A stretch of 41,618 bases of DNA from a virus: positions 1-41,618 of the IMG/VR virus record IMGVR_UViG_3300026116_000018; one strand, 5' to 3'. A model generated the notes under the pieces. It was given only the letters and a program-made list of their open reading frames with translations. It was not told the DNA's origin and made no database searches. A program made the position numbers and the translations under genes. This document shows, in pieces, positions 1-41,618 of the stretch. Positions within the stretch are counted from its first letter, which is position 1, and each line of letters begins with the position of its first letter.

Positions 1-99
1 GCCGCCGCACCCTCGGCGCGCGCATCCGCCTCGCTGATCTCCTGCAGCCGCTGCACGCGCACGTCAGTGATCTCCAGCGTGATGCGGCTGGCCCGGCGC
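1..99. repeat. Left copy of 99-bp terminal direct repeat (circular assembly overlap)
   Basis: Bases 1-99 are identical to 41520-41618. A 99-base exact end overlap is what a k-mer assembler leaves on a circular or circularly permuted molecule. The repeat lies inside a gene whose reading frame is intact only when the ends are joined, so it is better read as assembly overlap than as a biological terminal repeat. Confidence 0.95.
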
Positions 100-494
100 G
101 GCATGAACATCGGCTGCCGGTACTTGCCAAACCCGGGCTGATGCTGGGCATCCGCCTCGTACCAGATGCGAAAGGCTGCGTCCATTTCTCGCGGAGGCAC
201 TGGATCCGCTTCCGCGCACGCGCGCCACGCTTCCCGCACCCAGAGCCTGTCACCGGGATGGCCGTAGGGGCATGGTGTCGGCCAGCAGCGCTCCTCCCAG
301 GACGTGCGGCTCTGCGACTCCAGCACCCAGCCGCCCGGGTATTGGTGCGCATGGAGGCCGCTGAATCCAAGGTTGAGCCCTGGCGTCAACTGGCGCCACT
401 TCACGACCCGCCGCTTCTGCGTCTTCGTGCCGGCCAGCAAGGCGAGCACCTCGGGCGCGCTCATGAGGATGGGGCGCTCTTTCTTGTCAGCCAT
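1..494 (-). CDS. ASCH/PUA-like phage protein, N-terminal part (gene crosses the circular join)
   Basis: Starting at ATG 494-492 the frame stays open to base 1 and continues at 41519, ending with TGA at 41402-41404, which gives a 203-aa protein. Visible motifs are a GDRLWVREAWR segment, a Y-E-A-D segment and an [12 protein letters not shown] segment followed by a [12 protein letters not shown] helix. This is the usual layout of phage proteins annotated as ASCH-domain or morphogenetic proteins, whose exact role is unknown; ASCH/PUA folds bind RNA or modified bases. The start overlaps the stop of the preceding zinc-ribbon gene by one base, and its own stop overlaps the xis start. It is therefore a coupled member of the leftward early operon. 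Confidence 0.85.
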   Translation of the reverse strand, partial: MADKKERPILMSAPEVLALLAGTKTQKRRVVKWRQLTPGLNLGFSGLHAHQYPGGWVLESQSRTSWEERCWPTPCPYGHPGDRLWVREAWRACAEADPVPPREMDAAFRIWYEADAQHQPGFGKYRQPMFMPRRASRITLEITDVRVQRLQEISEADARAEGAA

Positions 495-688
495 CATTGC
501 CTGGCCTTGGTGGTGTATGTGACATCAACGATTCGACTCACAAGGAACGACTGTCCGCATTCGTCGCATTCGTGCTCGCCGTCGCCATCAAGGCCCGGCC
601 CAAGATTCCACTCCCAGGCATCCCGGTGCATGTGGCCGCAGTGCGGGCAGGTCGGCCACGCCGTGTGCGTTGTGTCGATGGCGCTCAC
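494..688 (-). CDS. Small zinc-ribbon protein
   Basis: This 64-aa product starts with GTG (688-686), which overlaps the upstream TGA in a GTGA arrangement. An AGGAG-like ribosome binding sequence sits in the end of the preceding gene. Two Cys pairs, CPHCGH and CDECGQ, are spaced as in a zinc ribbon, with two His residues after the first pair (CGHMH). No catalytic motif is visible. Such proteins are common filler genes in early phage operons and may bind nucleic acid or protein, but the specific function is not recognisable. The tight overlaps with both neighbours support it as a genuine gene. Confidence 0.75.
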   Translation of the reverse strand: MSAIDTTHTAWPTCPHCGHMHRDAWEWNLGPGLDGDGEHECDECGQSFLVSRIVDVTYTTKARQ

Positions 689-1539
689 GTCTTCTGCTCC
701 TGCTGCTGGTCCATGGCGGCATCGGTCACCATATCCATCGCCTCGGCCGTCGTGACGTAGGTGCGCGTCAGGTCAAGGCCCACCGATGCAGCAACCTCCA
801 TGCGACACAGCGCGTACCAGCGCATGCGCCACCAGCGCCACCGCTTCGCATCCACCTCCGCCGCCAGTGCGCGCGCCTCGGATGCTGCGAGCTTGGCGGT
901 CAGTTCCGCGATGCGCGCATCCTTCGCCGCCATGGTCGCGAGGTAGTCGCGCTGGCGGATGAGTGCGTCGTCGCCTAGGTCGTGTGGCATGCCTTTCGCC
1001 CACTTCAGCATCTGCATGCCGGAGCCAATCGGCTCGTACTTCGCCACCACCGGACACGATTCGTCCTCTGCAAAGACGCTTTCGATCTGCGCAAGCGCCC
1101 GTTCCGCCGTCAGCTCAACCCTGGGCGCCGCCACCGGACGCGCCGCATCGCCGGACAGTTGCGCACCAAGCTCGCCGGCCATCCGGATGCAATCGACCAT
1201 CGCCAAGACGGATGCACGCGCCTCTTCAACGGCATTCGCGAGTGCCCGATCCTCCCAATCAGCGATGTCTCGAAGCACGTCCTGCATCACGGATGCAGCC
1301 CGGCGCAGCGTCGCCTCGTCGTCTATGGAGCCGCACCAGCCGTGGTATGCGCCGGCCGGCCGCGCCAGCCCGCCAAGCTGCCGCACCTGCGCCTCGTAGT
1401 GCGCGTGGGCGTCGGCGAGGATGGCGCGACAGAACGCCAGAGTTTCCCCCCATCGACCGTTAAACGGTCTGGAGCGCTGCTTGAAGCCGATTACCTCGTC
1501 GTCGCTTGGCGAGTATGGCTGCAGGTTGTTGGTGCTCAT
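685..1539 (-). CDS. Hypothetical protein with C-terminal coiled coil
   Basis: The product is 284 aa from ATG 1539. The longer frame reading upstream is Arg/His-rich and overlaps the next gene, so this start was chosen. The N-terminal third holds a helical segment with one Trp-Cys-Gly cluster (YHGWCGS). The middle has a KYEPIGSGMQ-like segment. Residues roughly 220-255 form an Ala/Glu/Lys-rich predicted coiled coil (KDARIAELTAKLAASEARAL), followed by a Trp/Arg-rich patch (RWRWWRMRW). Start and stop overlap the flanking genes (ATGA/GTGA), so it is translationally coupled in the leftward operon. I do not recognise the family. Confidence 0.7.
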   Translation of the reverse strand: MSTNNLQPYSPSDDEVIGFKQRSRPFNGRWGETLAFCRAILADAHAHYEAQVRQLGGLARPAGAYHGWCGSIDDEATLRRAASVMQDVLRDIADWEDRALANAVEEARASVLAMVDCIRMAGELGAQLSGDAARPVAAPRVELTAERALAQIESVFAEDESCPVVAKYEPIGSGMQMLKWAKGMPHDLGDDALIRQRDYLATMAAKDARIAELTAKLAASEARALAAEVDAKRWRWWRMRWYALCRMEVAASVGLDLTRTYVTTAEAMDMVTDAAMDQQQEQKT

Positions 1540-1778
1540 GAGTTCCCAGTCAATGATTCGGCGTGCTCGCGACGCATGCGCGCGTCGCTCTCGGTGGTGA
1601 TGCGCACCTCGACGCCATCCGGCCTGTCGAGGACCAGCAGCGTCCAGGACTCCGGCGCGAATGCTTCGCGGCAGGCCTCCATGTCGGCCTGGGTGATCTG
1701 CAGCGAGCGGGCCCCGGTGAGCTTCCACAGGGCTGCGGCCAGCACCCGCTCGCGGTCGGTGAGTTCGGTGGTGCTCAT
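1536..1778 (-). CDS. Hypothetical 80-aa protein
   Basis: A compact acidic protein with an N-terminal helix (DRERVLAAALWKLTG), then a probable beta region (WTLLVLDRPDGVEVRIT). Its ATG overlaps the stop of the 23-aa ORF upstream and its TGA overlaps the start of the next gene, so it is part of the tightly packed leftward operon immediately downstream of the DGR reverse transcriptase. No family was recognised. Composition and spacing support a real gene. Confidence 0.7.
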   Translation of the reverse strand: MSTTELTDRERVLAAALWKLTGARSLQITQADMEACREAFAPESWTLLVLDRPDGVEVRITTESDARMRREHAESLTGNS

Positions 1779-1846
1779 GCCGCCTCCCGCGCGCCAGCGT
1801 GAAGCGCCTCGATGTAGGCAGCCAGCGCGGTTTCCTGTTCGGGCAT
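1775..1846 (-). CDS. Possible 23-aa small protein directly after the reverse transcriptase
   Basis: A 24-codon ORF starts at ATG 1846, two bases after the RT stop codon (1849-1851). It has a strong Shine-Dalgarno sequence, AGGAAAGG, about 6 bases upstream, formed by the last RT codons. The peptide is acidic and helical (MPEQETALAAYIEALHAGAR). Its stop overlaps the start of the next gene. It could be a genuine microprotein or a reinitiation leader coupling translation from RT to the downstream genes. Confidence 0.45.
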   Translation of the reverse strand: MPEQETALAAYIEALHAGAREAA

Positions 1847-1848
1847 GG

Positions 1849-2913
1849 TTAACCTTTCCTGAATGTCTTGGTGAGATCGCCGCTGACGCAGCGGCCGCGG
1901 CGCAGAACGGCGCGGCCTAGGCGCGCCTGCTCGGTGTGGCTGTTGGTGGCCTGCCTGACCATGCCAAAGTAGCTGTTCGCAAGCGCAAACAGCGCTTCTT
2001 CCTCGGCGTGCTGCAACTTGCTGATCGCGCTGTTGAGCGTCCGGCGCCTGGTGGTTCGCCGCCACGGTTTGATGACATGGCCCACGAAGTCAATGCCGCG
2101 GTCGACCGGCTGCAGTACCGTCTTCTTGGCGTTGAGCCGCGCGCCCAGCCTGCCTGGCAGGAAAGTCTCGATGTCTGCCAGCGCTGAGCGCAGCCAGTTC
2201 TGGTCCTCGTGCAGGAGCACGAAGTCGTCGACGTAGCGGACGTAGCGCGTGGCTCGCAGCACGTGCTTGACGTGCTGGTCGAGCGCATCGAGGTAGACGT
2301 TCGCGAAGAACTGAGACGAAAGGTTCCCGATGGGCAGCCCCTTGCCGGTTGGCGCTGCCATCAGGCGCTTGTGCGGCGGCACCAGCTGCAGCAGCTCGCG
2401 GCGGCCCTGGATCTCGACATCGCGGCGCGGGTCGTGCATCAGCACCGTGTTCGTGAGCCAAAGCCACCACGGTTCGGTGATGTGCTTGGCCAGCTGTTCC
2501 CGCAAAACTACCTTGTCGATCGAGACAAAGAAGTTGGCCAGGTCGCACTTCAGGTAGAAGGCGGGCTTCGACCAGTTCTCGGTGATGCTTCGCACCTGGT
2601 GCTCCAGGCGGTTGGCGGCGTAGAGCGTGCCGCGGCCCGGAATGCAGGCGCAGGTGTCGGCCGTGAAGCGCGCGTAAAAACGAGGCGAGATGCGGTTGTA
2701 GAGGAGGTGGTGGACGATGCGGTCCCGAAAGTCCGCTGCCCACACCTCACGCGGCCGTGGCCGTGTCACGACAAAGCATATCGACCGGCCTGGCGTGTAG
2801 GTTCCGGCGATCAGCTCTGCGTGCAGGTCGCATAGGTTGCGCTCGACGTTGGCCTCGAAGGCCAGTGCACTCGCGCTGTTGCGCTTGGTGCGTCTGCAAT
2901 CGATGTAGGCCAT
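1849..2913 (-). CDS. DGR reverse transcriptase (error-prone retrohoming)
   Basis: A DGR-type reverse transcriptase of 354 aa if started at ATG 2913. Motif A is KCDLANFF (Asp about 124). The DGR-diagnostic motif 4 is GLPIGNLSSQ (residues 192-201), where group II intron and retroviral RTs have QG. The catalytic YVDD is at 227-230, followed by a thumb with conserved helices. There is no maturase, endonuclease or RNase H domain. It should copy the template-repeat RNA with mutations at adenines and, with Avd, direct cDNA into the variable repeats. The start is uncertain: conserved LFEQL residues lie just upstream of Met1 (a TTG at 2931), and the same frame is open through the TR back to an ATG at 3216 that overlaps the avd stop (455 aa). 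Order avd-TR-RT matches the Bordetella phage BPP-1 arrangement. Confidence 0.95.
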   Translation of the reverse strand: MAYIDCRRTKRNSASALAFEANVERNLCDLHAELIAGTYTPGRSICFVVTRPRPREVWAADFRDRIVHHLLYNRISPRFYARFTADTCACIPGRGTLYAANRLEHQVRSITENWSKPAFYLKCDLANFFVSIDKVVLREQLAKHITEPWWLWLTNTVLMHDPRRDVEIQGRRELLQLVPPHKRLMAAPTGKGLPIGNLSSQFFANVYLDALDQHVKHVLRATRYVRYVDDFVLLHEDQNWLRSALADIETFLPGRLGARLNAKKTVLQPVDRGIDFVGHVIKPWRRTTRRRTLNSAISKLQHAEEEALFALANSYFGMVRQATNSHTEQARLGRAVLRRGRCVSGDLTKTFRKG

Positions 2914-2934
2914 GACGAGCTGCTCGAACAAGTC

Positions 2935-3041
2935 TGAATCTGCGGACGGCTCTGGCGCGCAGCTCGGCGCTCTTGTGGTTGTTGTTCTGGTTGCCGTTGT
3001 TGAAGTTCTGGTACCACGCGTTGGACGCGCCGGCCTGCTCA
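2935..3041 (-). repeat. DGR template repeat (TR)
   Basis: About 107 bp between avd and the RT core. On the minus strand it is rich in AAC codons, the usual TR design. It matches four variable repeats elsewhere (3625-3723, 6553-6659, 8028-8134, 9701-9803). Between 2942 and 3040, differences occur only where the coding strand has A: 20 of about 28 adenines are altered in at least one VR and no other base is altered in any. The GC-rich segment at the 2942-2970 end, shared by all copies, is the expected initiation-of-mutagenic-homing (IMH-like) part. The segment 2914-3212 otherwise has no separate gene that I can support. Confidence 0.95.
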
Positions 3042-3212
3042 ATGTCGTGCGATCTACATCGCCTGGCCGAAGGCTTTCGCCGATCAGCCTGGCAACTGCG
3101 CTGGGCCCGGCCTGCCTGCTGGCAGCGGTCTCCGTGGTGCGCATGGCGGTGGCCTCGTGAGCCAGCGGCACGACCAGATTCAAATTGCGCACGGGCATGT
3201 GGGCCTTGACCG

Positions 3213-3578
3213 TCATGCTGCAGGCGCCTTGTTCGCTGCGGACTTGAGCCACCCGCCACCCTGCCTTCCGATGCTGTCGAGCAGCGCGACGGACTTCGCC
3301 CAGAGGGCATGCGAGACGTAGCGGCTGTCGTGGCTGACGCGCAGGAGCACCGTGGTCGCGCGCAGGTGCGTCATCAGCGCGTGGATGTGGCCGGCGCGCT
3401 CGCCTTGTTTGGTGGCATTGGCAAGCGCCATCCGGTCGAGCATCTCGGTGCAGTGCTGCGAGATCTTGTCGCCCAGCGATCGCTTCACGCCGCGCGGCAT
3501 CTGCTCCTGCACCTGGACGGCCAGTTGCAGCAACTGCACCCCGGTGCGGTAGATCGGCAGGTCCGTGTGGATGGCCAT
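3213..3578 (-). CDS. avd: Avd-like DGR accessory variability determinant
   Basis: A 121-aa, basic, nearly all-helical protein. The opening segment (DLPIYRTGVQLLQLAVQVQEQMPRG) and the four predicted helices are typical of Avd, the small barrel-forming four-helix-bundle protein that binds the DGR RT and TR RNA and is required for cDNA synthesis. It lies 25 bp downstream of the first target gene and directly upstream of the TR and RT, as in BPP-1. Its TGA (3213-3215) overlaps an ATG at 3216-3214 in the RT reading frame. No strong Shine-Dalgarno is seen, so coupling to the upstream target gene is likely. Confidence 0.9.
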   Translation of the reverse strand: MAIHTDLPIYRTGVQLLQLAVQVQEQMPRGVKRSLGDKISQHCTEMLDRMALANATKQGERAGHIHALMTHLRATTVLLRVSHDSRYVSHALWAKSVALLDSIGRQGGGWLKSAANKAPAA

Positions 3579-3586
3579 GGCTCAAG

Positions 3587-3606
3587 TCAAAAGGATTGAA
3601 GGATCA
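3587..3606 (-). repeat. Conserved 3' flank of variable repeat 1
   Basis: A 20-bp segment beginning at the stop codon of the first target gene. It matches the flanks of targets 2 and 3 with one mismatch (core TCCTTCAATCCTTTTGA here). The TR has no copy of it, so it was not delivered by retrohoming. It may be a remnant of gene duplication or a VR-side cis element for homing. Confidence 0.7.
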
Positions 3607-3975
3607 AGCGGTAAGCTGAATCAAGCGGACGGCTCTGGCGCGCAGCTCGGCGCTCTTGTGGGTGCCGTCCTGGAAGCCGTTGTCGAAGTACTGGCACCAC
3701 GCGCCGGACGCGCCGGCCTGCTCGCATGTCCAGTACCAGTCATCCTTGAACTGGCCTTTCAGGTGCATGAACAGCAGCGCGGAGAGCGGCCGCGTTGGCA
3801 GCGCCGCGCCGATGCCTGCGGCCCAGGCCATTGCATCCTTCCAGGTCATCTCGCCGCCCGGCTCGTCTGCCAGCAGGACGACGGCGCAGTTCGTGCCATC
3901 TGCGGCCGTGGTCAGGCCGGCGAAGAGGCCGCCTTCGAGCGGCTGACCGATGGCCGGTATGTCTTTCAAATGCAT
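3604..3975 (-). CDS. DGR target protein 1 (DUF1566/C-type-lectin-like, variable C-terminus)
   Basis: The product is 123 aa from ATG 3975, chosen because a GGAG ribosome binding site lies about 5 bases upstream; longer upstream reading is Thr-rich and has no support. The order is a beta-rich N-terminus, then TWKDAMAWAAGIGAALPTR (typical of the DUF1566/Lcl C-terminal fold), DWYWTCEQAGAS, and a variable segment ending in SAELRARAVR. The variable residues are those encoded by AAC, TAC or nearby A-containing codons in the TR. It is the target next to avd and the most divergent of the four outside the VR (e.g. WTC where the others have WSS). Its ligand is unknown. There is no signal peptide or tail-fibre domain. 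Confidence 0.88.
   Translation of the reverse strand: MHLKDIPAIGQPLEGGLFAGLTTAADGTNCAVVLLADEPGGEMTWKDAMAWAAGIGAALPTRPLSALLFMHLKGQFKDDWYWTCEQAGASGAWCQYFDNGFQDGTHKSAELRARAVRLIQLTA
3625..3723 (-). repeat. DGR variable repeat 1 (VR1)
   Basis: Aligned to TR 2942-3040 without gaps. There are 11 substitutions, all at TR adenines on the coding strand (TR positions 2979, 2982, 2983, 2986, 2991, 2992, 3001, 3007, 3012, 3021, 3022). Homology to the TR breaks at both ends. Confidence 0.95.
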
Positions 3976-4009
3976 GGGTTCTCCAGGTGCGCCGGTGTCC
4001 CGGCATGTG

Positions 4010-4615
4010 TCACGGTTGATGAACGGGAAACGAGTGAGAGTTCCGCGCGTAGTCGAGCTCGTGGTATTTGTCGAGCCACCTGTCACGCCAGTCTTCCCAG
4101 GTAGCGGCCATGCGCTCCGGGCTGTTCAGCCGGACCCAGCCGATCGGCTGGGTCCCGGCCAGCGCCGACCACGGTGTTGGGGTGGCCGGCATCAGGTCGC
4201 GCTTCTCGGTGGCCAGCGCCATAAGGTCTGCGATGCGGATGTCCTGGCCGTGCGCCACGAACACCGTGCTCACCGCAAATGCGCTGCGCACACGGCGCAG
4301 CCAGCGCTCTTCCCACTGGCGCCATGGCAGCCCGATTTCCGCCTTGTGGGGGCTGGGCAGGTCGGCGCCGCAGTAGGGCTCGTGAGCATCGTGCAGCAGC
4401 GCGGCCAGCTGGCCGTAGACGTTGAGACCGAACTCGCGTTCCACGATCTCGCACACCAACAGGGAGTGCTCGGCCACGCTGTAGGGCCGCCGCGCATGCC
4501 CGGCGAAGCGGTTGAGTTGGCTCAGGGCCCATGCAGTGCTGCCAGCGGTGAACTGGCCAGGCTGCGGAAACCTGGTGTCCATCTCGGCGCCCTCTGCTGT
4601 CACGATGAAGGTCAT
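4010..4615 (-). CDS. HD-domain phosphohydrolase (YfbR-like)
   Basis: The product is 201 aa. Metal-binding HD-domain residues are visible: the segment YSVAEHSLLV (His about 50), then ALLHDAHEPY (His-Asp about 75-76) and a further His in LPSPHK. This is the pattern of phage and bacterial YfbR-type 5'-deoxynucleotidases that hydrolyse dNMPs. An N-terminal FPQPGQFTAGSTAWALSQLNRFAG segment, split by convention here, is characteristic of phage members. In this operon it could adjust nucleotide pools or act as a nucleotide-signal hydrolase; the substrate is inferred from family only. It sits between DGR target 1 and the DUF2303 gene. Confidence 0.85.
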   Translation of the reverse strand: MTFIVTAEGAEMDTRFPQPGQFTAGSTAWALSQLNRFAGHARRPYSVAEHSLLVCEIVEREFGLNVYGQLAALLHDAHEPYCGADLPSPHKAEIGLPWRQWEERWLRRVRSAFAVSTVFVAHGQDIRIADLMALATEKRDLMPATPTPWSALAGTQPIGWVRLNSPERMAATWEDWRDRWLDKYHELDYARNSHSFPVHQP

Positions 4616-4638
4616 GGTGGCTGCGCTCCAGGCCTACG

Positions 4639-5505
4639 TCACAGGCTGCCCAGGCGCAGCGGCGCCGGGTTCACCGCCGCCCTGACGGACTCGATCAGTT
4701 CCTTGGCTGCGGCTTCGTGCACGCGATCCGCACGGATCAGTTCGTACCTGAATGTGAGCTTGCCGCCCGCGGTGCTGTACTTCAGTCTGGCCGTGATCTG
4801 CCACGGCTGGCCGCCCCAGAAGACCGGGATGCCGATGCCGAAGCGCTCGAAGACCTTCATGTCGGCCACGGTCTGGTCGTCGGCGTCGTTGATGTACTCC
4901 AGTCGAGCGCCACCATCCTGCAGGCGAATCGCCGACTTGAACCGCATCTCCTGCCGCGCCACGAAGTTGGTGGCCATGGTCTTGAGTTGCAGCAGGGTCG
5001 GCAGGCCGTTCGCCTCGGCGAAATCCTCCTCGTGGTTCTCGATCCATTCGGCGAATTCCACCTGGCTCATCGGTTTGCCGTGCATGCCGAGCCATGCCTT
5101 CCACTCCGCGCTCAGCATCGGCGTGAACGTCGCCTTGTGGCCGCGCCAGCCGGCCTGCGCCGGCGTGTGCTCATCGATCACGCCAACGAACGAGAGGGCG
5201 TAGGACTGGGGGTTGAATCCGCACCAGACGGTCGCTCCGTTGTCGTCGGTGCGATGGTGCCGAACGTAGTCTGTGAAGCTGGCAGCATCGATGAGCGTGG
5301 CTGACGCCACCGTGCGGCGCGGGTTGTCCAGCAGCCGTTCCAGGTCGATCTCTTCGAGCCGCTGGCCCTGCGGCAGGGCCACGTGGAGCAGGCTGGCGTT
5401 TTCATTCGTGATGAGTTCGGCCTTTGGAAGCACGCGCGCCAGCGTGGCGGCAAGGTTCTCTGCCGCGGCCGCGTGTGGTTGGCCGCCCTTGGTGTCGATG
5501 GTCAT
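4639..5505 (-). CDS. DUF2303 (YfdQ) family protein
   Basis: The product is 288 aa, the usual length for the DUF2303/YfdQ family found in lambdoid prophages. Recognisable segments are an N-terminal helical region, a central TPMLSAEWKAWLGMHGKPMSQ segment with EFAEWIENHEEDF, and a C-terminal beta region ending in a FRYELIRADRVHEAAAKEL helix. The function of the family is not established; genes of this type sit in early phage operons next to recombination or anti-host functions. It is followed, in the direction of transcription, by the HD hydrolase and preceded by a small protein often found beside it. I see no catalytic signature. Confidence 0.85.
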   Translation of the reverse strand: MTIDTKGGQPHAAAAENLAATLARVLPKAELITNENASLLHVALPQGQRLEEIDLERLLDNPRRTVASATLIDAASFTDYVRHHRTDDNGATVWCGFNPQSYALSFVGVIDEHTPAQAGWRGHKATFTPMLSAEWKAWLGMHGKPMSQVEFAEWIENHEEDFAEANGLPTLLQLKTMATNFVARQEMRFKSAIRLQDGGARLEYINDADDQTVADMKVFERFGIGIPVFWGGQPWQITARLKYSTAGGKLTFRYELIRADRVHEAAAKELIESVRAAVNPAPLRLGSL

Positions 5506-5562
5506 GGTGAGCTTGGCTCCTTGTGGTGATCGGTTGATGCGGTGGTTGTGTGGCCCAGCCCG

Positions 5563-5919
5563 TCAAGCCGTCTTGATCTCGCCGGTTTCCTGGTCGATGG
5601 TCCGCGGCGCATGCTTGACCTCCGGTACCGCCCGCAGATCCAGCGTGCGCTGGTTGGGGTTGGTCATCTGCAGGTTGCCCTCCACCGTGGGCCAGAGCAG
5701 CGTGTCATCGGCCTTGGGTTCCGGCACCTTGGTCTTCACGTCGGCAGCAATGGCCACTGCGCCGGCCGACTTCTTGAGCTTCAGCGTGATCGTCAGCGTG
5801 CCGGCCTTGCCGGTCTCGTCCACGCCCTTTACCAAGGCGGCCAGTTGTTCACTGGCCCGGTCGCTGAACCTGCCTTCCTCCAGCAGGCGCAGCGTGTCGG
5901 TGATAGGTTTGATGCTCAT
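5563..5919 (-). CDS. Hypothetical 118-aa protein accompanying DUF2303
   Basis: N-terminal helix (ITDTLRLLEEGRFSDRASEQL) followed by beta strands (GTLTITLKLKKSAGAVAIAADVKTKVP) and a C-terminal segment PRTIDQETGEIKTA. The last motif, DQETGEI, recurs in small early phage proteins. The gene lies upstream of DUF2303 in the same operon and probably works with it. Family function is unknown. The composition is balanced and unlike the Arg/Pro-rich shadow frames, which supports the call. Confidence 0.75.
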   Translation of the reverse strand: MSIKPITDTLRLLEEGRFSDRASEQLAALVKGVDETGKAGTLTITLKLKKSAGAVAIAADVKTKVPEPKADDTLLWPTVEGNLQMTNPNQRTLDLRAVPEVKHAPRTIDQETGEIKTA

Positions 5920-6010
5920 GAGTCCTCGGTTGATTGGGTGTGGGCCGGTCCAGGTGGTCAGGCCGTGCGCGCCGGCCTGAGCCGCGCATCGCGCCTGCGT
6001 CGTTCTCTCT

Positions 6011-6514
6011 TCAGTGCCTCCGGGACCGCGTCAGCCGCTCCACCATGCGCTGAGCGATGGCAGCCGTGCGATGCCATGCAGCCGCCAGCCGTTCGTGGCA
6101 GGTTTCCGGCCGCTGGTCGGTTGTCAGCGGCGGGCGGGGGTCCTCATCGCGTGGGCCGGGTGTGCCTCCACCGGCGCCGGCGGATGGCTCGGATCTCCCG
6201 GCGGCCGCGGTGCATGCGGCCCGCGCCGCTTCTGCGGCGTCGGCATCCATCACGTCGGCGAGCGCGGCGAATATCAGCATCCGTGCCACGTCGTTGGGCG
6301 GCTGCAACTGGTCGGCCAGCACGGCCGATGCGGTCCAGGCTGGGCAGCCGTTTGGCTGGCTGGAAACCAGGGCTCGGATCGTGCTGACATACACGCCGGC
6401 CAGCAGTTCGTAATGACGCCCACAGAGCGTGCGGGCGGCCTCGCGGTTCTTGTGGACGATCGCGACCAGTTGATCTACGTCGCCCTGGCTGGGTGGGAGG
6501 AACGTGATGCTCAT
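6011..6514 (-). CDS. Hypothetical 167-aa protein
   Basis: The N-terminal two thirds look like a helical domain (DQLVAIVHKNREAARTLCGRHYELLAGVYVS and VARMLIFAALADVMDAD segments). A Gly/Pro-rich low-complexity linker (about residues 110-135) and a short basic C-terminal helix ending in RSRRH follow. It is immediately downstream of DGR target 2; the ATG at 6514 follows the target's conserved 3' flank by about 13 bases. No family was recognised. The low-complexity linker suggests two modules. Confidence 0.65.
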   Translation of the reverse strand: MSITFLPPSQGDVDQLVAIVHKNREAARTLCGRHYELLAGVYVSTIRALVSSQPNGCPAWTASAVLADQLQPPNDVARMLIFAALADVMDADAAEAARAACTAAAGRSEPSAGAGGGTPGPRDEDPRPPLTTDQRPETCHERLAAAWHRTAAIAQRMVERLTRSRRH

Positions 6515-6527
6515 GCTCTGGCTCGGC

Positions 6528-6547
6528 TCAAAAGGACTGAAGGATCA
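6528..6547 (-). repeat. Conserved 3' flank of variable repeat 2
   Basis: A 20-bp stretch starting at the target-2 stop codon (core TCCTTCAGTCCTTTTGA). It is identical to the target-3 flank and one base different from target 1. It is absent from the TR side. Confidence 0.7.
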
Positions 6548-6931
6548 AGCCTTGAATCTGCGGACGGCTCTGGCGCGCAGCTCGGCGCTCTTGCGGGTGT
6601 TGTCCTGGGTGCCGAAGCCGAAGTACTGGCACCACGCGTAGGACGCGCCGGCCTGCTCAGACGACCAGTGCCAGCCGGCCTCGATGCGCTGCTTGCAGTT
6701 GGCGTACATGAGCGCCAGTTCCTGCCGCGTTGGCAGCGTGCCGCCGGCGCTCTCGGCCCAGGCCATGGCACTCGTCCAGGACATGCGGGTGTCCGGCACG
6801 GCCGCCATCAGCACCAGGTGGTGCCCCGGTTGGCCGGCGGCGTCCAGCACCAGGCCTGCGTAGTGCTCGCCCGGCTGCAGTTCCGGCAGCGTGATGTGCG
6901 TCTCAGATGTTTGGTCAGTGGTCTCGGTCAT
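6545..6931 (-). CDS. DGR target protein 2 (DUF1566/C-type-lectin-like)
   Basis: The product is 128 aa from ATG 6931; the upstream in-frame ATG at 7012 would overlap the preceding gene. A short polar N-terminus is followed by LQPGEHYAGLVLDAAGQPGH, then SWTSAMAWAESAGGTLPTRQ, GWHWSSEQAGAS and the VR, ending RARAVRRFKA. The TLPTR and WSSEQ signatures place it in the DUF1566-type lectin fold used by several DGR targets. Its invariant scaffold is very close to targets 3 and 4, indicating duplication within the phage lineage. Variable residues include Y, G, F, T and D at positions encoded as Asn in the TR. Ligand and location are unknown. Confidence 0.88.
   Translation of the reverse strand: MTETTDQTSETHITLPELQPGEHYAGLVLDAAGQPGHHLVLMAAVPDTRMSWTSAMAWAESAGGTLPTRQELALMYANCKQRIEAGWHWSSEQAGASYAWCQYFGFGTQDNTRKSAELRARAVRRFKA
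6553..6659 (-). repeat. DGR variable repeat 2 (VR2)
   Basis: Matches TR 2935-3041 with 11 substitutions, all at TR adenines (TR positions 2976, 2979, 2986, 2991, 2997, 2998, 3000, 3001, 3007, 3012, 3022). All other bases, including the GC-rich IMH-like end, are identical. Confidence 0.95.
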
Positions 6932-6981
6932 GGGGTGCTTTCTGTCGGTACAAATGCATGGTCGCGAGGCGTGCGGCACGC

Positions 6982-7278
6982 TCATCCCTGTGTTGCTCGT
7001 GCGCCGTCCCAATTTGCTTCTTCGAGGGCCGTGTGCAGCGCGTCCAGGAACGGCTCGTCAGCAGCCATGACGCCGCCGGCCTCCAAGTGGTCCGCGATGC
7101 TCTGGGCAGCGGCCACCAGCCGTGGCGCGGCGATGAGGAGATGGGCGATGCGGATCTGCTGGCGCATCGTCGCGCCGTGGACGTCGGCGATCACGGTGCC
7201 TTGCGCGTCAACGACCTGGGTCGTGTACAGAGCCGTGGCTGGGCCCATGGACCACGGCTCCGGGGCGCCGGTGCTCAT
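6982..7278 (-). CDS. Hypothetical 98-aa protein
   Basis: Start ATG 7278 overlaps the upstream stop (7275-7277); longer reading upstream is a shadow of the next gene. The product has an N-terminal beta segment (ALYTTQVVDAQGTVIADV) followed by two helices (IAHLLIAAPRLVAAAQSIADHLEA and FLDALHTALEEANWD). A similar helical segment, with an AAPRLVAA-like core, is common in small Burkholderiales phage proteins of unknown function and is echoed in the 9287-9649 product (CAPALRRVAAEL). It lies just upstream of DGR target 2. Confidence 0.7.
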   Translation of the reverse strand: MSTGAPEPWSMGPATALYTTQVVDAQGTVIADVHGATMRQQIRIAHLLIAAPRLVAAAQSIADHLEAGGVMAADEPFLDALHTALEEANWDGARATQG

Positions 7279-7574
7279 GCCAGCACCCGGGCGGCGTAGC
7301 TCACCAGGGCGACGCACAAGGCGCCGATCGAGATCGTGATCACCACGAGGCGCAGCACGAAAATGTTCTTCTCCTGCTCGGTCACGCGCTGTTCCGCGGC
7401 CAGATCTATCACGGCCGGGCAGTCTCGGCCCTGCGTGCACCTGGCGTCACAGCAGAAGCGCTCCGGCTGCCCTGCCCGGCGGGCCATCGGCTGCGTGTCA
7501 TGCGCGCAGCCTGGCTGGCCCAGCATGTACTGCCGGCCACGGGATGGGAACGGAATGGGCGGTCGTTGAGCCAT
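7275..7574 (-). CDS. Small Cys-rich protein with C-terminal membrane anchor
   Basis: The product is 99 aa from ATG 7574. The first half is polar and basic. A cysteine cluster, FCCDARCTQGRDCP, lies at about residues 48-61. The last 30 residues form one hydrophobic segment (FVLRLVVITISIGALCVALV) ending in a short polar tail. The layout is that of a tail-anchored inner-membrane protein with a cytosolic metal-binding knuckle. Function is unknown; in an early operon it could be an exclusion or host-membrane effector. Its stop overlaps the next start. Confidence 0.7.
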   Translation of the reverse strand: MAQRPPIPFPSRGRQYMLGQPGCAHDTQPMARRAGQPERFCCDARCTQGRDCPAVIDLAAEQRVTEQEKNIFVLRLVVITISIGALCVALVSYAARVLA

Positions 7575-7608
7575 GGCGATCTCCAAGCAAAGATCCCGGG
7601 TGGCCGGG

Positions 7609-7962
7609 TTACTGCGGCAGGTCCAGCGGTTGGGTGTGGCGGAAGTCCGCGATGGGGCGGAAGCGCCGCTGCGACTCCTGGCGGACCATTTCGACCACGC
7701 GGGAACCCGTGATGGGCGGCATGGCCGGCCGCAGCGCGCGGTCGTTGGCGGCCCGCGTCCGAGCCAGTTTTTCCTGCGCCTCGCGCAATTCCTTGGCATC
7801 GCCCCAGCCCTTGATCGCGATGGCTGCAGCAATGATGGTGACGGCCAGCGCGATGGCGCCGATGCCGGCGTACATCGGGTTGACGCCGTCGATCTGTGTC
7901 ACTTGGCGCGGCTGGGCGCCGGCAACGGCGCAGAAGGCGCAGGGGTTGTACGAGGTGGTCAT
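7609..7962 (-). CDS. Hypothetical single-pass membrane protein
   Basis: The product is 117 aa. The N-terminus contains CAFC, then a hydrophobic transmembrane segment (YAGIGAIALAVTIIAAAIAI, about residues 31-50). A charged helical stretch (DAKELREAQEKLARTRAAND) likely forms a coiled coil, and the tail is basic and polar. It lies just downstream of DGR target 3 and upstream of another small membrane protein. Two adjacent small membrane proteins between DGR targets 2 and 3 is notable. No family was recognised. Confidence 0.7.
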   Translation of the reverse strand: MTTSYNPCAFCAVAGAQPRQVTQIDGVNPMYAGIGAIALAVTIIAAAIAIKGWGDAKELREAQEKLARTRAANDRALRPAMPPITGSRVVEMVRQESQRRFRPIADFRHTQPLDLPQ

Positions 7963-8002
7963 GGTGTGCTCCGTGACGTGGGTTGCTGGTGTTGTGGGTG
8001 GG

Positions 8003-8022
8003 TCAAAAGGACTGAAGGATCA
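8003..8022 (-). repeat. Conserved 3' flank of variable repeat 3
   Basis: 20 bp identical to the target-2 flank (6528-6547), beginning at the stop codon of target 3. The target-4 stop region has a related CCTTC-repeat version (about 9674-9697). Confidence 0.7.
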
Positions 8023-8619
8023 AGCCGTGAATCTGCGGACGGCTCTGGCGCGCAGCTCGGCGCCCTTGTGGAGGTAGCCCTGGTAGCCGTAGCTGAAGTA
8101 CTGGCACCACGCGTAGGACGCGCCGGCCTGCTCAGACGACCAGTGCCAGCCGGCCTCGATGTGCTGCTTGCAGTTGGCGAACAGCAGGGCCTGCTCCTTC
8201 CGCGTGGGCAACACGCCGCCGACGCTCTCGGCCCAGGCCATGGCGGCTGCCCAGTTCAGTTCGCCATCCGGGGCGGCGGCCATGAGCACCAGGTGATGCA
8301 GGTGCTGGCCCTGGGCATCGAGCACGACACCGGCATAGTGCTCGCCGGGCCGCAGGCTGACCGGCGGGGTGGCGCATGTAGGTGCAGCCTGGGCCTCTTG
8401 GTGCCTCGCGGTGGCGCGGCCGATCACGGCCGCACGCTCATGGTGGCGGGTGGCGCCATCCGTGCCCAGGCCAGCCTGTTCGGACTGTCTGGCGAACTCC
8501 GCCTGTTGTCGGGTCGTCATGCAGCTCAGGGCCAGCATCAGCAGCTGGTGGGCGGCGCGCAGCTCGTCGAGCATGTCATCGGCCAGGGGCTGCGGCGCAG
8601 GATGTTCTTTGGCGTCCAT
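8020..8619 (-). CDS. DGR target protein 3 (helical N-domain plus DUF1566-like lectin domain)
   Basis: The product is 199 aa from ATG 8619 with an AAGGA ribosome binding sequence upstream. It is the longest target: an added N-terminal helical domain (about residues 1-85, with LADDMLDELRAAHQLLMLAL) precedes LRPGEHYAGVVLDAQGQ, NWAAAMAWAESVGGVLPTRK, GWHWSSEQAGAS and the VR. The lectin scaffold is nearly identical to target 4, implying a recent duplication, but the N-terminal domains differ. The different N-domains could give each target a separate partner or location while sharing one diversified binding surface. There is no signal peptide. Confidence 0.88.
   Translation of the reverse strand: MDAKEHPAPQPLADDMLDELRAAHQLLMLALSCMTTRQQAEFARQSEQAGLGTDGATRHHERAAVIGRATARHQEAQAAPTCATPPVSLRPGEHYAGVVLDAQGQHLHHLVLMAAAPDGELNWAAAMAWAESVGGVLPTRKEQALLFANCKQHIEAGWHWSSEQAGASYAWCQYFSYGYQGYLHKGAELRARAVRRFTA
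8028..8134 (-). repeat. DGR variable repeat 3 (VR3)
   Basis: Matches TR 2935-3041 with 12 substitutions, all at TR adenines (2971, 2979, 2980, 2983, 2985, 2986, 2992, 2998, 3000, 3007, 3012, 3022). It includes a Ser-to-Gly change close to the IMH-like end, so mutagenesis reached TR position 2971. Confidence 0.95.
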
Positions 8620-8685
8620 CGAGATCGTCCTTCATGTGGTTGGGCTACTGGCACGCGTATGGCGCCATCTATCGCGGTCTGTGCG

Positions 8686-8940
8686 TCAGGTGATGAGGCT
8701 CAGCCACTGCTCGGCGGCGGCCTTGGCGACTTGCAGGTTGCGGAACTCGACCTGCGGCTCCAGGTGACCCTGGGCGAACTCCAGCTCCACGGTCACGACG
8801 AAGCCGTTGGTGGTGACCCGGGCGCCGGCGCTGCGGCCGGGCATGCGCCCATACAGCACACCACCGCCGGCGGGTGTCCAATGGACCGCTGACCCCAACT
8901 GGGTGGGGCGGCGCGCAGAGGTGCAGGGCAATGCGCTCAT
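8686..8940 (-). CDS. Hypothetical 84-aa protein
   Basis: A small product whose ATG (8940-8938) overlaps the upstream TGA (8937-8939). The second half looks like a beta hairpin (GFVVTVELEFAQGHLEPQVEF) plus a helix (AKAAAEQWLSLI). It sits just upstream of DGR target 3 in the operon. No family was recognised. The tight ATGA coupling is the main support. Confidence 0.65.
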   Translation of the reverse strand: MSALPCTSARRPTQLGSAVHWTPAGGGVLYGRMPGRSAGARVTTNGFVVTVELEFAQGHLEPQVEFRNLQVAKAAAEQWLSLIT

Positions 8941-9290
8941 GCTGCAGCCCTCGGCGTGGCATCGTCATGCCATACCACCACATCGCTCTCGCGGCGCAGC
9001 AGGCCCTGCTGCGGGTAGCGTGTGTACAGGTGCTGTTCGCCCCGCGGGGCGTCCTGCCACTCGAAGAATGGCAGGACGCGCGCATCCACGGCCAACAGTG
9101 CAGCGTTTTCTTCCTCGTGCTGCGTGGCCATGGCGGCCAGTTGGTCGGTGCTGGTGGTCATGCCGCTCGGATGCCACCACTCCAGGCTGGCCCAGGTCAC
9201 CGACTGGGCCATCTGCGCGGCTGCGAAGTCCGCGGCCATGGCGGCCTGCTCGTTCTCATGGAGGCGGGGCAGGGTGCAGACGGCGTTCAT
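8937..9290 (-). CDS. Hypothetical 117-aa protein
   Basis: Start ATG 9290 is chosen because it overlaps the preceding stop (9287-9289); upstream in-frame sequence is Arg/His-rich shadow. An N-terminal helix contains HENEQAAMAADFAAAQM, followed by WASLEWWHPSG and, further on, a mixed region with FFEWQDAPRGEQHLY. The product is Trp-rich and acidic. No family was recognised. It lies between DGR targets 3 and 4. Confidence 0.65.
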   Translation of the reverse strand: MNAVCTLPRLHENEQAAMAADFAAAQMAQSVTWASLEWWHPSGMTTSTDQLAAMATQHEEENAALLAVDARVLPFFEWQDAPRGEQHLYTRYPQQGLLRRESDVVVWHDDATPRAAA

Positions 9291-9649
9291 GACGCGCTCC
9301 CGATGGCCACGATGGCCTTGTCCATGGCGGCATGCGCGCGGGCGATGCGGCGGCAGGTGGCGCACTGGTCCTGCGGCGACAGGCCGTCGTGGCACATGTT
9401 TCCGGCCGGAGGCAGCGGCGGCGCCACGTCCTGCAGTGCGGCCAGCAGTTCCGCGGCCACGCGGCGCAGCGCTGGGGCGCAGGCGAGCAGCCGGGCCAAC
9501 GGCTCATTCGGCCCGGCCCAGGTGGCCGCCACGCAGCGGCCGGCGTCGTCCAGGATGCGGTGCATGAGCACCTCGCCCGTGATGGGCGACACCACGGGCT
9601 CGACGCGGAGCGGCCGGGTGGGATCGTCTGCGGTCTGGGTGGTGGTCAC
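9287..9649 (-). CDS. Hypothetical 120-aa protein with CxxC motif
   Basis: The N-terminus is a beta region (VSPITGEVLMHRILDD), followed by a helical middle (LLACAPALRRVAAELLAAL) and a C-terminal CATC pair with an upstream Cys (NMCHDG) that could form a zinc knuckle. Its stop overlaps the next start. It is immediately downstream of DGR target 4. The central helix resembles that in the 6982-7278 product, hinting at a shared origin of the small genes beside each DGR target, though the similarity is weak. Confidence 0.65.
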   Translation of the reverse strand: MTTTQTADDPTRPLRVEPVVSPITGEVLMHRILDDAGRCVAATWAGPNEPLARLLACAPALRRVAAELLAALQDVAPPLPPAGNMCHDGLSPQDQCATCRRIARAHAAMDKAIVAIGSAS

Positions 9650-9694
9650 ATTGGCTCCATCAGTGGGGTGTGAAGGATTGAAGGACCGAAGGAT

Positions 9695-10225
9695 TCAGAC
9701 TCTGCGGACGGCTCTGGCGCGCAGCTCGGCGCTCTCGTGGAGGCTGTCCTGGTCGCCGTAGTAGAAGCTCTGGCACCACGCGTTGGACGCGCCGGCCTGC
9801 TCAGACGACCAGTGCCAATCCGCCACGAGGTGCTGCCTGCAGTTGGCGAACAACAGGGCCTGCTCCTGCCGCGTGGGCAACACGCCGCCGACGCTCTCGG
9901 CCCAGGCCGTGCCGGCTGCCCAGTTCAGTTCGCCCTCCGGCGCTGCGGGCATCAGCACCAGGTGATGCAGGTGCTGGCCCTGGGCATCGAGCACCGCGCC
10001 GGCGTAGTGCTCGCCGGGCTGGAGGTTCAGGGGGGTTGCGGCGGCGAGTGCGACGCTGGCGGCTTCGATGGCCGGTCGCGAGTCGTTCGGGACACCGTCG
10101 AGTTCGTAGCGGGCCACCAGGGCGCGCAGCGCCTCCAGCAGCGTGGGCGGGGCGACGGGGGCTTGGGCTTCGGCCTCTGCGTTGAGACGGAGGTCAGGAG
10201 CGGCTGCGGGCTGGGTGGGGGTCAC
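9695..10225 (-). CDS. DGR target protein 4, first gene of the leftward operon
   Basis: The product is 176 aa with a GTG start at 10225, preceded by GGAGAG at good spacing, about 30 bases downstream of the predicted PL start. The N-terminal domain (about 1-70) is Ala/Pro-rich with a helix TLLEALRALVARYELDG; then come LQPGEHYAGAVLDAQGQ, NWAAGTAWAESVGGVLPTRQ, DWHWSSEQAGAS and the VR ending RARAVRRV. The scaffold is almost the same as target 3. As the promoter-proximal gene it should be the most strongly expressed of the operon. It retains Asn at the first variable position, as in the TR. Confidence 0.88.
   Translation of the reverse strand: MTPTQPAAAPDLRLNAEAEAQAPVAPPTLLEALRALVARYELDGVPNDSRPAIEAASVALAAATPLNLQPGEHYAGAVLDAQGQHLHHLVLMPAAPEGELNWAAGTAWAESVGGVLPTRQEQALLFANCRQHLVADWHWSSEQAGASNAWCQSFYYGDQDSLHESAELRARAVRRV
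9701..9803 (-). repeat. DGR variable repeat 4 (VR4)
   Basis: Matches TR 2939-3041 with 10 substitutions, all at TR adenines (2974, 2979, 2980, 2982, 2986, 2992, 2998, 3001, 3006, 3012). One includes a Lys-to-Glu change, at 2974. Confidence 0.95.
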
Positions 10226-10260
10226 TGGGCTCTCCAGGCGACCGGGGTGGTCGATGGATG

Positions 10261-10300
10261 AATATTAGTCCGACTGTTTGCATGAGTCAACAGTCAGACT
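10261..10300 (-). promoter_or_regulatory. PL-like promoter with paired operators
   Basis: On the minus strand, -35 TTGACT (10290-10285) and -10 TAATAT (10267-10262) are separated by exactly 17 bp. Two 9-bp palindromes, AGTCCGACT (10267-10275) and AGTCAGACT (10292-10300), lie 25 bp centre to centre and cover the -10 edge and the region just upstream of the -35. The predicted start is near 10255, upstream of DGR target 4. The same arrangement recurs at 11288-11326, as expected for phage repressor operators. Confidence 0.8.
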
Positions 10301-10467
10301 GATATTCCACGAAGAGACCGACGCAATCGTGAAAATTACCCGTTCCGCGAGCAGCGGGAGCGAAAAGGTGCGGGCCTAGGACTCCAAAACTTGAGCCTGT
10401 GATAGCGTCAAGCAGCGCTGGCCGCGAGCCCAGAAGTAGGCCGCGAGCAGCCTACTGGAGTACGGCG

Positions 10468-10692
10468 ATGAAATGGTTGCTGTTGATGCTCGGTGGCTTC
10501 GTTGTCCTATCCCTCTTGTTTGGGAAATCAGACCCGAAGGCGCAAGAGAGGATGAAGGCGCGCGCCGCCATCCAGCTATGCTGGAAAGACTACGAACGCA
10601 GGTCCCTCAGCGAAGCCGAGAAACAGTTCATCGCCGGGGCTTGCGAGAGGATGGAAGCGAACTTCGAGACGAAGTACAACGCCAGGCCCTAG
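10468..10692 (+). CDS. Small membrane-anchored or exported protein, candidate lysogenic moron
   Basis: The product is 74 aa from ATG 10468, with GGAG about 7 bases upstream. A hydrophobic N-terminal segment (WLLLMLGGFVVLSLLFG) is followed by a charged domain with two Cys (QLCWKDYERRSLS and GACERMEANFETKY). It is transcribed convergently to the repressor, separate from both lytic operons. This is the typical place for genes expressed in the prophage (superinfection exclusion, host traits). The 10301-10467 stretch upstream holds no clear gene, and I could not identify a convincing promoter there. Confidence 0.7.
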   Translation: MKWLLLMLGGFVVLSLLFGKSDPKAQERMKARAAIQLCWKDYERRSLSEAEKQFIAGACERMEANFETKYNARP

Positions 10693-10707
10693 TTGCCGAG
10701 TTCCGTG

Positions 10708-11250
10708 TCAACGAGAGTGCCGCTGTCCGGATTTCTCCCCATCTGCCGGCGGCAGATCAAGCCCAACCAGGGTCATGGCGGCCTCGAATCGACCTTTCCG
10801 CTCCTCGCTCGCTGCGTCGTAGATGCGGGCGATTTGAATGGCTCTGGGGCTGAGCTTTTCGAGTAGCGCACTGGTGCCCACCACGTACATGCCGACCGGC
10901 TCTTGAGCTGTCAGGGTCTGGCCGGTGGTGGCGGTTGATTCGCTCCGTGTGCTCGGTGCGTCAAGCCACCTCCGCGCTGCCGCCACGGCAGATGCGTTGA
11001 TCGACGGGCTGATCAGATCCGGACTGACGCTCAGCAAAGTGGCGAACTTGAGCAGCACATCCTGGTTCGGCGGGATCTTCCCGCCCAGATACTGCGCCAG
11101 AGCGCTCTGCCCGAAACCGAGCTGATCGGCCAGCTCCAGCTGTGAGTGCGGCTGGCCAGCTTCCTTGAGCTTGGTTTGGTGCGAGTCGAAGAGCCGCCGG
11201 AGGCGTGCGGCGTCCTGTCGCTGTTCTGGTGTGAGTGGCTTGGCAGGCAT
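10708..11250 (-). CDS. CI-like phage repressor (HTH XRE) without S24 peptidase domain
   Basis: The product is 180 aa. An XRE-type helix-turn-helix covers about residues 35-80 (SQLELADQLGFGQSALAQYL then GKIPPNQDVLLKFATLL). The C-terminal half has a small beta-helix region (GMYVVGTSALLEKLSPRAIQIARIY) but no Ser-Lys autocleavage motif, so RecA-stimulated self-cleavage is not evident. It lies between the two operator pairs and divergent from the Cro-like gene, the classic immunity layout. It should bind the AGTCNGACT operators and shut off PL and PR in the lysogen. A TAATAG about 10 bases upstream of its ATG could be a weak maintenance-promoter -10. Confidence 0.88.
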   Translation of the reverse strand: MPAKPLTPEQRQDAARLRRLFDSHQTKLKEAGQPHSQLELADQLGFGQSALAQYLGGKIPPNQDVLLKFATLLSVSPDLISPSINASAVAAARRWLDAPSTRSESTATTGQTLTAQEPVGMYVVGTSALLEKLSPRAIQIARIYDAASEERKGRFEAAMTLVGLDLPPADGEKSGQRHSR

Positions 11251-11287
11251 TCCGTCACGCTATTAGCCGACCTCATGCACCGCAAAC

Positions 11288-11333
11288 AGCCCGACTGTTG
11301 TGTTTTACAAGCAGTCGGACTAATATTGCATGC
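11288..11333 (+). promoter_or_regulatory. PR-like promoter with paired operators; near-leaderless start
   Basis: -35 TTGTGT (11298-11303), 17-bp spacer, -10 TAATAT (11321-11326). Operators AGCCCGACT (11288-11296, one mismatch) and AGTCGGACT (11313-11321) are again 25 bp apart. The sequence from the second operator through the -10 is the same as at PL. The expected transcription start, about 7 bases after the -10, falls at the cro-like ATG (11334), so the mRNA would be leaderless or nearly so. Confidence 0.75.
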
Positions 11334-11753
11334 ATGAGCGCACTCAAAGCCATCCGCGGCCTGCTTCGTGTCACCCAGGCTGAGCTCGGCGAGGCCCTCG
11401 GCGTCACCCAGGGCAATGTGTCCTTCTACGAGCGCGGGCAGACCATCCCGCCAGATATCGCCGGCCGCGTGCTTGACTTCGCGCGCAGCCGCGGGCTTCA
11501 CATCACGTACGACCACCTCTACGGTGGCGCGGCTCTACCCGACTCGTCGGCAGAGCGGCCGGTAGCTGTCAGCCAGATTGCGCATCACGCACCTGCCGGC
11601 AACCTGCCGGCCCTGCAGCCGGACGATTACCCGCCGGTGAAGCAGCGCACCGAGCGCGGCTCCGTGCAGGTGCTCCACGCTCCGCGCACAGCGCTGGGCG
11701 CCGGTGGTGAGACGGGCCCGGACACCTCCGGGCAGGAGGCCGTCCATGCGTGA
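11334..11753 (+). CDS. Cro-like HTH regulator
   Basis: The product is 139 aa from ATG 11334; longer reading upstream crosses the operator and is a shadow. XRE-type HTH spans about residues 3-50 (IRGLLRVTQAELGEALGVTQ then NVSFYERGQTIPPDIA). The C-terminal half is Pro-rich and disordered and contains LQPDDYPPVKQRTERGS, a motif repeated in the next gene product. As the first gene from PR and divergent from the repressor, it is expected to act as Cro, antagonising the repressor at the same operators. No Shine-Dalgarno precedes it, consistent with leaderless initiation. Confidence 0.85.
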   Translation: MSALKAIRGLLRVTQAELGEALGVTQGNVSFYERGQTIPPDIAGRVLDFARSRGLHITYDHLYGGAALPDSSAERPVAVSQIAHHAPAGNLPALQPDDYPPVKQRTERGSVQVLHAPRTALGAGGETGPDTSGQEAVHA

Positions 11754-12060
11754 TGCTGTTCGTCATGTGCCCACTGTGGCTGAGCTGGCGGTGCCGGGCA
11801 AGCTGCCCACCGGCCCCATGCACAGCCCCACGCATCGTCATGCGCAACCACGATATGACGTAGGGGGTGGTGGGCCTGTGTCTTCGCCGCTCCCGCCTCT
11901 CCAGCCGCAGGACTACCCCCAGGTGCGGCGCCGCACAGAGCGCGGCTCCACGGCCGACCCGCACCCCGGTAGTTCCAGCGCTTTGCGCGCCGGGCCGCCA
12001 TCAACACCCGGGCCAGCCGGCCCGGGCTCCTCACCCTCAGAACTGGCCGGTACGGCCTGA
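11746..12060 (+). CDS. Small Pro-rich protein sharing a motif with the Cro-like protein
   Basis: The product is 104 aa from ATG 11746, with AGGAGG centred 8-9 bases upstream; it overlaps the cro-like stop. Mostly disordered (Pro, Gly, Ser). It contains LQPQDYPQVRRRTERGS, closely matching the Cro-like C-terminal motif. Either the segment was duplicated between neighbours or both carry the same short docking peptide. The position matches that of cII-type regulators, but no HTH is visible. Function is unknown. Confidence 0.65.
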   Translation: MRDAVRHVPTVAELAVPGKLPTGPMHSPTHRHAQPRYDVGGGGPVSSPLPPLQPQDYPQVRRRTERGSTADPHPGSSSALRAGPPSTPGPAGPGSSPSELAGTA

Positions 12061-12069
12061 AAGGCATCC

Positions 12070-12369
12070 ATGAACGACAGCAATGCATCAGTCCTAGATC
12101 CGAAAGCCGGTAGCGCCGGCGCGGCGGAGATGTTGGTCATCTCCAAGCCGCAGCTGAGGGCGGCGCTTCTCCTTTGGGAGAGGCAAGCCCGCGCTGGCGG
12201 GACCCGAACCCACGAGGAAGCTGATGCACTCCCTGTCGAGCAGGTGGCCCAAGAGTCGGCTGACTTCCTGTGGGGTCTTCTCCCTGGTGCGGAGACCTGG
12301 CTGTCCACGTCAGACCTGGCTGCAGATCTCTGCTCCGAGGTGGCGGCCAGCCCGGAGCGCGGCGCTTGA
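12070..12369 (+). CDS. Hypothetical 99-aa acidic protein
   Basis: An acidic, helical protein (VISKPQLRAALLLWERQARAGG, then PVEQVAQESADFLWGLL). It starts at ATG 12070, ten bases after the previous stop, with an AAAGG-type ribosome binding sequence. The helical segment resembles that of small phage proteins of unknown role in early rightward operons. No domain was recognised. Confidence 0.65.
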   Translation: MNDSNASVLDPKAGSAGAAEMLVISKPQLRAALLLWERQARAGGTRTHEEADALPVEQVAQESADFLWGLLPGAETWLSTSDLAADLCSEVAASPERGA

Positions 12370-12446
12370 CTCCCTGACGCGGCGCGAGGCCAGTCCGTGA
12401 CCATCGACACCACGCACTTCATGGCTGACCTCACCGCGGTGCGGCG

Positions 12447-12659
12447 TCAGCCGCGCGGAGGCTGCTGGAGCCGTTTGAGTTCACTCACGGCAGCGGCTCG
12501 CGCCCCATCCGAGATGGGTCGCGACAGGAGCAGGCCATCCAGGTACTCCGGGTCGAGCATGTTCACAGCGGCCTGGGCAGTCGGCGTGCTCTGCAGCACC
12601 GCCTTCAGGACCGCATGTTGCGCAACGAGCGAACCGATGAGCTTGTCGATGTTTTCCAT
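12447..12659 (-). CDS. Reverse-oriented 70-aa helical protein
   Basis: Transcribed against the surrounding rightward operon. ATG 12659 has a near-consensus AGGAGG about 7 bases upstream. The peptide is a balanced helical sequence (MENIDKLIGSLVAQHAVLKA, later DGARAAAVSELKRL) rather than the Arg/Pro-rich look of shadow frames. It may be an independently expressed accessory gene inserted into the operon. I saw no clear promoter. Function is unknown. Confidence 0.6.
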   Translation of the reverse strand: MENIDKLIGSLVAQHAVLKAVLQSTPTAQAAVNMLDPEYLDGLLLSRPISDGARAAAVSELKRLQQPPRG

Positions 12660-12743
12660 GGGCGCCCTCCTGGGGCTGGGTGGTTGGGGGACTGCCAGCG
12701 TATCCCAGGTAGGGCGCCCACCCCTCTGAGTCGAAAGGTCCGC

Positions 12744-13214
12744 ATGAGCACCTTCATCTACGTGGCGGCCCTTGTCGCGGCCAATAACCTGGTGTGGGCC
12801 ATCGGCCCCTGGGCGTCGCCGTTGATCGCGTTCGCTCTGATCGGCCTGGACCTATCGCTGCGAGATCGGCTGCACGACCGACACGGCCTCTTGGCCTCTG
12901 TCGGGATGGTTTTCGCGGCGGGGGTGATCTCGTTCGGCATGAACCCGGCCGCCGGCCGGATCGCCGCAGCGTCATGCACTGCTTTCGTGGTGGCCGGGCT
13001 GGCGGATGCACTTGCCTACCAGGCGCTGCGCCGCTGGGTTCCGCTGATGCGCATGAACGGCAGCAACGTCGCCGGAGCCATCGTCGATTCGCTCATCTTT
13101 CCCGCGCTCGCCTTCGGCGGCCTGATGCCTGGGATCGTGGTGCTGCAGCTCGCGGCCAAGGTTGCTGGTGGGGCCGTGTGGGCCTGGCTGCTGACGAAGA
13201 GAGCGTCAGCATGA
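12744..13214 (+). CDS. VUT/YhhQ-family 7-deazaguanine precursor transporter
   Basis: The product is 156 aa, very hydrophobic, with about five transmembrane segments. Visible signatures are LDLSLRDRLHDRHG, a loop NGSNVAGAIVDSLIFPALAF and LQLAAKVAGGAVWAW, typical of the VUT (YhhQ-type) family. Bacterial YhhQ imports preQ0/preQ1; phage members are shorter than E. coli YhhQ. Its stop overlaps the start of the DpdA-like gene (ATGA), so the two are translationally coupled. The pairing suggests that imported preQ0 or a related base is used by the next enzyme for DNA modification. Start ATG 12744 follows an AAAGG ribosome binding sequence. Confidence 0.85.
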   Translation: MSTFIYVAALVAANNLVWAIGPWASPLIAFALIGLDLSLRDRLHDRHGLLASVGMVFAAGVISFGMNPAAGRIAAASCTAFVVAGLADALAYQALRRWVPLMRMNGSNVAGAIVDSLIFPALAFGGLMPGIVVLQLAAKVAGGAVWAWLLTKRASA

Positions 13215-14071
13215 GGTTCTTCACCGGCCTGCACCAGCCCAGCGATGCGCGTCACTTTGACGCGGCCTTCATCAGCATCAACCGCCTGCGGGGCCGCAAG
13301 TCGCCGATGCAGGTGCGCGACTGGATCATGGACAGCGGCGCCTTCACGGAGATCAGTTCCCGCGGTGGCTACCGGCACAGCGTGGCCGACTACGCGGCAG
13401 AGATTCGGCGCTGGGCCGGCAACGGCAACTTGCTTGCGGCGAGCGCGCAGGACTGGATGTGTGAGGACGTGGTTCTGAAGCGTGCCGCAATCGCCGAGGG
13501 CACGCTGCCGGCGCCGGCGTGGTTTGACCATGCCGACCCGCAGGCATTTCGCAAGTTGGGTGCCGTGCCATGGGCTTTCGAAGGCCACCGCGAGCAGCAG
13601 TTGCTGGCTCATCAGAAGCGCACCATCGAGCGCTACGACGCGCTTCGGCGCGAAGACACCGCGGGCGTGTACATCCTGCCCGTGCTGCAGGGCTTCGCGC
13701 CGGCCGACTACGTGGCGCACCTGGCCATGTACGGCGACAGGCTGCCGGGGGGGGCGTGGGTTGGCGTTGGCTCCGTGTGCAAACGCAACGGGGACCCGCG
13801 CCAAGTGGCCGCGGTGCTGCTGGCGATCAAGGCCGCGCGGCCGGAACTGAAGTTGCACGGGTTCGGGCTGAAGACCACGGCGCTGGCCGATCCGCTCGTG
13901 CGCTCCCAGCTGGAGACCGCGGATTCCATGGCCTGGAGCTTCAGTGCGCGGAAGAACGGCCGCAACGCCAACGACTGGCGCGAGGCGGTGCATTGGGCCA
14001 AGAACATCACGTCCCGTCCTGTGCAGCACGTGCTTGATCTCCTGCTGGCTCTTTCATTGGAGGCCCTATGA
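13211..14071 (+). CDS. DpdA-like (TGT-family) DNA 7-deazaguanine transglycosylase
   Basis: The product is 286 aa. TGT-superfamily features are the DSGAF motif (41-45; compare DSGG in tRNA transglycosylases), AAQDWMCED-like residues at about 79-85, and the glycine-rich WVGVGSVCKRNGDPRQ segment followed by LHGFGLKT. The last two are characteristic of phage DpdA-type enzymes, which exchange guanine in DNA for a 7-deazaguanine. It lacks the C-terminal tRNA-binding PUA part and is shorter than bacterial Tgt. Its coupling with a preQ0/preQ1 transporter, and the absence of queC/D/E/folE in this genome, suggests reliance on host or imported precursors. The modification would protect phage DNA from restriction; this last step is inference. 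Confidence 0.8.
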   Translation: MRFFTGLHQPSDARHFDAAFISINRLRGRKSPMQVRDWIMDSGAFTEISSRGGYRHSVADYAAEIRRWAGNGNLLAASAQDWMCEDVVLKRAAIAEGTLPAPAWFDHADPQAFRKLGAVPWAFEGHREQQLLAHQKRTIERYDALRREDTAGVYILPVLQGFAPADYVAHLAMYGDRLPGGAWVGVGSVCKRNGDPRQVAAVLLAIKAARPELKLHGFGLKTTALADPLVRSQLETADSMAWSFSARKNGRNANDWREAVHWAKNITSRPVQHVLDLLLALSLEAL

Positions 14072-14598
14072 CCCACCCCGTGGGCACCCACCTGGGCGGC
14101 GTCAGGTCGCTGGAAGACCTGCGCCTGCGTTGCGTCTGCCGTGATGGCTGCTGGCACCTGCGCACCGCGCGCGGCCGGCGGCACCAGCGGGGCGATGGCC
14201 CGATGCGCATCTGGTCAGCGCTCCATGGCACATCCCTGCTGGCCAGGCGGCTGGCGTGGGAATTGCACACCGGTGCGCCCGTGCCCAGCGGGCGGTCGGT
14301 GGTCGACACGTGCGAGGAGCGCGACTGCGTCAATCCGGACCACCTGCGCGCGGTGAGCCGGCAGGAGTGCGTGCGCGTCATGGTGGAGCGCGGGCTCACG
14401 GCCACGCCGGCCAAGACCATCGCCAACCGCCTGCAGGGGGCCAGGCGCAGCCGCATCAGCCCGGAGGTGTGGGGCTGGGTGTACGAGAGCACGCAGAGCA
14501 GCATGGCCCTCGCCGAGGTGCTCGGCGTGGCCGCTTCCCACATCGCCCAGAAGCGGCTCAGGCGCCGCGAGATGGCGTGCGGGCGGGGTGTGGCATGA
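14068..14598 (+). CDS. HNH-like endonuclease-related protein, degenerate
   Basis: The product is 176 aa, ATGA-coupled to the dpdA-like gene. The central segment RRLAWELHTGAPVPSGRSVV, followed by a Cys-x5-CVNPDHL core, matches phage HNH_3-type nucleases, where the pattern is usually H-x-C-x5-CvNPxHL. The first catalytic His appears replaced (VVDTCEE), so nuclease activity is doubtful. A C-terminal helical region (SSMALAEVLGVAASHIAQKRLRRR, split here as two helices) resembles the HTH that follows the HNH in such proteins. It could be a DNA-binding remnant or a regulator. Confidence 0.7.
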   Translation: MTHPVGTHLGGVRSLEDLRLRCVCRDGCWHLRTARGRRHQRGDGPMRIWSALHGTSLLARRLAWELHTGAPVPSGRSVVDTCEERDCVNPDHLRAVSRQECVRVMVERGLTATPAKTIANRLQGARRSRISPEVWGWVYESTQSSMALAEVLGVAASHIAQKRLRRREMACGRGVA

Positions 14599-15044
14599 GC
14601 CGCAAACGCTGCCACCGGCGCCCCATCGTCGCCCAGCCGCCCCGTGGAATGCGCCCCAGGCTGCGGGCCGCCCAGGTGCGTGACCTGGGCCTGTGCCATG
14701 CCATCAACCTCGACGCCATCGCCACCGGCACGGCCGATGCGGCCACGCTGTGGCAGTGGGTGGGTGGCGTGCTCACCTGGTCGCAGGTGGCCGATGTGCT
14801 GCAGGCTGGCGTGCCGGAGATGCAGGCGCAGCTCGAGATGGTCAAGCGCGTGATCGAACGGTTCTCCCGCACGGGCCGTGTCGGCTTCAGTGGGACCGAC
14901 TACCAGCTTGCCAGGGAGGGCGTCCAAGTCATGGACCAGTTGTCCGAAGTCGTGGACAGGGCTACGGCCGTGGCGGCGGCCGAGTGGTCGGAAGAGCGGC
15001 TCAATGCGCTGGTGGGGCGTTCTGATGCGGGGGTGCGGTCGTGA
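14595..15044 (+). CDS. Hypothetical 149-aa phage protein
   Basis: ATGA-coupled to both neighbours. The opening is basic (MSRKRCHRRPIVAQPPRG), followed by an all-helical domain with LCHAINLDAIATGTADAATL, WQWVGGVLTWSQVADVLQAG and a C-terminal helix rich in Glu, Ala and Val. A similar helical protein is common next to replication genes in Burkholderiales phages, without known function. It is probably nucleic-acid or replication associated, judged from position only. Confidence 0.7.
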   Translation: MSRKRCHRRPIVAQPPRGMRPRLRAAQVRDLGLCHAINLDAIATGTADAATLWQWVGGVLTWSQVADVLQAGVPEMQAQLEMVKRVIERFSRTGRVGFSGTDYQLAREGVQVMDQLSEVVDRATAVAAAEWSEERLNALVGRSDAGVRS

Positions 15045-16426
15045 TGGATGGCTATGCCTCGCTGATCGCGTCCAAGTCCCAGGCCGGGGCAGACAGTGGG
15101 TTTGAGCCGCTTTGGATGCCGGACTTCCTCTTCGACTTCCAGGCCGCAAAGACGGAGTGGGCCATCCGCAAGGGGCGGGCCGCGAACGTTGCCGACTGCG
15201 GCCTCGGCAAGACCCCGATGTCGCTGACATGGGGCTCCAACGTGGCCCGCAAGACTGGCCGGCCGGTGCTGTACCTGAACCCGTGTGCAGTGGGCCCGCA
15301 GGTCGTGCGCGAGGCAGAGAAGTTCGGGGTCGAGGCCCGGATGTCGCGGGACGGTTCCAGCCATGGCCACATCGTCGTGACGAATTACGAGAAGCTGCAC
15401 CTGTTCAACCCTGGCGACTTCGGTGGCGTCATCTGCGGCGAGAGCTCGATCCTGAAGTCGTTTGAGGGCCAGCGGCGCGGCGAGATCACGCAGTTCATGC
15501 GGAAGGCCGAGTACCGCCTGCTGGAGACCGCCACGGCGGCGCCCAACGACTACATCGAGCTCGGCACATCCTCCGAGGCCCTCGGCTACCTGGGGCATAT
15601 GGACATGCTGAACCGGTTCTTCAAGAACGACCTCAACAACAGCGCCCAGGGGCGCATGCGCGGCGAGGTGATCAAGTGGCGGCTGAAGGGCCACGCCGAG
15701 GAGCCATTCTGGCGCTGGGTCTGCTCGTGGATGCATGCCATCCGCAAGCCTTCCGACATGGGCTACCGAGACGGCGCATTCGTGTTGCCTCCTCTGGAAG
15801 AGGTTGAGCACCTGGTGAAGTCGGCCACCCTGGCTGACGGCATGCTGTTCGAGATGCCGGCGGTGGGCCTGCAGGAGCAGCGCGAGGAGCGGCGCCGCAC
15901 GGTGGGCGAGCGCTGCGAGTACGTGGCCGGGCTGGTGAACCCCACCGGCGAGCCGGCGCTGGTGTGGTGCGACCTCAACGAAGAGGGCGACCGGCTGGAG
16001 CGGCTGATCCCCGATGCCGTGCAGGTCAGTGGCGCCGACAGCGACGAGGCCAAGGAAGAGAAGCTGATGGCCTTCGCCAGCGGCAGGGCTCGCGTGCTGG
16101 TCACCAAGAAGAAGATCGGCGCCTGGGGGCTCAACTTCCAGCACTGCGCCCACATCGTGGACTTCCCTTCGCACTCCTTCGAGCAGCGCTACCAGGGCGT
16201 GCGGCGGTGCTGGCGCTTCGGCCAGAAGCGGCCAGTCCGCGTGGATACCGTGACCACCGAGGGCCAGCAGGGCGTCGTGAAGAACCTGCAGCGCAAGGCC
16301 GAGCAGGCCGACCGCATGTTCTCGCGGCTGGTCCAGCACATGAACGACGGCGCCGCCATAGCGCGCGTCGACCACCACACCAAACCCATGGAGTGCCCGC
16401 AATGGCTGTCGCCAATCAACTGCTGA
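15041..16426 (+). CDS. SF2 (SNF2-like) DEAD/DEAH-box helicase
   Basis: The product is 461 aa. Walker A-like motif CGLGKT is at about 53-58. The Walker B position reads ICGESSILKS (about 130-139), where phage relatives have DESS, so the first acidic residue is missing. A C-terminal motif VI, QRYQGVRRCWRFGQ (about 380-395), matches the SNF2 pattern QRxxRxxRxGQ. Such proteins unwind or remodel DNA, and phage versions sit near replication and methylase genes. The next gene starts 25 bp inside its end. The altered motif II may reduce ATPase activity, or a shifted Glu may serve. Confidence 0.85.
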   Translation: MMDGYASLIASKSQAGADSGFEPLWMPDFLFDFQAAKTEWAIRKGRAANVADCGLGKTPMSLTWGSNVARKTGRPVLYLNPCAVGPQVVREAEKFGVEARMSRDGSSHGHIVVTNYEKLHLFNPGDFGGVICGESSILKSFEGQRRGEITQFMRKAEYRLLETATAAPNDYIELGTSSEALGYLGHMDMLNRFFKNDLNNSAQGRMRGEVIKWRLKGHAEEPFWRWVCSWMHAIRKPSDMGYRDGAFVLPPLEEVEHLVKSATLADGMLFEMPAVGLQEQREERRRTVGERCEYVAGLVNPTGEPALVWCDLNEEGDRLERLIPDAVQVSGADSDEAKEEKLMAFASGRARVLVTKKKIGAWGLNFQHCAHIVDFPSHSFEQRYQGVRRCWRFGQKRPVRVDTVTTEGQQGVVKNLQRKAEQADRMFSRLVQHMNDGAAIARVDHHTKPMECPQWLSPINC

Positions 16427-17415
16427 CCGACAAGTTCGCGATCTACAACGCCGACTGCATGAGCGTGATGCAGGCCATGCCGGCCGCGTCGCTGCACCTG
16501 TCGGTGTACTCGCCGCCATTCGCCTCCAGCGGTGTCGGCGGGCTCTACGTCTACAGCAGCGACCCGAGGGACCTGTCGAACTGCGACAGTTACGAGGGCT
16601 TCTTCAGGCAGTACACGTTCATCGTGCGCGAGCTGGCCAGGGTCACGGTGCCGGGCCGTATGTCGTGCGTCCATTGCATGGACATCCCGCGCAGCAACAG
16701 CGGCACCGACAGTTACATCGACTTCCCCGGCGACATCATCAAGTTGCACGAGCGGGAAGGCTGGAGGTACGCCGGCCGGCACATGATCTGGAAGGAGCCG
16801 CTGGAGGTGCGCCTGCGCACGATGCAGAAGAACCTGGCGCATGCCTCGCTGGTGGCCGATTCGATTGACTGCGGCATCGCCTCGGGCGACTACCTGCTTC
16901 TGTTCCGCCGCGAGGGCGTGAACCCGGTGCCGGTGGAGCACCCCGTGGGCATGCTGGAGTACGCCGGCGAGCGGCGTCCGCCCAACGACGTGCTGTCCTT
17001 CCGCGGCTGGAGCGGCAAGCAGACCGAGAACCGCTTCTCGCACTGGATCTGGCGGCAGTACGCCGATTGCATGTGGGACGACATCCGGTTCAACCGGGTG
17101 CTGCCGTATCGCGAGGCGCGCGACAGCGAGGACGAGAAGCACGTGCACCCGCTGCAGCTCGACGTCATCGAGCGCTGCGTGGTGCTGAGGAGCAACCCCG
17201 GCGAAGTGGTCTTCACGCCCTTCATGGGGGTGGGCTCCGAGGTCTACATCCCGGTGCTGCTGGCCCGCAAGGGCATCGGCACCGAACTCAAGCCCAGCTA
17301 CTACCGCCAGGCGGTGAAGAACGTCCAGATGGCCGCGGAGGGCCGCAAGGACATCGAGACGTCTGAGGCGCTGGATTTCGGCGATGAAGCCCAGGCTCAG
17401 GCAGAGGCCGCATGA
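16402..17415 (+). CDS. Beta-class DNA methyltransferase (N4-cytosine/N6-adenine type)
   Basis: The product is 337 aa from ATG 16402 (GGAG upstream), overlapping the helicase by 25 bp. The catalytic motif IV SPPF is at 37-40 and the AdoMet-binding FMGVGS motif at about 272-277 near the C-terminus; this IV-before-I order defines the beta class. SPPF-type motifs are most common in N4-cytosine enzymes, though N6-adenine activity cannot be excluded. No cognate restriction gene is seen, so it is an orphan phage methylase that may protect phage DNA or time replication or packaging. Together with the DpdA-like gene the phage would carry two independent DNA modification routes. Confidence 0.88.
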   Translation: MAVANQLLTDKFAIYNADCMSVMQAMPAASLHLSVYSPPFASSGVGGLYVYSSDPRDLSNCDSYEGFFRQYTFIVRELARVTVPGRMSCVHCMDIPRSNSGTDSYIDFPGDIIKLHEREGWRYAGRHMIWKEPLEVRLRTMQKNLAHASLVADSIDCGIASGDYLLLFRREGVNPVPVEHPVGMLEYAGERRPPNDVLSFRGWSGKQTENRFSHWIWRQYADCMWDDIRFNRVLPYREARDSEDEKHVHPLQLDVIERCVVLRSNPGEVVFTPFMGVGSEVYIPVLLARKGIGTELKPSYYRQAVKNVQMAAEGRKDIETSEALDFGDEAQAQAEAA

Positions 17416-18605
17416 GCATGCCTGATCAACTGCCCGCCCCATTGGTGCCGGCCGAGGTTGACCTGCGCGGCTTGGAGTACATGCCGCTGCTCGGCGACAG
17501 GCTGTTCGGATCTGACTTCTACCTGGATGCCAACGACGCCGAGTTCCGCGTCGGGCTGACGTTGTGGTGGTCCGCCTGGAAGCAGGTCCCCGCCGGCTCG
17601 CTGCCGGACAACGACAGTCGTCTCTGCAAGCTGGCAGGGCTGGATGGGAACAGGGCAAAGTGGTCCAAGGTGCGCGAGCGGGCACTGCACGGCTTCGTCA
17701 AATGCAGCGATGGCCGCCTCTACCACCCCGTGGTGGCGCAGCAGGCCATGATTGCCTGGGCCAAGCGTGCGGAGGATCGCGAGGAACGCGAGAACGAGGC
17801 AGAGCGGCAGCGCCGGCACCGCGACGAGCGCAAGAAGCTGTTCGCAGAGCTTCGCGCGGCAGGAGTCGTGCCGGCGTACAACACAAAAACCGAAGAACTC
17901 CGGGCGCTGGCATCCAAGCATGTCACGTCACCTGTCACTGTGACAAGCGTGACAGGTGACGGTGATGTCACTGTGACAGTCACGCGTACGGTCACGTCAC
18001 CTGTCACGCGCACAGCCACGGCTAAGACGGGACGGGACGGGACGGGAATACCAATACCACCGGGCGCGGTACTTCCGCCACCGTTGCGCGCGCCCGCCTG
18101 CGATGCCGAAGGCCCAACCGGCCAGGACGCACGGCCTGAGCCGCCGCCCAGCCCCCCGGAGCCCGGCTGTGGCGAGGAGGCGCAGTCGCCCACCCGGGCT
18201 GGCCTTGCGTGCCGCGCAATGCGGCAGGCCGGTCTGCAGGGGGTCAACCCGTCGGACCCCCGGCTGCAGGCGCTCCTGGGCCGCGGCGTGACGGCGGCAG
18301 AGCTGGGCGATCTGGCCGTGGAGGCTGTGGCCAAGGGCAAGGGGTGGGCGTGGGTGCTTGGCGCGGCCAAGGGCCGGCGGGACGATGCCGCCGGCATGGC
18401 TCAGGCCGCTGGCCCTGGGCCGTCTCCGCGGCCGCCGGCGCCATCCGGCGCCAAGGCCAATGACGACTTCGAGCGCTACCGGCGCGAGGACGCGGAGCGG
18501 CGGGCCAGGACGCCGGAGCAGGCGGCGGCGAGCGTGGCCGCCCGGGAGCGCGCCTTGGCGATGGCGCGGGACGCGCTGAAGCCGGCCCATGGGGGGCTCC
18601 AGTGA
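17412..18605 (+). CDS. DUF1376-type replication initiator-like protein (O-like)
   Basis: The product is 397 aa. The N-terminal domain (about 20-120: MPLLGDRLFGSDFYLDANDA, then FRVGLTLWWSAWKQVPAGSL) is the DUF1376 domain, common in phage replication proteins with a winged-helix-like fold. It is followed by a coiled basic linker and a Thr/Val repeat region (about residues 170-200) encoded by the GTCAC/GTGAC repeat array, then a Pro-rich region and a C-terminal charged helix. Placed directly upstream of dnaB, it resembles the lambda O arrangement: an initiator gene that contains the origin and helps recruit the helicase. Confidence 0.8.
   Translation: MSMPDQLPAPLVPAEVDLRGLEYMPLLGDRLFGSDFYLDANDAEFRVGLTLWWSAWKQVPAGSLPDNDSRLCKLAGLDGNRAKWSKVRERALHGFVKCSDGRLYHPVVAQQAMIAWAKRAEDREERENEAERQRRHRDERKKLFAELRAAGVVPAYNTKTEELRALASKHVTSPVTVTSVTGDGDVTVTVTRTVTSPVTRTATAKTGRDGTGIPIPPGAVLPPPLRAPACDAEGPTGQDARPEPPPSPPEPGCGEEAQSPTRAGLACRAMRQAGLQGVNPSDPRLQALLGRGVTAAELGDLAVEAVAKGKGWAWVLGAAKGRRDDAAGMAQAAGPGPSPRPPAPSGAKANDDFERYRREDAERRARTPEQAAASVAARERALAMARDALKPAHGGLQ
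17922..18045 (+). repeat. Iteron-like repeat array, candidate replication origin
   Basis: About 90 bp packed with GTCAC/GTGAC elements in both orientations. A 17-bp direct repeat (GTCACGTCACCTGTCAC) occurs at 17922-17938 and 17991-18007, exactly 69 bp apart. A 13-bp dyad, TGTCACTGTGACA, occurs at 17933-17945 and 17966-17978. Four tandem GACGG units follow (18026-18045), then a slightly AT-richer tract. The array is inside the initiator-like gene, as in lambda. Confidence 0.6.
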
Positions 18606-20002
18606 GCGCATGCGCCGAGCTCTCAGGGCGGCCGGCGGCGGCCGAATCCGCCGTTGCCGGGCTGCGAGTGCCTCCGCACAGCATCGAGGGGGAGCAGAGC
18701 GTGCTGGGCGGCCTGCTGCTCGACAACGCCGCCTGGGACCGTGCGGGCGACCTGCTGGCCGACAGCGACTTCTATCGCTACGAGCACCGGCTGATCTACG
18801 CGGCGATCAGCAGCCTGGTGGCGGCCAGCAAGCCGGCCGACGTCATCACGGTGTTCGAGCGGCTGCAGAGCCTGGGGCACGCCGAGGAAGTGGGTGGCCT
18901 GGTCTACCTGAACTCGCTGGCGCAGAGCGTGCCGAACGCGGCAAACCTGCGGCGCTACGCGGAAATCGTGCGCGAGAGGGCGGTGTTGCGCCAGTTGATC
19001 GCCACCAGCGACCAGATCGCCACATGGGCGTTCAACCCGGCCGGCCGGCCCGCGGCCGAGATCCTGGACGCGGCCGAGACGGCGATCATGGCCGTGGGCG
19101 AGCAGGGGGCAAGAACCCGGCGTGGCTTCGTGAGCATGGATGCCCTGGTGCCCGAGGTGCTTGATCGCGTGCAGGAGCTCGCCGATTCCGGCGGCGGCGC
19201 TGTGACCGGCATCGCCACCGGGTTCTACGACCTGGACCGCATGACCGCCGGCTTGCAGGGCGGGGATCTGGTGGTGCTGGCGGCACGGCCGTCGATGGGA
19301 AAGACGGCCTTCGCTTTGAACATCGCCGAGCACGTGGCCTTGAAAGTGCGGCTGCCGGTGGCGGTGTTTTCGATGGAAATGGGGGCGTCGCAGCTGGCCT
19401 TGCGGATGGTCGGCTCGATCGGGCGCATCGACCAGGGCCACCTGAGGACCGGCGCCCTGAATGATGATGAATGGGGGCGGCTGGCCGAGGCGGTGGAGCA
19501 GTTGCGCAGCGCCAGCATCCACATCGACGAGGCGCCGGCGCTCAGCCAGGGTGAGCTGCGCGCTCGCGCGCGGCGCCACGCCCGCGCGGTGGGCAGGTTG
19601 GGGCTCATCGTGGTGGACTACCTGCAGCTGATGAGCGGCAGCGGGGATGAGAACCGCGCCATAGAGCTGGGGGAGATCTCCCGGGGCCTCAAGGCGCTGG
19701 CCAAGGAACTGCAGTGCCCGGTGGTGGCCCTGTCCCAGCTCAACCGCAGCGTGGAGGCGCGCGGAGACAAGCGGCCAATCATGAGCGACCTGCGCGAATC
19801 CGGCGCCATCGAGCAGGATGCCGACGTCGTTGCGTTCATCTACCGCGACGACTACTACAACAAGGACAGCAAGGAGCCCGGCGTGGCCGAGATCATCGTG
19901 GCCAAGCAGCGCAACGGGCCCACGGGCACGGCCAAGCTGGCCTTCCAGAAGCCGCTGACCAAGTTCGAGAACCTGTCGATGAGGGGGGGCGAAGAGCCAT
20001 GA
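18602..20002 (+). CDS. dnaB: Replicative DNA helicase DnaB
   Basis: The product is 466 aa, the normal DnaB length. The N-terminal domain begins VPPHSIEGEQSVLGGLLLDN. P-loop ARPSMGKTAF lies at about 226-236, Walker B LIVVDYLQLM at about 335-344, and the DnaB motif SQLNRSVEAR with SDLRESGAIEQDADVV follows. It is a hexameric 5'-3' helicase at the replication fork. It starts with GTG overlapping the previous stop and is coupled to the initiator-like gene. No phage primase or polymerase is seen, so host DnaG and Pol III are presumably used. Confidence 0.95.
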   Translation: MSACAELSGRPAAAESAVAGLRVPPHSIEGEQSVLGGLLLDNAAWDRAGDLLADSDFYRYEHRLIYAAISSLVAASKPADVITVFERLQSLGHAEEVGGLVYLNSLAQSVPNAANLRRYAEIVRERAVLRQLIATSDQIATWAFNPAGRPAAEILDAAETAIMAVGEQGARTRRGFVSMDALVPEVLDRVQELADSGGGAVTGIATGFYDLDRMTAGLQGGDLVVLAARPSMGKTAFALNIAEHVALKVRLPVAVFSMEMGASQLALRMVGSIGRIDQGHLRTGALNDDEWGRLAEAVEQLRSASIHIDEAPALSQGELRARARRHARAVGRLGLIVVDYLQLMSGSGDENRAIELGEISRGLKALAKELQCPVVALSQLNRSVEARGDKRPIMSDLRESGAIEQDADVVAFIYRDDYYNKDSKEPGVAEIIVAKQRNGPTGTAKLAFQKPLTKFENLSMRGGEEP

Positions 20003-20838
20003 AGTTCGACATCAAGATCACCGGCCTGCAGGAGATGCGGGCCAGCCTGAAGGACTTCTCGGACCGGCGCTTCCGTGCTGCCGTGGCCACGGGGCTGACG
20101 CGCACGGCCGTGGAGGCCAAGGCTGCGGCCGAGAAGCGCATGCAGGCCGACCTGGACAGGCCCACGCCCTACACGCAGCGCAGCCTGTACGTGGTCACGG
20201 CCACGGCTGAGCAGGGCAGGGCCGGCATCAGCAACCTCGCCACACCGGGTGACCCGTTCTCGGGCCGCATCGTGCGGTCTGCCTACCTGTCGGCGGAGGT
20301 CGGCATCAAGGGCGATGAGGGCGTGACCGGCAAAGGCACGCCGGCCACGAAGTACCTGCTGCCGCAGGTTGATGGCGGGCCGCGCCACACCAAGCGTTTC
20401 GAGCTGGCACTGCAGGCCAAGGGCGCCATGCCCAAGGGTTGGCTGGCCGTGCCGGCTGCCGGGGCGCGCCTCGACTCGTTCGGCAACGTCAGCCGCGGGC
20501 AGGTGCAGCAGATCCTGGCCCAGGTGGGTACCGAACTCCTGGCGGGCAGCCAGCGCACGCCGCAGAGCGACAAGGCAAAGCTGGCCGGGCTGAAGCGCGC
20601 CGGCGGTCAGTTCTTCGTGGTGCTGCCAGGCCGCAAGGGCAAGCTGAAGCCTGGGATCTACCACAGGGAACTGATCGGCCAGAACATCACGCCCGTGTTT
20701 GTCTACGTGCGCACGGCCGCCTACAGGAAGAGATACGGGTTCGATCAGGCTGTGCGTCAGGTGGTCGATGCAAACCTGAGGCAGAACATCGAGACGGCCG
20801 TGGCGCAGTCGCTTGAACGGCTGCGGGCGAGGGGGTGA
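19999..20838 (+). CDS. Minor tail protein Z / gp10-like head-tail protein
   Basis: The product is 279 aa. The N-terminal half has the gpZ-type pattern: LKDFSDRRFRAAVATGLTRT, then a helix, and DRPTPYTQRSLYVVTA, where the DRPTPxT motif is common in phage minor tail or neck proteins. The C-terminal part has RTAAYRKRYGFD. It is placed between dnaB and the terminase instead of in the tail cluster, with ATGA coupling to dnaB. The unusual position suggests modular rearrangement. The family call rests on motif memory. Confidence 0.65.
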   Translation: MKFDIKITGLQEMRASLKDFSDRRFRAAVATGLTRTAVEAKAAAEKRMQADLDRPTPYTQRSLYVVTATAEQGRAGISNLATPGDPFSGRIVRSAYLSAEVGIKGDEGVTGKGTPATKYLLPQVDGGPRHTKRFELALQAKGAMPKGWLAVPAAGARLDSFGNVSRGQVQQILAQVGTELLAGSQRTPQSDKAKLAGLKRAGGQFFVVLPGRKGKLKPGIYHRELIGQNITPVFVYVRTAAYRKRYGFDQAVRQVVDANLRQNIETAVAQSLERLRARG

Positions 20839-20985
20839 CCATGGTCGGCCAGTCGATCCTGCGTTCATCCCCCGTCTTCACGGGGGTATCCCACATTACC
20901 ATGGGTCCTTCCAGAGACACCCCGTCGAGGGTAATTCGGACCCCGTTCGCGGACTGTTTCGCGGGTCTCCTAAGGGGGTTGTGAC
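20839..20985. promoter_or_regulatory. Hairpin-rich early/late junction, candidate packaging (cos/pac) region
   Basis: Non-coding stretch directly upstream of the small terminase. It has a 7-bp perfect stem (CCCCCGT/ACGGGGG, 20869-20886, CTTC loop) without a T-run, and a second dyad around 20940-20972 (GACCC/GGGTC) with a repeated TTCGCGG inside. The location matches where lambda-type phages keep cos. It could also carry the late promoter. The sequence does not decide between these. Confidence 0.4.
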
Positions 20986-21000
20986 GTGGAGCGGGTGACC

Positions 21001-21516
21001 ATGACCCAGACGGAGTTCGGTGCCCTGGTCGGCATCAGCCAGCAGGCCGTGAGCGAGCTGGTGCAGAGCGGCGTGCTGCCGGCCGGTGCGCCGTGGCGCA
21101 CGTGGCTACTGGCGTACTGCGCCCGCCTGCGTGAGCAGGCCGCCGGGCGCATGGGTGGCGAAGATGGTGGCCTCGACCTGGTGCAGGAGCGCGCCGCGCT
21201 GGCCCGGGAGCAACGCATCGCGCAGCGGCTGAAGAACGACGTGGCCCGCGGCGAGTACGCCCCGGTGGGCCTGCTGACCGACGTGCTGGGCGCAGCTGGA
21301 TCGGCCGTCGTCGACCGGTTCGACCAGATCGACGGAGCGCTGCGCAAGGCGTGCCCGGACCTGCCGGAGGCCGCCCGAGACGCCGTGCATGCGGTGATCT
21401 CATCGGCCCGCAACGAATGGATCCGCGCCACAGCGAAGCTGGCGGATGACCGCTTGGAGCAGCTCGCCGATGAGGTTGGCGATGACGATTCTGGCGTCCT
21501 GGCCGTGGAAGTCTGA
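21001..21516 (+). CDS. terS: Terminase small subunit (Nu1-like)
   Basis: The product is 171 aa from ATG 21001 with GGAG 9 bases upstream. A GTG at 20986 with AAGGGGG upstream is an alternative start and gives 176 aa. N-terminal winged-HTH (TEFGALVGISQQAVSELVQSG) is followed by a helical linker with QERAALAREQRIAQRLKND and a C-terminal acidic helix, as in Nu1/DUF1441-type small terminases. The protein recognises the packaging site and recruits the large subunit. It lies three genes' overlap upstream of the GpA-like large terminase, with one small gene between them. Confidence 0.8.
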   Translation: MTQTEFGALVGISQQAVSELVQSGVLPAGAPWRTWLLAYCARLREQAAGRMGGEDGGLDLVQERAALAREQRIAQRLKNDVARGEYAPVGLLTDVLGAAGSAVVDRFDQIDGALRKACPDLPEAARDAVHAVISSARNEWIRATAKLADDRLEQLADEVGDDDSGVLAVEV

Positions 21517-21974
21517 TGTCAGCAGAGCAACCGTTCCTGTTCGGAGACACCTGGGTGCCTGTGCGGGACGGAGACGCCACTGCTGCGGCGCTGTTCGATC
21601 GCCACTATTCGCGCAATCCGGCCGCCCGTGGAGACCCACGAGTAGCCGGACCTGGGCGGAAGATGGTGCTGCTGACGCCGTGCGCACGAGCCCTGTTTGT
21701 GTGGCGTGAGTTCCAGAGCAAGGACCCGACCGCCGCACCCGGGGATGTCAACTGCGCCATCTTCCGGAACGAGGGGGCGGGTCGGTCCAGCGACCTTATC
21801 CGAGCAGCAATGGCGCTTGCATGGTCCCGCTGGCCAGGAGCGCGGCTCTACACCTACGTCAACCCGAGGCGCGTTCGCAGCACGAACCCTGGGTGCTGCT
21901 TTCAGCGCGCCGGGTGGCGCCGATGTGGGACTACCAAGACCAGGCGGCTGGCCATCTTGGAGGCGCGCCCATGA
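21516..21974 (+). CDS. Conserved phage protein, GNAT-like, unknown function
   Basis: The product is 152 aa. Recognisable segments are WVPVRDGDATAAALFDRHYS, PGRKMVLLTPCARALFVWRE, VNCAIFRNEG, SSDLIRAAM and LYTYVNPRRVRS, ending CFQRAGWRRCG. This protein is recurrent in phages and mobile elements; the pattern near NPGCCFQRAGW suggests a GNAT-like fold. Substrate is unknown. It is inserted between small and large terminase genes with one-base and ATGA overlaps, so it is co-translated with packaging functions. Confidence 0.75.
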   Translation: MSAEQPFLFGDTWVPVRDGDATAAALFDRHYSRNPAARGDPRVAGPGRKMVLLTPCARALFVWREFQSKDPTAAPGDVNCAIFRNEGAGRSSDLIRAAMALAWSRWPGARLYTYVNPRRVRSTNPGCCFQRAGWRRCGTTKTRRLAILEARP

Positions 21975-24031
21975 CAACCGCCATCGGAGCCATCCACCCA
22001 ATCACCCGCCGATCGATCTCGGCCGCAGTGCGGCTGGGCATGGAGAGCCTGCGCGCCCAGCCGCCCATGCGCCTGAGCGAGTGGGCCCGGGAGCACTTCA
22101 TCCTGGCCGGCGAGAGTTCGCACCAGAAGGGCGGCTGGGAGGCGTGGCCGTTCCAGGTGGGCATGCTCGACGCCATGAGCAATGACGACATCGAGGAGCT
22201 CGATGTCCAGAAGTCCAAGCGCGTCGGCTACACCAAGGGCGTGGCCGCGTTCGTCTGCTACACCATCGCGCACCGCCGCCGCAAGCAGGCCCTCTGGCAG
22301 CCCACCGACGACGATCGGGACTCGTTCGTGAAGAGCGAGATCGAGCCGCTGCTCGATGGCGTGGCCGCCGTGCGCCAGGCGCGCCGCAAGGCCGCCACCG
22401 ATGACACCATGAAGATGAAGGTGTTCCGCGACTCGGTGGCGCACTTCCTGGGCGGCAAGGCGGCCCGGGCCTACCGCCGCATCACCGTGGCGGTGGCCAT
22501 CCTCGACGAGTGGTCCGGCTTCGACCAGGTGATCGAGAAGTCCAGCGACCCTGGCACGCTGGCCAAGGGCCGGCTCGAAGGCGCCCCCTACCCGAAGTTC
22601 ATCGGCGGCAGCACGCCACGCATCCGGGGTCTCTGCCACGTGGAGCGGGCCCGCCTGCTGGCCGATGCCGACCTGCGCTACCACATCCGCTGCACGCACT
22701 GCCGCGAGCTGCACCCGCTCACCTGGGGCGGCAAGGGGCTGCGCCACGGCATGAAGTGGGACAAGGGCCAGCCCGACACCGTGCGCCATGTCTGCCCGCA
22801 CTGCGGCCTCGAGATCCGCCAGGGCGACTACCTGCAGGCCTGGGACGACGGCGCCCGGTGGGTCTGCATCAAGACCGGCATCTGGTACGACCATCACGCC
22901 GCTACCTGGCACAACGCCGCCGGCGAGCCCATCCGGCCGCCGCGGCACGTTGCCCTCCACGTGTGGGCCGCCTACAGCCCACAACGCACCTGGCCCGACA
23001 TCGTGCGCGAGTTCGAGGCCGCGACCCAGAGCGCCGAGCGGGGCGACGCCGGCCCGCTGAACGGCTTCGTGAACGAGACCTTGGGCGAGACCTGGGAGGT
23101 CAAGGGCGAACGCGCCGAGGAGCACGAGCTGCAGGCCCGGGCCGAGCCGTTCCCGCTTGGCGTGGTGCCGATCGGCGCGCTCGCCCTCACCGCCGGCATC
23201 GATGTGCAGGGCAGCCGGTGGGAGATCGCCGTCTGGGCCTGGGGTCGTGGCATGGAGTCGTGGCCCGTCGATCACCACATCATCGATGGCAACCCCACGG
23301 ACGAGCGCGACTGGCAGATGGTGGACGACTACCTGACCCGGCGCTACCGGCAGGCCTGGCACGGCGGCACGCTGGCCATCAGCGCCATGAGCATCGACTC
23401 CGGCCACCACACCCAGGCCGTCTACCACTGGGCGCGTCTGCAGGCCGGGCGCCGCCTCGTCTACGTCGTCAAGGGCTCGTCAGAGGACCACCGCCCCATC
23501 AAGGGCACGGCCACGCCGCAGGAAGTGACCTGGAAGGGCCAGCGCTGGGCGGCCGGCATCAAGCTCTGGAACATCGGTGTGGACACCGCCAAGGACCTGC
23601 TGCACGGCCAGCTGCAGATCGCCGCGCCAGGCCCGGGCTACGTGCACTTCTCCAGCCAGCTCCCACGCGAGTGGTACGAGCAGCTCACCGCCGAGCAGCG
23701 CATCCCCGTCAACAGCCCCACCGGCGTGAGCTACCGATGGGTGAAGCGCCGGCCGCGCAATGAGGTGCTGGACACCCGCGTGTACGCCACCCACTCGGCC
23801 TACATGCTGGGCCTGGACCGCATGACGCCGGCCCAGTGGGACCGCCTGGAGCAGGCCACCCAGCCGCCCCGTGACCTGTTCTCCGTCGACCCTGCAGAGG
23901 GCGTGCCAGCCGAGGTGCGGCTGCCGGCGCCGCAGCCCGAGGAGCCGCCTGCGCCGGCTCCAGCCCACCGCCACGCCGTCCAGCAGGCTGCCGCCGCGGC
24001 CCGCCGGGTCCAACCACGCCGCCTCGCATGA
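21971..24031 (+). CDS. terL: Terminase large subunit (lambda GpA family)
   Basis: The product is 686 aa from ATG 21971 (ATGA overlap). The N-terminal ATPase region has MRLSEWAREHFILAGESS and VQKSKRVGYTKGVAA (Walker A-like in GpA proteins), and the Walker B region AVAILDEWSGFD. A zinc-binding insertion carries two Cys pairs (CTHC, CPHC). The C-terminal nuclease domain starts near LTAGIDVQGSRWEIAVWAWG, with further Asp/His residues downstream. It powers DNA translocation and makes the terminal cuts. GpA-type enzymes typically cut at cos sites. Confidence 0.93.
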   Translation: MTTAIGAIHPITRRSISAAVRLGMESLRAQPPMRLSEWAREHFILAGESSHQKGGWEAWPFQVGMLDAMSNDDIEELDVQKSKRVGYTKGVAAFVCYTIAHRRRKQALWQPTDDDRDSFVKSEIEPLLDGVAAVRQARRKAATDDTMKMKVFRDSVAHFLGGKAARAYRRITVAVAILDEWSGFDQVIEKSSDPGTLAKGRLEGAPYPKFIGGSTPRIRGLCHVERARLLADADLRYHIRCTHCRELHPLTWGGKGLRHGMKWDKGQPDTVRHVCPHCGLEIRQGDYLQAWDDGARWVCIKTGIWYDHHAATWHNAAGEPIRPPRHVALHVWAAYSPQRTWPDIVREFEAATQSAERGDAGPLNGFVNETLGETWEVKGERAEEHELQARAEPFPLGVVPIGALALTAGIDVQGSRWEIAVWAWGRGMESWPVDHHIIDGNPTDERDWQMVDDYLTRRYRQAWHGGTLAISAMSIDSGHHTQAVYHWARLQAGRRLVYVVKGSSEDHRPIKGTATPQEVTWKGQRWAAGIKLWNIGVDTAKDLLHGQLQIAAPGPGYVHFSSQLPREWYEQLTAEQRIPVNSPTGVSYRWVKRRPRNEVLDTRVYATHSAYMLGLDRMTPAQWDRLEQATQPPRDLFSVDPAEGVPAEVRLPAPQPEEPPAPAPAHRHAVQQAAAAARRVQPRRLA

Positions 24032-24345
24032 CCTCCACCATGAGCAAACCCCAGAAGCCGGCCAAGGCCGACCCCGACCTGGTCGACCGCATCATTTCCC
24101 TGCTGTGCGATCTACAGCCGGCCTGGCGAGAGAACCCCAAGGTGTTGCGCCAGGCCGAGGCGGCTGTGCGGGCAGAGCTTGGGGGGCACCGGCACTACGT
24201 GCGGATGGATCCGCATGCTGCCCTGGCGCGCGAAGTTCTGATGCGCTTCAACGGCACCAACGTCAGCGAAGTGGCTCGCCAACTTGGTGTTGGCCGAGCC
24301 ACCGTCTACCGCGTCATCAGGCAGGCCGGCTGCCCGAGGCGCTGA
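24028..24345 (+). CDS. Mor/HTH-family DNA-binding protein
   Basis: The product is 105 aa, ATGA-coupled to terL. The C-terminal HTH reads ALAREVLMRFNGTNVSEVAR then QLGVGRATVYRVIRQAG, like the Mor/C activator family of Mu and other resolvase-type HTHs. The N-terminus is helical. A DNA-binding regulator inside the morphogenesis operon could control late genes. The 28-bp palindromic element starting 7 bases after its stop, repeated before the capsid gene, is a candidate binding site. Confidence 0.7.
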   Translation: MTSTMSKPQKPAKADPDLVDRIISLLCDLQPAWRENPKVLRQAEAAVRAELGGHRHYVRMDPHAALAREVLMRFNGTNVSEVARQLGVGRATVYRVIRQAGCPRR

Positions 24346-24351
24346 AATTTT

Positions 24352-24379
24352 TCTCAGTTTTTGCCCTATCCGTGAGACA
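24352..24379. repeat. 28-bp intergenic palindromic element, copy 1
   Basis: TCTCAG, then TTTTTGCC, then TGAGACA. Copy 1 matches copy 2 (26489-26516) at all but about four positions. It lies between the HTH gene and the head-tail joining gene. Arms TCTCA/TGAGA could form a hairpin or bind a dimeric regulator. Confidence 0.65.
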
Positions 24380-24402
24380 CCACCAGCAATAGGCTCCCCA
24401 GC

Positions 24403-24621
24403 ATGGCACTCACCCAATCCGATCTCGACCGGCTCAACGCCGCAATCACGTCCTGCGAACTCGAGGTGGAGTTCGGCGATGGCCGCCGCGTCCGGTACCG
24501 CAGCATGTCCGAGTTGCAGGCAGCTTATGACCATGCCGTGCGCGTCATCGCGCAGCAGTCGGCTCCGTCCACAGGGCGGCGCACCGGCTACTTCACCTTC
24601 ACCACCTCGCGGGAGAGCTGA
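24403..24621 (+). CDS. gpW-like head-tail joining protein
   Basis: The product is 72 aa. Helix LDRLNAAITSCELEVEFGD is followed by GRRVRYRSMSELQAAYDHA and a short C-terminus. Length, position just upstream of the portal, and the E-F-G-D-G-R-x-V-x-Y-R-S pattern match lambda gpW-type proteins, which complete the head-tail connector. Its stop abuts the portal start. Confidence 0.8.
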   Translation: MALTQSDLDRLNAAITSCELEVEFGDGRRVRYRSMSELQAAYDHAVRVIAQQSAPSTGRRTGYFTFTTSRES

Positions 24622-26160
24622 ATGGCCGCCATGCGCACCACGGATGCGGTTGCCACCAGCACCACCGGCCCCACGCGGCTGGACCGCCTGGTTGCCTGGA
24701 TCAGCCCGGGGCTGGGCCTGCGGCGGCACCTGCAGCGGCAGATGCTCACCCGGGCCTACGCCGCGGCGCTGCCCGGCGACACCTGGCGCCCCAAGCGCGC
24801 CGGCGCCAGCGCGAACACCGAGCACATGGCCAGCGCGGCCATCCTGCGCGCCAAGAGCCGCAGCCTCATCGAGAACGTCGATTTCATCGCCGCCGGCATG
24901 AACGCCCGTGTGTCGTACACGGTGGGCACCGGCATCGTGCCTACCTGGCGTGGCCGCCATGGCGACCTGCTGGCCACCCTGTGGGCGCAGTGGGTGCAGG
25001 TGGCGGATGCCGATGGCTCCCGCACCTACTACGGCATCCAGGCTGAGGCCGTACGGGCCATGGATGCCGACGGCGAGGTTCTCATCCGCATCCGCGGCCG
25101 GCGCCGCGAAGACGGCCTGCCAGTGCCAATGCAGCTGCAGCTCCTGGAGATCGAGTACCTGGACACCACCCGCAGCCAGGCCAGCGGCGCGAACACCATC
25201 GTCAATGGCATCGAGTACGACTACCTGGGCCGCGTGGTGGCCTACTGGCTATGGTCGCAGCACCCGGGCGACGTCATCAGCACCGCACGGGCCCGTGGCC
25301 TGCAGAGCAACCGCGTGCCGGCGCAGGAGATCATCCACTTGCGGCACACCGGCCGTCCCGGCCAGGGCCGCGGGTTCCCGCGGCTCAGCCCGGCCATCAC
25401 GCGCACGCGCGACCTGCAGCTCCTGGAAGAGGCGGAGCTTGCCCGCAAGAACCTGGAGGCCCGCCTCTCCGTGCTGGTGAGCGGTGACCTCTCGCAGCTG
25501 GCCAGCCCGCCCGCCCAAGCGCAGTTCGGGTCGGCGAGCAACACCCGGGACGCCCAGAGCCTGGGGGAGCTCGCCTCCGGCGGCATCACCGAACTGCCGC
25601 CCGGCATGGCCGCACCCACGGTCATCGAGCCCAAGGCCGCCCCCGGCTTTGTGGACTACTGCGGGTACAACATCCGCCTCATCTGCGCCGGCGCTGGCTT
25701 CACCTACGAGCAGGCCACGGGCGACTGGTCGGGGGCGAGTTGGAGCAGCGGGCGCATGCGCATGCTCGATTTCCGGCGCGAGATCGAGCAGCTGCAGTGG
25801 CTGACCGTCGTGCCGACCCTCTGCGAGCGCGTGTGCAGCGAGTTCGCGGCCTACGCAGCCCTGGGAGGCTCCATCGTCGGCAGGCCGGCTTACACCGTGG
25901 AGCACAGTACCCCGAAATGGGACTACGCCAACCCGCAGCAGGAGGTGGATGCCGACCTGTCCGAGGTAGCCGGCGGGCTGTCCAGCCTGTCCGAGAAGAT
26001 CCGACGCCGCGGCTATGACCCCGTCAAGGTCTACGACGAACTGGAGCAGGACATCAAGCAGCTGCAGGCCCGCGGCATCTGGGACGCGCTGGTGATGTTG
26101 CTCAAGGGCAAGGCGCCCAGTGGCGCCAGCCAGCTTGAGCTGGCGGCGAAGTCGAAGTGA
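24622..26160 (+). CDS. Portal protein (lambda gpB family)
   Basis: The product is 512 aa, standard length. Features of the lambda portal family: MLTRAYAAALPGDTWRPKRA near residue 40, MASAAILRAKSRSLIENVDF, then GMNARVSYTVGTGIVPTWRG, and a later FTYEQATGDWSGASWSSGRM motif. It forms the dodecameric ring through which DNA enters the capsid. The C-terminus is helical (EVDADLSEVAGGLSSLSEKI). Confidence 0.93.
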   Translation: MAAMRTTDAVATSTTGPTRLDRLVAWISPGLGLRRHLQRQMLTRAYAAALPGDTWRPKRAGASANTEHMASAAILRAKSRSLIENVDFIAAGMNARVSYTVGTGIVPTWRGRHGDLLATLWAQWVQVADADGSRTYYGIQAEAVRAMDADGEVLIRIRGRRREDGLPVPMQLQLLEIEYLDTTRSQASGANTIVNGIEYDYLGRVVAYWLWSQHPGDVISTARARGLQSNRVPAQEIIHLRHTGRPGQGRGFPRLSPAITRTRDLQLLEEAELARKNLEARLSVLVSGDLSQLASPPAQAQFGSASNTRDAQSLGELASGGITELPPGMAAPTVIEPKAAPGFVDYCGYNIRLICAGAGFTYEQATGDWSGASWSSGRMRMLDFRREIEQLQWLTVVPTLCERVCSEFAAYAALGGSIVGRPAYTVEHSTPKWDYANPQQEVDADLSEVAGGLSSLSEKIRRRGYDPVKVYDELEQDIKQLQARGIWDALVMLLKGKAPSGASQLELAAKSK

Positions 26161-26209
26161 TGGTCTGGGGTGGGCTCGGCGCGTCCACTCGCCCCGCCAT
26201 CCTGTGCAA

Positions 26210-26437
26210 TCAAGGCCGCTGAGGCGCTCCTGCGGCTTGATCTGGTTGCTGTGCTGCCAGATCCAGTGCCACCCGGATGCCGGCGGCAACGTTGCCGTCG
26301 CCCAGTGCCGCCGCGGTGGCGTGCTGCTCGGCGGTGAGCAGCACCGAGGTTTCTGCCGCTGCTCCAACCGGTTTGCGGCCAGCGCCTGGGCGGGCGCCGC
26401 CGCGCTTGGTGGCTGGCTTGGGCCGGCTGGTGCTCAT
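26210..26437 (-). CDS. Small reverse-oriented basic protein (accessory gene in the head operon)
   Basis: The product is 75 aa on the opposite strand between portal and capsid. It opens with a basic disordered stretch containing RGGARPGAGRKPVG, a motif recurrent in small phage and plasmid DNA-associated proteins, followed by LLTAEQHATAAALGDGNVAA with a helix, resembling a ribbon-helix-helix-like C-terminus. The recurrence of that motif and its balanced composition support a real gene. It may be a moron with its own promoter in the 26438-26539 gap, which also holds the palindromic element. Function is not assigned. Confidence 0.6.
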   Translation of the reverse strand: MSTSRPKPATKRGGARPGAGRKPVGAAAETSVLLTAEQHATAAALGDGNVAAGIRVALDLAAQQPDQAAGAPQRP

Positions 26438-26484
26438 GCCGTCGGGTGTCGGTTGGTTGCTCCGGCGCAGCGATACCTCTGAAA

Positions 26485-26518
26485 GTTGTCTCAGTTTTTG
26501 CCTTATATCTGAGACAAC
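26485..26518. repeat. Palindromic element, copy 2 (10-bp perfect inverted repeat)
   Basis: GTTGTCTCAG and CTGAGACAAC enclose a 14-base spacer starting TTTTTGCC. The inner 28 bp nearly duplicate 24352-24379. It sits 21 bp upstream of the capsid fusion gene and upstream of the divergent small gene. Confidence 0.7.
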
Positions 26519-26539
26519 GGTTCGGCAGCATGCACTCCC

Positions 26540-28681
26540 ATGCCAGCCGCCACAGCCGAGATCCAGCCGCCCAGCACCAGCCCGCAGGGCTCACGTGCCG
26601 CCCCCGGCGGCGACATGCTCGACCTGCCGCTCCAGGTCCGCCAAGCCACCGTAGAGCCCGCCACGTACAACGCTGACGACGGCACGGTGGAGGTGGTCTG
26701 GACCACCGGCGCGCGCCGCCGGGCCTACGACTGGTACGCCGGCACCTACTACGACGAGGAGCTGGACGTCAGCCCCGAGGCGGTGGACATGACCCGCTTC
26801 GAGGCCGGCACGGTGCAGGCGCTCGACAACCACCGCATCTACGGCGGCGTGCAGGCCATCCTGGGCGTGGCCACCCGCGGCTGGGTGACCGGAGGCGAGG
26901 GTCGCGCAACGCTCAAGCTCAGCCGGCGCCAGGAGATGGCTGGCATCGTGGCCGACATCCGCGCCGGGATCATCCGCGCCATCAGCTTCGGCTACTCCGT
27001 CGAGCAGTACCAGGTCACCGAGGCCCGTGCCCGCACCGATGGCGGCACCGTGCCGCTCTACCGCGCCACACGGTGGACGCCGCAGGAGATCTCGTTCGTC
27101 TCCGTGCCGGCCGATCCCAATGCGGCCACTCGCGGCCTTGCCGCCGATCCCGCTGCCGGCCAGGTGGCCGGTGAGGGCGGCCCCGGCGTGCGCCGGTTGG
27201 CCTCCCATCCATGCCAGTTCGTCCGCTCGGCTGCCGCCGGCGCACCTGGCGCCGTATCTGCAACCAACTCCACACAGGAGCGACACACCATGCCGGACGA
27301 AACGGTCCAAACCGCCCCGGGCGCTGCCACCGCAACGTCCACGCCCACAACCGCAGTCACGCCGCCCGCCGACCCCACCCGGGCGGCAGCCGATGCCGCG
27401 AACGCCCGCGCCGCCGACATCACCGAGCTGTGCACCCGCCACGCCGTGACGCACCTCGCGGCCGGCCTCATCCGCTCTGGCGTTGACCTGGCGGCCGCCC
27501 AGGCCCAGGTGCTGAACGAACTGGCCATGCGCTCGGCCGCCTCCGGCGGCCACATCACCACCCGCGTCGAGACCGTGCAGGACGAAGTGCAGACCCGCAT
27601 GGCCGGCATCGAGAACGCGCTGATGGCGCGCGTCGATTCCCGCAGCCGCCTGGACGACAACGGCCGCCAGTACCGCGGCATGTCGCTGCTGGAGATCGGC
27701 CGCGAGATCCTGGAGCGCGGCGGTGTCACCACCCGCGGCATGGACCGCATGACGCTGGCCAGCCGCATGCTGAATTTTCGCAGCGGCGGCATGATGACCT
27801 CGGGCGACTTCGCGAACATCCTGGCCAACGTCGCCAGCAAGCGCCTGCGCCTGGGCTACGACGAGAACCCCGGCACCTACACCCGGTGGGCCCGGCGCGC
27901 GCCCAATGCGCCAGATTTCAAGTCGATCAGTGTGGTGCAGCTGTCGGCCATGCCCGACCTGCTGCAGGTGAACGAGCACGGTGAGTTCAAGTACGGCAGC
28001 CTGACGGACGGTGCCGAGACCTACAGCCTCATCACCTACGGCCGCATCGTCTCGCTCTCGCGGCAGGCCGTGGTGAACGATGACTTGCGGGCCTTCGATC
28101 GCCTGGTGTCCGGCTTCGGCGCGTCCGCCATGCGCCTGGAGAACCGGCTGGTGTACTCCATCCTCACCGCCAACGCCGCGCTGGCCGACAGCGTGGCGCT
28201 GTTCCACGCCACGCACGCCAACCTGGGCACCGGTGCCGGCTCGGCGCTGCAGCTCAGCTCGCTCACCACCGGCCGCACGGCCATGCGGGTGCAGAAGGGC
28301 TTGCAGAGCGAAGAACTGAACATCGCCCCGTCGGCCCTCATCGTGCCGGCGGCGCTGGAGCAGACGGCCTACCAGCTCACCAGTGCGAACTACGTGCCGG
28401 CCACCACCTCGGCCGTCAATGAGTTCCGGGCCGGCGGCCGCACGGCGCTGGAGCCCATCGTGGAGCCCGTGCTGGACGCCAACAGCGCCACGGCCTGGTA
28501 CCTGGCGGCCAGCAACAGCCAGGTGGACACCGTCGAGTACTGCTACCTCGATGGCGCCGAGGGCCCGGTGATCGAAACCGAGATGGGCTTCGACGTCGAC
28601 GGCATCAGCTTCAAGTGCCGCGAGGACTTCGCGGCCAAGGCCATCGACTTCCGCGGCCTCTACAAATCGGCCGGCGCCTGA
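26540..28681 (+). CDS. Prohead protease-major capsid protein fusion
   Basis: The product is 713 aa. Residues about 15-200 form an HK97-type (S78) prohead protease: the strand after YDWYAGTYYDEELDVSPEA, catalytic-type His in LDNHR, and Ser in RAISFGYSVEQYQ. A Thr/Ala/Pro-rich linker (about 235-285) carries an internal in-frame Met with its own ribosome binding site. The C-terminal half (about 290-713) is the coat domain (MTSGDFANILANVASKRLRL, later FHATHANLG and EPIVEPVLDANS). Fused protease-capsid genes are known in several phage groups. The protease would cleave the linker during maturation. It lies upstream of a DUF2190 decoration gene. Confidence 0.9.
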   Translation: MPAATAEIQPPSTSPQGSRAAPGGDMLDLPLQVRQATVEPATYNADDGTVEVVWTTGARRRAYDWYAGTYYDEELDVSPEAVDMTRFEAGTVQALDNHRIYGGVQAILGVATRGWVTGGEGRATLKLSRRQEMAGIVADIRAGIIRAISFGYSVEQYQVTEARARTDGGTVPLYRATRWTPQEISFVSVPADPNAATRGLAADPAAGQVAGEGGPGVRRLASHPCQFVRSAAAGAPGAVSATNSTQERHTMPDETVQTAPGAATATSTPTTAVTPPADPTRAAADAANARAADITELCTRHAVTHLAAGLIRSGVDLAAAQAQVLNELAMRSAASGGHITTRVETVQDEVQTRMAGIENALMARVDSRSRLDDNGRQYRGMSLLEIGREILERGGVTTRGMDRMTLASRMLNFRSGGMMTSGDFANILANVASKRLRLGYDENPGTYTRWARRAPNAPDFKSISVVQLSAMPDLLQVNEHGEFKYGSLTDGAETYSLITYGRIVSLSRQAVVNDDLRAFDRLVSGFGASAMRLENRLVYSILTANAALADSVALFHATHANLGTGAGSALQLSSLTTGRTAMRVQKGLQSEELNIAPSALIVPAALEQTAYQLTSANYVPATTSAVNEFRAGGRTALEPIVEPVLDANSATAWYLAASNSQVDTVEYCYLDGAEGPVIETEMGFDVDGISFKCREDFAAKAIDFRGLYKSAGA
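27290..28681 (+). CDS. Internal in-frame start: scaffold/capsid protein without protease
   Basis: ATG 27290 is codon 251 of the fusion. It has AGGAG at 27276-27280, nine bases upstream, flanked by an A/C-rich unstructured stretch, which looks like a normal intergenic leader. Independent initiation here would give a 463-aa capsid subunit, letting capsid be made in excess over protease, as lambda does with its nested C/Nu3 genes. Expression from this site is inference. Confidence 0.5.
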   Translation: MPDETVQTAPGAATATSTPTTAVTPPADPTRAAADAANARAADITELCTRHAVTHLAAGLIRSGVDLAAAQAQVLNELAMRSAASGGHITTRVETVQDEVQTRMAGIENALMARVDSRSRLDDNGRQYRGMSLLEIGREILERGGVTTRGMDRMTLASRMLNFRSGGMMTSGDFANILANVASKRLRLGYDENPGTYTRWARRAPNAPDFKSISVVQLSAMPDLLQVNEHGEFKYGSLTDGAETYSLITYGRIVSLSRQAVVNDDLRAFDRLVSGFGASAMRLENRLVYSILTANAALADSVALFHATHANLGTGAGSALQLSSLTTGRTAMRVQKGLQSEELNIAPSALIVPAALEQTAYQLTSANYVPATTSAVNEFRAGGRTALEPIVEPVLDANSATAWYLAASNSQVDTVEYCYLDGAEGPVIETEMGFDVDGISFKCREDFAAKAIDFRGLYKSAGA

Positions 28682-28770
28682 TGAAAACCGGCCCGATGCA
28701 GGCGCAGCCGGCCGGTGGCCGGGGCGTCTGACGGGCCGGGTCCAAACGCACTCACCAAGGACCAAACACC

Positions 28771-29103
28771 ATGAAAAGCTTCGTGCAAGAAGGCGACGTG
28801 ATCACCGTCACGGCCCCCTACGCGGTGGCCAGCGGCGCCGGCTGCCTGGTCGTCGGCCTGTTCGGCGTGGCCACCTCCGCGGCGGCATCCGGCGCCTCGG
28901 TGGAGATCAAGACCCAGGGCGTGTTCGACCTCGCCACCCTGAGCACCGACACGCCCAGCCAGGGCACCAAGGCCTACTGGGACGACACCAACAAGAGGCT
29001 GACCACCACCTCCACCAACAACACGCTGGTGGGCGCCTTCGCGGCCGCCAAGGCCAGCGGCGTGGCCGTGGGCCGCGTCTACCTGGACGGCACGGTCCGC
29101 TGA
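28771..29103 (+). CDS. DUF2190 capsid decoration (cement) protein
   Basis: The product is 110 aa, beta-rich. MKSFVQEGDVITVTAPYAVA, GAGCLVVGLFGVA and the end segment GVAVGRVYLDGTVR match the DUF2190 family. Members sit directly after capsid genes and act as head decoration or cement proteins. It is 89 bp downstream of the capsid stop, after a CCGGCC/GGCCGG hairpin at 28708-28722. Confidence 0.85.
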   Translation: MKSFVQEGDVITVTAPYAVASGAGCLVVGLFGVATSAAASGASVEIKTQGVFDLATLSTDTPSQGTKAYWDDTNKRLTTTSTNNTLVGAFAAAKASGVAVGRVYLDGTVR

Positions 29104-29150
29104 TCGCCGCCGGCTGATCGACCACCGCAGCAGCGCCGCGAAACAGCACC

Positions 29151-29480
29151 ATGGCCACCATCACCCTGCCGGCCGATACCACGAGCGACGTGTTCGCCCG
29201 GGCCGGCCAGGCCATCATGCGGCGCGGCGCCAACGTCGAGGCGCTCATCGACGGGGTCGCCGTGGTGGGCTACCACTCGCGCACGCCCGCCCTCAGTGCC
29301 ATGGCGGACCTGCGGGCGCAGAACACCGAGCACATCCTGGATGTGCTGACGGCTGACCTGCCGGGTGGCGTGGCCGAAGGCTCCACGGTGGTCATCGGCG
29401 CGGCCTCGTACCTGGTGGGGCGTCCGCCGGAGGCCTCCGCGGACTACGGCATCACCCGGCTGCACCTGGAGGCGGCGTGA
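29151..29480 (+). CDS. Head-tail joining protein (gpFII-like)
   Basis: The product is 109 aa. Visible features are an opening MATITLPADTTSDVFARAGQ, a beta region LIDGVAVVGYHSRTP, and an end GASSYLVG-type turn (VVIGAASYLVGRPP) with TRLHLE. Size, fold character and position between decoration and tail-terminator genes match FII-type proteins that complete the head end. The family assignment is partly positional. Confidence 0.7.
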   Translation: MATITLPADTTSDVFARAGQAIMRRGANVEALIDGVAVVGYHSRTPALSAMADLRAQNTEHILDVLTADLPGGVAEGSTVVIGAASYLVGRPPEASADYGITRLHLEAA

Positions 29481-29929
29481 TGCTGGCCCAGCGAAAGCTC
29501 CTGGACCTCATCCTGGCGGACCTGCAGGCAGGCCCGCCTGTGGCGGGCGGCAACATCCAGCGGCAGGTCGGCCGGCCGCTGGCCGCCGGCACGAGCCAGA
29601 TGGTCACCCTGCGGCTGGTGCGCAGCCGCGGCAACCCCATCATGCTCGGCGGCGACTCCCCCATCGAGTGGCAGACGCTCGTGGGCATCGGCTGCGTGGC
29701 GCGGGCCGCCACCGGGCAGACGCCCGACGAAGCCGTGGCCGACCTGCTGGCCGCCGTGCATGCCCGCGTCGCCGGCAGCACAGCCCTGGCCACCGCCGGC
29801 TACCGCGTGCACCCCGAGCACCACCTGGAGTGGGACCAGGACGAACTCGAGGACCGCATCGGCGCCGTGATCGCCATCTACACCGTGCGCCACCTCAGCG
29901 CCATCACCAACCTTGAACCAGCGGCCTGA
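29480..29929 (+). CDS. Tail terminator-like minor tail protein
   Basis: The product is 149 aa from ATG 29480, overlapping the previous stop; a GTG at 29477 is one codon longer. An N-terminal helix (QRKLLDLILADLQ) is followed by beta strands and the acidic EWDQDELEDRIGAVIAIYTV. The order before the tail tube gene matches lambda gpU/gpZ-type terminator proteins. Evidence is mainly position, length and alpha/beta character. Confidence 0.65.
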   Translation: MLAQRKLLDLILADLQAGPPVAGGNIQRQVGRPLAAGTSQMVTLRLVRSRGNPIMLGGDSPIEWQTLVGIGCVARAATGQTPDEAVADLLAAVHARVAGSTALATAGYRVHPEHHLEWDQDELEDRIGAVIAIYTVRHLSAITNLEPAA

Positions 29930-29953
29930 GCCGCACAGGAGCAGGAGCACACC

Positions 29954-30604
29954 ATGTCCATCACGCTTGCAGTCGGCACCGCCATCGCCATTGCGTCCAC
30001 CTACGGCTCGTCGGTCAGCATGTCCGCCATCACCAACGCGTCGTCGGCCGTCGCGACGCTGGCCGGCGGCCACAGCGTCGTCGTCGGCGACTTCCTGGAG
30101 ATCACCTCCGGCTGGTCGCTGCTCACTGGCCGCATTGCGCGGGTCAGCGCCGTCAGCACCAACGACGTGACGCTCGAGAACATCAACACCAGCAACACCA
30201 CCAACTACCCGACCGGCACGGGCACGGGCAGCATCCGCCGCATCACGGCCTGGACATCCATCAGCCAGATCACCTCCGGCATCAGCTCCAGCGGCGGCGA
30301 CCAGCAATTCGCGGACGTCACCACGCTGCAGGACCGCAACCAGCGGCAGATCCCCACCCGGCGCAGCCCCGTCACGCTGACGCTGCCGGTGTTCGCCGAC
30401 GAGTCGCTCTCGTGGGTGGCCACGGTGCGCGCGGCCAGCGAGTCGGCCACGGCCACCGCGGTGCGCCTGGTGTACCCCAATGCCTCACGCACCGTCGCCA
30501 ACGGCTACTGGTCGATGAGCGACATCAACACCATCCAGGACGACACGCTGCGCAGCCAGATCACGGTGGCGTTCGCGGCGCAGTCGACCAACTACTCGAC
30601 CTGA
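29954..30604 (+). CDS. Major tail tube protein
   Basis: The product is 216 aa with AGGAG upstream. A Ser/Thr-rich beta protein: an inserted SH3-like start (GHSVVVGDFLEITSGWSLLT), then TAWTSISQITSGISSSGGDQ, and a C-terminal beta domain (LSWVATVRAASESATATAVR). It precedes the frameshifted chaperones and the tape measure, the standard siphovirus order. The SITSGISSSGGDQQ-like strand is usual in tail tube subunits of proteobacterial phages. Confidence 0.85.
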   Translation: MSITLAVGTAIAIASTYGSSVSMSAITNASSAVATLAGGHSVVVGDFLEITSGWSLLTGRIARVSAVSTNDVTLENINTSNTTNYPTGTGTGSIRRITAWTSISQITSGISSSGGDQQFADVTTLQDRNQRQIPTRRSPVTLTLPVFADESLSWVATVRAASESATATAVRLVYPNASRTVANGYWSMSDINTIQDDTLRSQITVAFAAQSTNYST

Positions 30605-30660
30605 TCGCCACGCCGGCGCGGCGCGCCGGCCTCCACATCACCCAACCCCTGCCAGCCACG

Positions 30661-31020
30661 ATGCCGACCTTCAAGATCAACCCCGCGCCGACCTTCGCGG
30701 CCGACGTCATGCTCACCGTGCCGGGCGCCACCGAGCCGGTGCGCCTGCCCGTCACATTCAGGCACTACAGCCAGACCGCTTTCGACGCCCTGGTCGCGCA
30801 GGCCAAGGCCCAGGAGCAGGCCGGCAAGCCGGTGTCTGCGGCCGACTGGCTGATCAACCTGGTGGTGGACTGGGGCCCCGGCATCGTTGATGACGACGAC
30901 AAGCCCGTGGCATTCAGCCACAAGGCGCTGGCCCAGCTGCTGGACAACTACCCGGGCGCGTTCGGGCAGATCAACTCCGCCTACGGCCGCGCCCTCGTGG
31001 AGGCCCGCGCAAAAAACTGA
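30661..31020 (+). CDS. Tail assembly chaperone (gpG-like)
   Basis: The product is 119 aa from ATG 30661. Visible features are FKINPAPTFAADVMLTVPGA, LPVTFRHYSQTAFDALVAQA, a central DWLINLVVDWGPGI and ALAQLLDNYPGAFGQINSAY, matching phage tail assembly chaperones. It ends at a slippery A-AAA-AAC site just before the stop, for -1 frameshifting into the next frame, which produces a longer G-T type protein that coats the tape measure during tail assembly. Confidence 0.88.
   Translation: MPTFKINPAPTFAADVMLTVPGATEPVRLPVTFRHYSQTAFDALVAQAKAQEQAGKPVSAADWLINLVVDWGPGIVDDDDKPVAFSHKALAQLLDNYPGAFGQINSAYGRALVEARAKN
31011..31017 (+). promoter_or_regulatory. Programmed -1 ribosomal frameshift site A AAA AAC
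   Basis: The heptamer spans the last two sense codons before TGA (31018-31020), in the X XXY YYZ register. A -1 slip continues in the frame ending at 31370. It is a canonical slippery sequence at the position used for G/G-T frameshifting in siphophages. Confidence 0.85.
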
Positions 31021-31370
31021 AGCAGGCGGTGCGCGCGCTGTACCCGCCACCGCCTTCCAAGCTCACCGACCAGGACCGCCACACCATGCAGGCACTCGGG
31101 CTGACGGACGACATGCTGGCCAAGCCTGAGGCCGCTGGCGATGTGGCGCTGTGGCCCGACCTGGCGGCGCCATTCGAGCTGTTCCTGGCGCTGCAGACGC
31201 AGTGGCGGATCGGGTTCAACGGGCCCACCGGCCTGGACTATGGCGCCGTGCCCGTGGTGGCGCGCGTGATGCAGCTCGGCCGCCGCCGCCTGCGGGAGCT
31301 GTGGGCTGACCTGCAGGCCATGGAGCGCGCGGCGCTCGAACTCTTTGCGGAGCGTAGGCGCGATGGCTGA
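31017..31370 (+). CDS. Tail assembly chaperone extension (gpT-like, DUF1799-type), made by -1 frameshift
   Basis: After slippage the frame reads from 31017 to TGA 31370, adding about 117 residues. The segment contains LGLTDDMLAKPEAAGDVALWPDLAAP split by helices, FLALQTQWRIGFNGPTGLDY and a terminal helix ELWADLQAMERAALELF, typical of DUF1799. A GTG at 31029 could allow independent start but has no clear ribosome binding site. It overlaps the tape measure start by 8 bp. Confidence 0.8.
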   Translation: MKQAVRALYPPPPSKLTDQDRHTMQALGLTDDMLAKPEAAGDVALWPDLAAPFELFLALQTQWRIGFNGPTGLDYGAVPVVARVMQLGRRRLRELWADLQAMERAALELFAERRRDG

Positions 31371-34300
31371 CGACGTCATCCGCATTCGGTTCAACGCGGA
31401 CCCGGGCAACGTCGAGTCCACCGTCGAGCGCACGACGCAGGCGCTGGGCCGCATAGGCACAGCCGGCGAGGTCAGCGCCAAGCAGGCGGCCGCCGCCATG
31501 CGCGGGCTGCCCGCTCAGTTCACGGACATTGCCACGTCGCTGCAGGGTGGGCAGAACCCCCTGACCGTACTGCTGCAGCAGGGTGGTCAGATCAAGGACA
31601 TGTTCGGCGGTGTGGGCCCCGCCGTGCGTGCTGTTGGCAGCCAGGTGGCGGCCATGGTCACGCCGGTGACCGCCCTTGCAGCCGCGGGGACGATCTTCGC
31701 GATTGCCTACGCCAAGGGCGCCGACGAGGCTGCGAACTTCAATCGCCAGCTCATCCTCACTGGCAATGCCGCCGGTACCACAGCCGGCCGGCTGCAGGAT
31801 GCGAGCAAGCGCGTGGCGGCCCTGGTCGGCACGCAGTCCCAGGCCGCGGCAGCGCTGGCCGAGCTGGCGGGTGCGGCCAACATCAGCCCGGCCGGCCTGG
31901 AGCGCTTTGCCGCGGCGGCGCTGAAGATGCAGCGCGCCACCGGCGTGTCGGTGGCGGACACGGTCAAGCAGTTCGTCGAGTTGGGACGCGCCCCGGTGGA
32001 GGCGTCCGCCAAGCTCAACGAGAGCAACAACTACCTCACCCTGGGCGTCTACCGCCAGATCAAGGCGCTGCAGGATGCCGGCCGCACAGCCGATGCTGCG
32101 CGGGTGGCGCAGGATGCCTGGGCCGACGCGCTGTCCGGCCGCAGCGACCAGATCGTGCAGAAGCTGGGACTGCTGGAGCGCGGCTGGCAGGCCGTCAAGG
32201 ACGGCGCCGGGAGTGCTTGGAACGCCATGCTCAACGTCGGCCGGGCCGACACCCTTGGCGACCAATTGGCTACCGCCGAGAAGCGATTGCGGGACCTGCA
32301 GCGCGAACGCGACGTCAACCTGCGCAGCAACACCGGCCGGCGCAGTGGCACCTTTGCTGCGCAGCTCGCCGACCAGCAGGCCATCATCGACAGCCTGCGT
32401 GAGCAGATACGGCTGGAGGGCAGCGTGGCCGATAGGGCTCGGGAGGCTGCTGACAAGGTGCGTGCCCGGGGCGAGTTCGACAAGCTCGTGGAGGGGTCGC
32501 TAACCCAACAGGAGCGGTTGTCGCGTGCCATTGTCGAGGCCAACAACCTGGCGAACAGTGCTGGCGCCTCGGCCGCCGAGCGCGCCAAGGTGATTGCGGC
32601 CCTGCGGGAAAAATTCAAGGGCGCGGAGGGAAACCCATTCGCTGCGGAGCAGGAGGCTGCCAAGAGGTGGGCCGATTCGCTGATGAGTTTCGATCGGATC
32701 GCCGACAGTGCGAGCGGCAAGGCCGCCGAACTGACCAAAGGTCAGATTGATCTGTTGGCGGTGCTGAAGTCGCCCGACTGGAGCATATGGTCAGAGGAGA
32801 TGGGCCAGATTCAGCTGGCGCATGCGTTTGCCGCCATCAACGCGGAAAAGCAAGGCGCTGCTACGGAGCATCTGGCCCGCGTCCTGAAAGAAGCGAAGAA
32901 GACCTACGACGAACAGATTTCCGCCATGGAGCGTGGCGTGGCCACCATCGAGGCCCAGATCCAGGGCCAGCGCGATGAGGCTGCCGCCTCCGAGCTGGCC
33001 GAGGTCAGGCACATCTCGCTGAGCCGGGCGATCCAGGAGGTGGAGATCGCGCGCCTGCGCGAGCGGCAGGCGGCGTTGGCGGGGCTCGACTCCCAGCAAG
33101 CGACATCCGACATCATCGACCGCGAGATCGATGCGCGCCGGCGCCTGGCCGACGCGATGGACACCACGGCCGCTAGAAAAGCCGCCGAGAAGCTGCGCCA
33201 GGACCAGGTTCAAGAGTGGCAGCGCGTGTGGGACCAGGTCGGCGAAGGCCTGGCCGATGCGCTGATCAATGGCGGCAGCCGGGCGGCGGACACCATCAAG
33301 CGGATGTTCTCGCAGATGGTCCTCAGGCCCGTCATCCAGGCGACCCTCGGCGGCTTCGCTGCGGCGCTGGGGTTGACGGGCCCTGCATCGGCCTCTGGCG
33401 GCCCCTCCGGCGCCGGCGTCCTGGCGGGTGGCAGCAGCCCCTTCGCCAGCCTGGGCACCCTGTTCGGCGCCGGTGGCGCCGTGGGCTCGCTCGGCAGCAT
33501 CTTCAATGCCGGCTCGGCGCTGGCCTTGAATGGCGGCACTTTGGTGTCGCTGCAGGGCGCTGGCGCAATGATCGGCAACGGCAGCATGCTGGGCGGGCTG
33601 GCGCAGGGCGCCGGCACCGTCGCCCCGTGGCTGGCGGGCATCGGCCTTGGCCGGACGGTCGGCCAAGGCATCAGCGGCGGCTTCGCCGTGGGCGGTGGGT
33701 CCGGCAACGCCGCCGTGAACATCGGCACCGCCATCGGGGCGATCTGGGGCCCGATCGGCGCGGCTGTAGGCGGTGCCCTCGGCGGGGTGGTGAACCGCGC
33801 ATTCGGCCGCCGGGCGCCCGAGACGCGCGACAGCGGCGTATTCGGCACGCTGGGGGGTGACCAAGGCACCTCGCTGCAGTCCTTCCAGGACTGGTTCCAG
33901 AAGGGCGGCTTCTTCCGCAGCAACCGGTCCGGCACCAACATCAGCGCGCTGGACACCCAGACCGCCGGCACGTTCAACACCGCCGTGGCCGCCATCCAGC
34001 AGGCCACCCGCGGCTATGCCGCCACGCTGGGCCTGTCGGCCGACAGCGTCAGCGGCTACACCCAGCAGATCCGCCTCAGCCTGCAGGGCCTGAACGAGCA
34101 GCAGGTCACCGAGGCCATCCAGACCACGCTCGCCCGCTTCGCGGACGGCCTGGCCAGCGGTCTGGGCGCTGACTTGGCCGCGCTGGCCAAGCCCGGCGAG
34201 GCGGTCGGCACCACCCTGGCGCGCCTGGCCACCTCGCTGCAGCAGGCCAACGGCGTGCTGGACAACCTCAACCAGGGCCTGTTGGCCACCAGCACCGCCG

Positions 34301-35112
34301 GCGCCGATGCGGCCGCCAAGCTGCTGGAGGCCTTCGGCTCGCTGGACTCCTACGTCGCCCTGAGCGCCAGCTACCTGGATGCCTTCTACGACGCCGGCGA
34401 ACGCAGCGCCATCGTCACCCGCCAGCTCACCGCGTCCTTCGCGAACCTGGGGCTGGCGCTACCCACCACGCGCGACAGCTACCGCGCGCTGGTGGATGCG
34501 CAGGACCTGACCACCGACGGAGGCCGGCGCACCTACGCCGCACTGCTGCAGCTCAGCGGCGCTTTCGCCAGCGTGACCGACGCCGTCAAGCTCAACGTCA
34601 GCTCCGTCACCAGCGAGATCGAGCGGCTGCGTGGTGCGGGCGCCAAGGCGTCCACAGGCCCCGCCAATTTGGCCGGCCTGCTGAGCCAGTTCGCCGCCAC
34701 CACCGGGCAGGCCCGCGCAGGCAGCCAGTCCGCCATCGATGCGCTGCCGGACATCAGCCGCTCCATCGAGGCCGCATCCCAGTCCACGGCCAGGACGGCG
34801 GCCGAGGTGGCGGTGATGCGGGCCTACTTGGCCAGGAGCCTGGCCGACACGTTGTCGGCCACCGGCTCGGTGGATGTGAGCGCGCAGGCCGTCAGCGCCA
34901 GCACCACCGGCACCGCAGCGGCGCCGGGGGCAGCGCAAGACAGGAGCATGGTGCAGGAGATGCAGGCCTTGCGCGCCGCGCTGGAGGCGCTGCGGACCGA
35001 CCAGCAAGCCCAGGCCGCGCAGCTGGCAACCAACACGGGCAAGTTGTACCGGCTGATGGATCGCGCATCCCAGGGCGGCGACGCCATCAGCGTCCGCGTG
35101 CTCCCGTCCTGA
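31363..35112 (+). CDS. Tail tape measure protein (lambda gpH/TMP_2 type)
   Basis: The product is 1249 aa from ATG 31363 (GGAG upstream). The N-terminal TMP_2 signature is AAMRGLPAQFTDIATSLQGG followed by NPLTVLLQQGGQIKDMFGG. Central helices and coiled coil lie at about 280-620, and a Gly/Ala-rich hydrophobic stretch at about 660-815 is likely membrane-active. The C-terminal region starts RDSGVFGTLGG and includes a TTRDSYRALVDAQDLTTDGG segment. It sets tail length and helps DNA enter the cell. It is directly followed by only two further virion-type genes. Confidence 0.92.
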   Translation: MADDVIRIRFNADPGNVESTVERTTQALGRIGTAGEVSAKQAAAAMRGLPAQFTDIATSLQGGQNPLTVLLQQGGQIKDMFGGVGPAVRAVGSQVAAMVTPVTALAAAGTIFAIAYAKGADEAANFNRQLILTGNAAGTTAGRLQDASKRVAALVGTQSQAAAALAELAGAANISPAGLERFAAAALKMQRATGVSVADTVKQFVELGRAPVEASAKLNESNNYLTLGVYRQIKALQDAGRTADAARVAQDAWADALSGRSDQIVQKLGLLERGWQAVKDGAGSAWNAMLNVGRADTLGDQLATAEKRLRDLQRERDVNLRSNTGRRSGTFAAQLADQQAIIDSLREQIRLEGSVADRAREAADKVRARGEFDKLVEGSLTQQERLSRAIVEANNLANSAGASAAERAKVIAALREKFKGAEGNPFAAEQEAAKRWADSLMSFDRIADSASGKAAELTKGQIDLLAVLKSPDWSIWSEEMGQIQLAHAFAAINAEKQGAATEHLARVLKEAKKTYDEQISAMERGVATIEAQIQGQRDEAAASELAEVRHISLSRAIQEVEIARLRERQAALAGLDSQQATSDIIDREIDARRRLADAMDTTAARKAAEKLRQDQVQEWQRVWDQVGEGLADALINGGSRAADTIKRMFSQMVLRPVIQATLGGFAAALGLTGPASASGGPSGAGVLAGGSSPFASLGTLFGAGGAVGSLGSIFNAGSALALNGGTLVSLQGAGAMIGNGSMLGGLAQGAGTVAPWLAGIGLGRTVGQGISGGFAVGGGSGNAAVNIGTAIGAIWGPIGAAVGGALGGVVNRAFGRRAPETRDSGVFGTLGGDQGTSLQSFQDWFQKGGFFRSNRSGTNISALDTQTAGTFNTAVAAIQQATRGYAATLGLSADSVSGYTQQIRLSLQGLNEQQVTEAIQTTLARFADGLASGLGADLAALAKPGEAVGTTLARLATSLQQANGVLDNLNQGLLATSTAGADAAAKLLEAFGSLDSYVALSASYLDAFYDAGERSAIVTRQLTASFANLGLALPTTRDSYRALVDAQDLTTDGGRRTYAALLQLSGAFASVTDAVKLNVSSVTSEIERLRGAGAKASTGPANLAGLLSQFAATTGQARAGSQSAIDALPDISRSIEAASQSTARTAAEVAVMRAYLARSLADTLSATGSVDVSAQAVSASTTGTAAAPGAAQDRSMVQEMQALRAALEALRTDQQAQAAQLATNTGKLYRLMDRASQGGDAISVRVLPS

Positions 35113-35123
35113 TCCGGCACGCC

Positions 35124-36023
35124 ATGCAATTCATCGCGCCCATCGCCGTCACGGACGCCATGCTGACGGCCAGTTCGCTGGAGGAAGACGACTATCCCGC
35201 ATGGAGTGCCGCCACCGTCTACGCGGTAGGCGACCGCGCCATCCTGACCAGCACCCACCGCATCTACCAGCGCCTCAATGCCGGCAGCGGCCCCGCGGCG
35301 CCGAACCTGGATGCCACCAACTGGGTGGATGTCGGTCCAACCAACAAGTGGGCGCCGTTCGACCGTGGCGTTGGCAGCGCCGCCACGAGCGGCTCAGACA
35401 CCACGCTCAGCTACACCATCACGCCGGGCCAGGTCGTGACTGGCCTCGTGCTGATGGATGCCGCATGCGATGCGGTGTCAATTCGGGTCACGGCTGGTGG
35501 CGATGTTATCTATGAAAAAGAATACGCGCCTGTGATAGCCGCGGATTTGGCAATAGGAGACTGGTATTCATATTTCTTCGAATCAATTAAGCGGCGCGTA
35601 AGTTTGTTAGATGCTGCTCTGCCTGCATTTTCTGAGGCGGTTATCGATGTCGTCTTGACTGGCGCTGCGCCGCTGCGGATTGGAACCATGGCTTTGGGCC
35701 GACCGTACACGATAGGATCAGCGTTGGCCGGCGGGCGATTGTCAATAATTGATTACAGCGTAAAAACTACAGACGAATTCGGTACTACAACTCTGGTGGA
35801 GCGCGCATATGCCAGGCGCCTGGAAGCAAATGTTGTCGTTTCCACAATGGCAATAAGTACTATCTCTCAGAGATTGGCCGACATACGGGCAACCCCTGTT
35901 GTGTGGATTGGCGATAGTTCGGTTGACTCGACATTAATATATGGTTGGTGTCGAGAATGGGCCATTGAGATGCAATACCAAAACATCAGTTACTGCAATA
36001 TGGTTGTAGAGGGGCTGGTTTGA
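35124..36023 (+). CDS. Distal tail protein with CBM5/12-like motif
   Basis: The product is 299 aa. The N-terminal half contains YPAWSAATVYAVGDRAIL, then HRIYQRLNAGSG and NWVDVGPTNKWAPFD, resembling the carbohydrate-binding module 5/12 pattern of aromatic W/Y residues around xYxxGDxVxY. The C-terminal half is beta-rich. From about 35,500 the DNA becomes clearly less G+C-rich with different codon choice, so the second half is probably horizontally acquired. It may bind host surface sugars. It is the only protein between the tape measure and the fibre-like gene. Confidence 0.7.
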   Translation: MQFIAPIAVTDAMLTASSLEEDDYPAWSAATVYAVGDRAILTSTHRIYQRLNAGSGPAAPNLDATNWVDVGPTNKWAPFDRGVGSAATSGSDTTLSYTITPGQVVTGLVLMDAACDAVSIRVTAGGDVIYEKEYAPVIAADLAIGDWYSYFFESIKRRVSLLDAALPAFSEAVIDVVLTGAAPLRIGTMALGRPYTIGSALAGGRLSIIDYSVKTTDEFGTTTLVERAYARRLEANVVVSTMAISTISQRLADIRATPVVWIGDSSVDSTLIYGWCREWAIEMQYQNISYCNMVVEGLV

Positions 36024-36043
36024 TTTTAATAGGAGCAGATTGA

Positions 36044-37663
36044 ATGAGCACGATTACACCTCTGCCGGCCCCACCAAGCAGATTAGATCCAGCGAACTTT
36101 GCGGCTCGGGCTGATGCATTCTTGGCTGCAATGAAGCAGATGGTTGATGAGTTCAATTCTGCTGCGTTTGGATCGGCTGCCGAACTAGGCGCGGATTTAG
36201 CCTCTGTAGTCAATGTCATGGACGGTGATGGACGAATAGCCGTCAAGCGCACAGAGGCTGGCGCAGTAGCCGAGACACAGCACAAGTTTAATCAGTATGC
36301 GCCACTGAGTGTGGACTCTTGTGGGGCCGTGCCTGATGGGTCGACAAACTGCACCATCGCGTTCACAGCCGCCCGCTCCGCCACTGGTGGACGGTATCAC
36401 CTGCCAGGGCCGGGCACCTACGTGGTAGACCCGTCACCCGACGTGTTTGCTGACGCATTCACGGCGGGTCCGAGCACTTTCCTGAAGATCGGTGGCGTCA
36501 CGTATGACGTGTCGCGAGCCTTCTTGGGTCCGTTGCGCTGGGTGGCGTTCAGTAACGTGCTGAGCGGCATCGTGCACGCCAAGACGGGGAGCGTCCTACA
36601 GCAATGGCAGGACGGGTCGCCAGGCACTGCTACTTATTTCTACCGCGGCCTCGCATTCAAGACGGACAGCCACTTCATCCAGTGCAAGCCGGCCACGAAC
36701 GGCGGCAGCACCGACTTGCTGTTCCAGCGGTCGGATGTGAATACCCAGGCGGTTGTGACTGGTTCGATTGCCGCAAACACGTTGACAGTTTCAGCCGTGA
36801 CTTCCGGTGCGCTGGCGGTCGGGGATACGCTCGCCGGCACAGGCGTAACGCCTGGAACAAAAATCACCGCACTCGGCACAGGATCTGGCGGCACCGGCAC
36901 ATACACAGTGAGCCCAAGCCAGACTGTAGCCTCTACCGCCATCACGGCAGGCGATCCGAATGGCAATCGTTTTAACTTGACGTATGAGGAGTCCGCCGAC
37001 CGTCTGCTGCTGTCCTACGCGACAGCACAGGCTGGATCTCCCGCGTTCGACACCGCGATGGCGGTATACGGATCGCGAGCTGCAACACCCAGCATAATCA
37101 CCTATGACGGTCTGCTGCTGGGGTTTTTCCAGGGGTACTATACGCAGACCAGATCGGGTGGTGCGCTGAAATTCGGCCGCATACCGACCACGGCTACGCG
37201 ACACGACGAAAAGGACCTGACCAGTGGGAACGTTCTAAGTACTGTGACGCGCAGCGAAAGGCGCATAGCAGGCATTGGGCACGACACGATGCTCGATGTA
37301 CCGATTGGCATCGTAGGCCCGAAGCGCTGGGGTGGCGTGTTTTCAGATCTCGGCGGAGATGGGGCGCTCCCGGTCACGAAGACGATCATGGACGCCTCTG
37401 GCGCAACCAGGTGCGGGGTAATCGGATATCTCCGCGCGTCATGCACGCCCAGCGGCGCGGCCGGTGGAGCGCGAGAGGCGCGGTTCGTCTTTGACGGCAC
37501 GACACTCACCCTCACCGACATCGTGAATACCCTGCCGGCAGGCTTCACGGCCACTATCATCAAAACTGGGGCAACGCTGCAGCTCAGCTTGGCATACACG
37601 GGCGCATCCGGCGCTGGCTACACGGTTGCTGCGTCAGTCGAGTTCGAATATGCGGGTCGGTAG
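36044..37663 (+). CDS. Tail fibre/spike protein
   Basis: The product is 539 aa. An N-terminal attachment region (about 1-85) is followed by a [20 protein letters not shown] segment of the pectate-lyase/beta-helix type (NDGxTDxTxAFxxA), then beta strands. At about residues 235-300 there is an insert with [15 protein letters not shown] and [18 protein letters not shown], a small beta module found in many phage structural proteins. The C-terminus ends in a beta region ([18 protein letters not shown]). It is the likely receptor-binding protein. The 5' part is less G+C-rich than the genome. It carries no DGR variable repeat. Confidence 0.8.
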
Positions 37664-37667
37664 TGCA

Positions 37668-38015
37668 ATGGCTCTACTGATTGCTGTGCACCTGCTGCCT
37701 GAGTGGCTGGCTGCTGCCGGCCTCGGAACGCAGGCCGCCCTGGAGTACATCGCCTATGGAGCGGAGTCGGCGGCGCTCTGGGGCGCCGTGCTCTGCGCCT
37801 CGCGCGGTCCGCTGCGCTACGTGGCCGCCTGGGGCTTGTCAGAGAGCCTGGCTCGCGCCGGTTGCCGGGGCGCGCTCCCGCTCGATCGCGCCCCATCGCT
37901 GCACCCAGGGCAGACGCTCTGCGATGCCGCCGCCGGCTGGCCCGTCAGCCTCGTGTCACTCGCCGCAGCGCTGCTGCTGGCCGCCTACCTCAACCACCGC
38001 GGCGCGAGCCGCTGA
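37668..38015 (+). CDS. Small membrane protein of the lysis cassette
   Basis: The product is 115 aa from ATG 37668 (an ATG at 37650 overlaps the fibre gene). Hydrophobic segments (ALLIAVHLLPEWLAAAGL; AYGAESAALWGAVLCAS; GWPVSLVSLAAALLLAAYL) give two to three membrane spans. A holin-like or antiholin-like role is possible from position. No family was recognised. Confidence 0.65.
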   Translation: MALLIAVHLLPEWLAAAGLGTQAALEYIAYGAESAALWGAVLCASRGPLRYVAAWGLSESLARAGCRGALPLDRAPSLHPGQTLCDAAAGWPVSLVSLAAALLLAAYLNHRGASR

Positions 38016-38023
38016 AAGCCCGC

Positions 38024-38431
38024 ATGGCCGACATCGCATCACCCATCGCCATCTGCGTGGCCGGCGGCGTCACGGCCGCCTGCGTGCAGTCGCTGATACC
38101 TGAGCTTGGGGCCTACGGCGTCAGCGGGCCTTCGATCCTCTGGGGCGCGGTCGGGGCATACGCCGGCGACATGCTGCGCATGCTCCAGGCCCAGGAGGCT
38201 GGCAAGACCTACACGCGCATGACGCGCGGCATGCTGTTCGTGTCCAGCGCCGTAGGCGCCATCGGCGGACCGTGGGCGGCCCAAGCAGTGGCCGGTGGCG
38301 GCCTGCTGGCCACTGGTGGGTGCAGCGTCATCGTGGGGGCCACCTGGCATGTTCTGCTGCAGTGGCTCATGCGCGAGGCCATGAAGCGGATGGCGGGCTT
38401 GTTGCCAGGCGGCAAGGGGGCGGCGGAATGA
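38024..38431 (+). CDS. Putative holin
   Basis: The product is 135 aa with three hydrophobic stretches (SPIAICVAGGVTAACVQSL; GMLFVSSAVGAIGGPWAAQA; VAGGGLLATGGCSVIVGATW). The charged C-terminal tail ends MAGLLPGGKGAAE. Position just ahead of the other lysis genes and ATGA coupling to the next small membrane protein support a holin call. No specific family is certain. Confidence 0.65.
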   Translation: MADIASPIAICVAGGVTAACVQSLIPELGAYGVSGPSILWGAVGAYAGDMLRMLQAQEAGKTYTRMTRGMLFVSSAVGAIGGPWAAQAVAGGGLLATGGCSVIVGATWHVLLQWLMREAMKRMAGLLPGGKGAAE

Positions 38432-38790
38432 ATCTCGACATCATCGAACTGGCGACGCTCGTGGCAGCGATCATCGTGGGCCTCTACATCGTGCTCGCCC
38501 GCCGTGTGCACATCCTCTCGCACGGCTGGGGCTGCGCGCTCTGGCACCTGGTGGCGGCCTGCGTATGCGCCGGCGCCGCGGTGGATGCGCTGCACGGCCG
38601 CTCAGGCGCCTGGCTGTTCGGCATCGCCGCGGTGGTGGTCTGGCTGGCCGAGAGCCGGCACACGTGGCGCGAGTCCCGGCCGCGGCGGCGGCTGGCGCGA
38701 GCGATGGCCGCGCCGCAGCGAGGCGGCGGGGTAGGCGAGGAGCGTGCGGCGGCCGCCGTCATGCGGGGCGGCGGGGTAGGCGAGGAATGA
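38428..38790 (+). CDS. Small membrane protein, second holin/antiholin candidate
   Basis: The product is 120 aa, ATGA-coupled on both sides. Three hydrophobic segments occur in the first 75 residues (IIELATLVAAIIVGLYIVLA; LWHLVAACVCAGAAV; WLFGIAAVVVWLAE), followed by an Arg-rich tail and a repeated GGGVGEE motif (two copies). Paired holin-like genes are common in phage lysis cassettes. Which one is holin or antiholin cannot be decided. Confidence 0.65.
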   Translation: MNLDIIELATLVAAIIVGLYIVLARRVHILSHGWGCALWHLVAACVCAGAAVDALHGRSGAWLFGIAAVVVWLAESRHTWRESRPRRRLARAMAAPQRGGGVGEERAAAAVMRGGGVGEE

Positions 38791-39230
38791 GCGCCATGCG
38801 TCTGCGCCTGGAGCGCCTGCAGCTCGACCCCGATGTCACGGTCGGCTCGCTGACCGTTGACGGCGACTGGGCGTGCTGGTCCTGTGAGGATGCCGTGCGC
38901 GAGGTGTCTGGCCAGCCTGTGGCGTCGTGGAAAGTGCCCGGCAAGACCGCGATCCCATACGGCACCTATGCGATCGACATCACGCGCAGCGCCAGGTTCT
39001 CTCGGGACCTGCCGCTGCTGCTGGCCGTGCCTGGATTCGACGGCATCCGCATCCACCCGGGCAACACGGCGGCCGACACCGAAGGCTGCATCCTGCCAGG
39101 CCTGGATCGCCTGCCGAAGAGCGTGGGCCGCAGCCGAGATGCCTTCGTCGCACTCTTCGGCGAGCTGCGGCAGGCGATGTGGGCCGGCCGACCCGTCAGC
39201 ATCGAGATCGTGCGAGGCGTGGCGCCGTGA
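38787..39230 (+). CDS. DUF5675 family protein, candidate endolysin
   Basis: The product is 147 aa. The core reads PYGTYAIDITRSARFSRDLPL then GIRIHPGNTAADTEGCILPG. A conserved His and Cys (IRIH and GCILPG) near a Ser/Thr-rich loop resemble a shortened Cys-hydrolase or L,D-transpeptidase-like site (H...GC). DUF5675 proteins often sit between holin and spanin genes. The genome has no muramidase, amidase or transglycosylase homologue, so this is the only visible candidate murein enzyme. Its activity is inference. Confidence 0.7.
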   Translation: MSAMRLRLERLQLDPDVTVGSLTVDGDWACWSCEDAVREVSGQPVASWKVPGKTAIPYGTYAIDITRSARFSRDLPLLLAVPGFDGIRIHPGNTAADTEGCILPGLDRLPKSVGRSRDAFVALFGELRQAMWAGRPVSIEIVRGVAP

Positions 39231-39679
39231 GCCTGCCGGCCCAGGTGCTGGCGGGCCTGCTGGCCCTGCTGCTGGCCGCCGCGGCCGGGTGGCGCCAGGG
39301 GGTGTTGGCCGGCGATGCCAAGATCGAGCGCGCCCGGGCCGATGCAGAGGCCGAGAACGCGCGCCGCGCCGAAGCGATGCAGGAGGTGACCCGCTATGCC
39401 AACCAGTACCGTGCCCGCTTCGAGGCGGACCGCGCTGCTGCTGTCCGCTCTCGTGACGAGCTGCAGCAGCGTCTCGCCGCCGCCGTCGCGGCCGCGCGTG
39501 CCGCCTCTGCCGCCGGAGGCCCGCCAGCCGGCGACCCCATCGGAGTGCTCGCCGACGTGCTCAGCCGCGCTGACGAGCGCGCGGGCGTCCTGGCTGCGTA
39601 CGCCGACCGGGCCAGAGCCGCCGGCAGCGCCTGCGAGCGGTCCTACGATGCGCTGACTGGGCCACCGGCCCTACCGTAG
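39227..39679 (+). CDS. Rz-like i-spanin (DUF2514 type)
   Basis: The product is 150 aa with a GTG start overlapping the previous stop. An N-terminal membrane segment (VLAGLLALLLAAAAGW) is followed by a long coiled coil (GDAKIERARADAEAENARRA then RFEADRAAAVRSRDELQQRL). The end AYADRARAAGSACERSYDAL is characteristic of DUF2514/Rz-like spanins. It spans the periplasm with Rz1 to fuse inner and outer membranes. It contains Rz1 in another frame. Confidence 0.88.
   Translation: MSLPAQVLAGLLALLLAAAAGWRQGVLAGDAKIERARADAEAENARRAEAMQEVTRYANQYRARFEADRAAAVRSRDELQQRLAAAVAAARAASAAGGPPAGDPIGVLADVLSRADERAGVLAAYADRARAAGSACERSYDALTGPPALP
39396..39656 (+). CDS. Embedded Rz1-like o-spanin lipoprotein
   Basis: Wholly inside Rz in the +1 frame. 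AGGAGGTGAC (39381-39390) is a near-perfect ribosome binding site nine bases before ATG 39396. The product is 86 aa: an N-terminal hydrophobic segment and lipobox TALLLSALVTSC, then Pro-rich SVSPPPSRPRVPPLPPE. Lipobox plus Pro-rich tail is the Rz1 signature. Strong evidence for genuine overlap coding. Confidence 0.88.
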   Translation: MPTSTVPASRRTALLLSALVTSCSSVSPPPSRPRVPPLPPEARQPATPSECSPTCSAALTSARASWLRTPTGPEPPAAPASGPTMR

Positions 39680-39922
39680 CCGCCCCATCCGCGGCCACGC
39701 CTCCAGCGGCGGCACCGGGTCGCCGGGAAGCCATGGGTGCGGCGGCTCGTCGTCCGAGCCAGGCTCCCGCGCCCAGAACGCGCACCCCGCCTCGGGATTT
39801 GCCTTCACGTGCGGGCGCGGACCCTCGGCGCAAAGCGTGCGACCGCGGCCGAGGCGGCCGGCGAAGTGGGTGCAGGTGTAGCACGACCCTTTGGATTCCG
39901 GCCGGAAGTGGAAATCGCGCAT
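39671..39922 (-). CDS. Small Cys-rich phage protein
   Basis: The product is 83 aa on the minus strand, convergent to the lysis genes and overlapping the end of Rz. The cysteine pattern CYTCTHF, then TLCAEG, then GCAFWAREPG suggests a zinc or disulphide knuckle. Proteins with the GCAFWxREPGSDDE ending recur in Burkholderiales phages. Function is unknown. It may be expressed independently in the lysogen. Confidence 0.65.
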   Translation of the reverse strand: MRDFHFRPESKGSCYTCTHFAGRLGRGRTLCAEGPRPHVKANPEAGCAFWAREPGSDDEPPHPWLPGDPVPPLEAWPRMGRLR

Positions 39923-40095
39923 GGCCCATCGTAGTGGCCGTGCAAGCTCGCGTCCCGCATCATCGGCTAACCTGTTGATTCTTCACGCGCTGATGCAACG
40001 TATTTGACGCTCTCGCGAGACCCCAAAAATGAACGTAAGTCGTTGTCGCGCATGGAAAAAATCGCCGTTTTGATGGTCTGCATGGGCAGCATACT
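39923..40095. other. Intergenic region beside int, candidate attP area
   Basis: 173 bp with no gene, slightly less G+C-rich, with A-runs around 40027 and 40055. It is the only non-coding stretch next to the integrase 3' end, so attP likely lies here or just inside int. No core or arm sites could be defined from the phage alone. Confidence 0.35.
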
Positions 40096-41202
40096 TCACG
40101 CCCCGCGCGCCCCGTTCGCGTCCCGTTCAGCTCCCGCAATCCTGATGCTCACACGCACCGGCTCGACCCCCCGCGGATCGGCGTAGAGCGCGCTCATGCG
40201 CTCCGTGGCGTGCCCCAGCAGCGCTTTTGTATCCACGTTGCCCTGCTGGTCGTAGAGGCGTTTGGCCAGGCTGCGGATCTCGTGGAAGGTCGGCGCGCCC
40301 TCGTCGGCGATCCCGGCCACCTTGCGGGCCTCCGTGAAGGCGTGGCTGATGCGATCAGGGTGAACCCTACTTCCGGCCGGCGCGTTGCCCCACGGGTTGA
40401 CGTGGTGCACGACGTGGCGCGACACGACGCCGGTGCGGTGCGCCAGCACGTCGGCCAGCGTCCAGCCCAGCACGTCGAGGCGCAGGGCCAGCGGGATCGC
40501 GAGCCGGGCGCCTGTCTTGGGCCGGGTGATGGTCAGCCAGCCGTCGGCGATGGCCGAGCGCTGCAGGCCTGAGATGGTCGCGCGGTCTGCGCCCGTGACG
40601 AGGGCGAGCTGCATCGCCAGCGGCAACCATTCGGCCACCTGGCCGGCGACTGCATAGATGGCCCGGAACGCTTCCAGCGTCAGCCGGCCGCGTTTAACGT
40701 CGGGCCGCGGCGCCTCCGTGACCTCAGCCGGGTTGGCATCCATCCACCCCAGCTGCATGCCGCGCCGGCAGACGGCGACCAGCCGAGAGCGCAGGGCCTG
40801 GGCGGTGCGCCCCTGGCCGGCCTCGATGCGGGCCTCGATGAGGCCGGCGCAGTCGGCCACGGTGAGGGCGCCGCATGCGCGCGCACCCAGGTGCTCGCGG
40901 ATGATCTTGTCGAGGCTGCGGCGGGTCTTGATTGTGTTCTCTGCCCCGGAAGCCGGCATCTTGTCGAGCAGCTCGGCCAGCGTCTTGGCGGAGCCGCTCA
41001 GGCGCTCGACCAGCGACGGCTTCGCGTCCATGACGTGCAGGTTCGCGGCATTGGCCTCGGCCTTGGCGACGGCCAGCGCCACGCGGCCGATGGGCATCTC
41101 AACGCCCGTCTCCGGGTGGACCCAAGAGTAATAGCCTGGCCGGCGCTCGCGCAGCCCGCGCGGCCAGTCCCTGCGCTTGATGGATCTCCTGGCCGGGCTC
41201 AT
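40096..41202 (-). CDS. int: Tyrosine-family integrase (lambda type)
   Basis: The product is 368 aa from ATG 41202, chosen because it overlaps the xis stop. The N-terminal arm-binding domain reads RRDWPRGLRERRPGYYSW and HPETGVEMPIGRV. The core domain has the conserved Arg in ALVTGADRATISGLQ, the H-x-x-R box FHEIRSLA (about residue 305), the Gly-His of LLGHATERM, and the catalytic Tyr in SALYAD (about 340). It integrates and excises the prophage. It lies at the promoter-distal end of the leftward early operon, downstream of DGR and xis. Confidence 0.93.
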   Translation of the reverse strand: MSPARRSIKRRDWPRGLRERRPGYYSWVHPETGVEMPIGRVALAVAKAEANAANLHVMDAKPSLVERLSGSAKTLAELLDKMPASGAENTIKTRRSLDKIIREHLGARACGALTVADCAGLIEARIEAGQGRTAQALRSRLVAVCRRGMQLGWMDANPAEVTEAPRPDVKRGRLTLEAFRAIYAVAGQVAEWLPLAMQLALVTGADRATISGLQRSAIADGWLTITRPKTGARLAIPLALRLDVLGWTLADVLAHRTGVVSRHVVHHVNPWGNAPAGSRVHPDRISHAFTEARKVAGIADEGAPTFHEIRSLAKRLYDQQGNVDTKALLGHATERMSALYADPRGVEPVRVSIRIAGAERDANGARGA

Positions 41203-41405
41203 GCGGCGCGCAGGCGGTCGACCAGCGACGGCCGCGGCGTGGCGCCAGTCGCCAGGCGCTTCGCGGCCTCTTCGACGAACCATTCGCGGCCGACACGCTC
41301 GGGCGCAGGGTGGATCTGGCCTTCGCGCGCCCACTTGCGCAGCACCCACACAGAGGGCGCCGGGTCGTAGTGGCGTTGGGCCCAGGTGGTCAGGGGTATT
41401 TTCAT
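41199..41405 (-). CDS. xis: Excisionase
   Basis: The product is 68 aa from ATG 41405. A winged-helix-like [20 protein letters not shown], followed by [20 protein letters not shown] and [11 protein letters not shown], matches lambda Xis-type excisionases. It overlaps int by four bases and the ASCH-like gene stop by two or three bases. It directs integrase toward excision. Confidence 0.9.
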
Positions 41406-41618
41406 GGCTGGATCTGCTTGAACGTCAGGGCCCACACCCACGGGTTCGCTTCCCACGAGCTTGCGCCATTGATCAGCGACCAGAGCGAGCGGTACGCATG
41501 CCACGGACCGTCCGGGTGGGCCGCCGCACCCTCGGCGCGCGCATCCGCCTCGCTGATCTCCTGCAGCCGCTGCACGCGCACGTCAGTGATCTCCAGCGTG
41601 ATGCGGCTGGCCCGGCGC
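41402..41618 (-). CDS. ASCH/PUA-like phage protein, C-terminal part (continuation of gene at 1-494)
   Basis: The same gene as at 1-494, here carrying the C-terminal 38 codons plus the duplicated 99 bases. The end reads [20 protein letters not shown] then [14 protein letters not shown], the usual C-terminus of this phage family. TGA at 41402-41404. The frame agrees exactly across the join (41519 to 1). Confidence 0.85.
41520..41618. repeat. Right copy of 99-bp terminal repeat
   Basis: Identical to bases 1-99; see the left copy. It should be removed when the circle is closed. Confidence 0.95.

Follow-up and report, generated by a model that had tools for sequence, protein, structure and literature searches.

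Diversity-generating retroelements (DGRs) of phages are commonly explained as tail-retargeting devices. The locus analysed here raises the question of whether a single template can serve four genes of an early operon and, if so, what these genes would be diversified for. We analysed positions 1–41,618 of the virus record IMGVR_UViG_3300026116_000018 from IMG/VR, and refer to this whole stretch of 41,618 nucleotides as the window. We consider it very likely that the window carries a working or recently working temperate-phage DGR of the RT-15 type (see below), with one template and four targets.

Template, variable repeats and protein genes

The DGR reverse transcriptase (RT) is encoded at positions 1849–2913 of the minus strand. 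Its start is uncertain (ATG at 2913 or TTG at 2931, with a frame open as far as 3585), its frame has no stop, and its YVDD and IGNLSSQ motifs are intact; both motifs are kept in 80 of 80 RT relatives, as the earlier note on this DNA expected of YVDD. The protein matched RVT_1 (59.1 bits) and the RT family PHROG 1423 (367.6 bits). In PADLOC, the best match of the RT was a general RT model (123 bits), with DRT models weaker among the best 25 of 76 matches, and no defence model matched the four targets, Avd or four neighbouring genes. The accessory protein Avd (3213–3578, minus strand, 121 aa) was recognized by PHROG 3206, “Avd protein of DGR” (81 bits). It scored slightly below the cut-off of Pfam bAvd (38.5 bits; cut-off 40) and below that of NCBIfam Avd (47.1 bits; cut-off 80), and a structure search with its sequence returned no relative. 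The PHROG matches bear out the DGR-type RT and Avd-like protein that the earlier note had proposed.

The template repeat (TR) occupies positions 2933–3043 of the minus strand, ending at most about 20 nt from the possible RT starts, and has a core of 99 nt (2942–3040) with 28 adenines. A search of the 41.6-kb window on both strands, queried with the TR region, identified four variable repeats (VRs) and no fifth. All four are on the minus strand, in leftward genes that terminate at the VR or just beyond: VR1 (3620–3726) at the 3’ end of target T1 (3604–3975, directly upstream of avd), VR2 (6550–6663) in T2 (6545–6931), VR3 (8025–8138) in T3 (8020–8619) and VR4 (9693–9807) in the VR-ended ORF T4 (9695–10225), the starts of T1 and T2 being inferred. 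About 6.9 kb separate the RT from the most distant VR, in line with the distance of up to about 7 kb given earlier.

Within the core, all 44 mismatches between TR and VRs fall on TR adenines (11, 11, 12 and 10 in VR1 to VR4), and the 20 variable columns are all A in the TR (hypergeometric p = 7e-15). The 71 non-adenine columns are identical across the TR and the four VRs, and this identity runs to the 3’ end GCCGTCCGC. Compared pairwise, the VRs have 10–13 differences, every one at A columns; the 150 nt directly upstream of them are 59–91% identical between pairs of target genes. At one column all four VRs have TGC where the TR has TAC, so this column was not randomised independently. An RT with Y-x-DD and SQ motifs, adenine-restricted TR/VR pairs, an adjoining Avd and VRs at 3’ ends are the features of a DGR, and one TR with at least two target genes, here four VRs, makes it a multi-VR element. 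The idea that one TR serves four targets is supported by the single TR and by the adenine substitutions proper to each VR.

A structured RNA beside the template

Between the avd stop codon and the TR lies a structured RNA, Rfam RT-15 (RF03018; 3038–3229, minus strand, 192 nt). Its covariance-model score in the window is 171.9 bits (gathering score 82; E 2.4e-42), and it ends 5 nt beyond the TR start. We found RT-15 in 14 of 14 loci, in three of three phages and in all of 35 further records (131–186 bits in the latter), and the TR started 2–8 nt before the RT-15 end in the 15 cases measured. Among seven distant relatives (RT identity 45–51%) only two scored above the gathering score. We infer that RT-15 is the 5’ half of the TR RNA.

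This arrangement differs from that of Bordetella phage BPP-1 (mtd/avd/TR/brt), whose RT is 31.9% identical to that of the window. There, the TR directly follows avd and the structured RNA (Rfam Phage_DGR) is a spacer 3’ of the TR, before the RT, whereas in the window RT-15 stands between avd and the TR, on the 5’ side of the latter; Phage_DGR had no match in positions 1–12,500 at E values up to 1. With the RNA in a 5’ position, the BPP-1 picture, with enzyme recruitment and cDNA priming by a 3’ spacer, may not hold for all DGRs.

The RT-15 stretch might alternatively be the translated N-terminus of the RT, with no RNA element at all. In the window the RT frame does remain open across the TR and RT-15, as far as an ATG that overlaps the avd stop codon. 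Across 147 loci it is open through the TR in 108 (23 and 3 for the other two frames) and through RT-15 in 90 (33 and 0), and an NTGA overlap with an avd-length ORF in the RT frame occurs in 42. The frame is, however, closed before or within the TR in 39 of the 147, and the RT-15 stretch lacks codon periodicity: in 52 loci (those that passed of 55 hand-picked for an apparently open frame) the shares of mismatches by codon phase were 0.317/0.335/0.347, compared with 0.237/0.201/0.563 in the RT gene. Given also the RT-15 scores in all 35 records and the double-sided changes in 26 of the 57 pairs predicted over the stretch from the avd end to the RT, we regard a purely coding origin as quite improbable; an RNA element and a coding sequence could be compatible with each other.

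The finding that 49 of 51 leader indels have lengths divisible by three was not used, being circular for loci pre-chosen for an open frame. Nor do we claim the long-range pairings between the RT-15 stretch UCUGGU and the TR, or between the RT gene and the 3’ end of the TR: the paired positions are almost invariant, and the alignment therefore offers no evidence for either. The earlier note did not mention the RT-15 RNA.

Target fold, related elements and signs of activity

The lectin region of T3 is 80% identical to that of T4 and 75% to that of T2; these are recent copies carried on N-termini that differ. T1 and T3 are only about 46% identical, and the position of T1 just upstream of avd is common to 70 of 71 counted loci. 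The four targets are not equivalent, and the panel described earlier needs correcting in this respect.

T3, the only target modelled, is predicted to have an N-terminal helical hairpin followed by a C-type-lectin domain (mean pLDDT 91–98 per ten-residue block from residue 91 onward). The nearest structure to the model is Legionella Lcl (PDB 8q4e; Foldseek E 7.4e-6; Z 13.2, 115 residues aligned, rmsd 4.3), with Bd2740 and, lower, intimin as further neighbours. A target profile search also identified HbP1/Lcl (8q4e) at E 9.7e-6, and Lcl_C was found at E <= 0.01 in 33 of 37 aligned targets, in which the only Pfam matches were Lcl_C and FGE-sulfatase; the four window targets scored 16–26 bits against Pfam Lcl_C, below the cut-off of 34.9. 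The target domain is therefore predicted to have a C-type-lectin fold, in agreement with the lectin-like character noted earlier. Mtd has a C-type-lectin fold. The targets would share their fold with the C-terminal domain of Lcl (PF07603), but they are short, without its long collagen-like part, and their loop region is the DGR VR.

The element is a member of a large family of temperate phages in Beta- and Gammaproteobacteria, found also in the isolated phages Magia, Haboob, Cruim01 and QDWS. Of 80 viral loci, 79 have TR/VR pairs, as do 76 of the 80 genome loci. Loci usually have two targets and sometimes three, four being the maximum of our sample. Of the contrast drawn earlier with DGRs that diversify a single tail protein, the four targets of the window stand, but having several targets is normal in this family.

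The VRs counted (160 in viral and 162 in genome loci) were all on the RT strand and upstream of the RT; these counts are minima, since no locus extends more than 10 kb upstream of the RT. The count of 160 omits ten of the 80 viral loci: L008, L013, L021, L023, L031, L039, L050, L056 and L057 as duplicates or close relatives (1–3 VRs each), and L017, without VR. Extra VR-against-VR rows (TR coordinate −722 to −854) were removed for L028, L031, L045, L053, L063 and L080. As for the genome loci, the count of three for L175 includes two pieces that may be one VR, and the four loci without VR are L109 (less than 800 nt upstream), L167 (RT match beginning at residue 37) and the distant L174 and L176.

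We compared eight pairs of close relatives for signs of activity. The VRs differ in four pairs, always at TR adenines, and are unchanged in the other four; the TR differs in none of the eight. Over 7,387 nt, 15 sites distinguish L028 from L031; one of the three VRs accounts for 14 of these, each at a TR adenine. In the other three pairs all VR differences were likewise at A: 32, against 8 differences elsewhere (L044/L050), 14 against 6 (L038/L039) and 44 against 656 (L015/L034). The polymorphism at TR-adenine positions that the earlier note had looked for is thus seen in some relatives. Its claim of four independently randomised proteins is supported to the extent that the VRs of relatives change; we found no near-identical record of the window phage in the searched collections, which may leave such records out, and randomisation in the window itself is therefore deduced from the substitution pattern.

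That the element is a decaying remnant, with an RT or some VRs non-functional in the window phage, appears very improbable. The TGC codon common to all four VRs and the four unchanged pairs would fit such decay. Against it stand the intact motifs and uninterrupted frame of the RT, and the match to the TR of all non-adenine columns in the four VRs despite flanks of 59–91% identity.

Genome position and possible role of the targets

The leftward operon that contains the DGR is headed by an HTH repressor-like gene (10708–11250, minus strand; HTH_3 29.1 bits, PHROG 4 transcriptional repressor 31.1 bits). It faces a divergent HTH regulator, Cro-like by position (11235–11753, plus strand; HTH_3 30.3 bits). 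A tyrosine-type integrase is encoded at 40096–41349 on the minus strand (Phage_int_M 28.7 bits, cut-off 27; PHROG 7244 and PHROG 1 integrase), and would close the same operon were the record a permuted genome. The profile matches of the repressor-like gene agree with the earlier assignment to an early leftward operon; all four VRs sit in this operon, and not in a tail (structural) module.

The location is similar in relatives. All 13 VRs of the five phages with both genes annotated lie between repressor and integrase, and in seven phages the VRs are outside annotated or positional structural genes (for phPA-G and Cruim01, in the first 50,000 bases). Similarity searches identified the integrase in 27 of 57 genome loci, 25 of those at the expected place, and the repressor in 29 of 62, 27 of those at the expected place.

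We propose that the operon downstream of the repressor would be transcribed leftward, with a shared RNA carrying avd, RT-15, the TR and the RT gene, and that RT-15 would be the part of this RNA bound by RT and Avd. By analogy with BPP-1, RT and Avd would reverse-transcribe the TR, misincorporating opposite its adenines, and the resulting cDNA would replace the 3’ ends of T1–T4. Rather than forming part of the virion, the targets may be intracellular early proteins that bind a variable partner, from host defence or from competing phages.

An ordinary tropism-switching DGR, with virion adhesins or decoration proteins merely encoded elsewhere, in the early operon, seems unlikely. The lectin fold is nearest to adhesin-type domains (Lcl and Bd2740, intimin lower), and in DGR clades 1, 4 and 6 most viral targets carry a tail-protein annotation (PMC8144416). 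The targets also match the C-terminal end of PHROG 4245, a phage family of 583 positions with no assigned function, which could be a longer structural protein. The targets are, however, small (median about 175–202 aa, with uncurated starts), their Pfam matches are limited to the two families named above, and their VRs keep the repressor-to-integrase location in phages that differ in tail genes: a tail sheath is present in Magia and a baseplate-J gene in QDWS, while Haboob, Cruim01 and the portion of phPA-G covered have neither annotation.

Surface proteins of the lysogen, contributing to lysogenic conversion like the exported targets of cellular DGRs, appear decidedly unlikely. Lcl and Bd2740 are bacterial proteins of the same fold, and the operon begins at the repressor gene, so part of it might be expressed by the prophage. 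Yet none of 160 target ORFs has a lipobox-like motif in its first 40 residues, and a mean 18-residue hydropathy of 1.6 is reached anywhere in only 28 of the 160, so most targets lack a membrane segment; both counts are based on automatically chosen ORFs whose starts are uncurated and of which a few are in the wrong frame (e.g., the distal one of L007).

A large family of DGRs that act on two to four small early proteins, in phages whose tail genes vary, suggests that programmed hypermutation has a second role, within infected cells or lysogens. We tentatively suggest, as a possibility with less than even chances, that RT-15 DGRs are a distinct class, with a 5’ recruiting RNA and an early panel of hypervariable cytoplasmic binders directed against host defences or competing phages and not at tail retargeting. 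Our literature search, which covered DGR classification and structured RNAs in part, found no description of an early-operon class with a 5’ RNA.

Multi-VR DGRs have been published since 2012, with up to four VRs (PMC3521204), and Stenotrophomonas sp. SKA14 has two TRs and six VRs, five of them in DUF1566 proteins (PMC6642488). By description, these elements from genome surveys resemble that of the window in having one or two templates and several targets; early phage operons and RNA position are not discussed in the available parts of the two papers. Gut-phage DGRs with two VRs include tentaclins (PMC10743442), an element with a distal second VR (PMC12629997) and those of Faecalibacterium prophages (PMC11792537). 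They are, like the window element, phage-borne with more than one VR, some distal; unlike it, they have two VRs, and receptor-binding or tail proteins are among their described targets. BPP-1 has one tail target, compared with four early-operon targets here.

One of the closest known systems is that of Burkholderia cenocepacia phage Magia (MT701587), termed a myophage in its announcement (PMC7883833). Its RT is 65.1% identical to that of the window, Avd is also present, and both elements have RT-15 before the TR, small lectin-fold targets and a repressor-to-integrase operon. Magia has three VRs, compared with four in the window: genes 47 and 57 are named in the announcement as potential DGR targets (PMC7883833), and we found the third VR in gene 46.

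Template and variable repeats in the early operon

The 41,618-base record carries the gene set of a temperate phage, with a lambda-type terminase and portal, capsid, tape measure and DnaB helicase, and its regulatory and integration genes comprise an HTH repressor, a divergent HTH regulator and an integrase. Reading downstream from the repressor, the leftward strand carries the target genes T4 (9695-10225), T3 (8020-8619), T2 (6545-6931) and T1 (3604-3975), the last two with provisional starts, then the accessory gene avd (3213-3578), a structured RNA, the template repeat (TR; 2933-3043) and the reverse transcriptase gene (RT; 1849 to about 2913). Scattered among them are genes for a DUF2303 protein and a dNMP-phosphatase-like protein, along with further small ORFs. 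The repressor gene is flanked by an inverted pair of 41 nt (10261-10301 and 11287-11327; 80% complementary), possible operators.

The 99-nt core of the TR (2942-3040) has 28 adenines. The variable repeats of the four targets (VR1-VR4) differ from it at 11, 11, 12 and 10 positions, respectively, and the TR has an adenine at 44/44 of these mismatches. All variable columns of the core are A (20/20, p = 7e-15), ten at first and ten at second codon positions. In the non-A columns the TR is identical to all four VRs (71/71), whereas the 150 nt directly upstream of the VRs have diverged (59-91% identity between target-gene pairs); an edge this sharp is what repeated copying from a single template leaves behind. 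Compared with one another, the VRs show 10-13 differences, every one in an A column. The one exception to their independence is the TR codon TAC, which is TGC in each of them, reflecting either a recent change in the TR or selection for Cys. These counts confirm the diversity-generating retroelement (DGR) with one TR and four targets described in the earlier note, and the interpretation offered there, in both its mechanism and its panel of targets, holds up. A 32-nt repeat, containing GATCCTTCARTCCTTTTGA on the coding strand, directly follows VR1-VR3 (3578-3609, 6519-6550 and 7994-8025; 75-100% identical), and is perhaps a target-site element.

A structured RNA between avd and the template

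The Rfam RNA RT-15 (RF03018) matches at 3038-3229 (171.9 bits), in the interval separating the avd stop codon from the TR. This RNA was present in 14/14 loci, 3/3 phages and 35/35 further records, and in 0/14 control genomes; among distant relatives (45-51% RT identity) only 2/7 reached the gathering score. The TR starts 2-8 nt before the end of RT-15 in 15/15 measured cases. In an alignment of 35 sequences from the end of avd to the RT, 26 of the 57 predicted pairs have double-sided changes.

In Bordetella phage BPP-1 the TR instead directly follows avd, and the Rfam RNA Phage_DGR (104.7 bits) lies 3' of it. In BalMu-1 (locus L095, 4765-4908), another Rfam RNA, RT-14 (70.4 bits), starts at the TR 3' end, so that RT-14, like Phage_DGR, may represent a DGR RNA of the 3' type. 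In ACA1, RT-14 matches weakly at the TR 3' end, under the gathering score, and phiARM81mr had no DGR RNA match in Rfam. Since RT-15 is located 5' of the TR, the order avd-RNA-TR-RT is the reverse of avd-TR-RNA-RT. The 3' spacer of BPP-1 is described as recruiting RT-Avd and priming cDNA synthesis (PMC12875486). Here the TR ends within about 20 nt of possible RT starts; we therefore infer that recruitment and priming of this type must differ or use RT-gene sequence.

The RT frame of the window is open across the TR and RT-15 (2913-3585, minus strand) and extends to an ATG that shares bases with the avd stop codon (ATGA). Of 147 loci, 108 have this frame open across the TR and 90 across RT-15, the other two frames being open in far fewer; the RT-15 stretch has neither codon periodicity nor codon bias.

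Distribution and activity among relatives

This DGR family is widespread, is active in some members, and carries its RNA element on the opposite side of the template. Our RT search considered the best 80 loci per collection, out of at least 596 (viral) and at least 567 (genome) confirmed relatives. A TR/VR pair was present in 79 of these 80 viral loci; the remaining one, L017, has 582 nt upstream. With near-duplicates and VR-VR rows excluded, the window and 70 viral relatives (n=71) had one VR in 4 loci, two in 47, three in 18 and four in 2 (the window and L035). The best 80 genome loci, from Pseudomonas, Burkholderiales, Rhodocyclales and other hosts, had none in 4, one in 6, two in 54 and three in 16. 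All counted VRs (160 viral, 162 genome) share the strand of the RT and lie upstream of that gene. Seven phage records (three scanned over their first 50,000 bases) had 2-3 VRs each, the third of phage QDWS lying upstream, across the origin of the circular record. Having four targets thus puts the window at the top of the range within a multi-target family and is no isolated case; multi-VR DGRs are on record (PMC3521204, PMC6642488, PMC10743442, PMC11792537, PMC12629997), and the interest lies in the class of DGR more than in the target number. Two separate loci of the family (L101 and L107) were found in one strain, Pseudomonas cyclaminis MAFF 301449. In phage Magia (L087), a third VR (32333-32429) lies within gene 46, which is not one of the two genes that the phage's announcement gives as targets (PMC7883833).

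Activity was assessed in eight close pairs of relatives. L028 and L031 have 15 differences in 7,387 nt, 14 of them inside one of three VRs, all at TR adenines, with the remaining two VRs unchanged. VR differences were also all at A in L044/L050 (32, with 8 outside VRs), L038/L039 (14, with 6 outside) and L015/L034 (44, with 656 outside). The other four pairs had zero VR differences, and the TR was identical in all eight. The earlier note would have taken its reading as refuted had relatives been invariant at TR adenines or lacked the catalytic YVDD; their VRs do vary there (4/8 pairs), and the RT motifs YVDD and IGNLSSQ are kept in 80/80.

Target proteins and their possible role

The lectin region of T3 is 80% identical to that of T4 (112 aa), 75% to that of T2 (111 aa) and 46% to that of T1 (137 aa), and the N-termini of the four targets are unlike one another. 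The position of T1, directly upstream of avd, is common to 70/71 counted loci. A ColabFold model of T3 (input alignment of 37 window and locus proteins; mean pLDDT 87) predicts a helical hairpin over residues 14-77 and a C-type-lectin domain over about 86-199. In Foldseek and VIA-align comparisons this domain falls next to Legionella Lcl (8q4e; E 7.4e-6; Z 13.2 over 115 residues, rmsd 4.3) and next to Bdellovibrio Bd2740 (8oks; Z 14.3 over 100 residues, rmsd 2.1). The Pfam family Lcl_C gives a match to each of the four window targets, always under the family cut-off, and reaches E 0.01 or better in 33/37 aligned targets.

Five phages (Magia, Haboob, QDWS, phPA-G and Cruim01) have annotations for both repressor and integrase, and 13/13 of their VRs lie between the two genes. 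Genome loci were queried by similarity with seven integrases and seven repressors (the LPPA56 repressor query being annotated only as hypothetical). An integrase match was found in 27/57 loci; in 25 of the 27 it lies downstream and on the same strand as the RT (median of all such hits, 5.05 kb). A repressor match was found in 29/62; in 27 of the 29 it lies upstream and on the same strand as the RT (median 7.7 kb). Four other phage DGRs were examined (BPP-1, BalMu-1, phiARM81mr and ACA1), and these are surrounded by structural or lysis genes.

Roux et al. classed viral DGR targets as structural or unknown, and reported that structural proteins of viruses change more steadily than targets that are non-structural or cellular (PMC8144416). 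That the targets are parts of the virion is disfavoured by their location in the early operon, by their small size and by the tail genes, which differ between phages carrying the element: a tail-sheath gene is present in Magia and one for baseplate J in QDWS, neither being named in the annotations of Haboob, phPA-G and Cruim01, as far as shown. Export of the targets is disfavoured by automatic picks of 160 target ORFs, where a lipobox-like motif occurred in the first 40 residues of none and membrane-like hydropathy in just 28. The targets of this family are early proteins that probably do not form part of the virion. An action against host defences fits, without being proved by, their operon neighbours in several phages: DNA methyltransferase genes in Haboob, Cruim01, phPA-G and QDWS, a Lar-like restriction-alleviation protein in phPA-G and a host nuclease inhibitor in QDWS.

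Follow-up and report, generated by a model that had tools for sequence, protein, structure and literature searches.

All four targets of a phage DGR were found in the leftward arm of the genome, behind a PL-like promoter with putative repressor operators and on the strand opposite the tail fibre gene. In a lineage with hundreds of members, all targets found in the long records checked likewise lie in the early arm, on the strand that does not carry the structural genes. A sequence-only reading had described the targets as early genes rather than tail genes and had suggested that the diversified proteins may act inside the host or be added to virions in trans. The first part is strongly supported and extends to the whole DGR lineage; action inside the host stands in part, as the best-supported reading, because of the position of the genes, the size of the proteins, the lack of export signals and the independence from tail type. 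We consider it fairly probable that the four small C-type-lectin products of this early-arm DGR are cytosolic early lytic binders inside the host.

Results

Layout of the leftward arm

The window, which is the whole stretch of DNA analysed (IMGVR_UViG_3300026116_000018, 41,618 nt), carries a 99-base direct terminal overlap and is therefore read as a phage genome of 41,519 bp that is circular and looks complete. At the sequence level, it is a complete circular temperate phage of lambda-like type. The relevant features are as follows.

1849-2913, minus strand: DGR reverse transcriptase (RT; PHROG RT 1.8e-110, Pfam RVT_1)
2925-3041, minus strand: template repeat (TR), core 2968-3040
3213-3578, minus strand: avd (PHROG Avd of DGR 1.3e-22; Pfam bAvd 38.5 bits, just below the cut-off of 40)
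3604-3975, minus strand: Target 1 (T1), 123 aa, VR 3608-3724, ATG start at 3975
4010-9649, minus strand: other early-arm genes interspersed among the targets, including unknown small genes
4010-4615, minus strand: dNMP phosphatase-like gene
4639-5505, minus strand: DUF2303 gene
5563-5919, minus strand: phrog_204 gene
6545-6931, minus strand: Target 2 (T2), 128 aa, VR 6543-6659
8020-8619, minus strand: Target 3 (T3), 199 aa, two N-terminal helices and a C-type-lectin domain, VR 8018-8134
9695-10225, minus strand: Target 4 (T4), 176 aa, C-terminal VR (core within 9687-9803), GTG start
10260-10307, minus strand: PL-like promoter inside a 19-nt inverted repeat, the presumed repressor operator, ~36 nt before the T4 start
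10708-11250, minus strand: presumed repressor gene, HTH (PHROG transcriptional repressor, Pfam HTH_3)
11285-11327, plus strand: second operator-like copy, inverted, directly upstream of the cro-like gene
11334-11753, plus strand: cro-like regulator gene (Pfam HTH_3)
36044-37663, plus strand: tail fibre gene without a VR
40096-41202, minus strand: integrase gene int, where the leftward arm ends when the genome is read as a circle
41199-41405, minus strand: excisionase gene xis (PF07825)

Leftward on the minus strand, the order is T4, T3, T2, T1, avd, TR and RT, and, because the record is circular, xis and int follow the RT on the same strand across the circle closure. Three small genes lie between T4 and T3, three more between T3 and T2, and four between T2 and T1 (an unknown, phrog_204, DUF2303 and the dNMP phosphatase-like gene). 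The gene map and circularity bear out the earlier description of T4 as the first leftward gene, with the other targets, avd, TR, RT and xis/int on its strand. The genes had also been described as mostly overlapping, which has to be corrected: 3 of the 14 junctions in the arm overlap (4 bp each), and the others are closely spaced instead, at 23-91 bp. The xis and int genes overlap by 4 bp. Elsewhere in the window, a DpdA family gene (12794-14071; PF23859, 5e-34) suggests 7-deazaguanine DNA modification, a known means of resisting restriction, and a SNF2-like helicase gene at 15041-16426 has a weak DpdE match.

Adenine-directed variation in four VRs

As judged by its components, the system is a genuine DGR, with an RT, Avd, TR/VR pairs and a C-type-lectin target all present. 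The RT aligns with BPP-1 brt at 32% identity. Of the 25 adenines of the TR, 10-12 are changed in each of the four VRs (10 in T4), and none of its 49 other bases is changed in any of them (p no greater than 5e-6 for every VR). Pooled over the VRs, this amounts to changes at 44 of 100 A sites and at 0 of 196 others. AAC codons are abundant in the TR, which has a theoretical capacity of ~10^14.7 protein variants. A blastn search of the window with the TR returned no copy beyond these four VRs and none in the tail fibre gene, in agreement with the earlier statement that the fibre carries no VR. In all four VR cores of T1-T4, TGC (Cys) is present where the TR has TAC (Tyr); this shared change may have arisen by chance, by common ancestry or by selection.

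Target position across the lineage

Searches with the RT identified relatives both in viral contigs (at least 595) and in bacterial genomes (at least 568). VRs were found in 157 of 165 loci read, upstream of the RT and on its strand, in one case beyond the origin of a circular record. A locus typically has two or three VRs; the highest VR count is four, seen at two of the 165 loci. In a profile search, 357 reading frames for targets were recovered upstream of the RT, and the opposite strand yielded none; the frames scored as downstream were mostly the TRs themselves. The 29 long uncultivated records in which a single terminase could be assigned all have the RT on the strand opposite to it, and in all 44 long records the target homologues are without exception on the strand of the RT. 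The same orientation, with the DGR opposite the structural genes, is observed in the seven records of the named phages Magia, QDWS, Haboob, Cruim01, LPPA56, phPA-G and SC_8_H2H8_2017. The early-arm neighbours are regulators, integrases, methyltransferases and a recombination exonuclease.

In a tree of RTs with a midpoint root only, 12 open inner forks and a very long BPP-1 branch, BPP-1 and locus L204 stand apart from the rest, and the group of the Methylobacter prophage L161 forms its own branch. The distant RT of L204 (34%) follows a tail-like target gene, downstream of a tape-measure gene and on the same strand.

Target proteins and tail modules

The targets are small. In a profile-based set of 336, the median length is ~195 aa, and the shortest consist of one lectin domain of ~120 aa, without a trimerisation or attachment part. 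A crude test returned signal-like starts in 7 of the 336, and TM-like stretches are present in 2. T1-T4 have no signal peptide by inspection and match no PHROG or Pfam family annotated as a virion protein, so the earlier view that they lack both features holds with one caveat: the targets match the C-terminus of phrog_4245, a family of 583 positions that is also matched by a genuine tail fibre. The structure predicted for T3 has a C-type-lectin fold (pLDDT ~98) preceded by two N-terminal helices, and a fold search returned the C-terminal domain of Legionella Lcl as the nearest solved structure. T4 probably also carries a helical N-terminal extension. For the T3 N-terminus, no relative was found among phage records, with a weak PHROG match (phrog_11952) alone. 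PADLOC, with a library that covers defence rather than counter-defence proteins, gave no defence-family match for the targets.

These properties bear on the possibility that the targets, though made early, join the virion in trans and act there as detachable receptor-binding or decoration domains, in which case the DGR would still serve adsorption. C-type-lectin folds are often surface binders. Phage DGR targets are mostly tail-like in a global survey, which found this for viral targets in clades 1, 4 and 6 (PMC8144416). A related domain also ends the tail fibre of L161, with a match to phrog_4245 as for the targets. The tail genes of this prophage occur in the order of the window (a tape measure, judged from its position and appearance; a protein of phrog_6278, 36% identical; and a fibre), and its DGR lies behind the fibre and diversifies the Lcl-like fibre tip. 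The related domain thus serves as a fibre tip in L161 and, in the window, as free early-arm proteins. The L161 and window fibres share no detectable relatedness.

Against the in-trans role, the targets never adjoin structural genes in the records read, the smallest are single domains, and an identical type of module occurs with contractile and other tails. INDEPENDENCE from the tail is illustrated by Magia and Haboob, which carry a related DGR module with a contractile tail and a TipJ-type tail, respectively. A sheath gene is present in 5 of 44 records, one of them (G021) a record with two terminases. Among 27 phages with tape-measure genes related to that of the window, this RT lineage occurs in 2 and a distant RT in 2. 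A virion role, which we regard as unlikely, is disfavoured by the small size of the targets, by their lack of domains for export or assembly and by the independence of the module from the tail.

Three further observations concern the structural genes of the window. After the tape measure, only two genes, phrog_6278 and the fibre, are present (31345-37663), and the usual siphophage tail-tip genes are not seen there. An AT-richer stretch, noted by eye at the tail fibre gene junction (35480-36100), may indicate that the fibre region was recently exchanged. At 26540-28681, a protease and the major head protein are apparently fused in one 713-aa gene (phrog_4523).

Control region of the leftward arm

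A consensus sigma-70-like promoter (TTGACT-17-TAATAT, 10290 to 10262, minus strand) points at T4 and lies within the 19-nt inverted repeat (10260-10278 and 10289-10307). An inverted copy of the 41-nt segment 10261-10301 is present at 11287-11327; 33 of the 41 positions match, compared with 27 in the best of 300 shuffles. Promoter and terminator scans on their own were not above chance: 2 promoter-like sites were observed in the region versus 1.0 expected, no excess when taken alone. The evidence for the promoter rests on its position within the operator-like repeat, not on hexamer counts. The region resembles the lambda PL/PR arrangement at the level of sequence, with a putative operator-covered leftward promoter and an arm that ends in xis-int. 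The promoter within the inverted repeat and the copy beside the cro-like gene agree with the earlier placement of T4 first behind a PL-like promoter with putative operators.

Between the leftward promoter and the repressor gene, and convergent with the latter, lies a small plus-strand gene (10468-10692) with a hydrophobic N-terminus, which possibly encodes a membrane protein expressed in lysogeny. The location of this gene between the arm and the repressor, together with the frequent occurrence of such genes in this arm of temperate phages, would fit a role of the targets in the lysogen, expressed from their own promoter for superinfection exclusion or host benefit. T4, however, lies directly behind the putative operator-covered promoter, no further promoter-like site was found on the minus strand within 1-12500, and the targets have no export signals. 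Because the arm would be repressed in the lysogen, an exclusion role is disfavoured, and activity in the lysogen is judged quite improbable.

Selection on the targets

Outside the VR, pN/pS is 0.22, and inside the VR it is 1.93 (188 related pairs, which are not independent of each other). In several pairs of related contigs whose flanks are identical or nearly so, 13-20 VR bases differ, all or nearly all of them at TR adenines. As related contigs differ almost solely at these positions, the VRs of relatives appear to have been recently active. L248, the sole close relative of the window found via T4, has two intact targets (4531-5438) between recT/ssb-like genes and xis/int, and no RT was detected within its 29-kb contig, which may be incomplete. 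It looks like an apparent DGR-less remnant in which the targets seem useful on their own. A passenger role, in which the DGR brings along its own substrate genes with little gain for the phage, would fit the presence of the module on many phage backbones but is very hard to reconcile with the conservation outside the VR, the intact targets of L248 and the scattering of the targets among ordinary early genes, where a passenger would be expected as a single cassette.

Discussion

The reading that we prefer, action of the targets inside the host, can be set out as a cycle. In a lysogen, repressor bound at the operator (10260-10307) would silence the leftward arm. Upon infection or induction, the leftward promoter would fire through T4, T3, T2, T1, avd, TR and RT towards xis-int. 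The TR RNA would be copied by the RT together with Avd, inaccurately at adenines, and the resulting cDNA would replace the target VRs. Progeny genomes would then bear new variants, and the variant proteins would appear as the next infection begins. As presumably cytosolic, stand-alone C-type-lectin products, likely absent from virions, they probably bind variable host-internal proteins, such as defence proteins, host factors or products of rival phages. An early-arm position does not prove exclusively early action. For the broader proposal, that this DGR lineage of proteobacterial phages diversifies cytosolic early proteins as an antibody-like counter-defence or host-takeover repertoire rather than for tropism switching, we see the balance as even.

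Phage DGRs are usually read as host-range changers that act through tail fibres. The largest survey annotates most targets of the main phage clades as tail proteins (PMC8144416). Among the publications consulted, none places the targets of a phage DGR wholly in the early arm. Such a placement would alter the logic of selection: the infecting genome itself would make the early intracellular protein, so that every variant would be tested together with the gene that encodes it. Whether targeted hypermutation serves phages against intracellular variation, for example in defence systems, is now a testable question, and experiments are feasible because the module is present in several cultured phages.

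Comparison with known systems

The window DGR shares with that of the Bordetella phage BPP-1 (mtd/avd/TR/brt) an RT, Avd, a TR, a target whose 3' end holds the VR, changes directed to adenines and the order target-avd-TR-RT. The BPP-1 DGR, however, shares its strand with the structural genes and targets the tail protein Mtd, whereas the window has four early-arm targets; a tail or receptor-binding target encoded among structural genes, which marks the BPP-1 type, was not found in the window. L161 resembles the window in its RT (49% identical), related VR domain and tape measure/phrog_6278/fibre order, and differs in that its DGR lies in the late operon behind the fibre, which is itself diversified. 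The cellular DGR of Thiohalocapsa also has diversified C-type-lectin proteins that are predicted to be cytosolic and are proposed to sense intracellular ligands, but these belong to cellular defence with NTPase or effector partners (PMC10907252), and the phage targets are without such a domain. In Quimbyvirus, one diversified target lies off the structural genes, on the opposite strand and amid defence-related genes (PMC8008677). The other of its two targets is in the structural region and its host is Bacteroides (PMC8008677), whereas the window targets are all in the early arm. The authors who described the Burkholderia phage Magia (Magiavirus) noted its short targets, without the early context, and proposed adaptation or host-range change (PMC7883833). 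Magia differs from the window in its three VRs and contractile tail, and resembles it in an RT that is 65% identical, short lectin-fold targets and an arm that ends in xis-int, with one target first in the leftward arm and two adjoining avd.
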